NCBI RefSeq assembly: GCF_014118685.1
Contig: NZ_JACFAK010000009.1
Span: 1-64,000, forward strand
DNA: 64,000 nucleotides
From: Flaviflexus huanghaiensis
GTDB lineage: Bacteria; Actinomycetota; Actinomycetes; Actinomycetales; Actinomycetaceae
Reading direction: 5' to 3'
The position numbers and the translations under genes were made by a program. The notes under the pieces were generated by a model. It worked only from the letters and a program-made list of their open reading frames with translations. It did no database searches and was not told the origin of the DNA. Numbering within the stretch: the first letter of the stretch is position 1; each line of letters starts with the position of its first letter. Of the stretch, positions 1 to 64,000 are shown piece after piece.

Positions 1-7
1 ACATACG

Positions 8-64
8 GAGGGCCTTCCTCGGAGTGCTGGTTTCGCAACTCCCACTCAATCGCGGAAGGCCCTC
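8..64 (-). terminator. Inverted repeat, probable terminator of the LuxR-type operon
   Basis: An 11-bp perfect inverted repeat (GAGGGCCTTCC at 8-18, GGAAGGCCCTC at 54-64) flanks a smaller nested stem (GGAGT at 21-25 with ACTCC at 38-42). It lies 15 bases past the stop codon of the leftward regulator gene, so it is in the right place to end that transcript. There is no clear U-run, and the gene to the left is outside the window, so it could equally serve a convergent gene. Confidence 0.5.
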
Positions 65-79
65 TCTTCACGTCACAAG

Positions 80-1861
80 TCAGCGCGTGTCATCGCACTG
101 CCTCAACCAACCTGTCCGGTCAGTACAGCTAGGTCCGCTCGAGTGCGCGAGGAGGTCCTCTGCCTCGTCATACCGGCCCGAGAGGACAAGGTTCCACCCA
201 ATCCGGAACAGGATGAGGAGCTCGTAATCCGCAACCATCCGCTCGTCGGCCAGCGCAGCACGCGCACTGCGGGCGACCTCGAGCGCAGTCTCAGTACGAC
301 CAGCGACGGAGTGAAGGTCGGCCAGGTCAATGAGGACGCAAATACGACCATCTGCCGTGAGGTCTGGGCTCGCAAGAATGCGTTCAACCTCAGCAACGGA
401 GTGCGGCGCCGCTCTCAACCCCCGTTCAATCTGCGGAGGACGGGCTACGCCCTCCTGTCGAAACCTCGCTGGGCCTGCCAGCGCACCTTCCCGACCGGGA
501 GCACGTGACTGCTCGGCCCACCAGCGTTCGAAAGCCGCGACGTCCGCCGGGTCCCTCGTGAGCTGGTCGAAGGCCATGAGGAGAAGATGAAGGGCCTGCT
601 GACGAACAGCGTGATCGGTGCTCGTCTCAGCCACCCTCATGAGAAGAGTTCGAGCAGAGTAGTGTCGACCGAGTCCAATGAGCGTGCGCGCTCTAAGAAG
701 GTTGGCGGCGTCAGACTCTGGCGTGACTTCGGCATCGATGAGCTTCCGGGCAAGCCGGAAGTCACATCCGATGACTGCGTCCTCGACTGCACCCAGCACC
801 TGGTCAGCGGGGACGTCCGCACCGACTTCGAGTGCCCACAGTACCTGGAGCGGCGTGCGGGAGGTGGGAGCCCTGTGCTCACTCCAGGCCGCATACAGTT
901 GGGCGCTACGCCCGGGCGGGACAGTGCTGCGCAAGATCGTCGCAAAGATGTCGGACGCGATCCGAAGGAGACCGTCATGGCCCGCGGCGAGAAGGTCGGC
1001 CTCGACGAGGCGTCGATGCTCTCCACACATTGCGAAGAGCACGGACCCCGGCTGGGGCCCTGCGAGAGCCAGAAGCTCCAGCACCCTCCGGTGCTCGGCC
1101 GACAGGGACCTGGTCACGTCCCGAACAAGTTCGGTCAGCGGCTCATCCGCCTCCGGGGCGAGCCGCGCCAGGGTGAGGAGATCACCGTTTGCGACACCGG
1201 GAGAGTGCCGGAAGACAAGGCCTTGATCGAGGCAGGACTGAACGACGGCTTCAACAAAGCTTGGATTCCCGCCCGTCAAGGCGGTCATGATGTCGATGGC
1301 GGGGGCTGTGAACTCACCGCCGGCAATCTCCTCCGCAAGAAACCTCACCCCGACCCTGTCGAGGGGCTGGACAACAAGTGTGGAGAGGAGGCCCGACTCC
1401 GCCAAGGCAAACAGTGTCGACTCCGCACCTGTCCGTCCGTTGCCGATAGCGACAAGCTTGATCGCGGCATTCTCAACGAGGGTGGAGAGAACGAACGAGG
1501 TTTCGTCGTCGAGGAACTCCGCGTCCTCGACAACGACGATGGGAATGACGCCCGGCGTTTGGGCGGCTGCGAGCACGGCCCCAACCTCGCGGAGCACCTG
1601 TGCCGGGCTGTCCGTCGAGGCGCGGGCACTGAGATAGGGCGACAGCGCCCCGCATGGCTCCCCTGCCAGAGTTGGGCTCGCATGCACCCGCATGGCGGGC
1701 GGCGGTACGTCTGGCCGGGCGAGGGCAGCTCGGACAAGAGTCGTCTTGCCAATACCGAACCCGCCGAGGATGAGGGCACCGCCCGGGCCAGGCCGGGTGA
1801 GGATTGAGACGAGCTCGGTGTACTCGGCAGACTGCGCAAGCCAGACGCGATGAGGGGTCAC
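80..1861 (-). CDS. LuxR-type large ATPase regulator lacking the C-terminal HTH
   Basis: This 593-aa protein resembles the N-terminal ATPase and helical-repeat part of large LuxR-type (LAL/STAND-like) regulators. Walker A is intact (GGFGIGKTT, residues 33-41) and a Walker B-like strand VVVED follows at 109-113. The rest is alpha-helical, TPR-like sequence. The protein stops without any LuxR HTH, and the 79 bases left of the stop hold only a hairpin, so no HTH is encoded downstream in another frame. It starts at a GTG that overlaps the stop of the upstream 861-aa gene (GTGA), which implies translational coupling. It is either a truncated paralog or a genuine ATPase partner of the two HTH-bearing neighbours. 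The family is assigned by architecture and by resemblance to those neighbours. Confidence 0.7.
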   Translation of the reverse strand: MTPHRVWLAQSAEYTELVSILTRPGPGGALILGGFGIGKTTLVRAALARPDVPPPAMRVHASPTLAGEPCGALSPYLSARASTDSPAQVLREVGAVLAAAQTPGVIPIVVVEDAEFLDDETSFVLSTLVENAAIKLVAIGNGRTGAESTLFALAESGLLSTLVVQPLDRVGVRFLAEEIAGGEFTAPAIDIMTALTGGNPSFVEAVVQSCLDQGLVFRHSPGVANGDLLTLARLAPEADEPLTELVRDVTRSLSAEHRRVLELLALAGPQPGSVLFAMCGEHRRLVEADLLAAGHDGLLRIASDIFATILRSTVPPGRSAQLYAAWSEHRAPTSRTPLQVLWALEVGADVPADQVLGAVEDAVIGCDFRLARKLIDAEVTPESDAANLLRARTLIGLGRHYSARTLLMRVAETSTDHAVRQQALHLLLMAFDQLTRDPADVAAFERWWAEQSRAPGREGALAGPARFRQEGVARPPQIERGLRAAPHSVAEVERILASPDLTADGRICVLIDLADLHSVAGRTETALEVARSARAALADERMVADYELLILFRIGWNLVLSGRYDEAEDLLAHSSGPSCTDRTGWLRQCDDTR

Positions 1862-4443
1862 GATTGACCCGCCGTTCGGCTTGGTCGAGCCAACGCTGCC
1901 AGCTCATGCCGATTGCGCACGTGGAGCTTGGAGTAGACCTGGTAGAGGTGACCTTCGACGGTTCGCACGGACACTCCGTTAACCCGTGCGATCGCGGTGT
2001 TCGTCATGCCGGTGATGGCCTGCGTGGCTATCTGCGCTTCGCGCTTCGTCAGGCGCGCGAGCCACGGCTGGCGGGCGGGAGCGGGTTCCGATTCTGCTGG
2101 TTTGCCTCCCGACGTGTCGACATATGTCGTGGCGAGAAGACGGCGCTGATCCTGTCGACCGATTCTCTCAGCGAGAGTGCTCCCCTGCCCGTGGGAGTAG
2201 AGATACTGACCGCAGCGGATGAGCCTCTCAAGACCCTCTGCGAGAGCGTAGCCGTCCCCTCGGGCGACGGCGCGGGCGAGAAGTCCGTACCCCTCGGCTG
2301 CCGGGGCGGATGACGTCGCCGACAGCTGCCCAAGACGGTCCGCCGCAGAGGCGTCTCCGAGCCGTAAGGCGGCCGCGAGTGCCCCCATCTCCAGCGTCTC
2401 GTTTCCTCTGCGTCGGCAGTGTTGAGCCAGTTCCACCAGGTCGACGATCGCGCTGTCGGAGTCGTCCCGACCACGACGCAGGCAGTCGAGGATCGCCCCG
2501 GCCCACCCGAAAAAGTCGGTCGATGCGAGTCGCGGATCGATCCGGGACCTCGCAAGCCTGTCGGCCTCGAGTCTCTGGCCGCGGTCCGCGAGGCAAAAGG
2601 CTGCGGCCGCTCGAAGGCCGGCAGGCGCGGCCCCATCGAATGTGGCTGTGAGCTGGTGTGTTGCGGGGAGAAGAATGCCAAGAGCATCGTCTGTTTCGTG
2701 TGCCAGCGCTCTGAGCACGCCACTTGTGAAGTCTCCAAAGGCGATAGCGTGCGGAACCGGGTACCTGCCCGCGGCGAGCCGCGACGCCGCCGTCCCGGCC
2801 GCGCGCCAGTCGCCAGCCAAGAGGCGGACGCGCAGCAGGGTGCACTCGATGTCAACGCACTCCGAGCGCGTCATAACTTCATCAAGAACCCCGCCGAGCC
2901 GGAGTGTGGATATCGTCGTCTTGACGGAATCAGCGATCGCCAGCGCCTCGCGTTGCCTGTTTTGAAGTGACCACGCCTCGGCCTGAATCGCGCTGGCCTT
3001 GAGGTGAAGTGACTCGGTTTCCCACAGCTCGTCCGTCAGGCCAACGACGTCCCCGGGACGGCCCGAGAGGGCCGCCGCGTGTGCGGCGAGGAGTCCAACG
3101 AGTTGTTTGGCCTGGACATGGGTGCGCTCGCGAGCTCCCGTCCTCATGGCCGTTGCGAGAGCCTCTCCGGCTCGCGTCACACAGGTATCGATGTCGACCT
3201 GCCGGCCCAGCATCAGGAGCGCTCGGAACTCAACTTCAAGGATGAGCCCGCGCGTGGTGGGGTCGGCCGCCCACGCGTCGACTGAGAATCCGCCCGAGTG
3301 TTCGAACGCCTCGACGACACTGACCGCTGCGGCATTGTCGCCCAGGTCGCGACACGCCCTGGCCTCGGTCAGCACACGCGCCGCCGCCGGGTCGGTGTGA
3401 ACCTGGCTCAGTGTGTCCGCCACGTCCGCGAGCTCATTCTCGTCCGCCCGCTCTCGTAGGATGTGGGCGACGAGCGGGACGGCGATGTCGACCGATTGGG
3501 AGCTGGATTCGTCGACGGTCACGAGTCCTCGAGAGCGCAGGCTGGTGACCTCCTCCGCTAATCCGCAGTGGCGCAGGGCACTCATGCGTGCTGGACCTGC
3601 GTGGGCGAGCAACAGGAGGAGGCGGCGCTCATCGCCCGATGCGCTCACGAGCTGTGGCACACGTATGGAAGCTGGGCTGTGGAAGGGACCGGGTACGAAA
3701 ATCCAGGATCCGCCTTCGACGCGCAGTCTGCCTTGCGACACGAACTCACGGGCAACGTGCCGCATAAGTGGTCGGTTAGCCCCGCAGAAGCGCCACACCA
3801 CCGCGGCGGCGAACATCGACACCGGTCCTGCGAGCTCAGCTTCGAGGAAAGATCTCGTGCGCCCGACATTCATGCCCGGCACGTCGATCCGCACGAGCAC
3901 TCCGGAACGTTGGAGGGCCGACAGGTCGGCGGGGAGCTTCGAAGGACGCTCACACATGACAACGAGCGAGATCTTGCGCATCGTGGCAAGTTGCGCCAGG
4001 ACCGCGGCAGAGTCCGGATCAATGAGATCTGGGTTAGCGAGTGTGACGACCGTTCGCTGCTCGCCGATGAGGGCGGCGATAGCCCGCACGAGCTGATGGC
4101 GGGACACCGACGGAGTGGCCTCGAGCCGCGACAGCATAAGAGAAAGGACGCCGTACCGCGTTTGGGCGGCAAATGGACTGCCGTTGAGATGAATAATGGT
4201 GGGCCGTGGATCCACGCTGTCGACAGCACTGACGAAAGCCGCGCGCCGACCGCTACCGGCCCGGCCGACAAGAATCGCGCCACCGAGCCGATCTTGGAGA
4301 ACTCGCCGCATGACATCGAGAGGAAGTAGCTCCCTCGTATCAGCGGCGTTGCCGCCGATCGGCTCGCGGGTACGTAAAATATTTGCTCTTGGTTTCACCT
4401 GAAACCGCCCCCAGTTCGGCTTTACTCTCCAGGCGCAGCGCAC
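1858..4443 (-). CDS. LuxR-family regulator with degenerate P-loop
   Basis: This 861-aa protein ends in a LuxR-type HTH (roughly residues 798-855; contains LTKREAQIA and SVRTVEGHLYQVYSKL), which would bind DNA. The N-terminal ATPase-like domain has lost its nucleotide-binding residues: the Walker A position reads GRAGSGRR (60-67, Lys to Arg and Ser/Thr to Arg), and the Walker B strand reads TVVTLANPDL (131-140) with no acidic pair. The middle is helical repeat. The start is uncertain: the GTG at 4443 has no good Shine-Dalgarno, and an in-frame GTG 15 codons later is an alternative. A TATGAT -10-like hexamer sits at 4475-4480 on this strand. The gene is coupled to the next one by a GTGA overlap. 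Confidence 0.82.
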   Translation of the reverse strand: MRCAWRVKPNWGRFQVKPRANILRTREPIGGNAADTRELLPLDVMRRVLQDRLGGAILVGRAGSGRRAAFVSAVDSVDPRPTIIHLNGSPFAAQTRYGVLSLMLSRLEATPSVSRHQLVRAIAALIGEQRTVVTLANPDLIDPDSAAVLAQLATMRKISLVVMCERPSKLPADLSALQRSGVLVRIDVPGMNVGRTRSFLEAELAGPVSMFAAAVVWRFCGANRPLMRHVAREFVSQGRLRVEGGSWIFVPGPFHSPASIRVPQLVSASGDERRLLLLLAHAGPARMSALRHCGLAEEVTSLRSRGLVTVDESSSQSVDIAVPLVAHILRERADENELADVADTLSQVHTDPAAARVLTEARACRDLGDNAAAVSVVEAFEHSGGFSVDAWAADPTTRGLILEVEFRALLMLGRQVDIDTCVTRAGEALATAMRTGARERTHVQAKQLVGLLAAHAAALSGRPGDVVGLTDELWETESLHLKASAIQAEAWSLQNRQREALAIADSVKTTISTLRLGGVLDEVMTRSECVDIECTLLRVRLLAGDWRAAGTAASRLAAGRYPVPHAIAFGDFTSGVLRALAHETDDALGILLPATHQLTATFDGAAPAGLRAAAAFCLADRGQRLEADRLARSRIDPRLASTDFFGWAGAILDCLRRGRDDSDSAIVDLVELAQHCRRRGNETLEMGALAAALRLGDASAADRLGQLSATSSAPAAEGYGLLARAVARGDGYALAEGLERLIRCGQYLYSHGQGSTLAERIGRQDQRRLLATTYVDTSGGKPAESEPAPARQPWLARLTKREAQIATQAITGMTNTAIARVNGVSVRTVEGHLYQVYSKLHVRNRHELAALARPSRTAGQS

Positions 4444-4547
4444 TCCCTTCAGTCAGCCTGCCCGGTGGTGGTTCATCATAAGGTGCAGGTAGACCGAGAA
4501 GCACCAGTAGTCAACGTCACAACATACTCGTTTTATGACAGATCTAC

Positions 4548-6935
4548 TTACGTAGTGGGGCGCTCGTCCCGCACGGCGATCTGCGAATTCGACAGAACGG
4601 TGCGCAACTCGGCTCGGCTTCCCACGCCGAGCTTGGTGTACACCTGGTGCAGGTGGGACTCAACGGTCCGAACCGAGATCCCCATCGAGCCAGCTATGGC
4701 GCTACTGCTAAGGCCTGACAAGACCTGCTCAACAATTTCCCACTGTCTCCGGGTCAGTAACCGTGACCCCGAACCTTCCCAGCCACTCACGTGTGACGCA
4801 GCCGAGGGATTCCGCATCCTCGCAAGCTGGCCATCGACGACATCAGCGAAGAAGTACTGGCCACCGGCACGGGCGATGGCGGCTCCAATTTCCAGCGACT
4901 CCGGATCGTTGTTTCGCAATCCGTGCACGACGTTTATGCATGCCTGGGCGAACTGACTTTCAGTCCGTTGCGCTACGGCTTCGAGACGTTCGAGTACAGA
5001 CGTATGGCCCCATTGGAGGGCCGCCGAAAGAGCGAGGAGTTCGTGGGCGCGATTTTCCAGATGATGGTCGCGGTCCGCGCAGCGCATGAGTAGCTCGACG
5101 GCATCACCTTCGCGTCCGAGTAGACCTAGTGCCTGAGCGGCGAAAAAGTTTGCACTCCACGCCCAGCGCCAGATCCCGTCCACGTCGAGATCGGGTAACC
5201 CCACCCCCGCGAGCGCAACGAATGCGTCGGCTCGTTGGCCGGTGGCGGCCAACGACACTGCCGACAGTGAACCGGCCAGCGCCAGCACGCCATGGTCATC
5301 GAGAACCCGTAGCTGCGGTAACTCCAATGTGAGGATCCGGGCGCTGTCATCGAAATCTGCTGTCAAGACTCGAGCGAACGCTCGATACACGACCCCGAGT
5401 CCGTCCACATCGGCGGGCGGGCCGCCAGCCAGAGTTGTTGCGGCGCGCGTCCATTCGCCTGCCAGGAATTCAATGTCGACGAGCCCGAGCCGGATCCGTT
5501 GGATGAGAGAGGGAGCGCTCTCGGATCTCTCGAGCATGTGCAGTAGCTCCCGATTGGCTCTCAGCGCCTCGTCAACCCTCCCGGACATGGCGAGTGCCTC
5601 GTGCGATGACTGTTGCCACAGCGGCTCGAGAGAACTCGGCATCCGCGTTGCCGCTTCACGGGCTGCGAGAATGGGCCGGTAGTCTCCGCTCCATGAGGAT
5701 AAGACGAGATCAGCCGCACGCGCTGGCCCAATGACGCTAGACACGTCGTCGGCAGGTGTCGGCCGCATGCGTCTTGCGCACTCCCACGCGTCTGTGAGAC
5801 GTCCGGCGGCGATGAGCGCGCTGATCCGAACGGACGCATCCCGATCCGAATCTGAGTTGGCGGGCAAGATCCGCAGCAGGTCGACGGTCTTTGCTGGGGA
5901 CGTCACCGCGAGATGCTCAACCGCATGAAGCACACGCGTGTCATCAACATCCAACCCGCATCGAACCTGCCAAGCGACGAGTCCCGGTGGACTTCGGAAT
6001 GCGCTCCCCTCCACGCGCGCAACGACCTCATCGAGGAGACTTCGACTGCGTCCGGGCGGAACGTGGCTTGCGATCGCCTCGCCATTGGTGATCCCGCGCA
6101 GACTCGCATCCCGCCCGAGGGACCCTGTCAGATCTAGGAGCCCACGTTCGTAGACAGCGTCGACGGCATCAGCGTCGCAGACCTCCAAGAGAAGGGGAAG
6201 GGGAATCTCTCCGACGAGGGACAGAACTTCGAGCACGGTGCGGACCGCCGGATCCTCGGCGGCCAGCAAGCTCTGCCAGTGCCTGACAAGCCGTGGACCG
6301 GCATGAGGGGCAGAACGACCTAAAACCCACACACCTTCGTGGCGTAGAAGGAACGAGGCCTCGAGCCAATCCTCAACAGCCATTCTCACTCTCGCACGGT
6401 TTCCTGCGACTCCTTTCCACACAGCACACGTAGCCCGACTACTTACCGGCCCGCCCAGACCGTTTTCCACGAAACTCGCGACAGCTACTTTCGACAAGTC
6501 AGGAACCCGTACCCGGTCAAGGCCGACGAGCTGAGCGAAAGGAGCAGCGGCGGGCCGATCCCGGTCAATCCCGGCAGCAACAACGACCGCGTGGTGATGG
6601 AGGACGAGTCTGGCGACATCATCAAGCTCGGGCCCCGAGAAGGACGACACGGCGGGAATAAGGAGAACTGGCCCTGCCGAAGGCGGGGCCTGAACGTACG
6701 TGGCGAGGGATCGTGATGTTGCGGGATTCAGTGGGCTCATCAGCTCCAGTGGTGCAGCAGGTGCCGCTAATCTCCTTGCCGCCTTCCGCGCGAGGTCCTC
6801 CTGGCCGGCCCCAAAATCTCCATGTAGGAGAACGCCTGATCCGATCGAAGCGCGGCGGACGACCTCGTCAACGAAAGTATCGTCCCCCGCTGCCTCCCAG
6901 CGCGGCGGGCGACGAGCATTCGGATTCGAGACCAT
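4548..6935 (-). CDS. LuxR-family regulator with degenerate P-loop
   Basis: This 795-aa paralog of the 861-aa protein is the first gene of the leftward regulator cluster. It starts at an ATG preceded by a strong GAGGAGG ribosome site. The C-terminal LuxR HTH is intact (about residues 725-780; LLTRRQWEIVEQVLSG and SVRTVESHLHQVYTKLGV). The ATPase-like domain has GDFGAGQE at the Walker A position (39-46), replacing the essential Lys with Gln and the Ser/Thr with Glu, and the Walker B strand is LLIPAVSS (91-98). ATP binding by the usual mechanism is therefore unlikely. It diverges from the three-giant-gene operon across a 600-bp gap, which makes it a natural candidate to regulate that operon; this is inferred from position only. 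Confidence 0.82.
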   Translation of the reverse strand: MVSNPNARRPPRWEAAGDDTFVDEVVRRASIGSGVLLHGDFGAGQEDLARKAARRLAAPAAPLELMSPLNPATSRSLATYVQAPPSAGPVLLIPAVSSFSGPELDDVARLVLHHHAVVVAAGIDRDRPAAAPFAQLVGLDRVRVPDLSKVAVASFVENGLGGPVSSRATCAVWKGVAGNRARVRMAVEDWLEASFLLRHEGVWVLGRSAPHAGPRLVRHWQSLLAAEDPAVRTVLEVLSLVGEIPLPLLLEVCDADAVDAVYERGLLDLTGSLGRDASLRGITNGEAIASHVPPGRSRSLLDEVVARVEGSAFRSPPGLVAWQVRCGLDVDDTRVLHAVEHLAVTSPAKTVDLLRILPANSDSDRDASVRISALIAAGRLTDAWECARRMRPTPADDVSSVIGPARAADLVLSSWSGDYRPILAAREAATRMPSSLEPLWQQSSHEALAMSGRVDEALRANRELLHMLERSESAPSLIQRIRLGLVDIEFLAGEWTRAATTLAGGPPADVDGLGVVYRAFARVLTADFDDSARILTLELPQLRVLDDHGVLALAGSLSAVSLAATGQRADAFVALAGVGLPDLDVDGIWRWAWSANFFAAQALGLLGREGDAVELLMRCADRDHHLENRAHELLALSAALQWGHTSVLERLEAVAQRTESQFAQACINVVHGLRNNDPESLEIGAAIARAGGQYFFADVVDGQLARMRNPSAASHVSGWEGSGSRLLTRRQWEIVEQVLSGLSSSAIAGSMGISVRTVESHLHQVYTKLGVGSRAELRTVLSNSQIAVRDERPTT

Positions 6936-7009
6936 CTTGCCCTCCTCAGCTGTTACCCATAGCGCTAGACACTTCCTCCCAGCTTAGCGATCCGCCAACT
7001 TAGGTTGCC
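6936..7009. other. Start of the divergent intergenic region
   Basis: The gap between the regulator cluster and the giant-protein operon runs from 6936 to 7538. The part nearest the 795-aa gene carries its ribosome site. I see no convincing -35/-10 pair for the leftward transcript here. The remaining part holds a decayed gene (7010-7390), two inverted repeats and the rightward promoter, listed separately. Confidence 0.5.
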
Positions 7010-7390
7010 TCACTTTGTCCGGGCTACTGATACCCAGCCGACCTGTCGGACCGGCACGCCGCGCCTGTCGGGCAAGCACTCCGCGGCGAGGGCAGACGAC
7101 GGCACATCTGTCATGACGACCGCGGCCGCCGCGACCGTCGCCTATGCGCCAAACGCCGCGGGTGCGAGGCAGACGGTACAAGCCCCGATGAAGGCACCAT
7201 TGGCGAGCGTCGCCAGCTTGGGCTAACGCATAGTTCTATCGACGTCGAACGCCGACAGAAACTGCTGCCGCTCGGCGGCAAGCGGCGCCCGGTGGTGAGG
7301 CCCATACGGCCAGGGGCTGAATGCGGCGACGAGCCAGACGGTGGAGACGTCGGTCAGCGGGACAGCATCGGACGAAAAATTCGCACGCAC
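7010..7390 (-). pseudogene. Decayed membrane-protein gene with two in-frame stops
   Basis: A single leftward frame from a GTG at 7390 to a stop at 7010 has the GC-rich third positions of real genes here. It is interrupted by two TAG stops, at 7223-7225 and 7142-7144. The first part contains VSTVWLVAAFSPWPYG and the second contains a hydrophobic stretch (GAFIGACTVCLAPAAFGA, stop, ATVAAAAVVM), so the ancestor was probably a small protein with two or three membrane segments. I cannot name the family. The alternative is chance openness in GC-rich DNA, although continuation of one codon-biased frame through both stops argues against that. Confidence 0.45.
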
Positions 7391-7431
7391 TGGGCCAGTG
7401 AGAGCTTTGCGAGGCCCTGGTTGGCGACCAA
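7388..7431. promoter_or_regulatory. Paired inverted repeats upstream of the giant-protein operon promoter
   Basis: CACTGGGCCAGTG (7388-7400) is a perfect 6+1+6 inverted repeat, and TTGGCGACCAA (7421-7431) is a 4+3+4 inverted repeat. Both have a TGG...CCA core. Their centres are 32 bp apart, about three helical turns. They would lie near -78 and -46 relative to the start site expected from the promoter at 7437-7465. The second ends six bases before the -35 box, a usual place for an activator. Binding by the neighbouring LuxR-type proteins is inference. Confidence 0.4.
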
Positions 7432-7436
7432 AGGGC

Positions 7437-7465
7437 TTGACACCGCGACCCTGTCCCCCTACGAT
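7437..7465 (+). promoter_or_regulatory. Sigma-70-like promoter of the giant-protein operon
   Basis: A perfect TTGACA (7437-7442), a 17-base spacer and TACGAT (7460-7465) form a near-ideal housekeeping promoter pointing right. Transcription would begin near 7472, leaving about 67 bases of leader before the GTG at 7539. No other gene lies between. Confidence 0.6.
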
Positions 7466-7538
7466 CGGGCAACAATGAAGTGACCTCAATCACACTCGTG
7501 GCCTCGATGCGACCGGTGTGGGAGGGAGGGGTCGGCAC

Positions 7539-10500
7539 GTGACCACTGCACTCATCAGCGCCAACAGGGCAGCCGCCGAGCGGCTAGCAGTTCTGCAAGG
7601 CACAGGCCCTCAAGGCATTCTCGCGGGCACGAGCCTCGAAACGCGCTCCTTCCACCCAGGTAACCGTACTGCTGACACGGGACTTGGAAGCGGCTCCGGC
7701 ATGACGACGATTCACGCCGATGATGGGGCAAACCGTCGCTGGACTCTCCATGACACTTCTCGCCTCGAGGATGCGGATGGCGGGGAAGTCGCCGAAACCC
7801 GTGGCACGCATGTGACCGTCACCGCCGGTGAGGGCGGCACGTACCTGCTGAGAGCCCACGACGCCTCCGGTCCCGCCGGAGAGATCCTGCTATCTGTCCC
7901 ATACATCGTCTACGTCGTCCATTCCGCCGCTTCCGTCGAACCGGAGCTCGCGGCCGCTGGCATCGACGCGGCCGACCGTGAGCATTGGTGGGGCGAGGTC
8001 ATGAGGACAGCGCGCACGGTGGCGGAGCACGTCTTGAGACCCGTCAACGCTCGTCTCAGCTGGGTGGCCGACTCGGAGAGCATTCCACCGCTCGACGCGC
8101 AACGGGAAGGCTCCTCGATGTTGGCTCGGCGCACCGCCACCGGCCAGCCAGTTCGAAGAATCGTTATCACCATCGCACTCGATGACAGTCTCCTCACCGA
8201 TGTCGAACGCTGGATCCGGGCCGTTATCCGGCAGATGACGGAGAGCGAGGAGGACGCGCAGTGGAACATGTCCATCGCGCGGCTCTTTGGACATGCGGAC
8301 GCTCCCATCTCCGCTCACGTCACTGCTCGGCTGGGCGGCACGGGCGATACCGAGGTTGACGACATCTTGCGCACGCTCGCGGCATCGCCGGATCGAGAGG
8401 GGAAGGAGCGGTGGGCAGAAATGGCGGGCAGGCTTCTCGGCGTGACGATTGGCCGTGCGGCGCTTCGCGGTATTGGACTGCGGCCGGTTGCTCAGCGCCC
8501 CGCCGGTGTCAAACCCTGCGACGTCCTCGAACCACAGCCCCGCGACGAAACAGCGTCGCTCCTCGGACTCCACCGACCCGCAGGAGCGACTATCAGCACG
8601 CTTGCCGGTGACCTCGCGGCGCTGCCGGCCGGTGCGTCGGCTGACGAGCGGCGGACTGCCATGACGCACAGGTGGGGCGATCTCGTCGAGCTCTTCGCGC
8701 GCGAATGGGGCACCGCTGCCGGATCGTCCACCCGGTACGACGTGCTGTCCGGTCTCGTCTCATCCGAGCTCCTTGAGACCGCTCGGCTGATTGCGCCGCT
8801 CCCAGCGCCCTACGGCAGGCGCGCTCTCGCGCCCGGCAGCAGGGATGCTGAGCTCGACACGACAGACGACGTCATCACCCCGGCACGCTACGGGAGCGAG
8901 CTTGACGACCCCGACGATCGACGTACGGCAATCGCTGACCTGCAGACAGATCTGCGACGCGTCGGCATCGACTACGGTCTCCATCATGCCGGGCTCTACG
9001 GGTATCGACGGATCGGCTTTAGCGGCGCCTCCGTCGACCGGTCCGTCTTCGACGGCGAGCTGGCCGACACCCCTCCCACGTACTCGGTGGCACAGAGCCG
9101 CCAAGTCCAGCGCGGGTACACGGGGCTCGCCGTGCGGGAGTTCCGCATCGCCTCCCGATATCCGAATGACGTCGTCGAAACCCCGACGCCAGTCGCGCCG
9201 TACGGCAACCGCCTCGCTGTTGCCGCCACACATGAGGAGCGGGCGGACGACGGCGAGGCGGGAGAACCGCTCGACGACGTCGACGGTGAGGTCTCCCCCG
9301 CCACCGCGCTCGAGATCCGTGCGTGGGCGTTCGCCCGTCGTCGTGTGCCCGTGGTCGTCGAGGCGCGCCAGCTCAGAGCGGGCCGGAGCGACTGGACAGT
9401 GACCGATACCGAGCTCTTTGCAAGCCCCCGCGCGCACAACCTTCTCGGGCCCAACGACATCGATTCCCGCGACCCACGCATGTTCGTCCTTGACCTGTCC
9501 GGGATGCCACAGCGGCTGAATCCGGATGCTCCGGAGGAGCGGCTCGTGCTCGGGGACTACAACGGCCAGGTGGGCGATCCTCCGCGCGACACGTACGGCG
9601 GTCCGCGCTCACGGGCTCCCCACCGCCTCGCGCCGATCACTCTCGATGCGACATTCGGCGCCGCCTCTCCCGTCCATGTCGCACCCGCCCCGGGCGCACC
9701 CGATCCGGGAGAGGACTGGCTAGCTCCGGGTACGGCGAGCACCGCCGCGCAGGTTCGCGAGTGGTTCACGTCCGCCTTCCGAGTCATCTACGCGGTGACA
9801 CAGAAAGAGACAGGCGGCTTCTGGGATGGTTTCAACGGCTGGGATCTCGCCGTCTGGAGCTACCCGCTATTCCATTACACGCTCCGTCTGCGCGGGGGCA
9901 GGCCTGGCAAGATGGCAGAGGTCGTCCGGTGGTTGCAGGTCCCAGATGACGATATTCCCGCCGATCCTCATCGCCGAGACGACGTCCACGACGCTATGAA
10001 GCAGGCCTTCCAGCGATCCTTCGGCCGGTACGGCGTTGGGGCCGGACCGATCGGGCAGAACGACCCGACAGGTTACGTCCACATCGCCGGGCTACGTAGC
10101 GCTACGGGCGAAACCCGCGGCACCCCGTGGCAGGTCGACATGGCGGCAGATGATTGGCACGGACAGAACGCGTCCGGGCAGGCACGGATGCGCGCCTTCT
10201 ACGATTCCTATGTTCAATGGTTCCGCTCCTGGCCGTGGGCGGCCCGGTTCGTCCGCAGCCTCCGGTACGACGGTGGGCTGCAGCGGCTCCTGATCGCGCA
10301 CGCCATCGACTGGAGCGCTCATGCCCTCGAGCGGAACGTGACAGGCGGGGTGGCACACAGCCTCATCACGAGCGAGGTCGCAGCAGCCGCTTACCTCCGC
10401 GCCTACGTCAAGGAGCCGGCCCAGTCGGATAACGGTTTCAACGCCGTCGAGCGCGCCTCATGGGCCGCCAACCAGCGCACTGCCGCCGAACAGTTCGTCG

Positions 10501-10643
10501 CGGGCATCACCGATGAGGGACTTCGTGATTCGGCTGGCGATGCCATACGATCCCCGGGACTATCCGTCACTGACCTGCCCACTCCGACGCAGCTGCGCGA
10601 GGCCAGGGACTGGGTCCTGCGCTCAGAGGCGGATGAAAACTGA
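7539..10643 (+). CDS. Large protein of unknown function, possible pseudo-metalloprotease; first gene of giant-protein operon
   Basis: This 1034-aa protein was not recognised. I chose the GTG at 7539 because GGAGGGAGG lies about nine bases upstream; an in-frame GTG at 7518 has no such site. It has no signal peptide or membrane segments. Residues 1-120 look beta-rich. Next comes a segment with hydrophobic strands (SVPYIVYVVHSA, RRIVITIAL) leading to TIGRAALRGIGLR around residues 303-315. That aligns with the matrixin-like consensus TIAHEIGHSLGLR, but both His are Arg and the Glu is Ala. The C-terminal third is helical and Trp-rich, including KETGGFWDGFNGWDLAVWSY with Glu757, faintly reminiscent of lysozyme-like folds; this is speculative. 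Its stop overlaps the next ATG (ATGA), so the genes are probably coupled. Confidence 0.75.
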   Translation: MTTALISANRAAAERLAVLQGTGPQGILAGTSLETRSFHPGNRTADTGLGSGSGMTTIHADDGANRRWTLHDTSRLEDADGGEVAETRGTHVTVTAGEGGTYLLRAHDASGPAGEILLSVPYIVYVVHSAASVEPELAAAGIDAADREHWWGEVMRTARTVAEHVLRPVNARLSWVADSESIPPLDAQREGSSMLARRTATGQPVRRIVITIALDDSLLTDVERWIRAVIRQMTESEEDAQWNMSIARLFGHADAPISAHVTARLGGTGDTEVDDILRTLAASPDREGKERWAEMAGRLLGVTIGRAALRGIGLRPVAQRPAGVKPCDVLEPQPRDETASLLGLHRPAGATISTLAGDLAALPAGASADERRTAMTHRWGDLVELFAREWGTAAGSSTRYDVLSGLVSSELLETARLIAPLPAPYGRRALAPGSRDAELDTTDDVITPARYGSELDDPDDRRTAIADLQTDLRRVGIDYGLHHAGLYGYRRIGFSGASVDRSVFDGELADTPPTYSVAQSRQVQRGYTGLAVREFRIASRYPNDVVETPTPVAPYGNRLAVAATHEERADDGEAGEPLDDVDGEVSPATALEIRAWAFARRRVPVVVEARQLRAGRSDWTVTDTELFASPRAHNLLGPNDIDSRDPRMFVLDLSGMPQRLNPDAPEERLVLGDYNGQVGDPPRDTYGGPRSRAPHRLAPITLDATFGAASPVHVAPAPGAPDPGEDWLAPGTASTAAQVREWFTSAFRVIYAVTQKETGGFWDGFNGWDLAVWSYPLFHYTLRLRGGRPGKMAEVVRWLQVPDDDIPADPHRRDDVHDAMKQAFQRSFGRYGVGAGPIGQNDPTGYVHIAGLRSATGETRGTPWQVDMAADDWHGQNASGQARMRAFYDSYVQWFRSWPWAARFVRSLRYDGGLQRLLIAHAIDWSAHALERNVTGGVAHSLITSEVAAAAYLRAYVKEPAQSDNGFNAVERASWAANQRTAAEQFVAGITDEGLRDSAGDAIRSPGLSVTDLPTPTQLREARDWVLRSEADEN

Positions 10644-13600
10644 TGAGCACAACCCGGCTTTTCGCCCAGCTCACCGCCCTCGGCCATGGCGGTCTCACCG
10701 ACCTGCCCCTCTTCCATGCCGTGAGGGGCCTCGGCGATGTCATCGACGTCAGAGAGGTGTGGCGCGGCGGTGCGGGCGAGGTGGACATCCTCGGTTCCGT
10801 GCGGCTTAGCGAAGAGATCGTCATCCCGGTCGGGTCACTCGACATCGCTGTCGGCTCATCCGAGATCACGGCACCGTTCGCCGTGACGTTGGATGCGGGG
10901 ACGGTCGAGCTCATTCTTCTCGTCCGATGCGTGCAGGCAGGACTGATCGACCTCAATGACGCAGAGACGCTCGGTAAGCGGCTTTCCGGTGTCGACACCA
11001 CGCATCCTCACAAGCTGGCAACGGCTCTCTCCGACATCCTGACGACGTCCGTGTCGGAACTCCCGAACCTCCGCGTCGCCATCGGCCCTCTTACGGCGCG
11101 CGTCGATCTGCCTTCCGACTGGCTGACGAGAGTCCGGCCTCTTACCGACCAGGCGGGACAGACCGTCGGGTTCGAAGAGATCCAGCAGGCACCGCCACCG
11201 TGGATCCCGCTCGGGCAGGTCAGTTTGCTCGTCTCCGCGGCTGGCATTGACATTGACCTCGACGTGGCGAACCACGTCGATATCCCGCCCGTCATGATCG
11301 CCGACACCGGGATCGTTGTCGCGATGGAGGGGGTTGTTTGGCATCACAGCGGACCGCCGCCGACCGACCTCACCGACCACGCGCTCCCACCGAACTGGCA
11401 CGGGCTCATCATCGGCAATGTCACGGTCTGGGGTCTCGACAAGATCCTCCCCGGCGCGCCCGGCGGCAGGGCTGACGGTCCGACCGGCGCAATGAGGCTG
11501 AACGACTGGATCATCGACCGAGAGGGCATCCGAGGACGCCTCTCCTTGGATTTCTCCCCTCAACCCGGTCTCATCGCTGTCCAGCGCCTCGACCTGGCGT
11601 TCGACCGCTCATGGTGGCCGACCGAGCTGGCCATGCGGGTCATTGTCGATATTGGAACCATCCTTGGGGACGAGTCGCACCGCATCACAGCATCGGCAGA
11701 TCTCCTAGTCAATCCGCAGGGCTCTTCGTCAGAGCGGTGGGCCCTCAACCTCATTGCCGATGCGACAGACGGGCCTCTCGCGAGCATCGTGCGCGGCGGA
11801 CTCGCAGGCATCGGAACAGCTGCCGCCGCCCTCGCGGCGGCAGGTGAGGGGGATGCCGCGATCATGGCGGGCGCCATCGCAGCACTCGAATCCTCCGGTC
11901 TCGGGCACATCACCGGTGCGGCGATCGACCACCTGAGCGGACGGGTCCAGCCGGTTCTCACCCCAGGAACAGGAAGTCGAGAGCTTCGTGCAGAGATTTC
12001 CATCGGAGCTCGCCTCATTCTCGAGCTCACGCTTCCGGATGGGACTGTCGAGCTCGAGCTCGGAATCGGTCACCTCACAGCTCTCGCAACTTTGAGTGCG
12101 GAGGGACCGCCCCACATCAGATCCGACTGGACACTCTCGGACGGCCTCGACGTCACACTGCCTACGACCGTTGACCTTGCCGGACTTCTCGTGATCAACG
12201 CCGTCGGACTGCGCAGAAGCCCTGACGGTCTCGTCATCGAATTCGGCGTCGAATCATCGGGCACCGGAGATGTGGCTCTTGCGGGTTTCCCCGACGCGAT
12301 CATCGTCACCTACCGGCCCACGGGGAATCCCACCATTGACGTCGCTATAACGCGCTCCGCATCCCCGATGTCGATTCTCATCCCGGGCGTTCTCTATGCA
12401 TCCGGATCCCTCTCGCACGAACCGAATGTAGCCCCGCCATTCTCCATCGGGCAGTGGGGGCAGGTGCGTCGGGGCACTCTCTCCGCATTCCTCATTGGGA
12501 ACGGCACAGCTCGCTCGGCAGACGACCATCTGCGCAAGTCGGCCTACGCGTTCGACCTGGAGATCGGCGTCGTGACAGCCACCCGGGATGATGGTCTCCA
12601 GGCCGTCATTCTCACTCTCGACGCCGGCTTCCGACCGGGCCTGCCCCTGGGGACCTCTGGAGCGTCCCTCTACGAGCTTGGCCTGACGTTCGCGATGAAC
12701 GGGGCTCCCACCGCCGCGGGCGGTGACTATGCCTCCTGGTTCCTTGAGGCGCCGCCAGCCTATTCGACCGGGATCGAGAAGTGGCGCCCCGAGGCGGGCG
12801 GCTGGGCCTTCGGCGCGTCGGCGACCCTCGGTTCCTCACCGGACGACGGCCGCTCATGGAACGCAGGCGTCGGTCTCTTCCTCCTTCTTCCCGGGCCGGT
12901 TGTTCTCATCACCGGAGAGGGGAACCTCTTCTCCGCGCTTCCCAGCCTGCCCGCCCAGGGCGGCGACCCCGACGCGCTGTCATTTGGCTTCGGCGCGGTT
13001 CTCACCCTCGACTTCGGTCGCCATTTCTTTGGCGCCTCATTCCACGGAATGCTCGAGAAGACCGCCGGGGAGGCAACACTTGTCCGCGCCACCATCCCCG
13101 CCGACATCTCCATCGATCTGGATGACCCGACAAACTTCACGCTCGCAATAGGACGTCCTGAACCGCCCGCTGACCGAGTCCAGATCAACTTGCTGGGCAT
13201 GTTCGACGCGTCATCGTACCTCCTGCTCTCCGGAACGGACGTGCTCCTGCCGGGCGTGGAACCCCCGCTCACTCTGCCTGGGCTCGCCCTCGCCTTCGGC
13301 GCTGCCGGCGGCTTCGATCGCCGCCTGAAGGCGGGCCCAGCGCGGGTCGTGCTGTGGGCACGCGCCGGGTTTGATGTCGGCCTGTCGCTCTCTCTTCCTC
13401 TGGCAGCGGGACGCGTCTACCTCGAGGGCGGCCTCGATGTGTCGGTCTACGGCGTCGGATTGTCGCTCGAGGCGGCGCTCAACCTCGTCGCCATGGCCCC
13501 CGATCCGTTCATGCTCACAGGATCCGCACGGGTGCGGATCGGCCTACCCTGGCCTCTACCCGACATCAACGCCTCGGCGACGATCGAGCTCGCGCCAACA

Positions 13601-16474
13601 CGCGAGTGGGTCTTCGACGCGCCCCGACCCGATGCGCCGGTTGAGACGCTCACCCTGTGGGGTGCGGGCACCGGCGCCCCCACCGTTCTCAAACCCGGTG
13701 AGACCGGCAGCGGGATTCCGCTCGACGTGCTCGCGGAGATCGTGTTCTCCGCACCCGTCGGCAACGACACGCCAACAATCGGCTGCGCCGCGACAGACGG
13801 CGACGACGCTGATGCTCCCGTGTGGGAGGTGGCGACAGCGGAGACGGATGAGGACGGGTTCGAACGACGGCACGGCTACCGCCACGTCGTCTCGTCCGTC
13901 ACGGTCACGCGCACGACGCCGCACGGAGCGGTTCCGGAGGAGGACATCCCCGCCTTCTGGCCCGGGGGCACGGCAATCGGCGCTGTCAGAGGCCTTCACT
14001 CCGACGTGCCGCGGACGGCAGGCGGCATGCCCGCACGAACGAGCCTGCGGCTCTGGCAGCTGGGGGACCTCGCCGCAGCTCGGGTGGGCAACGGAGCGGA
14101 GATCGTCGCGCGCTGGGCACAGACGTGGGATCCTTGCGCGCAGCCGGACGACGACGAGAAGAGTCTCCAGCGCCTCTACACCGCGCGCTCCCTTACTGCC
14201 AGGCTGACAGAGCAGGCCTTCGTCCCGCCTGTCACGGGTCCGGGCACGTGGCCGATCCGTCGTCCCTTCCCTCTGCCGTTCGGGGAGGACCGCACCCCGG
14301 GCGACTGGTCACACAGTCTGTCGCGAGCCGCAGAGAAGGCGCTCACTCGATTCGACTCCCTGCCACATATCTCCCGGCTCAACGAGTCGGGCAGGACGAT
14401 GATCAACATCGATGAGGTCGTGGAGCTGCTTCCGGGCACGCGCGGTTCCGCGCGGCGAGAGCGAGGGTGGGAACGCACCAGGTCTAGGGAGGAGAGGATG
14501 TCCGAGCCCTCGTTCGCACCGTTGCGTCACGTTGTCGCCTCGCGACTCGGCCTGCAGACCGACCGGCGCTCCGCGACCGACAGAGTCTGGGAGTTGGCAC
14601 CCGGCGGACTCCTGCCCCCGTGGTGGAGCCGCAGGCTCGCGACCGCACCGATGCCAGCCGATGATGTCGCAATCCTTCCCAATGACACACCGCCGGACGA
14701 CGTCGTCGCTCGGGCACGAGCTGAATCGCCGCCTGCGACAGGATCGACGATGGCTCGCCTCCTCGATGCTGAGGTTGAGCCCGCGCGCATTGCCCGCAAC
14801 CCAGCTTCGATCAACGTCCCTCTGCTGACACCGATCGAGGCCGACGAGCCCGTCTTCGCGCTTCCGCGACTCATCCTCCCGACGATGCCGGCTGGTGCCG
14901 AGGAGCGTCTGGCTGCCCTCGCTGTGGAGACCGTCGGCAGGCTCCGCATAGATCTGACGGACACTGAGCAGGCAACTGCGATCCTTCTCGCCGCTCCGGG
15001 GGTACATGTCATCGCCTGGCAGACCGGTGCTGATGGACAGGAGCGGCGCATCGAGAACGTCGCCACCACCGACGTCCACATCGGGGACCGCAGGGTGTGG
15101 CGCCGCGTGCGATTCACCTCCATCGGGCCGGTCATCGCCCTGAGATTCGCCGCTGTCCACGGGCCGCTCAAGGTCCAGGTGACCGATGAGGCGGCCGTCG
15201 CCGCGCTCACGAGCGTCGAGTGCTTCCCTCTCCCGCGCAACGAGCACGCTGCCCGCGACCGTCATCGCACCGCAACGGACACTGCGGTGCGTCTCCTTCG
15301 CGACGCGGCGCAGACGTGGCAGGGCGAGTCCGGCACCCCCGCAGGAATACTCTCGCCGGACACCGACTATGAGATCGTCGTCGCTGGGACATCGGAGGCT
15401 GTCACCCTCGGACGATCGGGGCTTGAGAAGGGCTCGGCACAATGGTCCTGGGAGCGACGATTCACGTTCACGACGACGTCCGCTCTGGCTGGTCGTTTGC
15501 GTGCCTACCCGGACGAGGCGCCGCACGAGGGCCGCGTGGCCGAGGACGGGTCGAGGGAGAGCGACTGGGAGGTGGCGACCTCACCCGGTGACGGCAGCAC
15601 CGCATACTATACGGCCGAGCCTCTCCTCGTACGGTTGCGCGACGCGCGGACCGTCGCTGTGGCCGATGCACTGAACTTCGACCTGCGGGTGCGCCTTGTC
15701 GATGAGCGGGGTGTTGTGACTGAGCACCTCAACGAGGTATCACTCACAGACCCGACGGACGTCGACGCCCACATCGCAGCCCTTCGCGAGCGGCTGGGCG
15801 AATTTCCCTGCGTTGCAGACAGCCGCGGTGGTGAGATCTGGCGAGAGGCGCGGATCGCCCTGCCGGATCTGCTCGCTCCGCGCACGCGATACGTCGCCAC
15901 ACTTCAGGCTGTACCGCGCGGCGGCGGCCCAGCCGTCGAGCTGCACTCGTGGCGGTTTCGCACCTCCGCTCATCGTGACCCCGCCGCTCACCTTTCGGCA
16001 CATACGATCGTCGACGTCCTCATCCCCGACCCAGACGGCATTATCGCCAGAGTCGGAGCCGCCGCGCCCGGCGGGATCGTCATCGACGACGCCACGTTCG
16101 ATGAGTGGCTCATCGACCGGTGCGGATTTCCGGCATCCCCAGCACCACAGAACTGCGAGCTCGCTCGCCTGTGGGCGTGGGATCCGGCGACGGATGGGGT
16201 TGTCTGCATCGGTTTGCTCCTCGACGGTGACGAACCGCTACTCCGCGGCTCACGTTCCGGCTTGGCAACCGGTCGAGCGCAGATCGTCGTCCGCCAAGGA
16301 GGCAGCGAGATCGCCCTGACAGCGTTCACCGGAGTGAGCACGTCGCGCGTTCTCCTCCTGCCAGCCACCCCGAACCTGCCCGGCACGATCGAGATAGCGC
16401 TGCGTAGCCATCCCAATGCGAGGATCGCGGTCCCCATTCCCGCAGTTCCCGACAATCTGGACGGAGCGCTATGA
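10643..16474 (+). CDS. Giant beta-rich protein of unknown function (1943 aa)
   Basis: This is the middle gene of the operon, joined to both neighbours by ATGA overlaps. No signal peptide or transmembrane helix is apparent despite its size. Residues about 290-985 are alternating short hydrophobic beta strands rich in Gly, Leu and Asp (for example YGVGLSLEAALNLVAMAP and RVYLEGGLDVSVYGVG near 930). This pattern recalls very large DUF6603-like repetitive proteins, but I can only suggest that. Two segments near 1573-1620 and 1746-1785 have an Ig-like/Fn3-like signature (PDTDYEIVV...FTFTTT and APRTRYVATL...WRFRTS). A basic, charged region near 1270-1300 separates the two halves. The overall design suggests a large structural or scaffold protein that stays in the cytoplasm or leaves by a non-Sec route. 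Confidence 0.75.
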   Translation: MSTTRLFAQLTALGHGGLTDLPLFHAVRGLGDVIDVREVWRGGAGEVDILGSVRLSEEIVIPVGSLDIAVGSSEITAPFAVTLDAGTVELILLVRCVQAGLIDLNDAETLGKRLSGVDTTHPHKLATALSDILTTSVSELPNLRVAIGPLTARVDLPSDWLTRVRPLTDQAGQTVGFEEIQQAPPPWIPLGQVSLLVSAAGIDIDLDVANHVDIPPVMIADTGIVVAMEGVVWHHSGPPPTDLTDHALPPNWHGLIIGNVTVWGLDKILPGAPGGRADGPTGAMRLNDWIIDREGIRGRLSLDFSPQPGLIAVQRLDLAFDRSWWPTELAMRVIVDIGTILGDESHRITASADLLVNPQGSSSERWALNLIADATDGPLASIVRGGLAGIGTAAAALAAAGEGDAAIMAGAIAALESSGLGHITGAAIDHLSGRVQPVLTPGTGSRELRAEISIGARLILELTLPDGTVELELGIGHLTALATLSAEGPPHIRSDWTLSDGLDVTLPTTVDLAGLLVINAVGLRRSPDGLVIEFGVESSGTGDVALAGFPDAIIVTYRPTGNPTIDVAITRSASPMSILIPGVLYASGSLSHEPNVAPPFSIGQWGQVRRGTLSAFLIGNGTARSADDHLRKSAYAFDLEIGVVTATRDDGLQAVILTLDAGFRPGLPLGTSGASLYELGLTFAMNGAPTAAGGDYASWFLEAPPAYSTGIEKWRPEAGGWAFGASATLGSSPDDGRSWNAGVGLFLLLPGPVVLITGEGNLFSALPSLPAQGGDPDALSFGFGAVLTLDFGRHFFGASFHGMLEKTAGEATLVRATIPADISIDLDDPTNFTLAIGRPEPPADRVQINLLGMFDASSYLLLSGTDVLLPGVEPPLTLPGLALAFGAAGGFDRRLKAGPARVVLWARAGFDVGLSLSLPLAAGRVYLEGGLDVSVYGVGLSLEAALNLVAMAPDPFMLTGSARVRIGLPWPLPDINASATIELAPTREWVFDAPRPDAPVETLTLWGAGTGAPTVLKPGETGSGIPLDVLAEIVFSAPVGNDTPTIGCAATDGDDADAPVWEVATAETDEDGFERRHGYRHVVSSVTVTRTTPHGAVPEEDIPAFWPGGTAIGAVRGLHSDVPRTAGGMPARTSLRLWQLGDLAAARVGNGAEIVARWAQTWDPCAQPDDDEKSLQRLYTARSLTARLTEQAFVPPVTGPGTWPIRRPFPLPFGEDRTPGDWSHSLSRAAEKALTRFDSLPHISRLNESGRTMINIDEVVELLPGTRGSARRERGWERTRSREERMSEPSFAPLRHVVASRLGLQTDRRSATDRVWELAPGGLLPPWWSRRLATAPMPADDVAILPNDTPPDDVVARARAESPPATGSTMARLLDAEVEPARIARNPASINVPLLTPIEADEPVFALPRLILPTMPAGAEERLAALAVETVGRLRIDLTDTEQATAILLAAPGVHVIAWQTGADGQERRIENVATTDVHIGDRRVWRRVRFTSIGPVIALRFAAVHGPLKVQVTDEAAVAALTSVECFPLPRNEHAARDRHRTATDTAVRLLRDAAQTWQGESGTPAGILSPDTDYEIVVAGTSEAVTLGRSGLEKGSAQWSWERRFTFTTTSALAGRLRAYPDEAPHEGRVAEDGSRESDWEVATSPGDGSTAYYTAEPLLVRLRDARTVAVADALNFDLRVRLVDERGVVTEHLNEVSLTDPTDVDAHIAALRERLGEFPCVADSRGGEIWREARIALPDLLAPRTRYVATLQAVPRGGGPAVELHSWRFRTSAHRDPAAHLSAHTIVDVLIPDPDGIIARVGAAAPGGIVIDDATFDEWLIDRCGFPASPAPQNCELARLWAWDPATDGVVCIGLLLDGDEPLLRGSRSGLATGRAQIVVRQGGSEIALTAFTGVSTSRVLLLPATPNLPGTIEIALRSHPNARIAVPIPAVPDNLDGAL

Positions 16475-19281
16475 CAGCGACGATCATCTCCTCCGACGTT
16501 TTACACCTGCTCGGTGTCGGTAGCGACGGATCCGACCACTATCTGCGGCGCGGCCGTCACCTGCGGTGGTTTCCGCATCACGTGCTCGGCTTTCCTCGAC
16601 GCGGCTTCGTTCTGCGACGGAGGCCCTCCCCACCGTGGCCGTGGTCCAAAGAGCTCATTCCCCTGTCGGCCTCCATCGCAGACGGGACAGCGGACGATGG
16701 CGCGTGGATCGTCGGTGCGGACGGGTTCAATCCGGAGGGGCACCGGTTGCGGATCACCTCACCCGCCGGTCGGACGGTTCCCACGGGCGGGGCGGTGGCT
16801 CCGGGCGCTGCTGGCATCGTCATGGAGACGCGGAAGAACGATCGGCCCATTTCATCCGCGTGGTTCGCCGTCCAGGTGGAGGGCCCAGCACGTGGGGCCG
16901 CCACCATCACTGCCACCTCATGGAGCCGTGGACCCGGCGACGAGGAGTCGTCTCTCTCCCACGTATCGGCCCGGCTCAGCGAGCTCTCACAGTGGTGGCC
17001 GCAGGGGCCGGGCGCAGCCCGGCGCGTGCTTCTGATCGACGGCGGGCAGATCGATGCTGTCGAGGTCCACGCGTCCCCTGGCGTGAGGATCAGCGGCGCT
17101 GCATGGATTACCTCCGCGCGATATGCGGAGGCCGGCGGATGGGAGACGGTGGGCAGATTCCTCCTTCCGATCGACGGAGACAATGTCTCCTATCCTGCCC
17201 AAGCTCATGCTGCTACGGTTATCGAAGACCGGCTCCGCGCGGGTGCTGCCGCCGCGGCCCCGCCGTGGGTCGCTTTGAGGTGGCCACCGAGAGCCCGTTC
17301 CGACTCGGATGGACAGGCGGCCGCGAGAGCACGCTTCGCAAAGCACATTCCCCTTTTGCAGGCAGAGCTGAGCCGAGTCCTCGCCGCCGAACTGGCCGAC
17401 GGCGTGCCACAGGGCACCGTCGAACCGGTGGATGTGCCGATGAGCGTCGAAGGTGGCGGAACTGCTTCCTTCGCAACGCCCCCGATCCCCCTCATCCTTG
17501 CTGCTGCCCTCGAATCGCCCGTCGCGCATCTGCTTGGGCTCGCCGCACACGACACCGGAGTGCCCGCAGAGATCCCGTATGACTACTGCATCACCGCGTG
17601 GTATCCACTCACGTGGCTCGCTGTGGTGGCCGCACCGTTTCTGGCACAGGGAAGCCATGATCACCCGTTGCTCGCACGCCGTTCGGACCGACCGGGCCTG
17701 CTCGTCCCGCCAATGCCGCCTGACGAGCCCACGCCGGGTGCGTTCGCTCGTGTCGCATCCCTCGCCACCGCGCTACTCGAAGCGCCGATTCCCGCCGCCG
17801 TCTCACCTGAGCGCGTGACGGCAGAGTCCACTGACGGCCCTGCCTCATCGCCACTCGGGATCGATGTGAAGCTCACATGGCACACCGCAGAGCCCGTTCA
17901 CCCGAGCCACGGTGCCGTCGTCGCCGCGACACAGGTGCGCCATGATAGCAGTGGGCGCGTGCCACTCGCGCGAGTCGACCCCCTGAGCGGCGAGAGGGTG
18001 CCAACACTGTCAGGGCTGGGACCGCACACTCTTCTCGACCGATGGCTACGCGTGCCGGGACGGACGTCGTGGTCGCTCCACCAGCTCGATATCTGGGGAC
18101 GATGGTCGCCACCGGCGCAGGTTGAGCAAAACGTCGTCGATGAGACTCCTCCGCCGGCGCCGACGGCACTGCGCGCAGAGGCCACGGGGCCGGGAGATGA
18201 CGTCGCTGGGACCGTGTCGAAGCTCCGCGTCGAGTTCGACTGGACGGCGGCTCATCGGGCGGCAGCACCGGATGCGGATACGTTCGTCATTTCGGTGGTG
18301 GCTGGCGACCATCCCGCCGCCGCGGCCGCCGCTCTGCCGGGTACTCGTGTCGAGGTCGGCCTCGACGGGTCCACGTCAACGGGCGGGCTCTCGGTAGAAC
18401 AGCATGCAACGCCCCATGGCGGCACCCGATATCACGTGAGGATGAACAACGCCCCCTCCCAGCACCGAGGCCACGTGTGGACATCGACAGCGGTCGTCCA
18501 GTCACGCAGACGCATCGGTCTTCTATCACGCCCGGTTTCTACGCCAGCAGATGCGGTCGATGAAGCACGCCCGAACGCCCCTGCCGGTCTGCCCGGTATC
18601 AGGCTCAGCTCGTGGCCCGATCCGGACGGAGTCGGATGGTTCCGTCTGACGTGGACACCGGCACCTGGTGAGCGAGTACAGATTCTCAGAGCTTCCGGGG
18701 CACTACTGCGAGCGGCCGCGGGCGAACCCCGAGAGAGCGGCTCTGTCGAGAGCTATGGCGAGCAGCTGCGTCGGCTCGCCGTCGACCATCCCTTTGCTTT
18801 CTCCCCAGACCATCCCCGCTCCTACTCTGCAGAAGTCGCCGAGCATGATGTCGCGATTCCCGGGAGCTCGCGCGATCTCACCGTGCTCGTCATCATCCCG
18901 ACCGGCCCGACCGGCTCACGTGCGCATTGGCCGACGAATTCTGACATGTTCACGGTCGTCGCGGCTCGTCGCAGGTCGACCCTCAGTCCGCCGCGGGTGA
19001 CAGCAGCGACGAACAGTCTCGGCGGGGTCGTTCTGACCGCGCACGTGCCAGCCGGCGGCGAGCGCCTCCGCGTCTGGCGATCCACGAAGACCCACCTTGC
19101 GGAGGACGTTCGTCGAATGCGGCCGCTCGCTCCGGTCGACATCGACGAGTCGAGCGTCGTCATCGTCGACGACACGGTCTCACCAAGTCGCTGGTACACG
19201 TACAGAGCCGCGGTCGAGATGCCGGATGGACGCAGATCCATTCCGACAGCTCCGATATGGATTCGCACTCTCGACGTGTGA
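16471..19281 (+). CDS. Large protein with Fn3/Ig-like C-terminal domains, unknown function (936 aa)
   Basis: This is the last gene of the three-gene operon, starting within the stop of the 1943-aa gene (ATGA). It has no signal peptide. The N-terminal part has basic and Trp/Pro-rich stretches (RRGRHLRWFPHHVLGFPRRG, residues 26-45). From about residue 550 there are two or three Fn3/Ig-like units, recognisable from patterns such as WFRLTWTPAPGERVQILRASG (near 718) and WYTYRAAVEMPDGRRS (near 910). Such domains usually mediate protein or carbohydrate contacts. The coupling to its neighbours suggests that the three proteins form one assembly. No enzyme motif was found. Confidence 0.72.
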   Translation: MTATIISSDVLHLLGVGSDGSDHYLRRGRHLRWFPHHVLGFPRRGFVLRRRPSPPWPWSKELIPLSASIADGTADDGAWIVGADGFNPEGHRLRITSPAGRTVPTGGAVAPGAAGIVMETRKNDRPISSAWFAVQVEGPARGAATITATSWSRGPGDEESSLSHVSARLSELSQWWPQGPGAARRVLLIDGGQIDAVEVHASPGVRISGAAWITSARYAEAGGWETVGRFLLPIDGDNVSYPAQAHAATVIEDRLRAGAAAAAPPWVALRWPPRARSDSDGQAAARARFAKHIPLLQAELSRVLAAELADGVPQGTVEPVDVPMSVEGGGTASFATPPIPLILAAALESPVAHLLGLAAHDTGVPAEIPYDYCITAWYPLTWLAVVAAPFLAQGSHDHPLLARRSDRPGLLVPPMPPDEPTPGAFARVASLATALLEAPIPAAVSPERVTAESTDGPASSPLGIDVKLTWHTAEPVHPSHGAVVAATQVRHDSSGRVPLARVDPLSGERVPTLSGLGPHTLLDRWLRVPGRTSWSLHQLDIWGRWSPPAQVEQNVVDETPPPAPTALRAEATGPGDDVAGTVSKLRVEFDWTAAHRAAAPDADTFVISVVAGDHPAAAAAALPGTRVEVGLDGSTSTGGLSVEQHATPHGGTRYHVRMNNAPSQHRGHVWTSTAVVQSRRRIGLLSRPVSTPADAVDEARPNAPAGLPGIRLSSWPDPDGVGWFRLTWTPAPGERVQILRASGALLRAAAGEPRESGSVESYGEQLRRLAVDHPFAFSPDHPRSYSAEVAEHDVAIPGSSRDLTVLVIIPTGPTGSRAHWPTNSDMFTVVAARRRSTLSPPRVTAATNSLGGVVLTAHVPAGGERLRVWRSTKTHLAEDVRRMRPLAPVDIDESSVVIVDDTVSPSRWYTYRAAVEMPDGRRSIPTAPIWIRTLDV

Positions 19282-19459
19282 CCGTGCCCCCGTGCGAACA
19301 TGCACGATCACTCTCCGCTTAACGGCGCTCCTCCCCTGGGGATTCCGGCGAACGACGTTGAGACAACGTTGAAGCCGATGAGGGGCCGCGCCTCCGCTGG
19401 CCTCGAGGTCGGCCGACGTTTCACGCAGTCGCCGACCTGGCAGCGGATCGAGACATGGA

Positions 19460-19493
19460 AAGAGTCGGGATGCGATTACACATCCCGACTCTT
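19460..19493 (-). terminator. Terminator hairpin between giant-protein operon and tRNA-Val
   Basis: A 13-bp perfect stem (AAGAGTCGGGATG at 19460-19472, CATCCCGACTCTT at 19481-19493) encloses an 8-base loop. It lies six bases past the 3' end of tRNA-Val on the minus strand, where it is followed by TCC after the CTTT arm. It could also end the rightward operon, whose last stop is 178 bases upstream. Confidence 0.75.
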
Positions 19494-19498
19494 CACTG

Positions 19499-19575
<77 letters not shown>

Positions 19576-19768
19576 CCGCATTTCAGGCTCGAAAGAGCTG
19601 ACGAAATGCAGTGCGGATCGATAAGAGACTTTACACGGCGACGGGAAGTGGAACCAATCCGCGCGGCTTCGACATCGTCACATAGATCCCAAAATCGAGA
19701 AGCGGACCGGGGCGTCGTGGGCGGTTGCGGGGGCGGACCGTTATGAAGGTTGCCCTCGCCGCCTGCGA

Positions 19769-21214
19769 CTACCGCTTCTCGGGCAGGCCCTTCTCCCCCG
19801 GGGCCCAGATTCTGCCCGTAAAGGTCGGGCGTCTGAACGATTCAGCAGTGAGGACTGCGTCGACCTGATCGGCCGTCATGAGCCCCATCTCCACCACAAC
19901 CTCCTTAACGGTCATGCCGGTGCGAGCGCATTCCTTACCGACAAGGTCTCCGTTGTGGTGGCCGATGATCGGGTTGAGGTATGTGACAATGCCAATCGAG
20001 TTTTCGACATCGCGGCGAGTCCGCTCCCCGTTGGCAGTGATTCCGGTGAGGCAGTGAGTGCGAAGGGTGTCGCACGCATTGCTCAGCAACATGATCGACT
20101 CGAATGTCGCCTCTGCGAGGGCAGGCTCCATGACATTGAGCTGAAGCTGCCCCGCCTCGGCCGCCATTGTCACCGTCACATCGTTTCCGATGACCTTGAA
20201 GCACACTTGATTGACAACTTCGGGGATGACCGGGTTGACCTTCGCTGGCATGATCGACGATCCCGCCTGCATCTGCGGCAGGTTAATCTCGTTGAACCCG
20301 GCCCTCGGCCCCGAGGAGAGGAGCCGCAAGTCATTGGCAATCTTCGAGAGCTTCTGAGCGCCGCGCTTCAGCGAAGAGTGGACGGTCACGTAGTCACCCG
20401 TATCGCTCGTCGCCTCGACGAGGTCTGGTGCAGGCGTGAGGTCGAGACCTGTCACGTGAGAGAGCTTTCGGGATACGACCTCGGCATAGTTCTCCGGTGC
20501 GTTAAGACCGGTGCCGATCGCAGTTGCCCCGAGGTTGATCGAGAGGAGATAGTTGGCCGCACGGTTCATGACGACGACCTCCTCCTCGAGAGTGGTTGCC
20601 CACCCTCCGAACTCTTGGCCGAGCGTCATCGGCACCGCGTCCTGGAGCTGGGTTCTTCCCATTTTCAAGACATCGGAGAACTCTTCGCTCTTCTCACGGA
20701 GCACCTCGGCGACGAGCTTGATGCGGGTGATAAGGCGCTTGACGTCGACATAGATCGCGAGCCGTAGGGCCGTCGGGTACACGTCGTTCGTCGACTGGGA
20801 CTTGTTGACGTCGTCGTTCGGGTTGATGACGTCATATCGGCCCTTCTCGTAGCCGAGCAGTTCGAGCGCAAGGTTAGCGACGACCTCGTTTGTGTTCATA
20901 TTGACCGAGGTGCCCGCTCCACCCTGGAACAAGTCGATCGGGAACTCATCTATGCAGCGCCCCTTATCCAGGATTTCGTCGCATCCTGCGACGATGGCCT
21001 GGGCAATATCGGAGGGCAGCGTCCCGAGTTCCTCGTTCGCCAGCGCTGACGCCTTCTTCACCTGGACGATAGCGCGGACGAAATGCGGCACGTCACGGAC
21101 GAGCCTGCCCGACATGGGGAAGTTCTCGATGGCGCGGAGCGTATGAATCCCATAGTAGGCGTCGGCGGGAATCTCCCGGGCGCCAAGAAGATCCTGTTCA
21201 ACACGGTACGACAT
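19769..21214 (-). CDS. aspA: Aspartate ammonia-lyase
   Basis: The 481-aa length matches the family (about 470-480 aa). The enzyme deaminates L-aspartate reversibly to fumarate and ammonium in the cytoplasm. The fumarase/aspartase superfamily signature [11 protein letters not shown] is present near residue 320, and the N-terminus [22 protein letters not shown] is typical of aspartases. A GAAAGG ribosome site lies a little over ten bases before the ATG. It is a single-gene unit. Fumarate made here could feed the succinate dehydrogenase/fumarate reductase encoded at 47-50.7 kb. Fumarase is the alternative, but the N-terminal region favours aspartase. Confidence 0.93.
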
Positions 21215-21424
21215 GGTCGTGTCAGCCTTTCTCTGCTGAAGTGCGCACCCTCATGGGTGATCGCGGGGAATTCTCAAGCCCTGTCATGGCCTCATCCCCT
21301 TAAGCCAGCCTCCAGGTTAGGCGACCGTGCCGAGAATACGCGGATCGCCTGCAAACGTCTCGCCCTCGATGACTAGACCATCGACGCGGTCGCGCGTGCT
21401 TGGCCCATGGAGCCGCACATGACT

Positions 21425-21448
21425 GTAGGCGGCCCGGGGGCCGCCTAC
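21425..21448 (-). terminator. Terminator hairpin after the DUF3052 gene
   Basis: A 10-bp perfect GC-rich stem (GTAGGCGGCC at 21425-21434, GGCCGCCTAC at 21439-21448) with a 4-base loop lies 19 bases past the stop of the leftward DUF3052 gene. The rest of the 250-bp gap to aspA holds only that gene's probable promoter region, with nothing else recognisable. Confidence 0.7.
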
Positions 21449-21466
21449 TTCTCGTTGTTAGCTTGG

Positions 21467-21934
21467 TCAGCGGCGGGGTCCGCGCGCCGATAGACGCACT
21501 CCCGTCCATTCGTTCGACAGCGCAGCCGCCGTCGTTGCTGCGAGGCCGGCGGTCTGGGCCGCCTCTTCGACAACGATGTGCTCGACATATCCGCGCGTGC
21601 CCATGGAGGGGATCATGACCCAGATAATTCCAGAGCCGTCGTCAAGATTGGCTCTGGCATCAACGAGAAGATCGGCGAGATCGTCCTCGTCACCGTCGTC
21701 GTTGCGCCACCAAATGAGGGTTCCGTCGCAGACGTCCTCGTAATCTTCGTCGACGAGCGCCGTCCCTGTTGCAGCTTCGATCCTGCCTCTCACCGACTCT
21801 TCGACATCCTCGTCCCAGCCGAACTCTTGGATCACCTGCCCCGTCTTCAGTCCGAGCTCCACTGATCCGGCTGCAGAACCGGTCCTTTCCTGTGTAGACC
21901 GCGAGGGCGCGGTCGCCTTGTTATCCACTCTCAT
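21467..21934 (-). CDS. DUF3052 family protein
   Basis: This 155-aa acidic protein belongs to the actinobacterial DUF3052 family. The conserved segments GLKTGQVIQEFGWDEDVEESVR, LIWWRNDDGDEDDLADLLVDA and EEAAQTAGLAATT are all present. The function is unknown. It is divergent from aceE across about 215 bases. A DUF3052 gene beside aceE is also found in mycobacteria, so the arrangement seems conserved. The start is the ATG at 21934; the first 25 residues are poorly conserved in appearance, so a later start is possible. Confidence 0.85.
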   Translation of the reverse strand: MRVDNKATAPSRSTQERTGSAAGSVELGLKTGQVIQEFGWDEDVEESVRGRIEAATGTALVDEDYEDVCDGTLIWWRNDDGDEDDLADLLVDARANLDDGSGIIWVMIPSMGTRGYVEHIVVEEAAQTAGLAATTAAALSNEWTGVRLSARGPRR

Positions 21935-22150
21935 AGTTCACCAAAGATTGACGGAAATTTCCACGTATCGCCGCCATTTCGACCTGATCGCCCACGGCGG
22001 GTGAGCAACGGCACCCTACGAGCCAGCCTTTCTCACGGGGTGAACACATCGAAGCGGGACGTTCGGCCCGGAAGGGGGTAGATTTGAGGTACTGGGTTTC
22101 CGGCCGCCGACGGCCCGCCCCACCGCGCAATCGCACTGCAAGGAGATGCT

Positions 22151-24901
22151 GTGAGTTCGAAAGACGATACCTTCCCGCTCATCGATGGCCTGCTCAGCCG
22201 CGTGCCTGATCTCGACACCGAAGAGACGCAGGAGTGGCTGGATTCCATCGATGCTCTCATTAAAAGTCGGGGTGGCCCCCGGGCTCGTTACATCCTCCTG
22301 TCGATGCTTCGTCGCGCCCGTCAGCGGAATATCCAGGTGCCGACGAGCCTCACGACCCCGTACGTCAACACGATCGCAGTGCAGGACGAGCCCTACTTCC
22401 CGGGCGATGAGAAGCTCGAGCGCGAGATCCGGCGCTGGATCCGGTGGAACGCCGCGGTCCAGGTGACCCGAGCCCAGCGCCCCGGCGTCCAGGTCGGCGG
22501 TCACATTTCCTCCTACGCCTCCGTGGCGACGCTGTACGAGGTCGGCTTCAACCACTTCTTCCGCGGCAAGAGCCATCCAGGCGGCGGCGACCAGGTGTTC
22601 TTCCAGGGACACGCGGCACCAGGCAACTACGCTCGCGCGTTCGTCGAAGGTCGTCTGTCCGAGGACGACATGGACGGATTCCGCCAGGAGCACTCCCGCC
22701 CGGCGGGCGGTCGTGGCCTGCCCTCCTATCCGCACCCGCGCCAGATGCCGGACTTCTGGGAGTTCCCGACAGTGTCGATGGGTCTCGGCCCGGCTCAGGC
22801 TATCCATCAGGCTTGGTTCAACAAGTACTTGCACGACCGCGGTATCAAGGACACCTCCGAGCAGAGCGTTTGGGCGTTCCTTGGCGATGGTGAGATGGAC
22901 GAACCGGAGTCGCGCGGCATGCTTCAGCTCGCCGCCCAGCAGGGTCTCGACAACCTGAACTTCGTCATCAACTGCAACCTGCAACGTCTCGACGGCCCGG
23001 TCCGCGGTAACGGCAAAATCGTTCAGGAGCTCGAAGCGTTCTTCCGCGGCGCCGGATGGAACGTCATCAAGGTCATTTGGGGCCGTGAATGGGATCCGCT
23101 CCTCGAAGCCGACCACGACCGTGCCCTTGTCAACATTATGAACACGACTCTGGACGGCGACTATCAGACGTTCAAGGCGAACGATGGCGCCTTCGTCCGT
23201 GAGCATTTCTTCGGGCGCGATCCGCGCACGAAGGCGATGGTGAAGGACTGGTCAGACGAGAGGATCTGGTCCCTCAAGCGCGGTGGTCACGATTACCGCA
23301 AGGTCTACGCAGCGTACAAGGCGGCAAGCGAGCACACCGGTCAGCCGACCGTCATTCTCGCCCACACGATCAAGGGCTACCTGCTCGGCACGAACTTCGC
23401 GGGCCGCAACGCGACTCACCAGATGAAGAAGCTGAATTCCCAGGATCTCAAGGGTCTGCGCGACTCGCTCAATCTCGACATCGACGATTCGCAGCTCGAA
23501 GATCCCTACGGCGCACCGTACTACCGGCCCTCGCCGAACAACGAGGCCTACCAGTACATGCAAGACCGGAGGAAGGAGCTGGGTGGCTACCTGCCACAGC
23601 GCCGCCAGTCCTGGAACGGTATCAAGCTACCCGAGGAGAAGCGGTTCGAGATCCTCAAGAAGGGCTCGGGCCAGCAGAAGGTCGCTACGACAATGGCCCT
23701 CGTGCGCCTCCTTAAAGAGCTCATGAAGGACAAAGAGTTCGGCAAGCGGGTAGTCCCCATCATTCCCGATGAGGCACGCACCTTCGGTCTCGACGCGATC
23801 TTCCCGACAGCGAAGATCTACAACACGCACGGCCAGAAATATACGTCCGTCGACGCAGACCTCCTGCTGTCCTACAAGGAGGCCGAGACCGGCCAGATCC
23901 TTCACATGGGCATTAATGAAGCTGGATCCGCAGCAACGCTCGCCACAGTCGGCACCTCTCATGCCGTCCACGGCGAGATGATGATGCCGTTCTACATCTT
24001 CTATTCGATGTTCGGCTTCCAGCGCACGGGTGATCAGTTCTGGGCCGCCGGCGATCAGCTCACACGCGGTTTCGTTATCGGCGCCACAGCGGGTCGGACA
24101 ACGCTTGCGGGTGAGGGCACGCAGCACATGGACGGTCACTCTCCCGTCCTCGGTTCGACCAACCCAGCGATGGTCATTTACGACCCGGCCTACTCTTACG
24201 AGATCGGCCACATCGTGAAGGACGGCATCACGCGCATGTACGGGGACGGCTCCGACGGCCGGGACCAGAACGTCATGTACTACCTCACGGTCTACAACGA
24301 GCCGATGATCCAGCCGGAAGAGCCGGAGGATGTCGACGTTGACGGCATCATCCGCGGCATCCATAGGATCGCGTCCGCAGACGGCGATGGTCACCGCGTC
24401 GGCCTCCTGTCCTCCGGTGTGGGTGTTCCGTGGGCGCTCCACGCAAAGGAGCTGCTCGAGGAGGATTGGGGCGTTAAGGCCTCGGTCTACTCCGTTACCT
24501 CCTGGTACGAGCTACGTCGCGATGGTATTGCCGCTGATGAGCACAACTTCCTTCATCCGGAGGAGGAGCGGCACGTTCCGTACGTCACGCAAAAGCTCAA
24601 GGACGATGCAGATGTCTTCGTCGCCACGTCTGACTTCGAGCATCAGGTGCAGGATGCGATCCGTCCGTGGGTTCCCGGCACCTATGCGACCCTGGGCGCG
24701 GACGGCTTCGGCTACTCCGACACTCGCGCAGCTGCGCGCCGCCAGTTCAAGATCGACGCCCACTCCATGGTCGTCCGGGCGCTGTCGACGCTCGCCGACC
24801 TCGGCCGGATCGATCGGTCGACCGTGTCTGACGCGATCCAAAAGTACGATCTGTTCAACGTCAATGCAGGGCAGTCCGGCGAAGCCGGCGGCGATGCATA
24901 A
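22151..24901 (+). CDS. aceE: Pyruvate dehydrogenase E1 component (homodimeric type)
   Basis: This 916-aa thiamine-diphosphate enzyme decarboxylates pyruvate and acetylates the lipoyl E2 of the pyruvate dehydrogenase complex, giving acetyl-CoA entry to the TCA cycle. The ThDP-binding motif starts at GDGEMDE (residues about 245-251) and ends at NFVINCN about 25 residues later, as in the family. The length fits (E. coli 887 aa; actinobacterial forms about 910-930 aa). It starts at GTG with AAGGAG six bases upstream. It is transcribed alone, so E2 and E3 lie elsewhere. Confidence 0.95.
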
Positions 24902-24916
24902 ACCCTGACAGATGAC

Positions 24917-24945
24917 GAGGCGCCATGGTTGAACCATGGCGCCTC
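24917..24945 (+). terminator. Terminator hairpin after aceE
   Basis: A perfect 14-bp inverted repeat (GAGGCGCCATGGTT at 24917-24930, AACCATGGCGCCTC at 24932-24945) lies 16 bases past the aceE stop. It sits upstream of the ABC exporter gene, which supports the start of that gene at 24965 rather than at the ATG inside the hairpin (24929). Confidence 0.75.
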
Positions 24946-24964
24946 CACTCATGAAGAGAGAAGA

Positions 24965-26716
24965 ATGCTCCTCCACCTGACGTGGGACTACTTACGCCGC
25001 AGGAAGGTCAGGATCGCGGCCGTGATCGTCCTCCAGCTCATTCAGTCGATCGCCTCGCTCTGGCTGCCGGCGCTCAACGCCGCCATCATCAACGACGGTG
25101 TGCTGAAGGCCGATATCCCGGTCATTTGGCAGCTCGGCGCTGTCATGCTCGGCGTGACCGTTCTCCAAGTGTTCGCCATCTCCTCCGCAATCTACTTCGG
25201 TGCGGAATTGGCGATGGGTCTCGGGCACCATCTGCGGTCCGAGGTGTTCGAGAAGGTTCAGGCGTTCGGCCGAGCTGAACTCCACCGCTTTGGCCCGGCC
25301 TCCCTCATCACCCGCTCAACAAATGACGTGAGCCAGGTTCAGATGGTCGTCCACATGACGTTCACGATCATCGTCATGGCTCCCATTATGGGCATCGGTG
25401 GAATCATCATGGCGGCCGCTCAGGACGTCGCCCTGTCCGGGCTGTTCGTCATCATCGTCCCGGTTCTCGGCCTCTTCACGTTCTCGATGATTGTGCGCCT
25501 CGGCCCGCTTTACGAAGTTCAGCAGAAGCGTGTCGATACGATTAACCGCCTCTTGCGAGAACAGCTGACCGGCGTCCGTGTCATCCGAGCCTTCTTGCGC
25601 CAGCAGGCGCAGAAGCTGAGATTCCAGAAAGCGAACAACGAGATGCGGGAGGTCTGGCTCAAGATCGGTACGACGTGGGCGTTCATGATGCCAGTCATCC
25701 AAATGATTGTCGGTCTGTCATCGGTGGCGATCGTCTGGTTCGGCGGCCACCGTATCGAAGACGGCGGCATGGAAGTCGGCTCCCTCATCGCCTTCATCAA
25801 CTACCTCATGCAGATCCTCATGGCGATCATGATGTCAGCCATGATGTTCATGATGGTGCCGCGTGCGCGCGTGTCGGCGAACCGAATCGGAGCCGTCCTC
25901 GGTACCGATGTCGCGATCGTTGCGCCTACCGAGCCCGCGTCCCTGCCACCGTCTCCTGCCGAGTTTCGGCTGGAATCGGCGACGGTCCAATATGACGATG
26001 CCGACCGTCCAGTGCTCGACTCGATCGACATCCGGTTCCCGCCGGGTTCGACAACTGCACTCGTCGGTGGGACCGGCTCCGGAAAGACGACCCTCGCCCA
26101 CCTCCTGTCCCGCATGGTCGACCCGGCCTCCGGGACGGTCATACTCGGCGGGATCGACGTTCGCGGCTTTGACCCGGCGGAGCTCCGGACCCGGATCGCG
26201 CTGGTCCCGCAGAAGGCGTACCTGTTCGCGGGCACCATCGCAACGACGGTCAGTGGGCAGCGGCGAGCGACCGAGTTCGATGACGCGCGGATATGGAAGG
26301 CGCTCGATGCCGCCCAGGCGACGGAGTTCGTGACGAAACTCGACGATGGCCTCGAGTCGCGGATTGACCCAGGTGGGCGGAACCTCTCGGGTGGCCAGCG
26401 GCAGAGGCTGACTATTGCGCGCGCCCTGTATCGGGCGATGGCGGGCGACGTCGATCTCGTCATTTTCGATGACTCCTTCTCAGCCCTCGATTTCGCGACC
26501 GACCAGAGATTGCGGCACGCGCTACCTGACGCCATTCCGGGTGTCGCTGTCCTCATTGTGGCCCAGCGCATCTCCACGATCCGCCACGCCGATCAGATCG
26601 TCGTCCTCGACGGCGGGCAGGATGTCGGTCAGGGAACCCACGACGAACTCATGGAGTCCTGCCCGACCTACCGCGAGATCGTCGCATCCCAGCTATCCGC
26701 AGAGGAGGCAGCATGA
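24965..26716 (+). CDS. ABC exporter half-transporter, degenerate-site subunit
   Basis: This 583-aa protein fuses a six-helix exporter membrane domain with an ABC ATPase. Walker A is GGTGSGKTT, the signature LSGGQRQRLTIARAL is canonical, but Walker B ends DLVIFDD, with Asp in place of the catalytic Glu, and the H-loop is VAQRIST, with Gln for His. Its own nucleotide site is therefore of the non-hydrolysing type seen in heterodimeric exporters such as TM287/288 and BmrCD. The partner is the next gene, joined by an ATGA overlap. I start it at 24965 because the upstream ATG lies in the aceE terminator. The substrate is unknown; multidrug or lipid export is typical. Confidence 0.9.
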   Translation: MLLHLTWDYLRRRKVRIAAVIVLQLIQSIASLWLPALNAAIINDGVLKADIPVIWQLGAVMLGVTVLQVFAISSAIYFGAELAMGLGHHLRSEVFEKVQAFGRAELHRFGPASLITRSTNDVSQVQMVVHMTFTIIVMAPIMGIGGIIMAAAQDVALSGLFVIIVPVLGLFTFSMIVRLGPLYEVQQKRVDTINRLLREQLTGVRVIRAFLRQQAQKLRFQKANNEMREVWLKIGTTWAFMMPVIQMIVGLSSVAIVWFGGHRIEDGGMEVGSLIAFINYLMQILMAIMMSAMMFMMVPRARVSANRIGAVLGTDVAIVAPTEPASLPPSPAEFRLESATVQYDDADRPVLDSIDIRFPPGSTTALVGGTGSGKTTLAHLLSRMVDPASGTVILGGIDVRGFDPAELRTRIALVPQKAYLFAGTIATTVSGQRRATEFDDARIWKALDAAQATEFVTKLDDGLESRIDPGGRNLSGGQRQRLTIARALYRAMAGDVDLVIFDDSFSALDFATDQRLRHALPDAIPGVAVLIVAQRISTIRHADQIVVLDGGQDVGQGTHDELMESCPTYREIVASQLSAEEAA

Positions 26717-28635
26717 GTCCCCACCATGGCGCGCGCGCCATCGAGAAGTCAGAGGACTTCAAGGGCACAATGAAGCGTCTTCTCGGCATGCTCCGCCCTG
26801 CCAAGATGAAGATTCTTCTCATCATCATCCTTACGGCGGTGGCCGTCGTCCTTCAGGTGGCGGGTCCCGCTCTGCTGGGCAGAGCCACCGACGTCATCTA
26901 CACCGGTGTCCTTGGACGGGTGCTCAACGATCTACCGCGGGGGCTGACGACCGAGCAGACAGTCCAACTTCTCGAGGATCAGGGCCGGAACGAGCTCGCC
27001 AACATGGTCGGACGCGCGGACGTCACGCCGAGCACCGGCATCGACTTCGCGGCCCTCGCCCAGATCCTTCTCATCATCGCGGTCATCTATGTTGTCGCCG
27101 CGGTATTCCAGTTCATTGCCGGGTGGGTTATTCGCATCATCGTCCAGAATCTCGGCTGGGAGCTACGGGAGAAGGCTCAGGCGAAAATCGATCGCCTGCC
27201 GCTGTCGTACATCGACCGCCGTTCACGTGGCGATCTCCTGTCGCGGGTGACGAACGACGTTGACAACATCACGCAGACGCTCATGCAGACGATGAACTCG
27301 ATCTTCCAGAACCTGCTGACGATCATTGGCATCGTCGCGATGATGTTCATCATTTCGTGGCAGCTCGCTCTCCTCACATTCCTTGTTTTGCCAGCCGGCG
27401 TCTGGCTCGCGACTCGGGTCATGAAGAAGGCGCAGCCTCACTTCAGAGACCAATGGAAGCTCACCGGTGAGGTGTCCGGAACCGTGGAGGAAGCATTCAC
27501 CGGCCACGAGGTCGTCACCGCCTTCGGTCTGGAGGAGGTCTTCACCGAGGAGTTCGACGAGCGCAACGAGAAGCTTCGGCATGCGTCGTTCATGGCTCAA
27601 TTCATCTCGGGCCTCATGCAGCCGGCCATGAACCTCGTCTCCAACCTCGGCTACGTTATCGTCGCCGTTGTCGGCGGCATCCAGGTCGCGTCTGGCACGA
27701 TCACGCTCGGCGCGGTCCAGGCCTTTGTTCAGTACTCGAGGCAGTTCACGCAGCCGCTCGGGCAGCTCGCCTCCATGGCGAACCTCCTCCAGTCGGGTGC
27801 GGCGAGCGCAGAGCGCATCTTCTCCTATCTCGACGCGCAGGAGCTGGAGCCGGATGCCGATGGAAGCCTGCCCACCCCCACTCGCGGCGAGGTCGAATTC
27901 CGCGATGTGCGCTTCTCCTACGAAGAGAACACTCCTGTCATCACCGGCCTTTCGCTCCATGCGAAACCGGGCCAGACGGTCGCCATCGTCGGTCCCACGG
28001 GTGCGGGAAAGACGACACTCGTCAACCTCCTCCTGCGGTTCTACGAAATTGATTCCGGCCACATCTTCGTCGACGGTGTCGACATCTCGACGATTTCGAA
28101 GCAGGAGTTGCGGGCCAACATGGGCATGGTCCTGCAGGATACGTGGCTGTTCGAAGGCACGATTGCCGAGAACATTGCGTTCGCGAAAGATGATGCGTCG
28201 GACGAGCAGATCTTAGCGGCCGCGAAGGCAGCGTCCGTCGATCGGCTTGCGAGCCAGCTTCCCAAGGGACTCGACACGGTTGTGGATGACGAAGGGGAGA
28301 TGATCTCGGTCGGCGAGAAACAGCTCGTGACGATCGCCCGCGCCTATCTCGCAGATCCTGACATCCTCATCCTTGACGAGGCGACGTCATCTGTCGATAC
28401 GCGAACAGAAATGCTCGTCCAGGAGGCCATGTCCAACCTCAAGACCGGCCGCACGTCATTCGTCATCGCGCACCGCCTGTCGACGATCCGCGACGCGGAC
28501 CTCATCGTCGTCATGGAAGATGGTGACGTCGTTGAACAGGGCACCCACGATGAGCTCATCGATCAGGGGGGCGCTTACGCGCGCCTGTACCAGGCCCAGT
28601 TCGAGAACCGCGAGTCGATCGACCCGCAGCGTTAG
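26713..28635 (+). CDS. ABC exporter half-transporter, consensus-site subunit
   Basis: This 640-aa partner of the preceding half-transporter has an N-terminal membrane domain of six helices, with an extra loop around residues 50-110 between the first two helices. Its ATPase has Walker A GPTGAGKTT, a complete Walker B with catalytic Glu (DILILDEATSSVD) and an H-loop His (IAHRLST), but a degenerate signature, ISVGEKQ. This complements the first subunit: one composite site is canonical and the other is inactive. It should form a heterodimeric exporter in the cytoplasmic membrane. Its start overlaps the upstream stop. Confidence 0.9.
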   Translation: MSPHHGARAIEKSEDFKGTMKRLLGMLRPAKMKILLIIILTAVAVVLQVAGPALLGRATDVIYTGVLGRVLNDLPRGLTTEQTVQLLEDQGRNELANMVGRADVTPSTGIDFAALAQILLIIAVIYVVAAVFQFIAGWVIRIIVQNLGWELREKAQAKIDRLPLSYIDRRSRGDLLSRVTNDVDNITQTLMQTMNSIFQNLLTIIGIVAMMFIISWQLALLTFLVLPAGVWLATRVMKKAQPHFRDQWKLTGEVSGTVEEAFTGHEVVTAFGLEEVFTEEFDERNEKLRHASFMAQFISGLMQPAMNLVSNLGYVIVAVVGGIQVASGTITLGAVQAFVQYSRQFTQPLGQLASMANLLQSGAASAERIFSYLDAQELEPDADGSLPTPTRGEVEFRDVRFSYEENTPVITGLSLHAKPGQTVAIVGPTGAGKTTLVNLLLRFYEIDSGHIFVDGVDISTISKQELRANMGMVLQDTWLFEGTIAENIAFAKDDASDEQILAAAKAASVDRLASQLPKGLDTVVDDEGEMISVGEKQLVTIARAYLADPDILILDEATSSVDTRTEMLVQEAMSNLKTGRTSFVIAHRLSTIRDADLIVVMEDGDVVEQGTHDELIDQGGAYARLYQAQFENRESIDPQR

Positions 28636-28657
28636 GCGCTTTCGAGGTCAACGGTGT

Positions 28658-28683
28658 GTGGCCCGCGGTCATCCGCGGGCCAC
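28658..28683. terminator. Bidirectional terminator hairpin
   Basis: An 11-bp perfect GC-rich stem (GTGGCCCGCGG at 28658-28668, CCGCGGGCCAC at 28673-28683) with a TCAT loop sits between the convergent ABC exporter and HAD phosphatase genes, and can serve both. Confidence 0.75.
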
Positions 28684-28688
28684 CTCCG

Positions 28689-29324
28689 TCATACGCTGAG
28701 CAGGATCTCTTCGAGCTCCTGAGGGGTGGCGGCTGATCGCCACGCCATCTCATGTTCGTCGGGAGTGCCTGCGCCCCAACCGACGAGCACAGTTCTCAGT
28801 CCGTTGCTCGCGGCTCCCTCAATGTCGTACACCCTGTCCCCCACCATAATGATCTCCCCGTCGACGGGGCCGAGGCGGCGGACTGCTTCAGCGACGATTC
28901 CCTCTTTGTCCGAGCGCAGACCGTCCTCGCTACCCCCACACACTGCGGTGAACGTGTCGAGAAGACCATACTTGTCGAGAATGAGGCGGGCACCGGATTC
29001 CTTCTTCGACGTTGCGACGGCAACGGGAACTCGTTCGGACAGGTTCCGGATGACGGATTCCACCCCGTCGAAAAGCGGCGAGTCGAGCATGAGGGCGTTG
29101 TAGTGGGAACGATAGAAGTCGATGTAGTACGGAACATCCTTCTCGTCGGCGCCAAGGTCCATCATCGTCCACGGCAGTGGCGGTCCTACATATTTCAGTA
29201 ATTCGTCTGGTTCATAGTCCCGCCCCGAGATTTCCTTCGCGGTCAGTGCGAAAAGAGAGGTGACGATCGGTGCGGAGTTAAGAACTGTGCCATCAAGGTC
29301 GAAAAGAACACCTCCCAGGCTCAC
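28689..29324 (-). CDS. HAD-family phosphatase, phosphoglycolate phosphatase-like
   Basis: This 211-aa protein has the HAD motifs in order: DLDGT (residues 9-13, nucleophile Asp9), motif II at VAVATSK (near 103), the Lys of KEGIVAEA, and motif IV GDRVYDIEGA. A helical cap lies between motifs I and II. Such enzymes hydrolyse small phosphoesters such as 2-phosphoglycolate or pyrophosphate; the exact substrate cannot be told from sequence. It overlaps the upstream YciO-like gene by ATGA and is the last gene of a leftward unit. Confidence 0.85.
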   Translation of the reverse strand: MSLGGVLFDLDGTVLNSAPIVTSLFALTAKEISGRDYEPDELLKYVGPPLPWTMMDLGADEKDVPYYIDFYRSHYNALMLDSPLFDGVESVIRNLSERVPVAVATSKKESGARLILDKYGLLDTFTAVCGGSEDGLRSDKEGIVAEAVRRLGPVDGEIIMVGDRVYDIEGAASNGLRTVLVGWGAGTPDEHEMAWRSAATPQELEEILLSV

Positions 29325-29941
29325 TCGAACATCTCCGTGCTACCCGCACCAGCGCGAGCGACATCGGCGAAGCCTTCGGACATGTCGACAACCGTCGTCG
29401 CGCCCTCCGTGCCGACAGGGCCCTCGATAACGACATCGAGCGCGTGGCCAAGTGTCTCGTTCACGTCCCACCCGTCCGTCATCGGATCTTCCTCATCCGG
29501 GAGGATGAGGGTCGAGGAAAGCACTGGTTCGCCAAGTTCAGCGACAAGAGCCTGGGTGATCGCGTGGTCCGGGATCCTCACGCCGACCGTGTTCTTCTTC
29601 GGGTGGAGTGTCATCCGAGGCACTTCCTTCGTGGCCTTGAGGATAAACGTGTATGGGCCGGGCGTGAGCTGTTTGATCAAGCGGAACTGGGCGTTGCCGA
29701 CGATGACGAACTGTCCCAGCTGGGCGAAATCAGAGCACAGCATCGTGAAATGGTGCTTGTCGCTGACACGGCGGATCGCCCGGATACGATCGAGTCCTTC
29801 CTTGTTACCGAGGCTGCACCCGATCGCGTAGCCGGAGTCGGTCGGGAAGGCGATAACCTCCCCCGACCGGAGCCGGTCGGCGACCATACCGACGAGCCTC
29901 GACTGCGGGTTCTCAGGATGGATTTCTACGTAACGTGCCAC
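29321..29941 (-). CDS. YrdC/Sua5-family protein, YciO type
   Basis: This 206-aa protein carries the YrdC fold (GEVIAFPTDSGYAIGCSLGNKEGLDRIRAIR; LTPGPYTFILKA; TVGVRIPDH). The family includes L-threonylcarbamoyladenylate synthase, which activates threonine for the t6A37 tRNA modification. Length and the KHHFTMLCSDFAQL segment resemble E. coli YciO rather than the longer Sua5, so it may be the poorly characterised paralog. It is coupled to the HAD gene (ATGA) and follows the TPR-like gene by seven bases. Confidence 0.85.
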   Translation of the reverse strand: MARYVEIHPENPQSRLVGMVADRLRSGEVIAFPTDSGYAIGCSLGNKEGLDRIRAIRRVSDKHHFTMLCSDFAQLGQFVIVGNAQFRLIKQLTPGPYTFILKATKEVPRMTLHPKKNTVGVRIPDHAITQALVAELGEPVLSSTLILPDEEDPMTDGWDVNETLGHALDVVIEGPVGTEGATTVVDMSEGFADVARAGAGSTEMFE

Positions 29942-29948
29942 GTTCTAC

Positions 29949-30623
29949 TCAACTCTCTCGCTGTTCGCGCTCCCTGTACTTCTCAGCGGCCTTCTCTTCC
30001 GCTTTCGTGATGCAGACGTGGAGGTATGCGAGGCGATCTTCGTGCTCACCCGGTACTCTATGCTCGTTCAGCGTCTCGAAGTACTTGCGTGCGACCTCGG
30101 GCTTTTCGGCGTCCACTGCGGCCATGATGATTTGCTCTCCAGCAGCGAACTTGTGTTCAGCCGGATCCCAGTGGGCGATGCCGAGGGAGATGCCAGCATC
30201 TGCGTAACCAGCGGTGCGAAGAATCTTAATCGCCTCACCAAGAGCCCGGCCGGTCGTATCCCGATCGATTGCGGTGTTGAGCCGCCTCTTTGCACCCTCG
30301 ATATCGGAATCGACGGAGAGCCGAGCGAGCTCGATAAGCGGGTACCAGGAATTCGGTCGGCCGCTCAGCTCCTCAGCGAGCGACCACATCGCGAGATTCG
30401 CCTGGTCCGCATGATGGTCAGTGTCGGCAGTAAGGGGGTCTTCCACCTCAGAGGCTTTCACGGCCTGCTCGACGATCTCAGCCAGGCTCTGGAAGGCGGC
30501 GATGTCGTTTGGGTCCTGATAGAGGGTCTCCCGAAGCTCGATGCCCCGCGCCACGCGGTCAGCCTCTGCGTCGGTAGCACCGCTAACCTGCATGAGCTGC
30601 TTGAGAATATCGAGAAATGCCAT
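29949..30623 (-). CDS. Conserved hypothetical helical (TPR-like) protein
   Basis: I do not recognise this 224-aa protein. It is soluble and almost wholly alpha-helical, with repeated helix pairs suggesting a tetratricopeptide-like fold and a charged C-terminus rich in Glu, Lys and Arg. I favour the ATG at 30623 (MAFLDILKQLMQVSG) over one ten codons upstream; neither has a strong ribosome site. It is first in a unit with the YciO-type and HAD genes and is divergent from the ACP-like gene. Confidence 0.7.
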   Translation of the reverse strand: MAFLDILKQLMQVSGATDAEADRVARGIELRETLYQDPNDIAAFQSLAEIVEQAVKASEVEDPLTADTDHHADQANLAMWSLAEELSGRPNSWYPLIELARLSVDSDIEGAKRRLNTAIDRDTTGRALGEAIKILRTAGYADAGISLGIAHWDPAEHKFAAGEQIIMAAVDAEKPEVARKYFETLNEHRVPGEHEDRLAYLHVCITKAEEKAAEKYREREQRES

Positions 30624-30698
30624 GTGACCAGGATACCTAACAGCCACACGCATGGGGCGGTCAGCGCAGTCTCTCCGCGCTCAGGGTAATAATGGAGT

Positions 30699-30935
30699 AT
30701 GCACATTGATACTGTTCGGGAGATTCTTCAGGGTCTTGCACCCGAGATCAGCCCCGACGAGGTGACGACCGACGCCGACTTTGTCGACGATCTGCGGCTC
30801 GATCCCCTCACCCGCTACGCACTAGCATTCAGCCTTGAGCGAGCTCTCAAGATCCAGATCCCCGACGAGAGGATCAAACACGCTCGGACGGTCGCCGATC
30901 TTCTCACCGACCCTGGCGACCAACCTGGAAATTAA
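30699..30935 (+). CDS. Acyl carrier protein-like protein lacking the phosphopantetheine serine
   Basis: This 78-aa protein aligns along its full length with acyl carrier proteins (helix I VREILQGLAPEIS, then TDADFVDDLRLD, helix II ALAFSLERALKIQIPDERI, and TVADLLTDP). At the invariant DSL motif it reads DPL: Pro36 (codon CCC at 30804-30806) replaces the Ser that carries 4'-phosphopantetheine, and helix II also lacks the usual EL/EV pair. It should not work as an acyl carrier. It converges with DUF3145, a neighbour of the type II fatty-acid genes in Streptomyces, but no fab genes are present here. It may be a relic or have a structural role. Confidence 0.8.
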   Translation: MHIDTVREILQGLAPEISPDEVTTDADFVDDLRLDPLTRYALAFSLERALKIQIPDERIKHARTVADLLTDPGDQPGN

Positions 30936-30941
30936 GCGCAG

Positions 30942-31448
30942 TCAGCCAACTCGATGGAGCCAGCGCACAGGCGCACCGGCACCCGCGTAGCGGAACGGCT
31001 CCAGCTCGTCGTCCCAAGCTTGGCCAAGCGCGAGGTCAAGTAGACGCCTCATCTCGCCGGCATCCGTATCCGCATGTTCCAGAGCGGCACGAATCCTATT
31101 CTCTGGCACGACAACATTGCCAACAAGGTCCGTCTGAGCGTAAAAGATCCCCAACTCGGGAGTATGTGACCAGCGGCCGCCCTCGCTTTGCGGAGTCGCA
31201 TCTTCGGTGATTTCGTAACGCAGATGCTCCCAGCCGTTAAGCGAGGAGGCGAGCATCGCTCCCATCCCAATCTCGCCGGTCCACGAGTACTCACCTCGGT
31301 GATACATCGGGTTCGCGGGCTGATCGATCCACTCGATTGACACCTGATACCCGAGCACACCAGAAAGCGCCCACTCCACATGCGGTTCGAGGGCGGGCGT
31401 AACAGAGTGTATAAAGATAACGCCACGAGCGGCGCGATGTGCTGTCAT
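30942..31448 (-). CDS. DUF3145 family protein
   Basis: This 168-aa actinobacterial family protein is recognised by GVIFIHSVTPALEPHVEWALSGVLG at the N-terminus and by YSWTGEIGMGAMLASSLNGW in the middle. The function is unknown. A perfect AAGGAGG ribosome site lies five bases before the ATG. In Streptomyces a homologue sits beside fabD-fabH-acpP-fabF; here only an ACP-like gene remains, ending six bases away in convergent orientation. Confidence 0.88.
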   Translation of the reverse strand: MTAHRAARGVIFIHSVTPALEPHVEWALSGVLGYQVSIEWIDQPANPMYHRGEYSWTGEIGMGAMLASSLNGWEHLRYEITEDATPQSEGGRWSHTPELGIFYAQTDLVGNVVVPENRIRAALEHADTDAGEMRRLLDLALGQAWDDELEPFRYAGAGAPVRWLHRVG

Positions 31449-31554
31449 CGGAACCTCCTTAGGTGAGATTCCCCGTCACACCCAATCCGGCTCCGATAGT
31501 CATCACTGTGCCACAATTCCGTTTTCCGCGCCACAGGCCGCGGCCAGCGTTCCC

Positions 31555-32457
31555 CTACGGGCGGGGCAACGCTTGGTCGAAGATCTCCTCCGTCGTTCGC
31601 GCGGTGAAGTCAAAACCGGTCGACTCTAGCCGAGCCGGATAAGCGTTCTGGGAGGCGAGTGCAGCCTGTTCGGCGAAATCACCCAACGCAAGCTTCATCG
31701 CAAAGCTGGGCACGGTGAGGAACGCCGGGCGGTTCATGTGCTCCGCGAGAAGCTTATTCCAGTCTCGGTTTCTCACAGGGTGCGGCCCCGTGAGGTTCAC
31801 CGGTCCCTCGACACGATTCTTCAGGATGTGAAGCACCGCGCGGACGTGGTCGGTGAGCGAAATCGTTGACATGTACTGGTTACCATCGCCAAGTTTCGTG
31901 CCAAGACCGAACTTATAGGCGTGCTTGAGGAGACCGAGCATGCCGCCCGATCCGTCCATGACCAACCCCGTCCGCAAAGCCGAGTGGGTTATACCCAGAC
32001 TCGTAGCCCTCGCACCTGCCTCCTCCCATGCGACGCACACTCGCGCAAGGAAATCATCGCCGGGCTCAGAGGCTTCAGTGAGGAGCTCATCGCCCCTATC
32101 CGCGCCGTAATAGCCGACAGCGGATCCAGTCACGAAGTGTTTGGGCCTCTCATCTTCGGGCAGTCGCTCAAACGCGTCTGTGAACGTGCGTACGGATGTG
32201 ACCCGCGATCGCAGGAGGACCTCCTTGTACGATGACGTCCACAATTTCGAGAATAGGCCGGCTCCGTTGAGGCAGACGACGGCGTCAACTCCAGCGAGCT
32301 GCCGGTGATCGACATCGCCCCGGCTCGGGTCAAAGAGGATCTCCCCTGGTCCGGGCCCCGAACGGACGGCGCGAACGACGTGCATGCCGTCCGCCTCGGC
32401 CGCCTTGACGAGTGCTGTGCCGATGAAACCGGAAGATCCGGAGATGACAATGTTCAT
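31555..32457 (-). CDS. TIGR01777 family NAD(P)-binding epimerase/oxidoreductase
   Basis: This 300-aa extended short-chain dehydrogenase has the N-terminal Rossmann motif [11 protein letters not shown] (residues 7-17) and a C-terminal DUF1731-like region ([34 protein letters not shown]). This marks the TIGR01777 (YfcH/SDR39U1-like) family, whose substrate is not known. [11 protein letters not shown] supplies the Tyr of the SDR active site. It overlaps the end of the upstream peptide deformylase gene by ATGA, so both are co-translated. Confidence 0.88.
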
Positions 32458-32942
32458 AAGTCTCGTATCGCTTTCAACGCTTTTTTGCGGACCGCTCGGT
32501 CGAGACGGTCAATGTAGAGATGACCGTCAAGGTGATCTATTTCGTGCTGGATGAGGCGAGCCGTGATCTCCTCACCTTCGAGGACGACCTCATTGCCGTC
32601 CAGGTCGACGCCGACGGCCTTTGCGTACCAGGCACGGCGGGTCGGGAAGAAGTGGCCGGGAATCGACAGGCAACCCTCGTCATCGTCCTGATACTCATCC
32701 TCAGAAAGGTCGACGATCTTGGGGTTGAGAATATAGCCAACGCCTATGTCCTCGAGGTTCCAGGAGAACGCCCGTAGTGAGACGCCGATCTGGTTAGCGG
32801 ACAGACCTGCTCGGCCCTCTTCGTCGACTGTGTCAAGGAGATCGTCCACGAGCGATCTGACCTGAGGTGTGATTGCCGTGATCTCGTCGCATGCGGTGCG
32901 CAGGACAGGATCGCCAATCACTCGAATTTCACGGTATGCCAT
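32454..32942 (-). CDS. def: Peptide deformylase
   Basis: This 162-aa metalloenzyme removes the formyl group from nascent N-terminal methionine. All three motifs are present: GLSANQIG (46-53, Gln51), EGCLS (89-93, Cys91 metal ligand) and QHEIDHLDG (132-140, His133, Glu134, His137). Family motif I is normally GLAANQI, so Ser for Ala is a mild variation. I start at [14 protein letters not shown], which aligns with the family; upstream in-frame sequence is not deformylase-like. Confidence 0.95.
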
Positions 32943-33032
32943 GGGCTCATTATTCCACAGGCTCGCGACCGGGCAGAGCCGTCCGGTTAGGCGGGCGACG
33001 ACCGGACACGGGGGAACGCGTAACAAGTGAGA

Positions 33033-33060
33033 AGGCCCCGAACCCATGGGGTCGAGGCCT
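33033..33060 (-). terminator. Imperfect terminator hairpin after tRNA-Asn
   Basis: An imperfect stem (AGGCC at 33033-33037 with GGCCT at 33056-33060, inner CGA/TCG and CCC/GGG pairs) lies directly past the 3' end of tRNA-Asn on the minus strand. Confidence 0.45.
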
Positions 33061-33061
33061 G

Positions 33062-33136
33062 TGGCTCCCGCAGTTGGATTCGAACCAACAACCCTTCGAT
33101 TAACAGTCGAATGCTCTGCCGTTGAGCTATGCGGGA
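33062..33136 (-). tRNA. tRNA-Asn (GTT)
   Basis: The minus strand forms a complete cloverleaf: acceptor TCCCGCA with TGCGGGA, D-arm TAGCTCAACGGCAGAGC, anticodon arm TTCGA-CTGTTAA-TCGAA with anticodon GTT, T-loop TTCGAAT. The discriminator is G and the 3' CCA is encoded (33062-33064). Confidence 0.95.
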
Positions 33137-33218
33137 TTGCAACACAGTGACTTTAGCAAGTCCGCGCGAGTACTTTCAAACCCCGTGCGATCTTTTCCCG
33201 AAACTGTGCGAAAGGGCA

Positions 33219-33680
33219 CTAGGTCAGCGGCATTCCGACCGCTTCTCGTACCGAGCTTTCCAGTTCGAGTACAAAGGTTTCAAGCTCGTTTCGGTCCACA
33301 TCGTCGACATTGAAGCCGAGCGACTGGGTAAACATTGTCCCATCGGGGTTCCGCCTGACGAAAACCCTCACCCATCCAGCATCACCCACCGCTGCCGTCT
33401 CCTGGTAGACGATCGACGACTCAATGCGGTCAGAGAGGACGAGACCAATGCTGAGATCCGATTCCTTCGGGAACTGGAGGTAGAGATCGTCGACATCGTC
33501 CGAGATCGCCTGCGCGGTGAAAAGGCCTCCCTCCCCATCCCACGTGCCAGAGGCGTAGTTGACCCACGCCCACTCAGCTACCTTCGCATCTCCGTCGAGA
33601 ATCCAGCCGAAATTCTTCGTCACGACGAGCGAGTGACCGTTATCCAACGTGCTCTGCCACAGCGTCCGCTCACGCTTCAT
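33219..33680 (-). CDS. Conserved hypothetical protein
   Basis: I do not recognise this 153-aa soluble protein. It is acidic with mixed alpha/beta character and has no signal peptide or catalytic motif that I can identify. The ATG at 33680 lies inside the last codons of the upstream single-span membrane protein gene (out of frame), so the two are probably co-expressed. The position of three Trp residues (WQSTL, WILDG, WAWVNY) in the first half is the main recognisable feature. Confidence 0.65.
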   Translation of the reverse strand: MKRERTLWQSTLDNGHSLVVTKNFGWILDGDAKVAEWAWVNYASGTWDGEGGLFTAQAISDDVDDLYLQFPKESDLSIGLVLSDRIESSIVYQETAAVGDAGWVRVFVRRNPDGTMFTQSLGFNVDDVDRNELETFVLELESSVREAVGMPLT

Positions 33681-33885
33681 ACTCAACCACTTTCACAATC
33701 GCCGTCGCGGGCGACTCGGGTGCGCCCTCGTCGTCGGAGACCCAGCCTTTGACCGTTCGTCCCGCAATGAACGCGATGACGAGCATAAAGAGGCCAGCGA
33801 TGGCGAATAGCAGGAATTGTCTGCGTTGCCTTCGTATTGCCTCCTGCTCGTCCAGCGGAGGCGGAACCTCAATGTTGTCGTCCAC
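33670..33885 (-). CDS. Small single-span membrane protein
   Basis: This 71-aa protein has an acidic, proline-containing N-terminus, a basic patch (RRQRRQ, residues 18-23), one hydrophobic helix (FLLFAIAGLFMLVIAFIAG, about 24-42) and an acidic tail. The charge pattern predicts the N-terminus inside. Its 3' end overlaps the next gene by 11 bases. The function is unknown. Confidence 0.6.
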   Translation of the reverse strand: MDDNIEVPPPLDEQEAIRRQRRQFLLFAIAGLFMLVIAFIAGRTVKGWVSDDEGAPESPATAIVKVVEYEA

Positions 33886-34118
33886 TCGATCTCCTCGCCC
33901 TCAATGTGCGCCACCCAGTCTACTCGGTCGGAGGTAAACGCAGATAGCGGTGTCACCTCTCGTCCCAGATCGCATCCGGCGAACTCCCTCAGCGGCGGCT
34001 GGTAGAAGGCTGACTGCCGTGACGACTGCCATTGACCCGGAGGTAGGTCGGTCGAAGAATGGAGACCCTGCCACCAACGAAGCTTCAGGAAAAGAAGCTC
34101 GAGGAAAAGGAGCACACC

Positions 34119-34559
34119 ATGGCAATTGCAACTCGCACGGCGACAGCTGTTTGGGAAGGGGATCTCCCCACCGGCAAGGGCACACTAATGAACACGAGTT
34201 CTGGTGTTCTCGACGACGAGGTCGTCACCTGGGCCTCACGCACGAAGGCTCCCGGAGGCAAGACAAGCCCCGAAGAGCTCCTCGCCGCGGCCCACGCCTC
34301 CTGTTTCGCGATGGCATTCAACCTCCGCGTGAGCGAAGACGGCGTCACCCCATCATCTCTCGAGGTCTCCGCCGAGGTGGAGCTTGACGAAGTCGGCGGA
34401 GAGCCGACAATCACATCGTCCGCGATCACCCTCCGCGCCCGAATCGACGGCATCGAACAGGATGCCTTCAAAGCCGCAGTTGATGACGCATCGCGCGGCT
34501 GCCCGGTCTCTCGACTCTTCGCCTCCGCAGACATCACTGTCGACGCCGAACTGATCTGA
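34119..34559 (+). CDS. OsmC-family peroxiredoxin
   Basis: This 146-aa protein has the OsmC/Ohr fold features: the peroxidatic Cys in AAHASCFAMAF (Cys62) and the resolving Cys in RGCPVSRLF (Cys128). The family reduces organic hydroperoxides in the cytoplasm. EELLAAAHASCF and the 146-aa length favour OsmC over Ohr. I start at the ATG at 34119 because AAAGGAG lies six bases upstream; an upstream in-frame ATG at 34059 would add 20 non-conserved residues. Confidence 0.88.
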   Translation: MAIATRTATAVWEGDLPTGKGTLMNTSSGVLDDEVVTWASRTKAPGGKTSPEELLAAAHASCFAMAFNLRVSEDGVTPSSLEVSAEVELDEVGGEPTITSSAITLRARIDGIEQDAFKAAVDDASRGCPVSRLFASADITVDAELI

Positions 34560-34615
34560 CCCTCCCGGGAAGCTATCCGTCATCGCAGCGGTCGTTGGAC
34601 CGCCGCCAAGACTAG

Positions 34616-34643
34616 CTGTGAGCCGCCTGCGGGCGGCTCACAG
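34616..34643 (+). terminator. Terminator hairpin after osmC-like gene
   Basis: A 12-bp perfect stem (CTGTGAGCCGCC at 34616-34627, GGCGGCTCACAG at 34632-34643) with a TGCG loop lies 57 bases past the OsmC stop, before the methyltransferase gene. Confidence 0.75.
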
Positions 34644-34781
34644 TCCTGTGCGGCGTAGGTGCGAGATCGCGACGAACGGCCGGCTTGACAGGTGGGCGCA
34701 CACGGAATGCGCCAACGACAGCCACTCGCTACGTCCTCACGAACTCGACAACGGATCGGGCAAGGGCAGATACTTGGGCCC

Positions 34782-35375
34782 ATGAGCACCCCTGAGACCA
34801 ACGTCTGGGCGGCCGTCACGGCACGCAACCCCGAACATTCCGCCAACTATGCCGAGCGATGGCGGAACCTCGAGCGGATGGGGCGCGACATCCACGGCGA
34901 AGCTCGGCTCGTTGACGCCATGGTGGATCGGGGTGCGGCAATTCTCGATGCTGGGTGCGGGACTGGCCGAGTCGGCGGGAATCTCGCAGGCCGCGGCCAC
35001 CGTGTCGTTGGCGTCGACCTCGACCCTTACCTCATCGAGGTCGCGCGTGCCGACCATCCCCTCGCCGAGTGGCATGTCGGTAACTTGGCCGATTTCACGC
35101 TCGCGAGTCAGACGTTTGATCACATCGTCTCAGCTGGGAACGTCATGACGTTCCTCGCAGGCAACGAACGGATCCCCGCCCTTCGCCGTCTCGGCGATCA
35201 CCTCGCTCCTGGCGGCCGGATGACAATTGGGTTCGGGTCTGGCCGCGGCTATGAGTTCGACGACTTCGAAGACGACCTGTCGGGCGCTGGCCTTGCCATG
35301 CAATCGCGATACTCCAGCTGGCAACTCGACCCGCCAAACGACAACTTCCTCATCGCCGTTATCACCGCCCGGTGA
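34782..35375 (+). CDS. Class I SAM-dependent methyltransferase
   Basis: This 197-aa protein has the class I methyltransferase motif I ILDAGCGTGRVGG (near residues 54-66), the acidic end of strand 2 (VVGVDLDPY) and a motif II-like strand FDHIVSAGNVMTFL. The substrate cannot be told. I choose the ATG at 34782 (MSTPETNVW) since the methyltransferase homology begins soon after; the open frame extends 30 codons further upstream without conserved sequence. It converges with the MMPL gene, with 12 bases between the stops. Confidence 0.85.
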   Translation: MSTPETNVWAAVTARNPEHSANYAERWRNLERMGRDIHGEARLVDAMVDRGAAILDAGCGTGRVGGNLAGRGHRVVGVDLDPYLIEVARADHPLAEWHVGNLADFTLASQTFDHIVSAGNVMTFLAGNERIPALRRLGDHLAPGGRMTIGFGSGRGYEFDDFEDDLSGAGLAMQSRYSSWQLDPPNDNFLIAVITAR

Positions 35376-35387
35376 CGGCGCCTGCGG

Positions 35388-37565
35388 CTACGAGCTAATC
35401 GTCGCGGGCACCTGCTCGTCCTTTTCGCGCTCGACCATGGGGGCTTGCCAGGGCCACCAGACCCGGTTGCCAATGTCGTGGATGAGACCCGGGACGAGGA
35501 GGGTACGGACGACGAAGGTATCGATGAGGATACCGAGCGAAACAATGATCGCGAGTTGAATCATGAAGAGTAGCGGGATGACCATGAGAGCGGCGAAGGT
35601 TGCCGCTAGGACGATGCCAGCCGACGTGATGACACCACCGGTTAGCGCCACTCCCTTGATGACACCCTGGCGCGTGCCCCGCTTGAGCGCCTCTTCCCGT
35701 GTCCTCGTCATGAGGAAGATCGTGTAGTCGATCGACAGGGCGACGAGGAAGATGAAGGCGTAAAGCGGTACGGACGAATCCGAGCCCGGCCATCCCAGCA
35801 CGTGGTTGAACAGAATAGCGGCCAACCCTATCGTCGCACCGAACGACAGCACGTTGGCGGCGAGGACGAGAGCTGGTGCCGCAATAGAGCGGAGCAGAAC
35901 CATGAGCATGAGTCCGACAACAAGGAGGGTTGCGGGAATGACCTTGACGAGGTCAGATATCCCAGTGCGCTGAGTATCGAGACGCGTCGCGGCGTCGCCG
36001 CCGACCTGTGCCCCAGTCCCCTCAAGTGCATCGCGGATGTCTCCGACCGTCTCCTGAGCCGCGAGCTCCTCCGATGGTGCGGCGGTCATTGCGGTGATGA
36101 GAACCTCACCGTTTCGAACAATCGGTCCCTCGTCGTCGCTTGTCACGTCGGCGGAAACGACGCCGTCAACCCCCTGAACCGCGGCGACAACCGCGTCGGC
36201 CGACTCCTCGGGGGCGAGGATATTAACGGGCTGAGCCCCGGCTGTCTGCGGGAAGATCTCGTACAGCGTGTCGAGCCCCGCCTCGGCCTCGGTCTCGCCG
36301 ACGATCGTATCCGCCACCGACAGACCCTTCGCCTCGAAAGTCGGGACGAACGCAACGAAAGCGAGCAGTACGACGGAGGTCGTGATCCACACTCGACGAT
36401 CGTTGCGGGCGACAAACCTGGCGGAACGCGCCCACCAGCCGCTGTCAACGCTCGCCTCATACGTGTCGCCGCTACTCGGGCTACCAACCTTGGCGGGCCA
36501 GAAGATTTTGCGTGCGCGCTTGCCCGGCAGAAGCAAGAGCGCCGGAAGGAGCGTCATTGCAGCAAGGACGCAAAAGACGATACCGATGACGGCAACGGGG
36601 CCGAGGGAGGTCGTCACACGCAGATCCGACAGCAGAAGGCACAGCAGTCCGGCCGACACGGTCGCGGCTGATGCGATGACTGGCTCCCATGTCGCGGCGA
36701 TCGCCTTCTTCATCGCGTCGAAGGGAGATTCGTTCAACCCAAGCTCTTCGCGATAGCGGGCGATGATGAGCAGACAGTAGTCGGTAGTGGCGCCGATGAC
36801 GAGGATCGAGAGAATGCCCTGCGTCTGGGCGGACAGAAGAACAACCTCGGCTTTGGCGAGGTAATACACGACAAGCCCCGCCCCGCTGAGAGCGAAGACC
36901 GCTGTTAAGAGAACGAGAATCGGTAGGACGATCGAACGATAGACGATGATGAGGATGACGAAGACGAGGGCGACCGCGACGAGCAACAGGAAGAGGTCGA
37001 TCCCGGCGAAGGCGTTGCTCAGATCCGCGACAAGGGCTGCCGGGCCGGTCGTCGATGTCTCGAGGTTGCCTAGCTCATTGGCTGCGTCGGACGCGTAGGC
37101 TCTGATCGCCTCAATTGTCGTTACCTGTATCTGATCACCGGACTCGTCGAAGTCCTTGAGTTGAGTGGCGTCGAGCTCAATAGGCCACATGCCAGCCGAC
37201 CCGTTCTCGGCGGGGACGAACGCTGACACGGGAGTTTCAAGATAATCCCCCAACACCGTCCCGTCCGCCATCGGCGCCTGGGCAATATTCTGCGCCCGCT
37301 CGTTAAGTCCAACGATCTGTTCCTGCGTCAGCGCCGATCCGTCTGCTGTCTCGAAAACGACAAACGCGGGTAGCGACTGGGAATCTTTGAATGAGCCGAC
37401 ACGCTCGGACACAACAGTCGATTCGGCCGACTCGGGCAGATAAAGCGCCTGATCATTTTCCTGAACCGAGGATAGCTGGCCCTGGGCCTGCCCACCGATG
37501 GCTCCAACTGCGAGCCACACGAGGAGAATGATGATGCGTACAAAGGTATATGTCGTCCGGTTCAC
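35388..37565 (-). CDS. MMPL/RND-family membrane transporter
   Basis: This 725-aa protein has the duplicated MMPL layout: helix 1 (FVRIIILLVWLAVGAIGG), a large extracytoplasmic loop, five helices, a charged linker near residues 355-385, a second helix and loop, then five more helices. MMPL proteins use the proton gradient to export lipids, siderophores or drugs. I start at a GTG (37565) with GAAAGG seven bases upstream, which places helix 1 near residue 7; the frame stays open further upstream without sense. The cargo is unknown, and there is no neighbouring lipid synthesis gene. Confidence 0.88.
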   Translation of the reverse strand: MNRTTYTFVRIIILLVWLAVGAIGGQAQGQLSSVQENDQALYLPESAESTVVSERVGSFKDSQSLPAFVVFETADGSALTQEQIVGLNERAQNIAQAPMADGTVLGDYLETPVSAFVPAENGSAGMWPIELDATQLKDFDESGDQIQVTTIEAIRAYASDAANELGNLETSTTGPAALVADLSNAFAGIDLFLLLVAVALVFVILIIVYRSIVLPILVLLTAVFALSGAGLVVYYLAKAEVVLLSAQTQGILSILVIGATTDYCLLIIARYREELGLNESPFDAMKKAIAATWEPVIASAATVSAGLLCLLLSDLRVTTSLGPVAVIGIVFCVLAAMTLLPALLLLPGKRARKIFWPAKVGSPSSGDTYEASVDSGWWARSARFVARNDRRVWITTSVVLLAFVAFVPTFEAKGLSVADTIVGETEAEAGLDTLYEIFPQTAGAQPVNILAPEESADAVVAAVQGVDGVVSADVTSDDEGPIVRNGEVLITAMTAAPSEELAAQETVGDIRDALEGTGAQVGGDAATRLDTQRTGISDLVKVIPATLLVVGLMLMVLLRSIAAPALVLAANVLSFGATIGLAAILFNHVLGWPGSDSSVPLYAFIFLVALSIDYTIFLMTRTREEALKRGTRQGVIKGVALTGGVITSAGIVLAATFAALMVIPLLFMIQLAIIVSLGILIDTFVVRTLLVPGLIHDIGNRVWWPWQAPMVEREKDEQVPATISS

Positions 37566-37728
37566 GGTTATGCCTTTCGATACAGTCTCGTCAAGCGTAG
37601 TCCGTCTCAACGCATATGACCGCGACGTTCCATGACGACTGGGTGATGCCTGGCAACACGATGACGTTTCCGGAGACAATCATGCCGCACACCTCGCGCG
37701 AGGAATCGGCTGGGCAACTGGCCAATCA

Positions 37729-38334
37729 CTACCGGTTGCCAGCGGATGCGGACAGCCCTGCGAGCGCCTCCTCGATCTGGCTCGGTGAGACCGCGCCCAC
37801 GTGGATGGAGGAAATTGTGCCATCGGAGTTAATGAAGTAGTGGGCTGGCACTCCCATCGTCCGATACGCAGCCGCGATCTCAGTTGTCGGGTCAAGCATG
37901 TGAGTGTAGGTCAGTCCAACCTGGTCAACATACGAGCGGACTGCCTCTGCCCCCTCGTTGACATAGATGGCGACGATATCGACCTTGTCGCCGTGCTCCT
38001 CTTGCGCGTCCTGGATGTGGGGGACTTCCGCTCTGCATGCTGAGCACCAGGTTGCGTTGAAGATGAGCCAGACAGGCCGATCAAGGGTCTCAAGATCGAC
38101 AGTGTGGCCATCGATGTCGAGTCCCGAGAAGATCGGGGCTTGTTCCCCGACTGCTGGCGCCACAGCTGATGCTTCTTCGCTCAGCTCGATCTCTGACAGC
38201 GCCGCAGCCTCCTCCCCACCGCCTTTCACGGCGAGAACTCCGGCGATGATGAGAGCTGTTGTCACGAGGACGACGAAGAGGGATCCAAGCCGTGACGACC
38301 TGATCCGGTCACGCCAGTCAACCTGCTCAGCCAT
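37729..38334 (-). CDS. Membrane-anchored TlpA/ResA-like thioredoxin
   Basis: This 201-aa protein has one N-terminal membrane anchor (SLFVVLVTTALIIAGVLAV, residues 18-36) and a thioredoxin fold outside the membrane with the redox pair WCSAC (Cys97, Cys100). The role expected from the family and from its place at the end of the cytochrome c maturation genes is reduction of apocytochrome heme-binding cysteines, as ResA/CcmG do with electrons from CcdA. The ATG at 38334 overlaps the end of the resC gene. Confidence 0.85.
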   Translation of the reverse strand: MAEQVDWRDRIRSSRLGSLFVVLVTTALIIAGVLAVKGGGEEAAALSEIELSEEASAVAPAVGEQAPIFSGLDIDGHTVDLETLDRPVWLIFNATWCSACRAEVPHIQDAQEEHGDKVDIVAIYVNEGAEAVRSYVDQVGLTYTHMLDPTTEIAAAYRTMGVPAHYFINSDGTISSIHVGAVSPSQIEEALAGLSASAGNR

Positions 38335-39226
38335 AGGAGTGGAGTCCTCCGAAGAAGTGGTTTCCGAAGTAGGCGAAGAGCACGGCAGCGAAACCCGCAA
38401 TGAGGAGCCAGGCAGCGCGCTTTCCCTTCCAGTCCCGTACGACGCGGGCGTGCAGGTACGCGCCGTACAGTAGCCACGTCACGAACGCAGCCGTCTCCTT
38501 CGGGTCCCACCCCCAGTATCGGCCCCAGGCGGTGTCTGCCCACAGCGCTCCGAGAAGAATCATGATCGTCAGCATCGGGAATGTGAACACGGCAGCCTTG
38601 TAGCCGATCTCATCGAACAAGTCTTTCGACGGCATGCGACGAATCTTCTTCGAGAGGCGAGCGTGGAGCAGATACAGAACGGCCCCGCCGAAGGACACAC
38701 AGGCAGCGCCGTAGGCAATGATTGCGGTCGACACGTGAAGAGTGAGTAGCGTGTTGTTCTGCAGGGCTGGCACGAGCGGCTCGACGCCGGCATCGAGACT
38801 CTGGGCATAGATCAGGAGTCCGATCGTGACGGGCATGACGATAAGCGACAGCATCCGGATCCGGTAGCGCCACAGGAAGAACATGTAGGCGGCGAGAATC
38901 CCCCAGGAGAACGACACCGCGAACTCGTGCTGGTTCGCGAACGGACCGTGACCCGTCACGCTCATTCGGCCGATGAGATAGACGGTCACGAGGACGAACG
39001 CGACGATCGTGAACGCTGTGCCGTACCAGGCTAATCCCCTGGCTTGCTGACGGTTCTGCGCGGTCGCGGCCTCCTCGCCCGGTTCAGCCCCGGTTGCGCC
39101 GACTGAGACGGCGGCGCGCTTGCGGACATGATGCTTCCGGGATGTCAGGTAGGCGCCGTCGCAGAGGAGCGCGACGATGGCGACAATGGTCGCCGCGAGC
39201 AGGAAGTATTCAAGTGACTCAAGCAT
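38327..39226 (-). CDS. resC: Cytochrome c biogenesis protein ResC/CcsA
   Basis: This 299-aa polytopic membrane protein has the CcsA/CcmC family Trp-rich heme-handling signature WGRYWGWDPKETAAFVTW near residue 230. With ResB it forms the System II machine that exports heme and attaches it to apocytochromes c outside the membrane. Its start overlaps the end of resB by eight bases. It is in one operon with nrfHA, whose products require nine covalent hemes. Confidence 0.92.
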   Translation of the reverse strand: MLESLEYFLLAATIVAIVALLCDGAYLTSRKHHVRKRAAVSVGATGAEPGEEAATAQNRQQARGLAWYGTAFTIVAFVLVTVYLIGRMSVTGHGPFANQHEFAVSFSWGILAAYMFFLWRYRIRMLSLIVMPVTIGLLIYAQSLDAGVEPLVPALQNNTLLTLHVSTAIIAYGAACVSFGGAVLYLLHARLSKKIRRMPSKDLFDEIGYKAAVFTFPMLTIMILLGALWADTAWGRYWGWDPKETAAFVTWLLYGAYLHARVVRDWKGKRAAWLLIAGFAAVLFAYFGNHFFGGLHSYG

Positions 39227-40643
39227 CGGTCATTCCTTCGTCCTGGATCTGGCCTATCAATCGATTGAACTGGTTCTCGTAGATCGCGTCATGCTTATCG
39301 ACTGAGGCGATGGACAGAGTCGAGTCGTCCTCCGCGCGCACCCACAGTCGGCGGTGTTGAAAACCGAACGTCATGAACATTCCGACGACGAGGAGAATTG
39401 ATGCGACCCAGAGGAGCGGCGATCCCGGGTCGTTGCGGGCGGTGATGCCCGTGTATTGTGATTCTCCTTCGAAGATGAACTCGTAGTCGCCGACTGTGAC
39501 CTGCTGTCCCTGCGGCAGGCGTTTCACGGCGATAGGTTCGTTCATCCCCGCAGGGTAGAGCTCAACCATCGCCGTTCCGACAGGGATGACCGAGTCGGTT
39601 CGCCCGGAAGCTGGCGTCACGATGAGAATGTCAAGCTCGTCGACAGCGTCGATTGCTCCGACGGCGTTCGTGCCGTCGGTCGATGTCCACTGCAGCGGGA
39701 CGGCACCATCGAAGACGTCCTCCCCCTCGAGGTCCGTCATGACGATATTGGCCGCGATGCCATAGGACGTTTGATGGAACTTCATTCCCCCGTACGGTAG
39801 CGGGGAGTTGACCCGCACCTCCTGCTCAGCCACCTCCTCGCCCGCGTCGATGACGACAAGCTCGGACACGTAGTCGATCGGTCTTCCGTCCTCGTCGTAG
39901 CTGTCTTTAAACGAATCTGCCCGAACCTCAATAGTGGAATCGTCGAGCCGGACTGAACCACCAACGGGTATCACCATGAATTGTTCGAACGACCCGAGCG
40001 AACTGATGACAAAGGCGGCGATGATGAGGACGAAGGATGCGTGGGCCAGCGCGGTGCCGAACGGCCCGAACCTGTTCTTGTCCGTATAAAAAGCACGTGC
40101 GTCCTTGTCGTCCTCGACAATTCGCCACCTGTCCTTCCTGAACACGGATCTGGCGTGGGCGAGAGCGTCCTCGGACCCCAGATCACCCCGCGTCAGGATG
40201 CGTCGATTCTGTGCGTGCCGATGAAAGGCGTGGGAGACGTGGACTCGTGGATGCATCGCTGCCCGCCAGAGAACCGGGAGGCGATGCACTGTGCATCCGA
40301 TAATCGACCCGGTCAAGAGTGCGATGACGATGAGAAAGATCGGCGACGTGTACATCCGGAAGAACCCGAGGAAGGAGAGGATGTCGGTCCAGAACCCGTA
40401 GCGGGGACGCACTGAGTCGAGCCAGCTTTGCGCGCTCGTCGGATCATCGAACGTTCCCGCTGGCGCCTGCATGATGACCGTGCCGAACAGGGCGAGGATG
40501 GCGAGAAGGATGATGAGGACGAGCCCGACGGTCTTGTTGTAGAAGAAGGCGTAGATCCTCTTGAAAAGGAGGATAGGCGAGACGTCGTCGTCCTCCGGTG
40601 GGAGGTCGGGTGCCGAGCTCTGCTCGGTGGCAGATTGAACCAT
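39219..40643 (-). CDS. resB: Cytochrome c biogenesis protein ResB
   Basis: This 474-aa protein has the ResB topology: three N-terminal helices (including GLVLIILLAILALFGTVI and SPIFLIVIALLTGSIIGCTV), a long extracytoplasmic domain from about residue 225 to 415, and a last helix (LLWVASILLVVGMFMTFGF). The conserved pattern GGMKFHQTSYG is present. It works with ResC in heme attachment. I start at the ATG at 40643, two bases after the ccdA stop; the frame upstream lies inside ccdA. Confidence 0.92.
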   Translation of the reverse strand: MVQSATEQSSAPDLPPEDDDVSPILLFKRIYAFFYNKTVGLVLIILLAILALFGTVIMQAPAGTFDDPTSAQSWLDSVRPRYGFWTDILSFLGFFRMYTSPIFLIVIALLTGSIIGCTVHRLPVLWRAAMHPRVHVSHAFHRHAQNRRILTRGDLGSEDALAHARSVFRKDRWRIVEDDKDARAFYTDKNRFGPFGTALAHASFVLIIAAFVISSLGSFEQFMVIPVGGSVRLDDSTIEVRADSFKDSYDEDGRPIDYVSELVVIDAGEEVAEQEVRVNSPLPYGGMKFHQTSYGIAANIVMTDLEGEDVFDGAVPLQWTSTDGTNAVGAIDAVDELDILIVTPASGRTDSVIPVGTAMVELYPAGMNEPIAVKRLPQGQQVTVGDYEFIFEGESQYTGITARNDPGSPLLWVASILLVVGMFMTFGFQHRRLWVRAEDDSTLSIASVDKHDAIYENQFNRLIGQIQDEGMTDA

Positions 40644-40645
40644 GG

Positions 40646-41350
40646 TCACATCACCGCCGGTACGAGGGCTGTCAGCTTCTCCAACAGCCCGGAAATCATG
40701 AGGAAACCGATAAGGACAAGCGCGAGCCCCACGACCAGCTCGATCGTTCGGTAACGGCTCTTCACCCACGACGCACGCTCGAGAATGCCCCCAATGCCAG
40801 TTGCGACAAGAATGAACGGGATGCCGAGGCCGGCACAGAAGACCGCCAGCAGAAGCGCGCCCTCGGCGACCGACTGGGTGGTGGCGACGCCAATGACCCC
40901 ACCGAGGACGGGGCCGATGCATGGCGTCCATCCCGCCCCGAATGCGAGGCCAAGAAGTGCAGCGCGGCGCATGCTCGGATCGCCATCAAGGTCGATGTTC
41001 GCTCTCGCCGTGCGGTCAAGGACCGGGATCCGGATGAGTCCGGCGACGTGGAGGCCAAGAGCGACGAGCATCGCCCCTCCGGCGATCGTGAGGATGCCGC
41101 GATAATCACCGACTGCCCAGCCAACCAGTCCGACGAGGAGCCAGAGGCCCGCGAACACCGACGAAAAGGCGAGGACAAAGACTCCTGCGCGAGCCGCAGC
41201 CCGTGTCCGAGTAGCTGTCAGAACGTTGCCCGAGTCTCGGGAGGATGGATTCGTTCCCGCGACGTATGCAGAGAATACGGGAACGAGTGGTAGAAAGCAG
41301 GGCGACAGGAAGGCTAGGACCCCGGCGAGGAAAACGAGCGGGATAGTCAT
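40646..41350 (-). CDS. ccdA: Thiol-disulfide transporter CcdA
   Basis: This 234-aa protein has six hydrophobic helices and the two conserved redox cysteines of the CcdA/DsbD core, in LSPCFLPLVP (Cys18) and GWTPCIGPVLGG (Cys144). It passes electrons from cytoplasmic thioredoxin across the membrane to the ResA-like protein. It overlaps the TPR gene by ATGA. Confidence 0.93.
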   Translation of the reverse strand: MTIPLVFLAGVLAFLSPCFLPLVPVFSAYVAGTNPSSRDSGNVLTATRTRAAARAGVFVLAFSSVFAGLWLLVGLVGWAVGDYRGILTIAGGAMLVALGLHVAGLIRIPVLDRTARANIDLDGDPSMRRAALLGLAFGAGWTPCIGPVLGGVIGVATTQSVAEGALLLAVFCAGLGIPFILVATGIGGILERASWVKSRYRTIELVVGLALVLIGFLMISGLLEKLTALVPAVM

Positions 41351-42153
41351 GGACCGTCTTCCTCCTCCCCGCCGGTGTCGTTATTCGCGAGTTCAGCGGC
41401 GATCGCTGCCACGTGCATCGTGACGTTCTCGGCGAGATCGGATTCCGGGTCGATGTCGATCACCGTGTTCCAGGCCTCGATTGCTTGCTCAGGCCGGGGC
41501 GGATCGGATGCAAGGTAGGCGAAACCCAGGTTGTAATGAGCCTCGATACGATTCGGGTCAATCTCAAGCGCCCGCAACCAGAGCTCTTCGGCAATATCAA
41601 ATTCACCGTTGTCGAACCGAAGCGTTCCGAGCTCAACGAGAGCGTCGGTATCTGTCTCGTCTGCGAGTATCTGTGCTTCAAGTTCCGCCATCGTCGCGAC
41701 CGGTACCGAATTGTCGCCGCCCATATCGGGATGCCCGTCGGGCATCTGCATCTGCTGAGCAGCGACGATATTTTGGTTCGACTGGTTCGCAAAAAACACA
41801 CCGGAACCGATGCCGACGACGAGGGCAATGGCGAGGGAAATGAGGATGACCCGACGCTCGGAATAGCCGGCCTCGGCAGGCTTCGCCACAGGTGCACTCT
41901 TCTTCTTACGCCTGCGGAAGACAGGGATGTCGTCCTCGATCTCGTCGAGCTCGGCGAGCGCAATGTCGTTGGGGTCGGCCGGCAGCTCGTCAGCCACGCT
42001 GTCCGAGACCTGTTCGGGTTGGGCCCTGCGAATGAGCTGTGCTTGCTGGTCAGCCCAACCCCGGACAGATTCCGGTGCCGTCTCGAGAAAGGCAAGAATG
42101 TCGCTCGGAGTCGCACCCGCCCGATCGGACGCGGACTCCGGCTCGCCGGTCAT
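41347..42153 (-). CDS. TPR-containing membrane protein of the nrf/cytochrome c operon
   Basis: This 268-aa protein has an acidic cytoplasmic N-terminus (about 100 residues), a basic patch (RRRKKK), one helix (VILISLAIALVVGIGSGVFFA, near 102-122) and an extracytoplasmic TPR region (ALVELGTLRFDNGEFDIAEELWLRALEIDPNRIEAHYNLGFAYL). NrfG and CcmI are TPR proteins that chaperone apocytochromes for heme attachment in proteobacterial nrf systems. A similar role is inferred from the TPR fold and from its position between nrfA and ccdA. ATGA overlaps join it to both neighbours. Confidence 0.78.
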   Translation of the reverse strand: MTGEPESASDRAGATPSDILAFLETAPESVRGWADQQAQLIRRAQPEQVSDSVADELPADPNDIALAELDEIEDDIPVFRRRKKKSAPVAKPAEAGYSERRVILISLAIALVVGIGSGVFFANQSNQNIVAAQQMQMPDGHPDMGGDNSVPVATMAELEAQILADETDTDALVELGTLRFDNGEFDIAEELWLRALEIDPNRIEAHYNLGFAYLASDPPRPEQAIEAWNTVIDIDPESDLAENVTMHVAAIAAELANNDTGGEEEDGP

Positions 42154-43637
42154 CGGAGGAACTCAAGGTCGGAACGATCTTCGATGTCCTGGGCGTATTT
42201 CTGCGTGACCTCAGATGCTTCGAGATCTTCTCGGGACGCGCCTTCGAGTGCCAACTCGCCCATCCGCGAGGCATCCATCGAGTCGATGAGAACCGACTGG
42301 GTGTAGTCGGGAGCATGGAACCCGTACGAGTTCTCTGAGTACACGAAGTCGAGGTAGAAACTCGCCTTGTTCTGGTATTCGCGCGCCAGATCGAGAGAGT
42401 CCTCGTCGACACCGTTCGCCATTCCTTCTTCGATGTTGTAAATGAGGCTGACGAGGGCATCGAATGCCTGGTTGCGAGAGACAACGAAGCGGTCCTGGAG
42501 CGTCACCACTCGGTTGACAAGCGTCTCCGCGTCGTCGCTATGGCACGTTCCGCACGAGGCATTGGCGTCGAATAGTGGGGAGTTGATGTGGTGGTCCGTG
42601 ACCTTCTGCGCCGCCGACCTGTCATAAGACATGTGGCAGTCAGCACACGAAACTCCTGCATCCGCGTGGACGCCCTGGCTCCAGATCTCAAACTCTGGGT
42701 GTTGCGCCTTGAGAATGGATGCCCCGGTGATCTCGTGTTCGAAATCGATGTGGCCATCCTCCTCGTAATACTTCCAGATATCGTCGATGTGATTGCCCTC
42801 GGCCCACGGGAAGGTCAGCCGATTACCAGCATCTCCATCGAAGTAGTATTCGACGTGGCACTGGGCGCAGACGTACGAGCGCATTTCATCCGTTGTCGCA
42901 TCTCGGTTGACGTCATAGTCTTCGATGCCTTCGCTGGCTTTCAACGCGGCGATTCCGGTGACGAATGCAGGCCGCGTGATGCGCAGGGACATTGTGTCAG
43001 GATCATGACAGTCAATGCAGGCGACGGGACCCGAGGCGTGCTGGGTGGCCTCGCTGTACGTCATGGCGTTGACCGTGTCGAAGCCAGCTTCCCTATCTCC
43101 ATTGCCGAGCTCGTCGTAGACCTCCGGCATTGACGCATGGCAGTTGAGGCATGTGCCGGGCTGGTTGAAGTCGAGGACTCGGACCGTGTAGCGCTGATCT
43201 TCAAGCATCCATTCGTGTCCGCGGGCATGGGTGTACCCCTTAGCGAACGCGTACCCGGCCCACATGATCCTCAGCCTCGGATCGTCCTCGAGCCGCGATG
43301 ATGATCCAACTGAACGCGGGTCGGTCTCCGACGGCGTCAGCTCAATCGGTTGGGAGCCACCGTAGACCGTCAGTCCCATCTCTTCAGTCCTGAGATAGCT
43401 CTCGTACTGCTGGGGATAGTTTTGCCCCCATACCGCGGGGTCATAGGTCGTGTCGCTCAGCTCGACGACGTTGTGGTTCGGCTGTGCGGACTCGGTCCGG
43501 CGCTCGAGGATGTTGACAAGCAACGCCGTCATACCGAACGTCACCACGGCGGTGAGGACCACCGCGATGAGCACTTTCGAGGCTGTCCATCCCCTGCGAG
43601 TCGTCCCAACCTCTGCCTGTGTCTCGTTCTCACTCAT
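42150..43637 (-). CDS. nrfA: Ammonia-forming cytochrome c nitrite reductase
   Basis: This 495-aa protein reduces nitrite to ammonium with six electrons outside the membrane. It has five heme motifs: CLNCH (163-167), CIDCH (207-211), CAQCH (257-261), CADCH (331-335) and CGTCH (362-366). Family features include VEYYF after the third heme (catalytic Tyr and calcium site) and KAQHPEFE (Lys310, Gln312, His313). The first, active-site motif has His instead of the Lys of the classical CxxCK. An uncleaved N-terminal helix (VLIAVVLTAVVTFGMTALLV, 22-41) probably anchors it, unlike the soluble proteobacterial form. The start is six bases past the nrfH stop. Confidence 0.95.
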   Translation of the reverse strand: MSENETQAEVGTTRRGWTASKVLIAVVLTAVVTFGMTALLVNILERRTESAQPNHNVVELSDTTYDPAVWGQNYPQQYESYLRTEEMGLTVYGGSQPIELTPSETDPRSVGSSSRLEDDPRLRIMWAGYAFAKGYTHARGHEWMLEDQRYTVRVLDFNQPGTCLNCHASMPEVYDELGNGDREAGFDTVNAMTYSEATQHASGPVACIDCHDPDTMSLRITRPAFVTGIAALKASEGIEDYDVNRDATTDEMRSYVCAQCHVEYYFDGDAGNRLTFPWAEGNHIDDIWKYYEEDGHIDFEHEITGASILKAQHPEFEIWSQGVHADAGVSCADCHMSYDRSAAQKVTDHHINSPLFDANASCGTCHSDDAETLVNRVVTLQDRFVVSRNQAFDALVSLIYNIEEGMANGVDEDSLDLAREYQNKASFYLDFVYSENSYGFHAPDYTQSVLIDSMDASRMGELALEGASREDLEASEVTQKYAQDIEDRSDLEFLR

Positions 43638-43645
43638 CTCGTCAC

Positions 43646-44164
43646 TCACTTCGCATGGCCCACGGTCTCGTGACACCGCGTGCAGTCCAATTCATCCCCT
43701 TCAGCGCGGGCCTGATGGACCTCGCTGAGATAATCACCGTGACAGTAGAGACAGGCTGCATTCGTCACCTGTCTGTTCGAGTCACGGATCTCGATGTTCG
43801 TTGGGTAGTCACCGGTCGTGAATTTCAACGCGTGCCAAAATCCGTTGTCCGCCTTCACCCAGTACTTGTTGATGATGTTGTCGTGCGGCATGTGGCAGTC
43901 GTTGCAGGTTGCCACGTCTTTGTGGCTTCCCTTGTTGTATCCCTCGAGATATTCATCCATTGCATGACACTGCGCGCACGTCTCGGGGTCGTCATAAAGG
44001 TAGCCGATGCCGTTGGCGTAAAGGAACGTGAAGCTTCCGACCCCAACGAAAGAGCCGAACACGAAAACCGCGAGAAAAAGCACGACATTTCTGCCGCGGA
44101 ACCAACGCCTGCGCTTAGGCTCGGCAGGTACGGACCCGGTTGTGGCTGGTTCGTTGTCAGCCAT
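43646..44164 (-). CDS. nrfH: NrfH tetraheme quinol dehydrogenase
   Basis: This 172-aa member of the NapC/NirT family oxidises menaquinol and passes electrons to NrfA. After an N-terminal anchor (VVLFLAVFVFGSFVGVGSFTF, 27-47) come four heme motifs: CAQCH (63-67), CNDCH (87-91), CLYCH (138-142) and CTRCH (161-165). Met69 follows the first motif in the CxxCHxM arrangement used as the NrfH heme-1 ligand. I start at the ATG at 44164, six bases after GGGAG. It is the first gene of a seven-gene operon reaching 37729. Confidence 0.95.
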   Translation of the reverse strand: MADNEPATTGSVPAEPKRRRWFRGRNVVLFLAVFVFGSFVGVGSFTFLYANGIGYLYDDPETCAQCHAMDEYLEGYNKGSHKDVATCNDCHMPHDNIINKYWVKADNGFWHALKFTTGDYPTNIEIRDSNRQVTNAACLYCHGDYLSEVHQARAEGDELDCTRCHETVGHAK

Positions 44165-44497
44165 GCCATCTCCCGCCCTTCCAGACATCGCCGTCGATAT
44201 CGCAGATCCATGCAGATTTCTCCCAGAATCCTTGCTTCCATTCTCTGATCAACGGCCGTTTCGGCATGGGCCTCAGGTCCTACGGGTCTGCCAAGCCGCG
44301 CTATCCCTGGGTTATAGCCCTGCTCACATCACCAATTACCACTTGACACTGTGTCTAAAAAGCTTGCTAACCCGTCACGCTTCAGTGCGTAGCACGCCGC
44401 AACCGCACGTCAGCGACCCGGATACCCGAACGTCAGACACGCGTAGAATGAGCACACCGGGCGAGCCCCGACTCGCCACTAGACGTGAGGAATACTC
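44165..44497. other. Divergent regulatory region between nrfH and ABC genes
   Basis: No gene is seen here. On the minus strand TATAAC (44311-44316) could be the -10 of the nrf operon. GACACTGTGTC (44345-44355), an 11-base perfect palindrome, would then be centred near -46, close to where activators bind. On the plus strand TTGACA (44343-44348) could be the -35 of the ABC genes, with a poor -10 (GCTAAC, 44366-44371), so the palindrome may affect both directions. No clear FNR-type TTGAT...ATCAA site is visible. Confidence 0.4.
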
Positions 44498-45403
44498 ATG
44501 ACAGAGCCTGCGATCTCGGTGTCGAACCTTGTCCGCACCTTCGGTAAAACCCGGGCGCTGGACGGCCTGTCGCTCGACGTGCAACCGGGCGAGGTCCGGG
44601 GCTTCCTTGGACCCAACGGCTCCGGAAAGTCGACGACCATTCGGATTCTGCTCGGCGTACTCCGACAGGAGAAGGGCGAGACGCGAGTATTAGGCATGGA
44701 CCCGTGGGCGGATTCGGTTCGAATTCATCGCCGAATCTCATACGTCGCAGGAGAGACGGCGCTCTGGCCCAGTCTGACGGGCGGCGAGACGATCGATATT
44801 CTCACGCGCCATCACCGCTCGCCACATGAGAGGGGGCGTCGGGACGAGCTCATCGACAAGTTTGAGCTTGATCCGACGAAGAAGACGAGAGCGTATTCGA
44901 AGGGCAATCGCCAGAAAGTCGCTCTCATCGCGGCACTCGCCTCGGACGCTGAACTACTCCTCCTCGACGAGCCCACGGCCGGCCTCGACCCGCTCATGGA
45001 GGCGATCTTCATGGACGAGGTTCGCGCTCTCAAGGCCCAGGGCCGAACAGTCCTGCTGTCCAGCCATATCCTCGCCGAGGTGGAGAGACTCTGCGATTCC
45101 GTCACCATCATCCGCGCTGGCAGGGAGGTGCAAAGCGGGCCGCTCGAGGAGCTTCGTCACCTCACGCGCTCCACCGTGACAGCGACGGTCCGCAAGGACC
45201 CCTCACATCTGCGCGCTAATCGGGAGGTCCACGATCTCCATGTCGATGGACCGAGAATAACGTTCGTCATCGACGACGCTGCCGTCGGCTCTATCCTGTC
45301 GACACTCTCGGCTCTTGACGTCGTTAACGTCCGTATCAGCCCACCCTCCCTGGAGGAGATGTTTCTTCGTCACTATGGGGATGTCGTCGAGGATGAGCGA
45401 TGA
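44498..45403 (+). CDS. ABC transporter ATP-binding protein
   Basis: This 301-aa ATPase belongs to the drug/polyketide-export (DrrA-like) type: Walker A GPNGSGKSTT (near 41-50), signature YSKGNRQKVALIAALA, Walker B ELLLLDEPTAGLDP and H-loop LLSSHIL. The C-terminal 85 residues form the usual extra domain. GAGG precedes the ATG by eight bases. It overlaps the permease gene by ATGA, with which it should form an exporter of unknown cargo. Confidence 0.9.
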   Translation: MTEPAISVSNLVRTFGKTRALDGLSLDVQPGEVRGFLGPNGSGKSTTIRILLGVLRQEKGETRVLGMDPWADSVRIHRRISYVAGETALWPSLTGGETIDILTRHHRSPHERGRRDELIDKFELDPTKKTRAYSKGNRQKVALIAALASDAELLLLDEPTAGLDPLMEAIFMDEVRALKAQGRTVLLSSHILAEVERLCDSVTIIRAGREVQSGPLEELRHLTRSTVTATVRKDPSHLRANREVHDLHVDGPRITFVIDDAAVGSILSTLSALDVVNVRISPPSLEEMFLRHYGDVVEDER

Positions 45404-47022
45404 TTCTGAAATCTAGAGAAAGCCCGTCACATGTGACGGGCCTCGGATTCATCTTCCGTCTCTATCTGCGGCTGGACCGGGCACGGATCTTGACCTGGGC
45501 AGCCTCCTTCTTCGTCATCATCTACCTGTCGGTCGTCGCCCTCGACGAGTCGTATCCGACCCAGGCCGCCCTGGATGCTCGCGCGTCTCTCATGACGAAC
45601 CCGGCCGTGATCATGATGACCGGCCCTGCATCCGCGCTCGACAACTACACATTCGGGGCGATGCTCGCCAACGAACTCTCGCTGTGGACGTTTCTTCCTG
45701 CGGCAATCATGAGCATCCTCCTCGCCGTCCGCCACACACGACAGGACGAAGAGAGCGGCCGGACGGAGATCCTGCGTTCGCTGTCGATTGGTCGCCATGC
45801 GCCGCTCATTGCAGCGTTCCTCACGACGGCGACAGCCAGTCTGGCAGTGGGCGCTTCTGTTGCCGTCGCGCTCAGTGCCGCGGGCCAGGAAGGCGCGGAC
45901 TCCCTCGCATTCGGCGGTGCAACGGCTGTTACCGGACTTGTGTTCGGCGCTATCGCTCTTAACACCGCCCAGTTGACAGAGCACAGCAGGACAGCGACCG
46001 GTATGGCTCTTGGAACGCTCGGCCTTGCAGCGGTCGTTCGCGGCATCGGCGACGTTATTGAACCGCAGGGTTCCTGGGTCTCATGGCTCTCCCCCATCGC
46101 CTGGGCACAGCAGATGAAGCTTTTCGTTGACCTGCGCTGGTGGCCCCTGTCGCTCTCCATCACCTTCATCGCACTCCTCCTCGTAGGAGCCGTCGTGCTC
46201 AACGAACGTCGTGATCTCGGTGCCGGCGTCTTCCATTCGAGGCCAGGTCCCGGCCAGGCGCGGGCTCCGCTCCTCAACCCCTTCGGCCTGGCAGGTCGCA
46301 TGCAGTTCGGACCCTTCGCGGCGTGGACAATCGGGCTCTCCCTCTTCGCGGTTGCCTTCGGAAGCCTCGCCACGGAGCTCGACACTTTTCTTGACGACAA
46401 TCCTCAGTTCTCCGAGTGGATCCCTGTGACCTCGGACGACCTCACCCTGTCCTTCGCCGCAGTTATTCTTCGGTACCTCGCCCTAGGCCCCCTCATTCTT
46501 TTCATCACAACCGTGCTCCAGCTCGTCAGCGAGGAGCGTCACGGCCGAGTCGATGCACTCATTGTCACCGGTGCTTCACGACCCGCACTTCTCGGAGCCT
46601 GGTCGGCGGTCGCCGCAACATGGACCGTCGTCATGATCCTCATCCTTGGCTCTGCCTCCGGGCTCGGTTTGGCTGTCGCATCCGGCGACACCGCGTGGAT
46701 TGTGCGGATGTTCTGGGCATCGGCGGCTTTCATCCCCGCCATTGTCGTCTCCGGTGCAGTGGCGATCCTTATCTATGGCATCGGCCCGCAATTCTCACCG
46801 CTCGCGTGGATCTTCATGACGTTCGTCTCGATCGAGACGTTCCTCGGAGACCTTTTGAAACTCCCGCAGTGGTTGCGCAACCTATCTCCCGTGAACCAGA
46901 CCCCGCTCGTGCCCTTTGATGACGCCCACGCCCCGCCACTTCTCATGATGGTGGGGCTGGCCGTGACCCTGACGGCCATCGGCACTATCTCATTCCGCCG
47001 TCGGAACCTGACGAACATGTAG
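45400..47022 (+). CDS. ABC-2 type exporter permease
   Basis: This 540-aa membrane protein has about twelve hydrophobic segments in two similar halves (first half beginning near FRLYLRLDRARILTWAASFF, second half near FGPFAAWTIGLSLFAVAFG). It belongs to the actinobacterial tandem-permease type annotated as polyketide or antibiotic exporters. It is translationally coupled to the ATPase. The first 20 codons contain a 20-bp perfect palindrome (45422-45441); if translation begins at the in-frame GTG inside it, the palindrome would lie between the genes. Confidence 0.87.
   Translation: MILKSRESPSHVTGLGFIFRLYLRLDRARILTWAASFFVIIYLSVVALDESYPTQAALDARASLMTNPAVIMMTGPASALDNYTFGAMLANELSLWTFLPAAIMSILLAVRHTRQDEESGRTEILRSLSIGRHAPLIAAFLTTATASLAVGASVAVALSAAGQEGADSLAFGGATAVTGLVFGAIALNTAQLTEHSRTATGMALGTLGLAAVVRGIGDVIEPQGSWVSWLSPIAWAQQMKLFVDLRWWPLSLSITFIALLLVGAVVLNERRDLGAGVFHSRPGPGQARAPLLNPFGLAGRMQFGPFAAWTIGLSLFAVAFGSLATELDTFLDDNPQFSEWIPVTSDDLTLSFAAVILRYLALGPLILFITTVLQLVSEERHGRVDALIVTGASRPALLGAWSAVAATWTVVMILILGSASGLGLAVASGDTAWIVRMFWASAAFIPAIVVSGAVAILIYGIGPQFSPLAWIFMTFVSIETFLGDLLKLPQWLRNLSPVNQTPLVPFDDAHAPPLLMMVGLAVTLTAIGTISFRRRNLTNM
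45422..45441. repeat. 20-bp perfect palindrome at the start of the permease gene
   Basis: GCCCGTCACATGTGACGGGC reads the same on both strands. It lies 22 bases after the permease ATG and 19 bases after the ATPase stop. It can form a strong hairpin in the mRNA, which may tune the ATPase to permease ratio, or it may be a protein-binding operator. Confidence 0.6.
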
Positions 47023-47028
47023 ATAATC

Positions 47029-47070
47029 AAGGCCCCCAACTTGACACCACACGATCAAGTTGAGGGCCTT
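47029..47070. terminator. Bidirectional terminator between ABC permease and sdhB
   Basis: A two-part stem, AAGGCCC (47029-47035) with GGGCCTT (47064-47070) and AACTTGA (47038-47044) with TCAAGTT (47055-47061), sits between convergent genes and can end both transcripts. Confidence 0.75.
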
Positions 47071-47093
47071 GCGCGGTTTCCCGCGTGTCTCGG

Positions 47094-47843
47094 TCAGGAA
47101 TCCCGGCCGAGCACTCCTCGCCGCAGCCTCTCGCGGTTCACCCAGGAGACCGCGACCAGTGGAATACCGGCTGGACAGACCTCCGCGCATTCCCCGTGAA
47201 GAGAGCACGGGCCAAAGAGCCGGTCCGCCTCTTCCACCATCGCTGCGGCCCGAGCACCGCGTTCCGAGGCGGGGATCGGAAGCTTGGCAAGGTGGGCAAG
47301 CTTCGCTCCAACGAAGAGGTTGGCCGATCCATTCGGGCAGGCAGCAACGCACGCGCCGCAGCCGATGCAGGCCGCGAAATCGAGTGCCTCTTCTGCCTCG
47401 CGGTATGTGATGCGGTCCTGGTCCGCCTCGGGTGCCGTGCCAGCCGCGACTTCGACGTGTCCTCCGGCCTGCATGATCTCCGTGAGGCCCGCCCGCTCGA
47501 CCATGAGGTCGCTGATAACGGGGTAGGCGCCCGAACGGAAGGGCTCGATCGTCACGGTCGAACCATCAGTGAATGAGCTGAGTCGCTGGTGGCACGCAGG
47601 GGTGCGCTTGATCGGACCGTGAGGCCGCCCGTTGACAACGATGCCGCATGCCCCGCAGATCCCCTCGCGGCAGTCGGACTCGAACACGACGGGCTCGCCG
47701 CCAGCGACCACGATGTCATGATTCATCTTGTCGAGTAGCTCGAGGACTGACATCGATGGTTCGAGATCGTCGACCCTCCGCTCCTCGAAGCGGCCCCCAC
47801 CGGTCGGGTTGGTCTGGCGCCACACGCGTACTGTCAGTTTCAT
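47094..47843 (-). CDS. sdhB: Succinate dehydrogenase/fumarate reductase iron-sulfur subunit
   Basis: This 249-aa subunit carries electrons between the flavoprotein and the quinone site. The [2Fe-2S] ligands are Cys58, Cys63, Cys66 and Cys84 (CREGICGACG). The other clusters use CIGCGACVAACP (Cys159, 162, 165, 169) and CSLHGECAEVCP (Cys213, 219, 223). All the cysteines needed for the three clusters are present. It is the last gene of the operon, overlapping sdhA by ATGA. Confidence 0.94.
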   Translation of the reverse strand: MKLTVRVWRQTNPTGGGRFEERRVDDLEPSMSVLELLDKMNHDIVVAGGEPVVFESDCREGICGACGIVVNGRPHGPIKRTPACHQRLSSFTDGSTVTIEPFRSGAYPVISDLMVERAGLTEIMQAGGHVEVAAGTAPEADQDRITYREAEEALDFAACIGCGACVAACPNGSANLFVGAKLAHLAKLPIPASERGARAAAMVEEADRLFGPCSLHGECAEVCPAGIPLVAVSWVNRERLRRGVLGRDS

Positions 47844-49882
47844 CGGTAATCCCTCACTACAAGCGGCACAGCTTCGAATTCGAGCGGCTCGACGTGTCGG
47901 GCGAACGAGGGGGTGCCGTCCCAGTCCTCCGTGTCCCAGGCGAGCACTGCCGCCCAGGCTGCGTCATTGCGCTTCGCCTCGCCGGTGTCCGAGCGGTACT
48001 CCTCGCGGAAGTGTGCGCCGCATGATTCCTCCCGCTCGAGCGCATCGATACACATGAGCTCGGCGAGTTGGAGATAGTCCTCAACTCGACCCGCATATTC
48101 GAGCTCTTGGTTGACCTTGTCGACAGGACCGGCGATGTGAAGGTCACGATAGAATTCGTTCCTGATCACCCGGATCTTGGCAATCGCCTCGGTCAGTCCC
48201 GCCTTGGTTCGAGCCACCCCGCATCCCGCGTAGAGGACCTCTCCGAGATCCTTGTGGAAATCACGCGGCGGTCGTGTGCCACCGATGGCGAGGAGCCGGT
48301 CAAACCGTGAATACGACTCCTCCATGGCTGTCGTAACTGCCGGATCGTCGGTGTTGAGGAGCGGCTGCCCGAGCTTGTCGGCGAGGTAGTTCGGCACCGT
48401 GTACGGGATGGTGAAGAAGCCGTCGACGCATGCGGACAGGAGCGAATTCGCACCGAGGCGGTTTGCGCCGTGATATCCGAAGCCAGCTTCACCGGCGACG
48501 AATAGGCCTGGAATGGACGTCTGTAGCTGGTAGTCCGACCACAGACCTCCCATCGTGAAGTGGGCACCCGGGGCGATGCGCATGGGCACCGTGTAGGGGT
48601 CCTCACCCGTCGCATCGGTGTACATGTGGAAGAGGTTTCCGTAGCGCGCGGCGATCTCCTTTTTCCCGACCCGCGCTATCGCATCACGGAAATCGAGATA
48701 CACGGAGTTCTTGAGCGGACCCACGCCGTGGCCGCTGTCGATCTGCTCCTTCGCAGCACGGGAGGCGACATCGCGAGGCGTCAGGTTTCCGAACGCCGGG
48801 TACTTTCGCTCGAGATAGTAGTCCCGCTCGTCCTCGGGAATCTCGTTCGCCGGGCGGGTATCGGTCGGATCTTTCGGCACCCAAATACGGCCGTCGTTAC
48901 GAAGAGACTCGCTCATGAGAATCGTCTTCGACTGCCATTCCGAAGAGATTGGCAGGGCGGTCGGGTGGAACTGGATGAACGACGGCATCGCCATGTGAGC
49001 GCCCCGCCTGTGCGCGCGCCACGACGCAGAAGCGTTGGAGTTCTTCGCAAGCGTTGACCGGAAGTAGATGTTGCCGTAACCGCCCGTTGCGAGGACGACA
49101 GCATGCGCCATGAGCGGCTTCAGCTCGCCGGTGAGCAGGTTGCGGACAACGACCCCGCGGGTCACACCGTCCTTGACAATGAGATCGACCATTTCGTGAC
49201 GGACATACTGCTTGACGCGCCCCGCCTGCACTTGGCGAGCGAGATCGGAGGCCGCTGCAATCTGCAACTGCTGTCCTGTCTGACCGCGCGTGTAGTACGT
49301 GCGGGAGACCTGGACGCCACCAAACGACCGGGTGTTGAGCGACCCACCGTACTCTCGTGCGAAAGGTGCGCCGATCGCGTTCATGTGGTCGATGACCCGT
49401 GCGGATTCTTCCGCGAGACGGAACGCTTCGCTTTCCCGGCCGCGGAAGTCGCCGCCCTTCACCGTGTCGGTGACGAAGCGGAAGATCGAGTCATTGTCGA
49501 CCTTCTTTGCCCGGGCTGCGTTGATACCGCCCTGCGCAGCGACCGAGTGGGCGCGGCGGGGTGTGTCGTGATATGTAACGGATGTGACGTCGTAGCCGAG
49601 TTCCGCAAGCGTCGCGGCAGCGCCAGCGCCTGCAAGGCCTGTGCCCACAACGATGACGGAGAACTTGCGACGGTTGAGAGGTGACACGATGCGGTAGTTG
49701 TCTTTCGCGCGCTGCCATGCAGTCTCGCGTGGCCCCTCAGGTTCGCGAGCGTCGAGCACGGTTCCCGCACGGACGCCAGCCTTCCTGGCTGTGACGGGTG
49801 GAATCTTTGCGGCTTTTTCAGGTGGTAGCGCCGGTGTTGCCTGGACACTCTTGGCCCATGGTGCGGACTTGAAGATTCTCAC
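47840..49882 (-). CDS. sdhA: Succinate dehydrogenase/fumarate reductase flavoprotein subunit
   Basis: This 680-aa subunit holds the FAD and active site for succinate/fumarate interconversion. The dinucleotide-binding motif is VIVVGTGLAGAGAAATLAEL (near 76-95), and HSVAAQGGINA (near 112-122) contains the His that binds FAD covalently. FIQFHPTALP is a family substrate-site element. An N-terminal extension of about 70 residues precedes the FAD domain, as in the long actinobacterial/Bacteroidetes-type flavoproteins. The direction of catalysis cannot be fixed from sequence; with menaquinone either is possible. ATGA overlaps join it to sdhC and sdhB. Confidence 0.94.
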   Translation of the reverse strand: MRIFKSAPWAKSVQATPALPPEKAAKIPPVTARKAGVRAGTVLDAREPEGPRETAWQRAKDNYRIVSPLNRRKFSVIVVGTGLAGAGAAATLAELGYDVTSVTYHDTPRRAHSVAAQGGINAARAKKVDNDSIFRFVTDTVKGGDFRGRESEAFRLAEESARVIDHMNAIGAPFAREYGGSLNTRSFGGVQVSRTYYTRGQTGQQLQIAAASDLARQVQAGRVKQYVRHEMVDLIVKDGVTRGVVVRNLLTGELKPLMAHAVVLATGGYGNIYFRSTLAKNSNASASWRAHRRGAHMAMPSFIQFHPTALPISSEWQSKTILMSESLRNDGRIWVPKDPTDTRPANEIPEDERDYYLERKYPAFGNLTPRDVASRAAKEQIDSGHGVGPLKNSVYLDFRDAIARVGKKEIAARYGNLFHMYTDATGEDPYTVPMRIAPGAHFTMGGLWSDYQLQTSIPGLFVAGEAGFGYHGANRLGANSLLSACVDGFFTIPYTVPNYLADKLGQPLLNTDDPAVTTAMEESYSRFDRLLAIGGTRPPRDFHKDLGEVLYAGCGVARTKAGLTEAIAKIRVIRNEFYRDLHIAGPVDKVNQELEYAGRVEDYLQLAELMCIDALEREESCGAHFREEYRSDTGEAKRNDAAWAAVLAWDTEDWDGTPSFARHVEPLEFEAVPLVVRDYR

Positions 49883-50709
49883 GCGAGCACTCCCAACTGG
49901 ACTGCGACAGGGATCGACAGATTGACGGCGGCGACGACGATGCCGAGGGCGTATCCAACGGCTTTCCAGATCGGCCTAATACGGCCGCCCGTCACCCCGA
50001 GGTCGGTGGCGATGAGCCACAGGCCGTGAACGAGATGAACGGCGAGCGCGAGCATCGAGAAGACATAGATGCCTGCAAAGAGGGGCCGCTGGAACGAGTT
50101 GATGAGATTCTCGTAGGCGAACGACTCCGTTGCCGTCGGGCTGAGGAACGTTCCGTTAATGTGCCCGGTCGTCAGGTCAAGGATGTGGATGATGATGAAA
50201 ACCAGGAGAACGAGACCCGTGACGAGCATGAGGCGAGAGATGATGGAACCCGCCCTCATCATGGGTGTGCGACGGAGCCCTCGTAGCTTCGCGCCCCGGT
50301 AACGAATGAGGAGAGTAGCCCAAATGTGAAGGATGATCGCGGTCGCCATAACGAAGCGGACGATCCACAGCAGGGACATCTCGGGTAGTAGCGGATATCC
50401 AACAACCCGCAACCAGTGTGCGTAGGAGTTGAAGGCCTCAGAACCGGCAAAAACCTTGAGGTTGCCGACCATGTGGACGGTGACGAAGAGAGCGAGCAGG
50501 ATTCCTGTCACTGCCGCCGTCGCGTTGAGCACCCAGTTCGCGGGCCTCACGCGGTGCTGTCGGAGCCGTGGGCCATGTGCTGCGGGCAACGGCGCCGTTG
50601 CAGTCGCGACCCGACCACGCTCAAGAACTGCCTGGTCGACCTGTGCCATGTGCCCCGCACGCGGGAGGCGGCGAGGAGGCGTACTCAGATCCTGGGAATC
50701 ACTAGACAT
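49879..50709 (-). CDS. sdhC: Succinate dehydrogenase cytochrome b subunit
   Basis: This 276-aa single membrane anchor has five hydrophobic helices (from VTGILLALFVTVHMVGNL to YALGIVVAAVNLSIPVAVQ). His residues in helices 1, 3, 4 and 5 (VTVHMVG, IILHIWA, IIIHILD, AVHLVHG) can ligate two b hemes, as in the B-type SdhC family of menaquinone-linked enzymes. An AAGGAGGGATAG ribosome site directly precedes the ATG. It is the first gene of the sdhCAB operon. Confidence 0.9.
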   Translation of the reverse strand: MSSDSQDLSTPPRRLPRAGHMAQVDQAVLERGRVATATAPLPAAHGPRLRQHRVRPANWVLNATAAVTGILLALFVTVHMVGNLKVFAGSEAFNSYAHWLRVVGYPLLPEMSLLWIVRFVMATAIILHIWATLLIRYRGAKLRGLRRTPMMRAGSIISRLMLVTGLVLLVFIIIHILDLTTGHINGTFLSPTATESFAYENLINSFQRPLFAGIYVFSMLALAVHLVHGLWLIATDLGVTGGRIRPIWKAVGYALGIVVAAVNLSIPVAVQLGVLA

Positions 50710-50916
50710 CTATCCCTCCTTGGGTTCACTTTGAGTGTAGGAACCGTAAGTGCGCTAAGTGCGGGACTAAGGGACGCACCTGACCAAGCGGGCGTGCCGA
50801 CGCCACTGGAACGAAATATCTTTCACACCGGTTGCACAGTGGCTCACACGCTTCTCATGTGGCGGGCCGTCACCATTTCGCCCCTGCGCGAGCAGTCGAT
50901 TAGAATTGCTCTGTTC

Positions 50917-50990
50917 GCCCCTATAGCTCAGTCGGTTAGAGCAGTGGACTCATAATCCATAGGTCACAGGTTCGAGTCCTGTTGGGGGCA
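50917..50990 (+). tRNA. tRNA with CAT anticodon (elongator Met or Ile2)
   Basis: The plus strand forms a full cloverleaf: acceptor GCCCCTA with TGGGGGC, D-arm TAGCTCAGTCGGTTAGAGC, anticodon arm GTGGA-CTCATAA-TCCAT with anticodon CAT, T-loop TTCGAGT. The acceptor starts with a paired G-C, so it is not the initiator. Whether it is tRNA-Met or tRNA-Ile with a modified C34 cannot be decided here. CCA is not encoded. Confidence 0.93.
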
Positions 50991-51016
50991 CTGCACGATT
51001 GGCTATGCCGTTCTGC

Positions 51017-51811
51017 CTAGCTACGAGCGGGCCGAGGCCTCGGGTGAGTTGCCCTGTCGTGCTCTTCGATTTGCTCGAAGAGGAAGTACAGGGCAATAAG
51101 CATGACGATCGATTGGCCCGCAAGCTCCCCGGTTGACTCCACCAAAGTGAGCACGTAGTAGGTTCTGCCCTGCCATCCAGCAGCGCCCTGCGCGATGCCG
51201 AAAACTTCGAGAAACACGGCGGTCATGTCAACGATGACGGCGAAGAAGACGATGACGGCGAAGCCGATGATGAGGAGACGGGCCTGGGACCGCGCCCGGT
51301 CACTCGAATGGTGCCACGCCACGGCAAAAAGGACGAGAACCGGTGTTCCCAACGTAACCCACGCAAACAGTTCCCCTATGTCTTCCGCCCTCAGTCCAAA
51401 GGCCGGTTGGAGGCGAAGAATGTCGACAAAGGTTTCCCTCATCGTCTCGTGGAGGCGAAGGTAATCGTCGAGGACGACGAGGAGCATCGTCTGGGCGAGG
51501 ACGATATGCGTCCATGCGTCTTTCAGTTTGGTCCCGAGGTAGAGTAGCGCGCCGTGGGCGACGAGGGACTGGACGTATCCCAGCATCTCGGAGATGCTCT
51601 GGTCCGCATCCGAGTCGAAACGCCAATGATCGAAGCTCGGGAACATGCCGCGCGTGACGTGGAGTCGATGCATGATGTCGAAAGCGATCATCGCGACGAG
51701 GAGGACCAGGCACAAAAACATGACGGACCACCAGGCCCGAGCTCTGCCCGGACCCAAATCTCTCCGCACGCGTGCGACCGTGCCTCCCATTCGCCGAGTG
51801 TAACAATCCAT
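51017..51811 (-). CDS. Polytopic membrane protein of unknown function
   Basis: I do not recognise this 264-aa protein. It has about six hydrophobic helices (WWSVMFLCLVLLVAMIAFDI, LVAHGALLYLG, IVLAQTMLLVVLDDYLRLHE, LGTPVLVLFAVAW, LLIIGFAVIVFFAVIVDMTAVFL, SIVMLIALYFLFEQI). Acidic and His residues within or next to helices (DDYLRLHETMRE) are notable. The first ATG is used; a second ATG seven codons later is an alternative. It stands alone between a tRNA and the divergent sirtuin gene. Confidence 0.72.
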   Translation of the reverse strand: MDCYTRRMGGTVARVRRDLGPGRARAWWSVMFLCLVLLVAMIAFDIMHRLHVTRGMFPSFDHWRFDSDADQSISEMLGYVQSLVAHGALLYLGTKLKDAWTHIVLAQTMLLVVLDDYLRLHETMRETFVDILRLQPAFGLRAEDIGELFAWVTLGTPVLVLFAVAWHHSSDRARSQARLLIIGFAVIVFFAVIVDMTAVFLEVFGIAQGAAGWQGRTYYVLTLVESTGELAGQSIVMLIALYFLFEQIEEHDRATHPRPRPARS

Positions 51812-51883
51812 TGCCCCGCTATTGGCGGCGCGGTGTCGCCACCATCACCGAACCGAAGAGCGGGGATCAATTAAAGTTGGTCC

Positions 51884-52810
51884 ATGGCCAACTCGATCGA
51901 GGACTACTTCCCCAGAGGTAGCGCTCCGCGCAATCTGCGGATCAGAAACATTCAGGCCCCGCCAGCGGAGGCTGCTCGTCCCGAGCCCACCGATCTCGCC
52001 GCAGCCATGGAACCGGCGATGGCGGTCCTTGCCGGGAAGAAGATCGCTGCGATCACGGGAGCCGGGATCTCGACCGACTCGGGTTTGCCTGACTATCGTT
52101 CGCCCGGCTCGCCTCCGCGCAATCCCATGACGATCCAGCAGTTCATGGCCAGCGAGTCGTATCGCGCTCACTACTGGGCACGCAATCACGTCGGATGGTC
52201 CCGTCCCGCGCAGGCTGTGCCCAATGCTGGCCACTACGCCCTCGCCCATCTTGAGCACCGTGAGATCCTCACTGGCGTCATCACGCAGAACGTTGACATG
52301 CTCCATGCCGCTGCTGGAACGGAGCGGCTTGTCAACCTTCATGGACGGGGCGATCGTGTCGTGTGCACGCAGTGCGGAAGATACTTGGATCGCGCAGAGC
52401 TCCACGAGATGCTGACCGAACTCAATCCCGGTTGGGCGAAGAGGCATATTGAGGACGTGGAGGTCGCCCCAGATGCGGACGCGGCAATCACGGACACTGC
52501 GGATTTTCAGGTGGCGGACTGCCCCTGGTGCGGGGGAATCCTCTGCACAGACGTCGTGTTCTTCGGAGGGAAAGTCGATCCGACTAACGTCTTTGAGGCG
52601 CGCCGCATCGTTGCAAACTCGGAGGCAGTTCTCGTTGCTGGGAGCTCGCTGTCCGTCGCGTCGGCTCTCCGTTTTGTCCGAGAGGCCGCCAAGGCCGACA
52701 TCCCGATCGTTATTGTCAACCGCGGACCAACACGAGGCGATAAGTTTGCCGCCGCGCACGTCTATGCCGGAACCTCCCGGGCGTTACCCTACCTCGACCG
52801 GTTCATCTGA
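51884..52810 (+). CDS. Sir2-family NAD-dependent protein deacylase
   Basis: This 308-aa sirtuin removes acyl groups from protein lysines using NAD. Motifs in order: GAGISTDSGLPDYR (59-72, NAD binding), TQNVDMLH (134-141), the catalytic His in NLHGRG (His153), zinc Cys161/Cys164 (CTQC) and Cys213/Cys216 (CPWC), and GSSLSV. An N-terminal extension of about 45 residues precedes the fold. It is longer than CobB and of the bacterial class with GAGIST. It converges with dnaG. Confidence 0.92.
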   Translation: MANSIEDYFPRGSAPRNLRIRNIQAPPAEAARPEPTDLAAAMEPAMAVLAGKKIAAITGAGISTDSGLPDYRSPGSPPRNPMTIQQFMASESYRAHYWARNHVGWSRPAQAVPNAGHYALAHLEHREILTGVITQNVDMLHAAAGTERLVNLHGRGDRVVCTQCGRYLDRAELHEMLTELNPGWAKRHIEDVEVAPDADAAITDTADFQVADCPWCGGILCTDVVFFGGKVDPTNVFEARRIVANSEAVLVAGSSLSVASALRFVREAAKADIPIVIVNRGPTRGDKFAAAHVYAGTSRALPYLDRFI

Positions 52811-52825
52811 CACGGCCGGGGCGGC

Positions 52826-54712
52826 TCATGCCTCTTCGTAGGCGCGCTTCTGCTTCTCAAGCTGCATGAGTCTCGCGAAGAGAGCGGTCTGCTCTTCGGG
52901 GTCCGAGCGTTGAAGCCTGCCTTTGATCTCTCCGATCTGCCGGGTCACGCCAGCTCGGAGTAGAGAAAGGATGATCCCGCGTGCGTAGCTCCACATCCCC
53001 TCGGGGCTGGACTGCGGAATCGGCGCCACTGCGATTTGAGAGATCGCGACGGCAACTTCCGGTCCGGCCTGGGTCGTCACCTCGTCGATGAACCAGGCGT
53101 TCGCCCGTCCATGCGGATCATCGATACCGCGGGCAGCGAGTTCCTCCGCCTTGACCGAATAGGCAGCGACTCCACCAGCGGCGCGGATCGCATCGTGAAT
53201 GGCGCGGTGAACGGGCACGACATACGTATCGGCCGGGAGGTCATCGACGCCGGCGGCGCCAGCGTAGTTCGGCATCTGGAGGATCACTTCAAGAGATTCT
53301 CGCTCTACCCGCTCAACCGGGTCGCGTAGCTGGTGCCGTGGCGCCAGCTGCGCGGGTGTGTGGCGGGCATGCCCCTGCGGCCCCCCGGCCCCCCGGACGT
53401 AGCTACGCACCGTGTCCTCGTCCATGCCGAGCCACCCGGCAAGCTGGCGGATGTACTCCCCGCGCAGAACCCTGTCACGGATGCCCGCAACCATGGGAGC
53501 AGCGGCCCGCAGGCCCGCGACTCTGCCTTCAGCGGTGCCGAGGCGAGCGCCCGTCAGGACGGAGCGGATCGCAAACGCGAAGAGCGGCTCGCGTGAGTCA
53601 ATGAGCCGATGGAGCGCCTGATCGCCGCTCTCCAGCCATACGTCTGCAGGGTCCCGACCATCTTTCGCGACCGCAATGAAGGTCTGCGCCGCGAAGGCCT
53701 GATCCTCCTCGTAGGCACGCAGTGCGGCCTTCTGTCCAGCCACGTCACCGTCGAACGTAAAGATGATTTCGCCGCCAATCGCCTGGCCACTCGACAGCAT
53801 GACACCAGCGGAGGGGGACGCGGAATCGCCGATGAGGCGACGGACGATCTTCGTATGCTCCGTGCCGAATGCGGTGCCGCACGTGGCCACGGCCGTCTTG
53901 ACGCCAGCGATATGAGCGGCCATAACGTCGGTGTAACCCTCGACGATAACGATTCTCCGTTCGGCCGCGATATGTTTCTTCGCAAGATCGAGGCCGTAGA
54001 GCACCTTCGATTTTTGGTACAGCTGCGTTTCAGGTGTATTGAGGTACTTCGGCTGACCGTCACCGATGATGCGGGCGCCGAAGCCGATCGTTTCACCCGT
54101 GATCGAATGGATCGGCCACATAAGCCGCCCTCTGAACCGGTCGTACATGCCTCGCGTCCCAGACGAAAACAAACCGGTCGCTGCGAGCTCCTGCTCCGTG
54201 AAACCCTTCCCGCGCAAGTAGCGGAGCAATTCGTCCCATGAGTCTGGCGAATATCCGACCTCGAACGCGTCGATCGCCTCCTGGTCAAAGCCGCGGCGCG
54301 TGAGGACCTCGAGGGCACGCGAATTTTCGCTGAGCCTTTCACGATAGAAAATGACAGCTTGGGTATGAGCATCGACGAGCCTGGACCGAGTCACGCCCCT
54401 GTTTTCTCTGGGCCGAGCATCGTTTCTCAGTTCGACGCCGACCTTCCGTGCGAGAAACTGGACAGCTTCGATGAAGGGGATGTGTTCGATCCGCTCGACG
54501 AAGGAGAAGACATCGCCACCCTCACCGCAGCCGAAGCAGTGCCATCGACCGACGAGGGGGCGCACATGGAAGGACGGTGTCTTCTCGTCATGGAACGGGC
54601 AAAGCCCCTTCATCGAGCCCGCGCCCGCGTGCCTGAGTGAAACGTAATCGCCGACGATCTCCTCAATCCGGACGAGCTCGCGGACCTTGTCGATGTCCTC
54701 CCTCGGGATCAC
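52826..54712 (-). CDS. dnaG: DNA primase
   Basis: This 628-aa primase makes RNA primers at the replication fork. The N-terminal zinc-binding domain has Cys38-x2-His41 and Cys59-x2-Cys62 (CPFH...CFGC). The TOPRIM domain contains VEGYTDVMAAH, and a C-terminal DnaB-interacting region follows. I start at the GTG at 54712, since VIPREDIDKVRELVRIEEIVGDYV matches the family start; this GTG overlaps the dgt stop (GTGA), and GAGGAG lies nine bases upstream. The dgt-dnaG pairing is common in Actinomycetota. Confidence 0.95.
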   Translation of the reverse strand: MIPREDIDKVRELVRIEEIVGDYVSLRHAGAGSMKGLCPFHDEKTPSFHVRPLVGRWHCFGCGEGGDVFSFVERIEHIPFIEAVQFLARKVGVELRNDARPRENRGVTRSRLVDAHTQAVIFYRERLSENSRALEVLTRRGFDQEAIDAFEVGYSPDSWDELLRYLRGKGFTEQELAATGLFSSGTRGMYDRFRGRLMWPIHSITGETIGFGARIIGDGQPKYLNTPETQLYQKSKVLYGLDLAKKHIAAERRIVIVEGYTDVMAAHIAGVKTAVATCGTAFGTEHTKIVRRLIGDSASPSAGVMLSSGQAIGGEIIFTFDGDVAGQKAALRAYEEDQAFAAQTFIAVAKDGRDPADVWLESGDQALHRLIDSREPLFAFAIRSVLTGARLGTAEGRVAGLRAAAPMVAGIRDRVLRGEYIRQLAGWLGMDEDTVRSYVRGAGGPQGHARHTPAQLAPRHQLRDPVERVERESLEVILQMPNYAGAAGVDDLPADTYVVPVHRAIHDAIRAAGGVAAYSVKAEELAARGIDDPHGRANAWFIDEVTTQAGPEVAVAISQIAVAPIPQSSPEGMWSYARGIILSLLRAGVTRQIGEIKGRLQRSDPEEQTALFARLMQLEKQKRAYEEA

Positions 54713-55899
54713 AGCGAACTCCTCAACATCCCGCACAGGCGAGCGTGCCACGCCATTGCCGACTGGTCGGTGAGCGCGGCGATCTGATCGATAATGCATC
54801 GCAACTTTGCGTCGCTATCCTCCGAACGAAGATACGGCTCAAAATACATCGTCTCCATCTCTGCGGGACGATCCCACAGAGCGTCGACGAGGTCGAAAAG
54901 CACTGACCGTTGGGACAGATAGGTGGGCTCGAGCTCCCGCGGCGCCATGACAAAAGTGACCGCTATGCCCTTGAGGAGCAGGATTTCATCCGCGATCTCC
55001 CGCGGCACGATGATGCCGCCGCGATATCGGACGGACGTCGGCGACGCCTCCGTCACCGCGGTGAGGAACCGTCCGATAAATTCCGACGTTAAGTCCTTGA
55101 GGTGTGCAAGATCTGCCTGTGAGCCGGTATACGTCTGCGGAAACAACGGGAGGAGACGGTCGAATGCGGCGCTTAAGCGGTCCGCGTCTCCCCCGTACCA
55201 GCCAACGGTTGCCTCGATGATCCGCTCGTGCTCGTCCGCGAGACGTTCGAGAACGACGTGGCCTCGGACGACCGCATCCTCAACATCGTGCACTGAGTAG
55301 CCGATGTCATCGGCGAGATCCATGATCTGCGATTCGGCGCAGAGACCATCGGCGCCGCGCCGAGCCCACTCGAACACATCCGAATCGTCCTCGTAATAGT
55401 TAAATTTCCGCTGTCCCGCCTCGACACCCCACGGATACTTGATCGTCGCATCAACCGCAGCTCGGGTGAGGTTGAGACCAGCGGGTCTGCCATCTGGGAA
55501 AAACCTCTTGGGCTCCAGCCGCGTGATGAGACGCAATGTCTGGGCATTACCTTCGAAACCGCCGATCGAGCGTGCCACCTCCGCGAGCGCGCGCTCACCG
55601 TTGTGACCGAATGGCGGGTGGCCGAGGTCATGGCAGAGACAGGCGGTCTCGACAAGGTCCTGGTCGGCGCCCACATACTTTGCCAGGGAACGGCCGATCT
55701 GGGCTACTTCGAGCGTGTGGGTGAGGCGAGTTCGAATGAAGTCGTTCGTGGCCGGGCCGAGCACTTGCGTCTTCGCACCGAGGCGGCGCAAACCCGAGGA
55801 GTGGAGGACTCGTGCTCGATCGCGCTCGAACGGTCCGCGAGCTTGGCTGTGGGCACCCTCTGGTGCCCACCGCTCGATATCGCTACTTCCGTACTCCAC
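54709..55899 (-). CDS. dgt: Deoxyguanosinetriphosphate triphosphohydrolase-like protein
   Basis: This 396-aa HD-domain protein matches the dGTPase family, which cleaves dNTPs to nucleoside and triphosphate. The metal ligands are His61 (RLTHTLE), the His90-Asp91 pair (CHDLGHPPFGHNGE) and a later Asp in LADDIGYSVHD. The N-terminal RRLGAKTQV motif is also present. It is coupled to dnaG by GTGA. Confidence 0.92.
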   Translation of the reverse strand: MEYGSSDIERWAPEGAHSQARGPFERDRARVLHSSGLRRLGAKTQVLGPATNDFIRTRLTHTLEVAQIGRSLAKYVGADQDLVETACLCHDLGHPPFGHNGERALAEVARSIGGFEGNAQTLRLITRLEPKRFFPDGRPAGLNLTRAAVDATIKYPWGVEAGQRKFNYYEDDSDVFEWARRGADGLCAESQIMDLADDIGYSVHDVEDAVVRGHVVLERLADEHERIIEATVGWYGGDADRLSAAFDRLLPLFPQTYTGSQADLAHLKDLTSEFIGRFLTAVTEASPTSVRYRGGIIVPREIADEILLLKGIAVTFVMAPRELEPTYLSQRSVLFDLVDALWDRPAEMETMYFEPYLRSEDSDAKLRCIIDQIAALTDQSAMAWHARLCGMLRSSL

Positions 55900-56029
55900 C
55901 CCTAGAGCTTACCCCGGCTACCTTCGGCGACAGAGGACTGACGGTCGGCGCACCGGCCGGCGGAGAACCGGGCCGTGGGTGCCGATGGGGACACCGTCAT
56001 CCATCTGCTGGGCGTTCGAATAGGTTGGC

Positions 56030-57187
56030 TTATCCGCCGGAGATGTTGACCTCTGCAGCCTGAATTTTCAGTTGCTGCTCGGCGGAGAGCTGCCGGGAGT
56101 CGAGCCAGAATTCCGGCAGGTGCGGCCTCTTTTCTGTGCCAGCCCTGCCCCGAGGGCCGTCGGCTGCGTCGGGGTAGTCCTGATCTGGGATATCGGCGAG
56201 ACGCTCGTCAAGCTCGGCGAGAGTGGTCACGAGGGCGAGGTCGCGGCGCCGTTCCCCACCAACGGAGAAGCCCCGCAGGTACCAGGTGATGTGCTTGCGC
56301 AACTCTCTCATGGCACGTAGTTCGTCCCCAAAGTGCTCGATCGAGTACTCCGCGTGGCGATGGATCGTCGCGGCGACGTCTCGGAAGGTAGGTCGCGCCC
56401 GGACAGTCGAGCCATGGGAATCGGCGACAAGATCGGTGAAGATCCACGGCCTACCCTGGCAGCCGCGGCCGACGACGATACCCGCACATCCGGTGTGCTC
56501 ACGCATAGCCCGCGCATCATCCGCGCTGAAGAGGTCGCCGTTGCCGAGGACGGGAATGTCGAGGTCCTCAACGAGGGTAGCGATCGTGTCCCAGTCGGCG
56601 CGGCCCGCGTAGTGTTGCGTCATCGTTCGCCCGTGTAGCGACATGGCGGCAATCCCGGCATCCTGCGCGATCCGACCGGCGTCGCGGTAGGTCTCGTGGT
56701 AAGCGTCGATGCCAACCCGGGTCTTGACCGTGATGGGGATGCCACCAGAGTTAGCGACGGCGGCGCTGACGATCGATTCGAAAAGGTCGAGCTTCCAAGG
56801 GAGCGCCGCTCCCCCGCCGCGACGCGTCACCTTCGGCACCGGACATCCGAAATTCAGATCGATGTGATCTGCCCGATCCTCGTCCACGAGCATGTTGACA
56901 GCCGCTCCCACCGTCTTCGGCTCGACGCCATACAGCTGGATGGAGCGGATCGGATCGCCCGGGTCGGGTTCGATCATTCTCAGGGTCTCGGGATGGCGCT
57001 CGACGAGCGCGCGCGTTGTCACCATTTCACAGACGTAAAGGCCTGAGATCCCGTCGTAGCCTGCCTGGCGGGCACCCTGTTCACCCGCCTCTCGGCAGAG
57101 CCTGCGGAAGGGTGGGTTGGTCACGCCAGCCATGGGGGCTAGGACGACGTCGGTGACGGTCAGTGGACCGATGGTCAGTTCAGGCAC
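56030..57187 (-). CDS. dus: tRNA-dihydrouridine synthase
   Basis: This 385-aa FMN enzyme reduces uridines in the tRNA D-loop. It shows APMAGVTNPPFRRLC at the FMN site, the DLNFGCPVPKV motif with the catalytic Cys, KTRVG, and LHGRTMTQHYAGRADW. It is of the DusB-like type found alone in Actinomycetota. Its start overlaps the end of the yibE/F-like gene by eight bases. Confidence 0.93.
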   Translation of the reverse strand: MPELTIGPLTVTDVVLAPMAGVTNPPFRRLCREAGEQGARQAGYDGISGLYVCEMVTTRALVERHPETLRMIEPDPGDPIRSIQLYGVEPKTVGAAVNMLVDEDRADHIDLNFGCPVPKVTRRGGGAALPWKLDLFESIVSAAVANSGGIPITVKTRVGIDAYHETYRDAGRIAQDAGIAAMSLHGRTMTQHYAGRADWDTIATLVEDLDIPVLGNGDLFSADDARAMREHTGCAGIVVGRGCQGRPWIFTDLVADSHGSTVRARPTFRDVAATIHRHAEYSIEHFGDELRAMRELRKHITWYLRGFSVGGERRRDLALVTTLAELDERLADIPDQDYPDAADGPRGRAGTEKRPHLPEFWLDSRQLSAEQQLKIQAAEVNISGG

Positions 57188-58313
57188 GTGCGAGCCTCGC
57201 TGCGATTCCGGTGGTCAGTGGGATGGCGAGGACGAGACCGATGGACGCGACGAGGGTGCGCACGATCTCCTCTGCGATGTCGCCGGTCGACAGTGTATCG
57301 AGAAACGTCCTGTCGATAATAGCGGCCGCCATGAGGAGGGGCAGTGCGGTGCCCACGTAGGCGAAGGCAAGCGTGTAGATCGTTGAGGCGATGTGGTCCC
57401 GGCCGACTACCATTGCCTGTCGATAGAGCTGTGTGACAGTTGCTGTGGGATTCGCTGCTCTCAGCTCCCAGACGGTTGAGACCTGGGTGATCGTCACGTC
57501 GTTGAGCGCGCCTAGTCCGGCGAGGATCATCCCGCAGATGAGTATTTGGTCGAGCTGAATTCCGTACCCGGAGAGCGACAGTGCGGAGTCCGACAGGGTT
57601 CCTGTGAGATTCGTCCAGTCAGCGGCAGTGACCGCGAGGGTTGCGGTCACGAGGAGCCCTCCCGCCGTTCCAAGGATCGCAGTCGTCGTGCGGATGGAGA
57701 TGCCGTGGGCGAGATAGATGGAGGCAAACATCATCGCTCCCGCCCCAACGATGACGACGAGGAATGGGCTCTCGCCTGCCAGCAGGGCGGGAAGCATGAA
57801 GAGGACGACGACGGCGAGGGAGATCGCGAGCCCCGCAACGGCAGCGAGACCCTTGCCGCGCGCCACGAGAGCGACAACGAGGATGTAGAGGCCAATGAGG
57901 AGCCAGAGTTCGACGTCGCGCTCGAAGTCCCAGAAGATGTAGGGCGTACCGGTGCCGACCGCGGCCGGGGTGAACATCGCCTCGATCCGGTCCCCCACGT
58001 CAAGACCGTTCGCGACGATTTCGGCAGGAACGTGCACGGGAACGTCGGTGCCCGACCCCGTGAGACTCATCCGTACCTCGGTCGCCCCGACCTCGTCGGT
58101 CTTGCCGATGTGGACGATCGTGCCGGTCTCGAGAGACACGGACTCCGCTGTGATAGGCACAGAACCCGCGGGGCTGTCACTCGGCCAGAGAACAATGAGC
58201 CCGAGGAGAGTCGCCAGTGCGAGCGGGATGACGATGGCGGCCTGCCACGCGGCAGCCCGCCTCGCCACACCCGGTCCGAGGGAGTCATCCCCGGGCCGGG
58301 TCCGCATGTGCAC
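57180..58313 (-). CDS. YibE/F family membrane protein
   Basis: This protein of about 377 aa has an N-terminal helix (IVIPLALATLLGLIVLW), an extracytoplasmic beta-rich domain (residues about 50-125), then seven or so helices including GVGTPYIFWDFERD-like entry and GALNDVTITQVSTVWELR, typical of the YibE/F family. The function is unknown. The GTG at 58313 overlaps the glyS stop; an ATG two codons later is an alternative start. Confidence 0.85.
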   Translation of the reverse strand: MHMRTRPGDDSLGPGVARRAAAWQAAIVIPLALATLLGLIVLWPSDSPAGSVPITAESVSLETGTIVHIGKTDEVGATEVRMSLTGSGTDVPVHVPAEIVANGLDVGDRIEAMFTPAAVGTGTPYIFWDFERDVELWLLIGLYILVVALVARGKGLAAVAGLAISLAVVVLFMLPALLAGESPFLVVIVGAGAMMFASIYLAHGISIRTTTAILGTAGGLLVTATLAVTAADWTNLTGTLSDSALSLSGYGIQLDQILICGMILAGLGALNDVTITQVSTVWELRAANPTATVTQLYRQAMVVGRDHIASTIYTLAFAYVGTALPLLMAAAIIDRTFLDTLSTGDIAEEIVRTLVASIGLVLAIPLTTGIAARLARA

Positions 58314-59698
58314 TAGCGGGGAATCCGCTCGTTCAGGTAGGTACCAACCTGCGACAGGTTGACGCGTTCCTGTGTCATCGTGTCGCGGTCGCGAATGGTG
58401 ACGGCCCCGTCGTCGATCGAGTCGAAGTCGTACGTCACGCAGTATGGCGTGCCAATCTCGTCCTGGCGGCGGTAGCGGCGACCAACAGCCCCCGCATCGT
58501 CATACTCGATGTTGAAGGACTGGCGAAGCTCCTTCGCGAGCTCCTTCGCCGGTCCTGTGAGCTCGGGCTTGCGCGATAGTGGAAGCACCGCTGCCTTAAC
58601 CGGGGCGAGACGTGGGTCGAGTCTGAGCACCGTGCGGGTGTCGACGCCACCCTTCGTGTTCGGGGCCTCGTCCTCCTCGTAGGCTTCGACGAGGAATGTC
58701 ATGAGCGAGCGGGTGAGGCCCGCTGACGGCTCGATGACGTAGGGGGTGTAACGCTCCCCGGTCTGCTGGTCGAAGTACTCGAGCTTCTTGCCTGAGTGCT
58801 TCGTGTGGGTGCCCAGGTCGAAGTCGGTGCGATTAGCGACGCCCTCGAGTTCGCCCCAGTCCCCACCCTGGAACCCGAACTTGTACTCGATGTCGACTGT
58901 GCGCTTCGCGTAGTGCGACAGCTTCTCTTTCGGGTGCTCGTAGTGGCGGAGGTTTTCGCGGGAGATGCCAAGGTCGACGTACCAGTCGGTGCGGGCCTGG
59001 ATCCAGTGCTCGTGCCACTCTTCATCCGTGCCGGGCTTGACAAAGAACTCGAGCTCCATCTGCTCAAATTCGCGCGTGCGGAAGATGAAGTTCCCGGGGG
59101 TGATCTCGTTGCGGAAGGACTTGCCAATCTGGGCGATGCCGAAAGGCGGCTTCTGCCGGGCCGAGGTCATGACGTTGTTGAAGTTGACGAAGATGCCCTG
59201 GGCGGTTTCCGGGCGGAGGTAGTGCAGACCTGACTCGTCCTCAACGGGCCCGAGGAATGTCTTGAGCATCATGTTAAAGTCGCGTGGCTCCGTCCACTGG
59301 CCACGGGTGCCACAGCTCGGACAGGGCAGGTCCTCAACCGGCACCGACTCGTAGTCCTCGATGCCCTTCTTGTGCGCGTACTCCTCCTGCATCTGATCAA
59401 GGCGGAAACGCTTGTGGCAGGACATGCATTCGGTCAGCGGATCGGAGAACGCAGCTAGGTGGCCCGAGGCAACCCAGACGTCTCGCGGCAGGATAATTGA
59501 CGAGTCGAGACCCACGACGTCGTCGCGGCCCTGAACGATGCTGCGCCACCACTGACGCTTGATGTTCTCTTTCAGCTCGACGCCGAGCGGGCCGTAATCC
59601 CACGCCGAACGCGTACCGCCGTAGATCTCACCGGACGGGTAAACGAATCCGCGACGCTTGGCGAGGGAGATGACGCTGTCAAGTTTCGAAGTAGCCAT
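58313..59698 (-). CDS. glyS: Glycyl-tRNA synthetase
   Basis: This 461-aa class II synthetase of the alpha2, eukaryote-like type charges tRNA-Gly. Motif 2 ([25 protein letters not shown]) and motif 3 ([14 protein letters not shown]) are clear, and [10 protein letters not shown] is characteristic. CMSCHKRF and CPSCGTRG provide zinc-like cysteine pairs. I start at [18 protein letters not shown] (59698), with AGAAAGG upstream, which matches the family; the open frame continues upstream without homology. Confidence 0.96.
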
Positions 59699-59807
59699 GG
59701 GAACCTTTCTGTAACCCGTACCTGGATGGCACGGGGGCAACGTGTCAAGTATCCCCGAAGTTGCGCGGAAACCCATATCGGGCGTGACGAGGGCCGCGTT
59801 CATGAGA

Positions 59808-59844
59808 TTGACAATCATTCTCACTCTGTCGAGAATGATTCTCA
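59808..59844 (+). promoter_or_regulatory. znu promoter with two Zur-box-like palindromes
   Basis: TTGACA (59808-59813) and GAGAAT (59831-59836) are 17 bases apart and place the start site at or next to the znuA ATG (59844). Box 1, TGACAATCATTCTCA (59809-59823), overlaps the -35. Box 2, GAGAATGATTCTC (59831-59843), is a palindrome with only its central base unpaired; it covers the -10 and abuts the ATG. Both fit the AT-rich inverted repeats bound by Zur. Zinc-loaded Zur from the fourth gene would block this promoter. Confidence 0.7.
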
Positions 59845-60794
59845 TGAAGAGAATTCTCAGCGCCGCAACGCTCGGTGTCGTTGCACTTGTCATCTCCGGG
59901 TGTTCGGCCGATACCGAGGCGGAGACAGACGCGATCACGGTCATGACCTCGACCTACCCCCTCGAATATGTCGCCGAAGAAATCGGCGGGAACCACGTCT
60001 CAGCCAGGTCGCTGACGCCGGCAGGCTCAGACGATCACGCCCTGGAGCTCTCCCCACGCCAGGTAACCGATCTCGAGCGAGCAGACCTTGTCATCACGCT
60101 GTCCGGTTACCAGAACGCCATGGACGATGCTGTTGCCGCCACGAACCCCACGAGGGTGATCGACGCTGCCGATCATGTCGACCTCAGGGAGCGCGAGGAG
60201 CTGTCCGGACATTCAGAACTCCACGAGGACGAGGAGCACTCGGACGAAGAGGCAGCCGATGACGGCCATAGTCACCTGGGGCTCGACCCCCATTTCTGGC
60301 TTGACCCTGCCCGCATGGCGATGCTCGCACAGCCGGTCGCAGATGAGCTCGCCGACATCGACCCGGACAACGCGGACGAATTCCGAGCCAACGCTGAGGA
60401 CTTCGTCGCGCGGATGGAGCAGCTGGACAGCGACTACAGGGAGGGACTCTCGCAATGTGAGAGCTCGACGTTCGTTGTCTCTCACGAGGCGTTCAGCTAT
60501 CTTGCCTTCTCGTACGATCTCGACCAGCAGGCGATCGCTGGCATCGAAATCGACACGGAACCCTCACCGAAACGCGTCGCCGAGGTCACTGCGCTGGTGG
60601 AGGACGCCGGCGTCGATGTCATCTTCACAACGTCGCAGGCCGAGCGCGGCCTCGTTCAGGCCCTGGCCGAGGAGGCTGGCGTTCGAGTCGATGTGCTCGA
60701 TGCTGCCGCAACTCAGGTCGACCCAGACCTCGACTACGATGACATCATGCGCAACAACCTCGCTAAGCTCCGAGCCGCTCTGGGTTGCCGGTGA
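59844..60794 (+). CDS. znuA: Zinc ABC transporter substrate-binding lipoprotein
   Basis: This 316-aa protein captures zinc outside the membrane. It starts with a lipoprotein signal (VALVISGC, lipidated Cys20) and has the cluster A-I pattern ([52 protein letters not shown]). A His/Asp/Glu-rich loop lies near residues 115-145, as in ZnuA. I start at the ATG at 59844 because the signal peptide begins there. No Shine-Dalgarno precedes it, consistent with a leaderless transcript. It overlaps znuC (GTGA). Confidence 0.92.
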
Positions 60795-61552
60795 CGGCAG
60801 TACGACTCCGCAATGTCGGCGTTCGGATGGGATCGTCACAGATCCTGTCGGGAATCGATCTCGACATCGCGGAGGGCACGACCATGGCGATCCTCGGCCC
60901 GAACGGCTCAGGGAAGTCCTCCCTTGTCCGGGCCGTGCTCGGCATCTACCCTCACACCGGTTCGATCGAGCTTCTCGGGCAGACGCTACCTGGGCGTCAC
61001 GTCGAGTGGGGAAAGATCGGCTACGCTCCCCAGCGCCCCACGTCGACCGCAGGCGTGCCAGCCACTGCCCTCGAGGTCGTCGCGTCCGGGTTGCTTTACG
61101 GCAGGTCACTCCGCTTCAAGAAGGGCCATAAAGACAGGGCTATGGCCGCGCTCGACAGTGTCGGCCTTGCCCACCGGGCAGGGGAATCCGTCCAAACCTT
61201 TTCGGGCGGCCAGCAACAGCGCGTCATGCTCGCGCGTGCGCTCGTGTCGAACCCGTCCCTTCTTTTTCTCGACGAACCGTTCTCCGGGGTCGATAAGGAA
61301 TCGAGAGAAACACTGACCGCCACCCTGACGAAGAAGCACGATGAGGGCCTGACGATCGTTGTCGTCCTCCACGAGCTTCAGAACTTGCGTCCCCTCATCG
61401 ATCACACGATCGTCATCGAGCACGGCAGAATTGTCCACCGCGGGGACGCTCCGCGCGTGGCTCCGGGACACGACGATCCCGATCATGATCACGAACACGA
61501 GCATACGGCTGAGTGGATGTCGTTCCGCACACCCGATATGGAGGGGCTGTGA
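60791..61552 (+). CDS. znuC: Zinc ABC transporter ATP-binding protein
   Basis: This 253-aa ATPase has Walker A GPNGSGKSS, signature FSGGQQQRVMLARAL, Walker B LLFLDEPFSGVD and H-loop VLHEL. It energises zinc uptake through ZnuB. The C-terminal tail GHDDPDHDHEHEH is His/Asp-rich and may bind or sense metal inside the cell. The GTG start overlaps the znuA stop. Confidence 0.93.
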   Translation: MTAVRLRNVGVRMGSSQILSGIDLDIAEGTTMAILGPNGSGKSSLVRAVLGIYPHTGSIELLGQTLPGRHVEWGKIGYAPQRPTSTAGVPATALEVVASGLLYGRSLRFKKGHKDRAMAALDSVGLAHRAGESVQTFSGGQQQRVMLARALVSNPSLLFLDEPFSGVDKESRETLTATLTKKHDEGLTIVVVLHELQNLRPLIDHTIVIEHGRIVHRGDAPRVAPGHDDPDHDHEHEHTAEWMSFRTPDMEGL

Positions 61553-62460
61553 TGGATATTCTCGTTGAGATGTGGAGCAACGGTTTGCTACGCCGCGCCC
61601 TCATCGTCGCCGCAATCGTCGGCGTCTCCGCCCCCGTCATGGGCACCTACCTCGTCCAGCGCCGCCTCACCCTTCTCGGGGATGGTATCGGACATATGGC
61701 GCTGACCGGCGTTGCCGCCGGCTGGCTCGCCGCCGCTGCCGCTGGCGCATCGAATCGCGACGATTGGGCGGTTCCCGGAGCGGTCGTCGCCTCGATCCTC
61801 GGCGCTCTCATCATCGAATATCTGCGGGACCGGGGAAAGGCGTCCGGTGACGTCGCACTTGCGTTATTGTTCTACGGCGGAATCGCCGGTGGCGTCCTCC
61901 TCATTGGGATCGCGGGCGGCACGACAAATAACCTCAATGCCTACCTGTTCGGGTCGATTTCCACCGTCACCGTCATGGATCTGTGGCTCTCGTTCTTCTT
62001 GGCGATCATTGTCTTTATCGTCGGTCTCGGCCTTCGGCCAGCGCTCTTCGCGCTCTGCCACGATGAGGAGTTCGCGACCGCCTCGGGCCTGCCCGTGCGC
62101 GCACTGTCGGTCCTCATCTCCGTCACGGCAGCGCTGACCGTCGCGGTCGCTATGCGAGTCGTCGGTGTCCTCATGGTGTCCGCACTCATGGTCATCCCTG
62201 TTGCGACCGCACAGCTCGTGACGCGCTCCTTCGTCATGACGATGCGCCTCGCTATGCTCATCGGGGTTGTCGTCGCCGAGGCGGGCCTTATCATCACTTA
62301 TGCCTATGACATCTCGCCGGGGGCCATGATCGTGACGATCGCGGTTGGTCTGTACGCGGTCCTATCGATCATCCGGCCACTCCTAGTAAGATCGCCACAG
62401 AGGGACCCCCATCCGACCATGGATGACGCGCTGAGAGGTGACGAGTGTCAAACGCAGTAA
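61552..62460 (+). CDS. znuB: Zinc ABC transporter permease
   Basis: This 302-aa polytopic membrane protein has the ABC-3 family features: an N-terminal motif GTYLVQRRLTLLGDGIGHMALTG and about eight helices, with VGVLMVSALMVIPVATAQL near the end. It forms the membrane channel with ZnuC. The ATG shares its A with the znuC stop (TGATG), and GGAGGGG lies upstream. The frame overlaps zur by 16 bases. Confidence 0.93.
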   Translation: MDILVEMWSNGLLRRALIVAAIVGVSAPVMGTYLVQRRLTLLGDGIGHMALTGVAAGWLAAAAAGASNRDDWAVPGAVVASILGALIIEYLRDRGKASGDVALALLFYGGIAGGVLLIGIAGGTTNNLNAYLFGSISTVTVMDLWLSFFLAIIVFIVGLGLRPALFALCHDEEFATASGLPVRALSVLISVTAALTVAVAMRVVGVLMVSALMVIPVATAQLVTRSFVMTMRLAMLIGVVVAEAGLIITYAYDISPGAMIVTIAVGLYAVLSIIRPLLVRSPQRDPHPTMDDALRGDECQTQ

Positions 62461-62858
62461 CTCAGCCCTCCCGCAGGCCCACGAGGGCCCGCTCGATCAT
62501 TCGCAACACACTCGATTCGACAGATAGGTTCATGTCCGCGCAGCGGCTACACGAGATGATCACGGAACAGGGTGAAGACGTCGGGCTCGCCACCGTTTAC
62601 CGGACTCTGCAGATGTTTGCAGACGATGGCGACGTTGACTGCCTTCGCGACAGTGACGGCGAGATGCTCTACCGCAAGTGCGTGCGCGAAGCACACCACC
62701 ACCACCTTATTTGCCGACGTTGCGGGATGACGAAAGAGCTTGCCGACATGACAATCGAACAGTGGGCCGACGGTGTGGCCGCGAAGCACGGCTTCTCCTC
62801 CGTGTCCCACACGTTCGAGGTGTACGGCGTATGCGCTGACTGCCAGGCTGTCGAATGA
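62445..62858 (+). CDS. zur: Zinc uptake regulator, Fur family
   Basis: This 137-aa repressor has the Fur-family winged-helix DNA-binding half (FMSAQRLHEMITEQGEDVGLATVYRTLQMFADDG) and the metal-binding half with HHHHLICRRCG and CADCQ (two Cys pairs for the structural zinc). As the last gene of the znu cluster it is most likely Zur, acting on the palindromes at 59809-59843. It starts at GTG with GAGGTG upstream, inside the end of znuB. Confidence 0.9.
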   Translation: MSNAVTQPSRRPTRARSIIRNTLDSTDRFMSAQRLHEMITEQGEDVGLATVYRTLQMFADDGDVDCLRDSDGEMLYRKCVREAHHHHLICRRCGMTKELADMTIEQWADGVAAKHGFSSVSHTFEVYGVCADCQAVE

Positions 62859-63358
62859 CGGAGTTCTTTTCAACGGGGCCTTTCCTCCTCGTCTACGTCA
62901 CTCTCCTCTTCATCGTGTTCTGCCGGGCGCAGGCGACATACTGGATCGGCTATTACGTCACGACACGACTGAAGACGAACGTGCCGGAGGACGGGTGGCG
63001 TCGGCGGTTCTACGACTGGTCGGAACAGGACTCGGTTACGGCCGGAATTGACACGATCCACCGGCGTGGCTGGATCATTATCCCGCTGTCGTTCCTCACT
63101 GTCGGCTTCCAGTCGATCATCCAGTTTGCTGCGGGCCTCATTAAATTCACCCCGATCCGCTACACGGCTGCCATGTTCCCTGGCTGCATGGCATGGGCTC
63201 TCATTTACTCCACCATCGGTTTTTCTGTGTGGGGCGCCGTCATTGCCGCCTTCGCCGGGTCGCCCTACGGAATCGCGCTCATCCTTCTCCTCGTCACCAT
63301 CGTCGTGCTCGGCATTGGGTGGCGAAAGCGAGCGCGGGAAAGGCTCGTCAATGACTGA
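62855..63358 (+). CDS. DedA-like membrane protein
   Basis: This 167-aa membrane protein has four or five helices and a DedA/VTT-like core: a reentrant-type entry (FIVFCRAQATYWIGYYV), a basic loop (DTIHRRGWIIIPLSFL) and SIIQFAAGLIKFTPIRYTAAMFPGCMAWALIYSTIG. DedA proteins are linked to lipid flipping and envelope homeostasis. It is shorter than typical DedA (about 200 aa). ATGA overlap with zur places it in the same transcript. Confidence 0.7.
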   Translation: MTEFFSTGPFLLVYVTLLFIVFCRAQATYWIGYYVTTRLKTNVPEDGWRRRFYDWSEQDSVTAGIDTIHRRGWIIIPLSFLTVGFQSIIQFAAGLIKFTPIRYTAAMFPGCMAWALIYSTIGFSVWGAVIAAFAGSPYGIALILLLVTIVVLGIGWRKRARERLVND

Positions 63359-63563
63359 CGTCAATGCCCGGCTACCCATTCGTCTCGGGCAGCTTCTCAA
63401 GCTTGCGGGTATGGTCGAATCCGGCGCACACGCTCGCGATCTCATCGAGTCGGGCGATGTCGAGGTCAACGGCGAGGTCTGCACCCAGCGTGGGAGGCAG
63501 CTGTCCGACGGTGACACCGTCTCTGTTCACGGCGAGACGATCACGGTCACACCCTCAGCTTGA
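63351..63563 (+). CDS. Small RNA-binding S4-domain protein
   Basis: This 70-aa protein is a lone S4 domain: IRLGQLLKLAGMVESGAHARDLIESGDVEVNGEV followed by GRQLSDGDTVSVHGETITV. It resembles YbcJ-type RNA-binding proteins, for which the target is unknown. GGAAAGG lies eight bases before the ATG, which is inside the end of the DedA-like gene. The 100 bases after it hold no recognisable feature. Confidence 0.82.
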   Translation: MTDVNARLPIRLGQLLKLAGMVESGAHARDLIESGDVEVNGEVCTQRGRQLSDGDTVSVHGETITVTPSA

Positions 63564-63663
63564 GACCTTTGCCGCGCCACTCTGTCGACCAGGGCCTCCA
63601 TCCGTAACACTCGGGTGGACGTTGGTCGGTTGACGAGACGTCGAAGCGGGAGATGATGTGCGT

Positions 63664-64000
63664 ATGCGTCATGACCAGGCGGGCAGGTCCCCCGCGATCT
63701 GCATATCCGGCCTCACGAAACACTTCCGGCGCGGCGCTGTCCGCGCGGTAGACGGCATTGATGCCGTCATCGACCGTGGCGAGATTGTCGCCTTTCTCGG
63801 TCCGAACGGAGCCGGCAAGACGACAGCGCTCGACATGGTCCTCGGGCTTACGACCCCGACGTCAGGAACCATCACCGTCAACGGCTCCACTCCGCGCGAG
63901 GCGATCGCGACGGGCGAGATCAGTGCTGTCCTCCAGACTGGCGGGCTCCTCAACGACCTGAGGGTGGGCGAAGTCGTCGACTACATCGCCTCGACGTACC
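63664..64000 (+). CDS. ABC transporter ATP-binding protein (cut by window end)
   Basis: The frame is open to the end of the window and encodes at least 112 residues: ICISGLTKHFRRGAVRAVDGI, Walker A FLGPNGAGKTTALDMVLG (near 44-61), and a Q-loop region (ISAVLQTGGLLNDLRVGEVVDYI). It is of the drug-efflux/ABC-2 partner type. The ATG at 63664 is used; a GTG two codons upstream, with GGGAG at better spacing, is an alternative. Signature and Walker B lie beyond the window. Confidence 0.85.
   Translation, partial: MRHDQAGRSPAICISGLTKHFRRGAVRAVDGIDAVIDRGEIVAFLGPNGAGKTTALDMVLGLTTPTSGTITVNGSTPREAIATGEISAVLQTGGLLNDLRVGEVVDYIASTY

Follow-up and report, generated by a model that had tools for sequence, protein, structure and literature searches.

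STAND-class regulators are usually drawn as homo-oligomers in which each chain carries its own nucleotide switch. For the MalT-type members, the abstracts of PMC4381067 and PMC6468293 describe an exchange of ADP for ATP that is coupled with multimerisation. Some clusters hold more than one regulator of this LAL type, as with NysRI and NysRIII, which a passage in PMC3282765 presents as LALs of one antibiotic cluster, and with GdmRI and GdmRII, which passages in PMC6784220 present as LALs that are both required and that each have a Walker motif. The locus described here resembles these pairs in having several LALs; unlike them, it lies near a surface-polysaccharide cluster rather than in an antibiotic cluster, and it has a fixed division into pseudo- and active ATPases, whereas the passages in PMC6784220 describe neither such a division nor a complex for GdmRI and GdmRII. 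Among the open-licence PMC titles and abstract openings that were listed, none was of a paper on pseudo-ATPase LAL pairs.

The window, by which we mean the whole 64,000-nucleotide stretch of Flaviflexus huanghaiensis DNA that was analysed, carries three tandem LuxR-type regulators on the minus strand, and the sizes (795, 861 and 593 aa) and motifs quoted for them in an earlier sequence-only reading were all confirmed. LAL0 (4548..6935, 795 aa) has GDFGAGQE at Walker A, a Walker B strand that by motif reading is without an acid, and a GerE HTH at residues 726-777. LAL1 (1858..4443, 861 aa), read in the same way, has GRAGSGRR at Walker A and TVVTLANPD at Walker B, with its GerE HTH at residues 797-852, and its stop overlaps the start of the next gene by 4 bp (GTGA). 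That gene, LAL2, is present in the window as a 5' part of 578 codons (128..1861, minus strand) encoding a STAND ATPase domain, with GGFGIGKTT at Walker A and VVVED at Walker B, followed by the start of a TPR-like region; it is contained in the 593-aa open frame (80-1861, minus strand). The profile scan that detected GerE in the 795- and 861-aa proteins found none in the 593-aa ORF as it stands; GerE was detected in P0002, P0003, P0004 (the 3' half of LAL2), P0005, P0006 and P0007. The locus is best explained as one operon that encodes three STAND/LAL regulators of full length, each with an NTPase-like N-terminus, a TPR-like middle and a C-terminal LuxR HTH.

The trio is like the described LAL/MalT-type regulators in length (∼800-900 aa), in its STAND NTPase-like N-terminus, in its helical-repeat middle (as modelled) and in its GerE HTH, and LAL2 shares their canonical Walker A and B. 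The predicted models of LAL1 (pLDDT 83.9) and LAL0 (pLDDT 81.4) both match the TPR-STAND entry 6mfv, at rank 2 for LAL1; the LAL1 model also matches the maltose-system entry 8bob at rank 4, through a chain that we take to be MalT, and the LAL0 model matches MalT domain III (1hz4) at rank 44. These likenesses hold at the level of domains only, full-length TM-scores being low. ORC and RFC chains were also among the structural matches. At 795-867 aa, and with a STAND and TPR-like fold in these domain-level comparisons of models, the proteins have the size and fold of LALs. Homology and fold mark LAL0 and LAL1 as pseudo-ATPases derived from LALs; by motif, they do not count as ATP-binding LALs. 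What sets them apart from the described regulators is that GK[ST] is missing from all sampled orthologs, that an acid at Walker B is absent almost throughout, and that their genes precede LAL2 in a fixed order.

Relatives were ranked by similarity to LAL1 and the best 80 of 274 were kept (78 loci), so the frequencies given here are not those of all LALs. Before the tree was built we excluded L055 (on the same contig as L030), P0001 and P0004 (halves) and hits below 600 aa, and the three groups were then recovered as clades, LAL0 with 10 members (support 1.0), LAL1 with 23 (0.994) and LAL2 with 22 (1.0). Scoring an intact Walker A as GK[ST] left 64 of 283 without it and 1 unscored; a stricter expression that required the first G gave 80 degenerate sites of 283, a number of which are A-for-G variants with GK[ST] intact. 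By the GK[ST] score the motif is missing from every LAL1 (23/23) and, at the aligned site, from every LAL0 (10/10), and it is retained in 19 of the 22 LAL2 proteins. The three disrupted LAL2 P-loops (GSRK[RS]; L110, L113 and L115) are all from Arthrobacter, and these clusters therefore have no canonical site in any of their genes. In LAL1 the Walker A lysine itself is also lost throughout (23/23), arginine taking its place in all 15 aligned cases; the site reads GSGRR in 13/23 and DRR in 6/23. Four of the 10 LAL0 proteins, those of L058, L110, L113 and L115, keep the lysine, as GKAP or GKRT, and some of these might still bind nucleotide. The aligned Walker B residue is acidic in 18/22 LAL2, 2/23 LAL1 and 0/10 LAL0 proteins, and the remaining four LAL2 proteins have a D one position later. 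Pfam profiles, run on 15 of the 23 LAL1 proteins (plus P0006 and P0008), 8 of the 10 LAL0 proteins (plus P0005) and 11 of the 22 LAL2 proteins, gave a similar division for AAA_16 at E <= 0.001 (LAL2 11/11, LAL1 0/15, LAL0 1/8), and found GerE in all 34 orthologs (11/11, 15/15 and 8/8, respectively).

As far as the sampled sequences go, Walker status is therefore a matter of ortholog group and not of chance. The earlier proposal that the 795- and 861-aa proteins are pseudo-ATPases that keep an HTH is upheld by motif and extends across their ortholog groups, and the random variation among strains that would have spoken against it was not seen. A minimum of five changes on the tree explains the losses, which points to few independent events. 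In a second branch of the tandem-pair family it is the other partner (beta) that lost the P-loop lysine, so the loss of one site within obligate pairs may have occurred more than once. In a scan of the order at E 1e-100, with few candidates scored per genome so that the counts are lower bounds, LAL1 matches were found in at least 4 and LAL2 matches in at least 7 of 396 genomes. G471 and G304, and likewise G497 and G128, proved on inspection to hold pairs of another kind whose GK[ST] is intact, so that LAL1 proper is in at least 3/396.

LAL2 directly follows LAL1 in all 22 sampled loci outside the window, and the two genes share the 4-bp start/stop overlap in 21 of these, the exception being JB111 (L030). 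The suggestion of the sequence-only reading, that one ATP-binding paralog might act as the common switch of both pseudo-ATPases, may hold and gains support from this conserved order and overlap. We lean, with moderate confidence, towards a STAND regulator that would be a co-translated hetero-oligomer: all of its subunits would be able to bind DNA and one would supply the nucleotide switch. The regulators may instead act separately, LAL0 and LAL1 being ATP-independent DNA-binding proteins, perhaps ligand sensors, with targets of their own, and the tandem order reflecting duplication and co-transcription. Consistent with this, each of the three has its own HTH. Of the 23 LAL1 loci, counting the window, only 10 have LAL0, and the sampled loci commonly hold LALs in tandem, in orders such as abab, ab and aab. 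GdmRI and GdmRII, too, are both needed, and the passages of PMC6784220 that treat them report no complex. Against the hetero-oligomeric reading, 83/103 of the tandem pairs that do not begin with LAL1 have both sites intact, so that pairing needs no dead subunit; the disrupted P-loops of the three Arthrobacter LAL2 proteins, the lysines kept in some LAL0 proteins, the overlap missing in JB111 and the small number of independent losses also weigh against it. However, separate action does not account readily for a LAL2 gene invariably next to LAL1, for an overlap that points to matched synthesis, or for a split in site status that follows the pair, and we regard it as possible but rather doubtful. 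The LAL1 and LAL2 genes lie mostly upstream of a surface-polysaccharide cluster, and a polysaccharide sugar transferase is found downstream of LAL2 in 15 of the 17 LAL1 loci compared and on contig C23 (the comparison covered 17 of the 22 non-window loci, C23 and the window); this proximity is to be read as correlation only.

The absence of GK[ST] from LAL0 and LAL1, and the almost general loss of the Walker B acid, would also be expected if the two were decaying copies with P-loops persisting as relics. Yet dN/dS is 0.10-0.24 over all three genes, with LAL0 (∼0.18 against the congener G004) and LAL1 (0.13-0.19) close to LAL2, the arginine that replaces the LAL1 lysine is itself conserved, and GerE is kept in every LAL0 and LAL1 ortholog scanned, so that decay is very unlikely. 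Random decay of the P-loop in particular is ruled out by the conserved LAL1 replacement and the low dN/dS.

The third gene calls for a different explanation. LAL2 in this strain is broken by an IS481-family insertion, which alone accounts for the HTH that the 593-aa ORF is missing. Base 1 of the window is base 1 of its contig (C46), and the left end of the element (1..127, minus strand, TGTACTGACCGG...) reaches that edge and contributes the stop codon of the 593-aa ORF together with the 15 codons before it. This end is multicopy, with eight matches in the assembly, all at contig ends and each abutting CTAG. Contig C23 of the same assembly opens with the other end of the element, followed by CCTAGC and then by 287 codons that end in the GerE HTH (L005/L036, C23 134-997) and continue the window gene. 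The hexamer lies at 128..133 in the window, read 133..128 on the coding strand, and at 128..133 on C23, in phase 0 in both frames, and the joined halves give 578 + 287 = 865 codons. The right end of the element was found in 7 of 11 contig ends examined, all seven abutting CTAG, and CCTAGC follows it only on C23. A 6-bp duplication of CCTAGC fits the NCTAGN target rule that passages of PMC2516522 and PMC6794481 give for the IS481 family. The draft assembly did not yield a full transposase of the element itself, and the family assignment is indirect, coming through the congener transposase P0010, which matches NF033577 (transpos_IS481) with 344 bits against a cut-off of 224, and through C23:16-126, which encodes a C-terminus resembling residues 283-319 of P0010 at 51% identity. 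In the congener G004 the trio is unbroken (796/844/867 aa), in the same order, with GerE in each protein, the 867-aa LAL2 ortholog P0007 included, and with the same sugar transferase next.

The pseudo/active ATPase split is conserved in the sampled orthologous clusters, but the HTH-less third gene is not. Because LAL2 orthologs carry the HTH (11/11 scanned), the proposed division of DNA binding and ATP binding between chains fails. Although the strain may still make a truncated product from the open frame, a 593-aa protein that evolved without an HTH, as a subunit dedicated to ATP binding, is scarcely credible in view of the insertion with its target duplication, the full-length orthologs and the HTH-bearing half that lies on another contig of the assembly. 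Loss of the HTH as an evolved feature is ruled out by the IS split.

Under the hetero-oligomeric reading, LAL0, LAL1 and LAL2 would be made together and would assemble, as a mixed oligomer, on the DNA that lies upstream of the polysaccharide cluster. LAL2 would be the ADP/ATP switch on which this assembly depends, and LAL0 and LAL1 would be fixed-state partners adding DNA contacts or ligand sensing. More tentatively, and with somewhat less than even confidence, we propose that the nucleotide-competent LAL2 alone switches the nucleotide-blind, DNA-binding LAL1, with or without LAL0, in a conserved hetero-oligomer that controls surface-polysaccharide genes. If LAL2 is the switch subunit of such an oligomer, the present strain would be a natural knock-out of the switch.

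ORC and the clamp loaders, which mix active and inactive AAA+ subunits, and the paired NLRs have related P-loop folds and inactive subunits with a structural role. Their likeness to the trio, whose complex we infer, is one of analogy, the split not being of shared ancestry. The locus also carries a caution: where an odd protein lies at the edge of a contig, an insertion can be the cause, and here the missing domain began another contig. If the proposed arrangement is true, the active/inactive AAA+ assemblies would have a counterpart among bacterial transcription factors, a conserved and co-translated set with one switch and one or two dead subunits, and the role of each subunit would be testable in easily grown soil actinobacteria.

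Three tandem LuxR-type ORFs lie on the minus strand of the window, here called LAL0 (795 aa, 4548-6935), LAL1 (861 aa, 1858-4443) and LAL2 (593 aa, 80-1861). They carry the P-loop texts that the sequence-only reading had quoted (GDFGAGQE, GRAGSGRR and GGFGIGKTT, respectively), and Pfam agrees with that reading in placing a GerE helix-turn-helix (HTH) in LAL0 and LAL1. For the 593-aa ORF itself it finds no HTH and gives weak AAA_22 and AAA_16 matches under the curated cut-offs. Passages of PMC3282765 and PMC9628970 characterise large LuxR regulators (LALs) by a Walker A motif and an HTH. Searches of open-licence PMC text turned up no description of a conserved pseudo-ATPase LAL partnered with an active one.

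The missing HTH of the 593-aa protein had been taken as a division of function, but the GerE domain lies on another contig of the assembly, C23, past an insertion. Base 1 of the window is base 1 of contig C46, in a draft of 46 contigs, and the 593-aa ORF ends at base 80, near the contig edge. The final 127 bases on the minus strand are repeated, with a 130-base query giving eight matches at 99-100% identity, all at contig ends (C7, C11 twice, C12, C13, C18, C43 and C46), and CTAG adjoins each of these eight copies of the left end of an insertion sequence (IS). The start of C23 encodes an IS481-transposase-like C-terminal end (51% identity to residues 283-319 of a congener protein), followed by an IS end that, when inverted, agrees with the left end at 25 of the outermost 35 bases; after it stand the hexamer CCTAGC and 287 LAL codons that end in a GerE HTH (7.8e-15, Pfam). 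In the window the same hexamer stands before the left IS end, each of the two copies being in phase 0 of its own reading frame, and the two halves of LAL2, compared separately as unjoined pieces, sum to 865 codons against 867 aa in the congener. The right IS end is held by 7 of the 11 contig ends examined (C1, C3, C9, C10, C13, C23 and C45), and CCTAGC follows only that of C23. Parts of PMC2516522 and PMC6794481 describe duplication of NCTAGN by IS481-family elements, whose transposase stop can come from this target sequence. The repeated IS ends, the CCTAGC on both sides and the in-phase halves therefore show that an IS481-family insertion interrupts LAL2, the repeat being where the assembly broke. 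Nor do LAL2 orthologs lack the HTH, GerE being present in 11/11 scanned (Pfam) and in the 867-aa congener ortholog. The draft is fragmented by this multicopy element, with CTAG at each such end read, and further genes at its contig ends may be split likewise.

A scan of named genomes with a LAL1 alignment, keeping the best 80 of 274 relatives, gave 78 loci. The LAL proteins of these and of additional fetched loci were all aligned to a single HMM, and in the resulting 283-protein tree the window genes define the supported clades LAL0 (n = 10, support 1.0), LAL1 (n = 23, 0.994) and LAL2 (n = 22, 1.0). The degenerate Walker A and non-acidic Walker B sites noticed in LAL0 and LAL1 hold across these clades: GK[ST] is missing from 10/10 LAL0 and 23/23 LAL1 and kept in 19 of the 22 LAL2, and an acid occupies the aligned Walker B position in 0/10, 2/23 and 18/22, the remaining four LAL2 having Asp one position later. 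The P-loop Lys is retained in four LAL0 (L058, L110, L113 and L115, as GKAP or GKRT) and in no LAL1. A Walker A match anywhere in the aligned chain was found in none of the 23 LAL1, and elsewhere in LAL0 only in L058, near the C-terminus. AAA_16 was matched at E ≤ 0.001 in 11/11 LAL2, 0/15 LAL1 and 1/8 LAL0, and GerE in all 34 (Pfam). Random variation of the degenerate loops can be dismissed, as GK[ST] loss tracks clade and the Lys position is Arg in 15/15 aligned LAL1. The LAL1 replacement is itself conserved, reading GSGRR in 13 of the 23 and DRR in another 6; GAGQ or GTGQ is found in 6/10 LAL0. Between the window strain and the congener G004, dN/dS was 0.18 (LAL0), 0.13-0.19 (LAL1) and 0.10-0.24 (LAL2 parts), values that are rough because dS is near or above 1; LAL0 and LAL1, whose sites look dead, are under selection and not drifting.

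Modelled with AlphaFold, LAL1 (pLDDT 83.9) and LAL0 (pLDDT 81.4) each have an alpha/beta N-terminus, then helical repeats and a C-terminal HTH. In Foldseek, the TPR-STAND entry 6mfv ranked second for LAL1 and first for LAL0, the maltose-system entry 8bob, whose matched chain we take to be MalT, fourth for LAL1, and MalT domain III (1hz4) 44th for LAL0; full-length TM-scores were low, and these matches therefore support the predicted domain class only.

LAL2 directly follows LAL1 in 22/22 LAL1 loci outside the window, and its start overlaps the LAL1 stop in frame by 4 bp in 21 of them, the exception being Actinomycetales bacterium JB111; the window overlap is also 4 bp (GTGA). In 15/17 LAL1 loci compared, and also on C23, a sugar transferase is encoded no more than about 1.2 kb downstream of LAL2; it was not found in L052 or in JB111, whose contig stops ~0.6 kb past LAL2. 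On C23 it is the first gene after the LAL2 tail, an exopolysaccharide polyprenyl glycosylphosphotransferase (NCBIfam, 394 bits, cut-off 296), and next come a Gfo/Idh oxidoreductase, an epimerase, DegT aminotransferases, a hexapeptide transferase and a glycosyltransferase. G004 has an intact trio with unchanged gene order (796, 844 and 867 aa; 65-72% identity to the window genes), with GerE in all three and the same transferase (517 aa) downstream. LAL2 occurs in 2 of 6 genus genomes searched, its own included, and LAL1 in at least 3 of 213 family genomes, one being JB111 (G039; same contig). Divergent from the operon, the plus strand carries at 7518-19281 three ORFs that abut one another (1041, 1943 and 936 aa); none matched PHROGs, and there was no match in Pfam (1041 and 936 aa whole, 1943 aa in part) or NCBIfam (1041 aa whole, 1943 aa in part).

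Tandem pairs are abundant in the sample (125 in 83 loci). Both sites are intact in 83, the first gene (alpha) alone has lost its site in 19, the second (beta) alone in 10 and both in 12, with one unscored. All 19 alpha-only losses are LAL1-LAL2 pairs, as are three of the double losses; in the other nine a GKAT alpha is paired with a beta whose loop is GASS-like. The LAL2 loop is degenerate too in three Arthrobacter loci (L110, L113 and L115; GSRK[RS]), trios whose LAL0 has GKRT and in which no gene has a canonical site. The 10 beta-only losses are in Arthrobacter and Paenarthrobacter, and either partner can therefore lose the site. Fitch parsimony on the tree requires at least 5 changes, against an average of 58 for shuffled labels, and the large loss counts rest on few independent events. 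The betas without the P-loop Lys (GLGASS-like) form a second set of pairs, 10 beside an intact alpha and 9 beside a GKAT alpha (L059, L063, L069, L071, L079, L081, L083, L089, L091-L093, L095, L099, L102, L105, L108, L111, L114 and L117), and five-gene LAL arrays of ~14 kb occur in Arthrobacter loci L057, L064-L067, L072-L074 and L076.

Parts of PMC4381067 and PMC6468293 describe ADP-to-ATP exchange leading to multimerisation of STAND regulators such as MalT. The analysis documents the split in site status, the gene order, overlap and neighbours, and the selection on these genes. The main rival reading is that the three regulators act independently. From MalT-type multimerisation and the anatomy of the locus, we infer instead a mixed oligomer in which LAL2 would be the nucleotide switch, LAL0 and LAL1 would bind DNA but be unable to read nucleotide, and the assembly would act on the nearby polysaccharide cluster. 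With LAL2 switching such an oligomer, the insertion should deprive the operon of the present strain of a switch subunit able to bind DNA.
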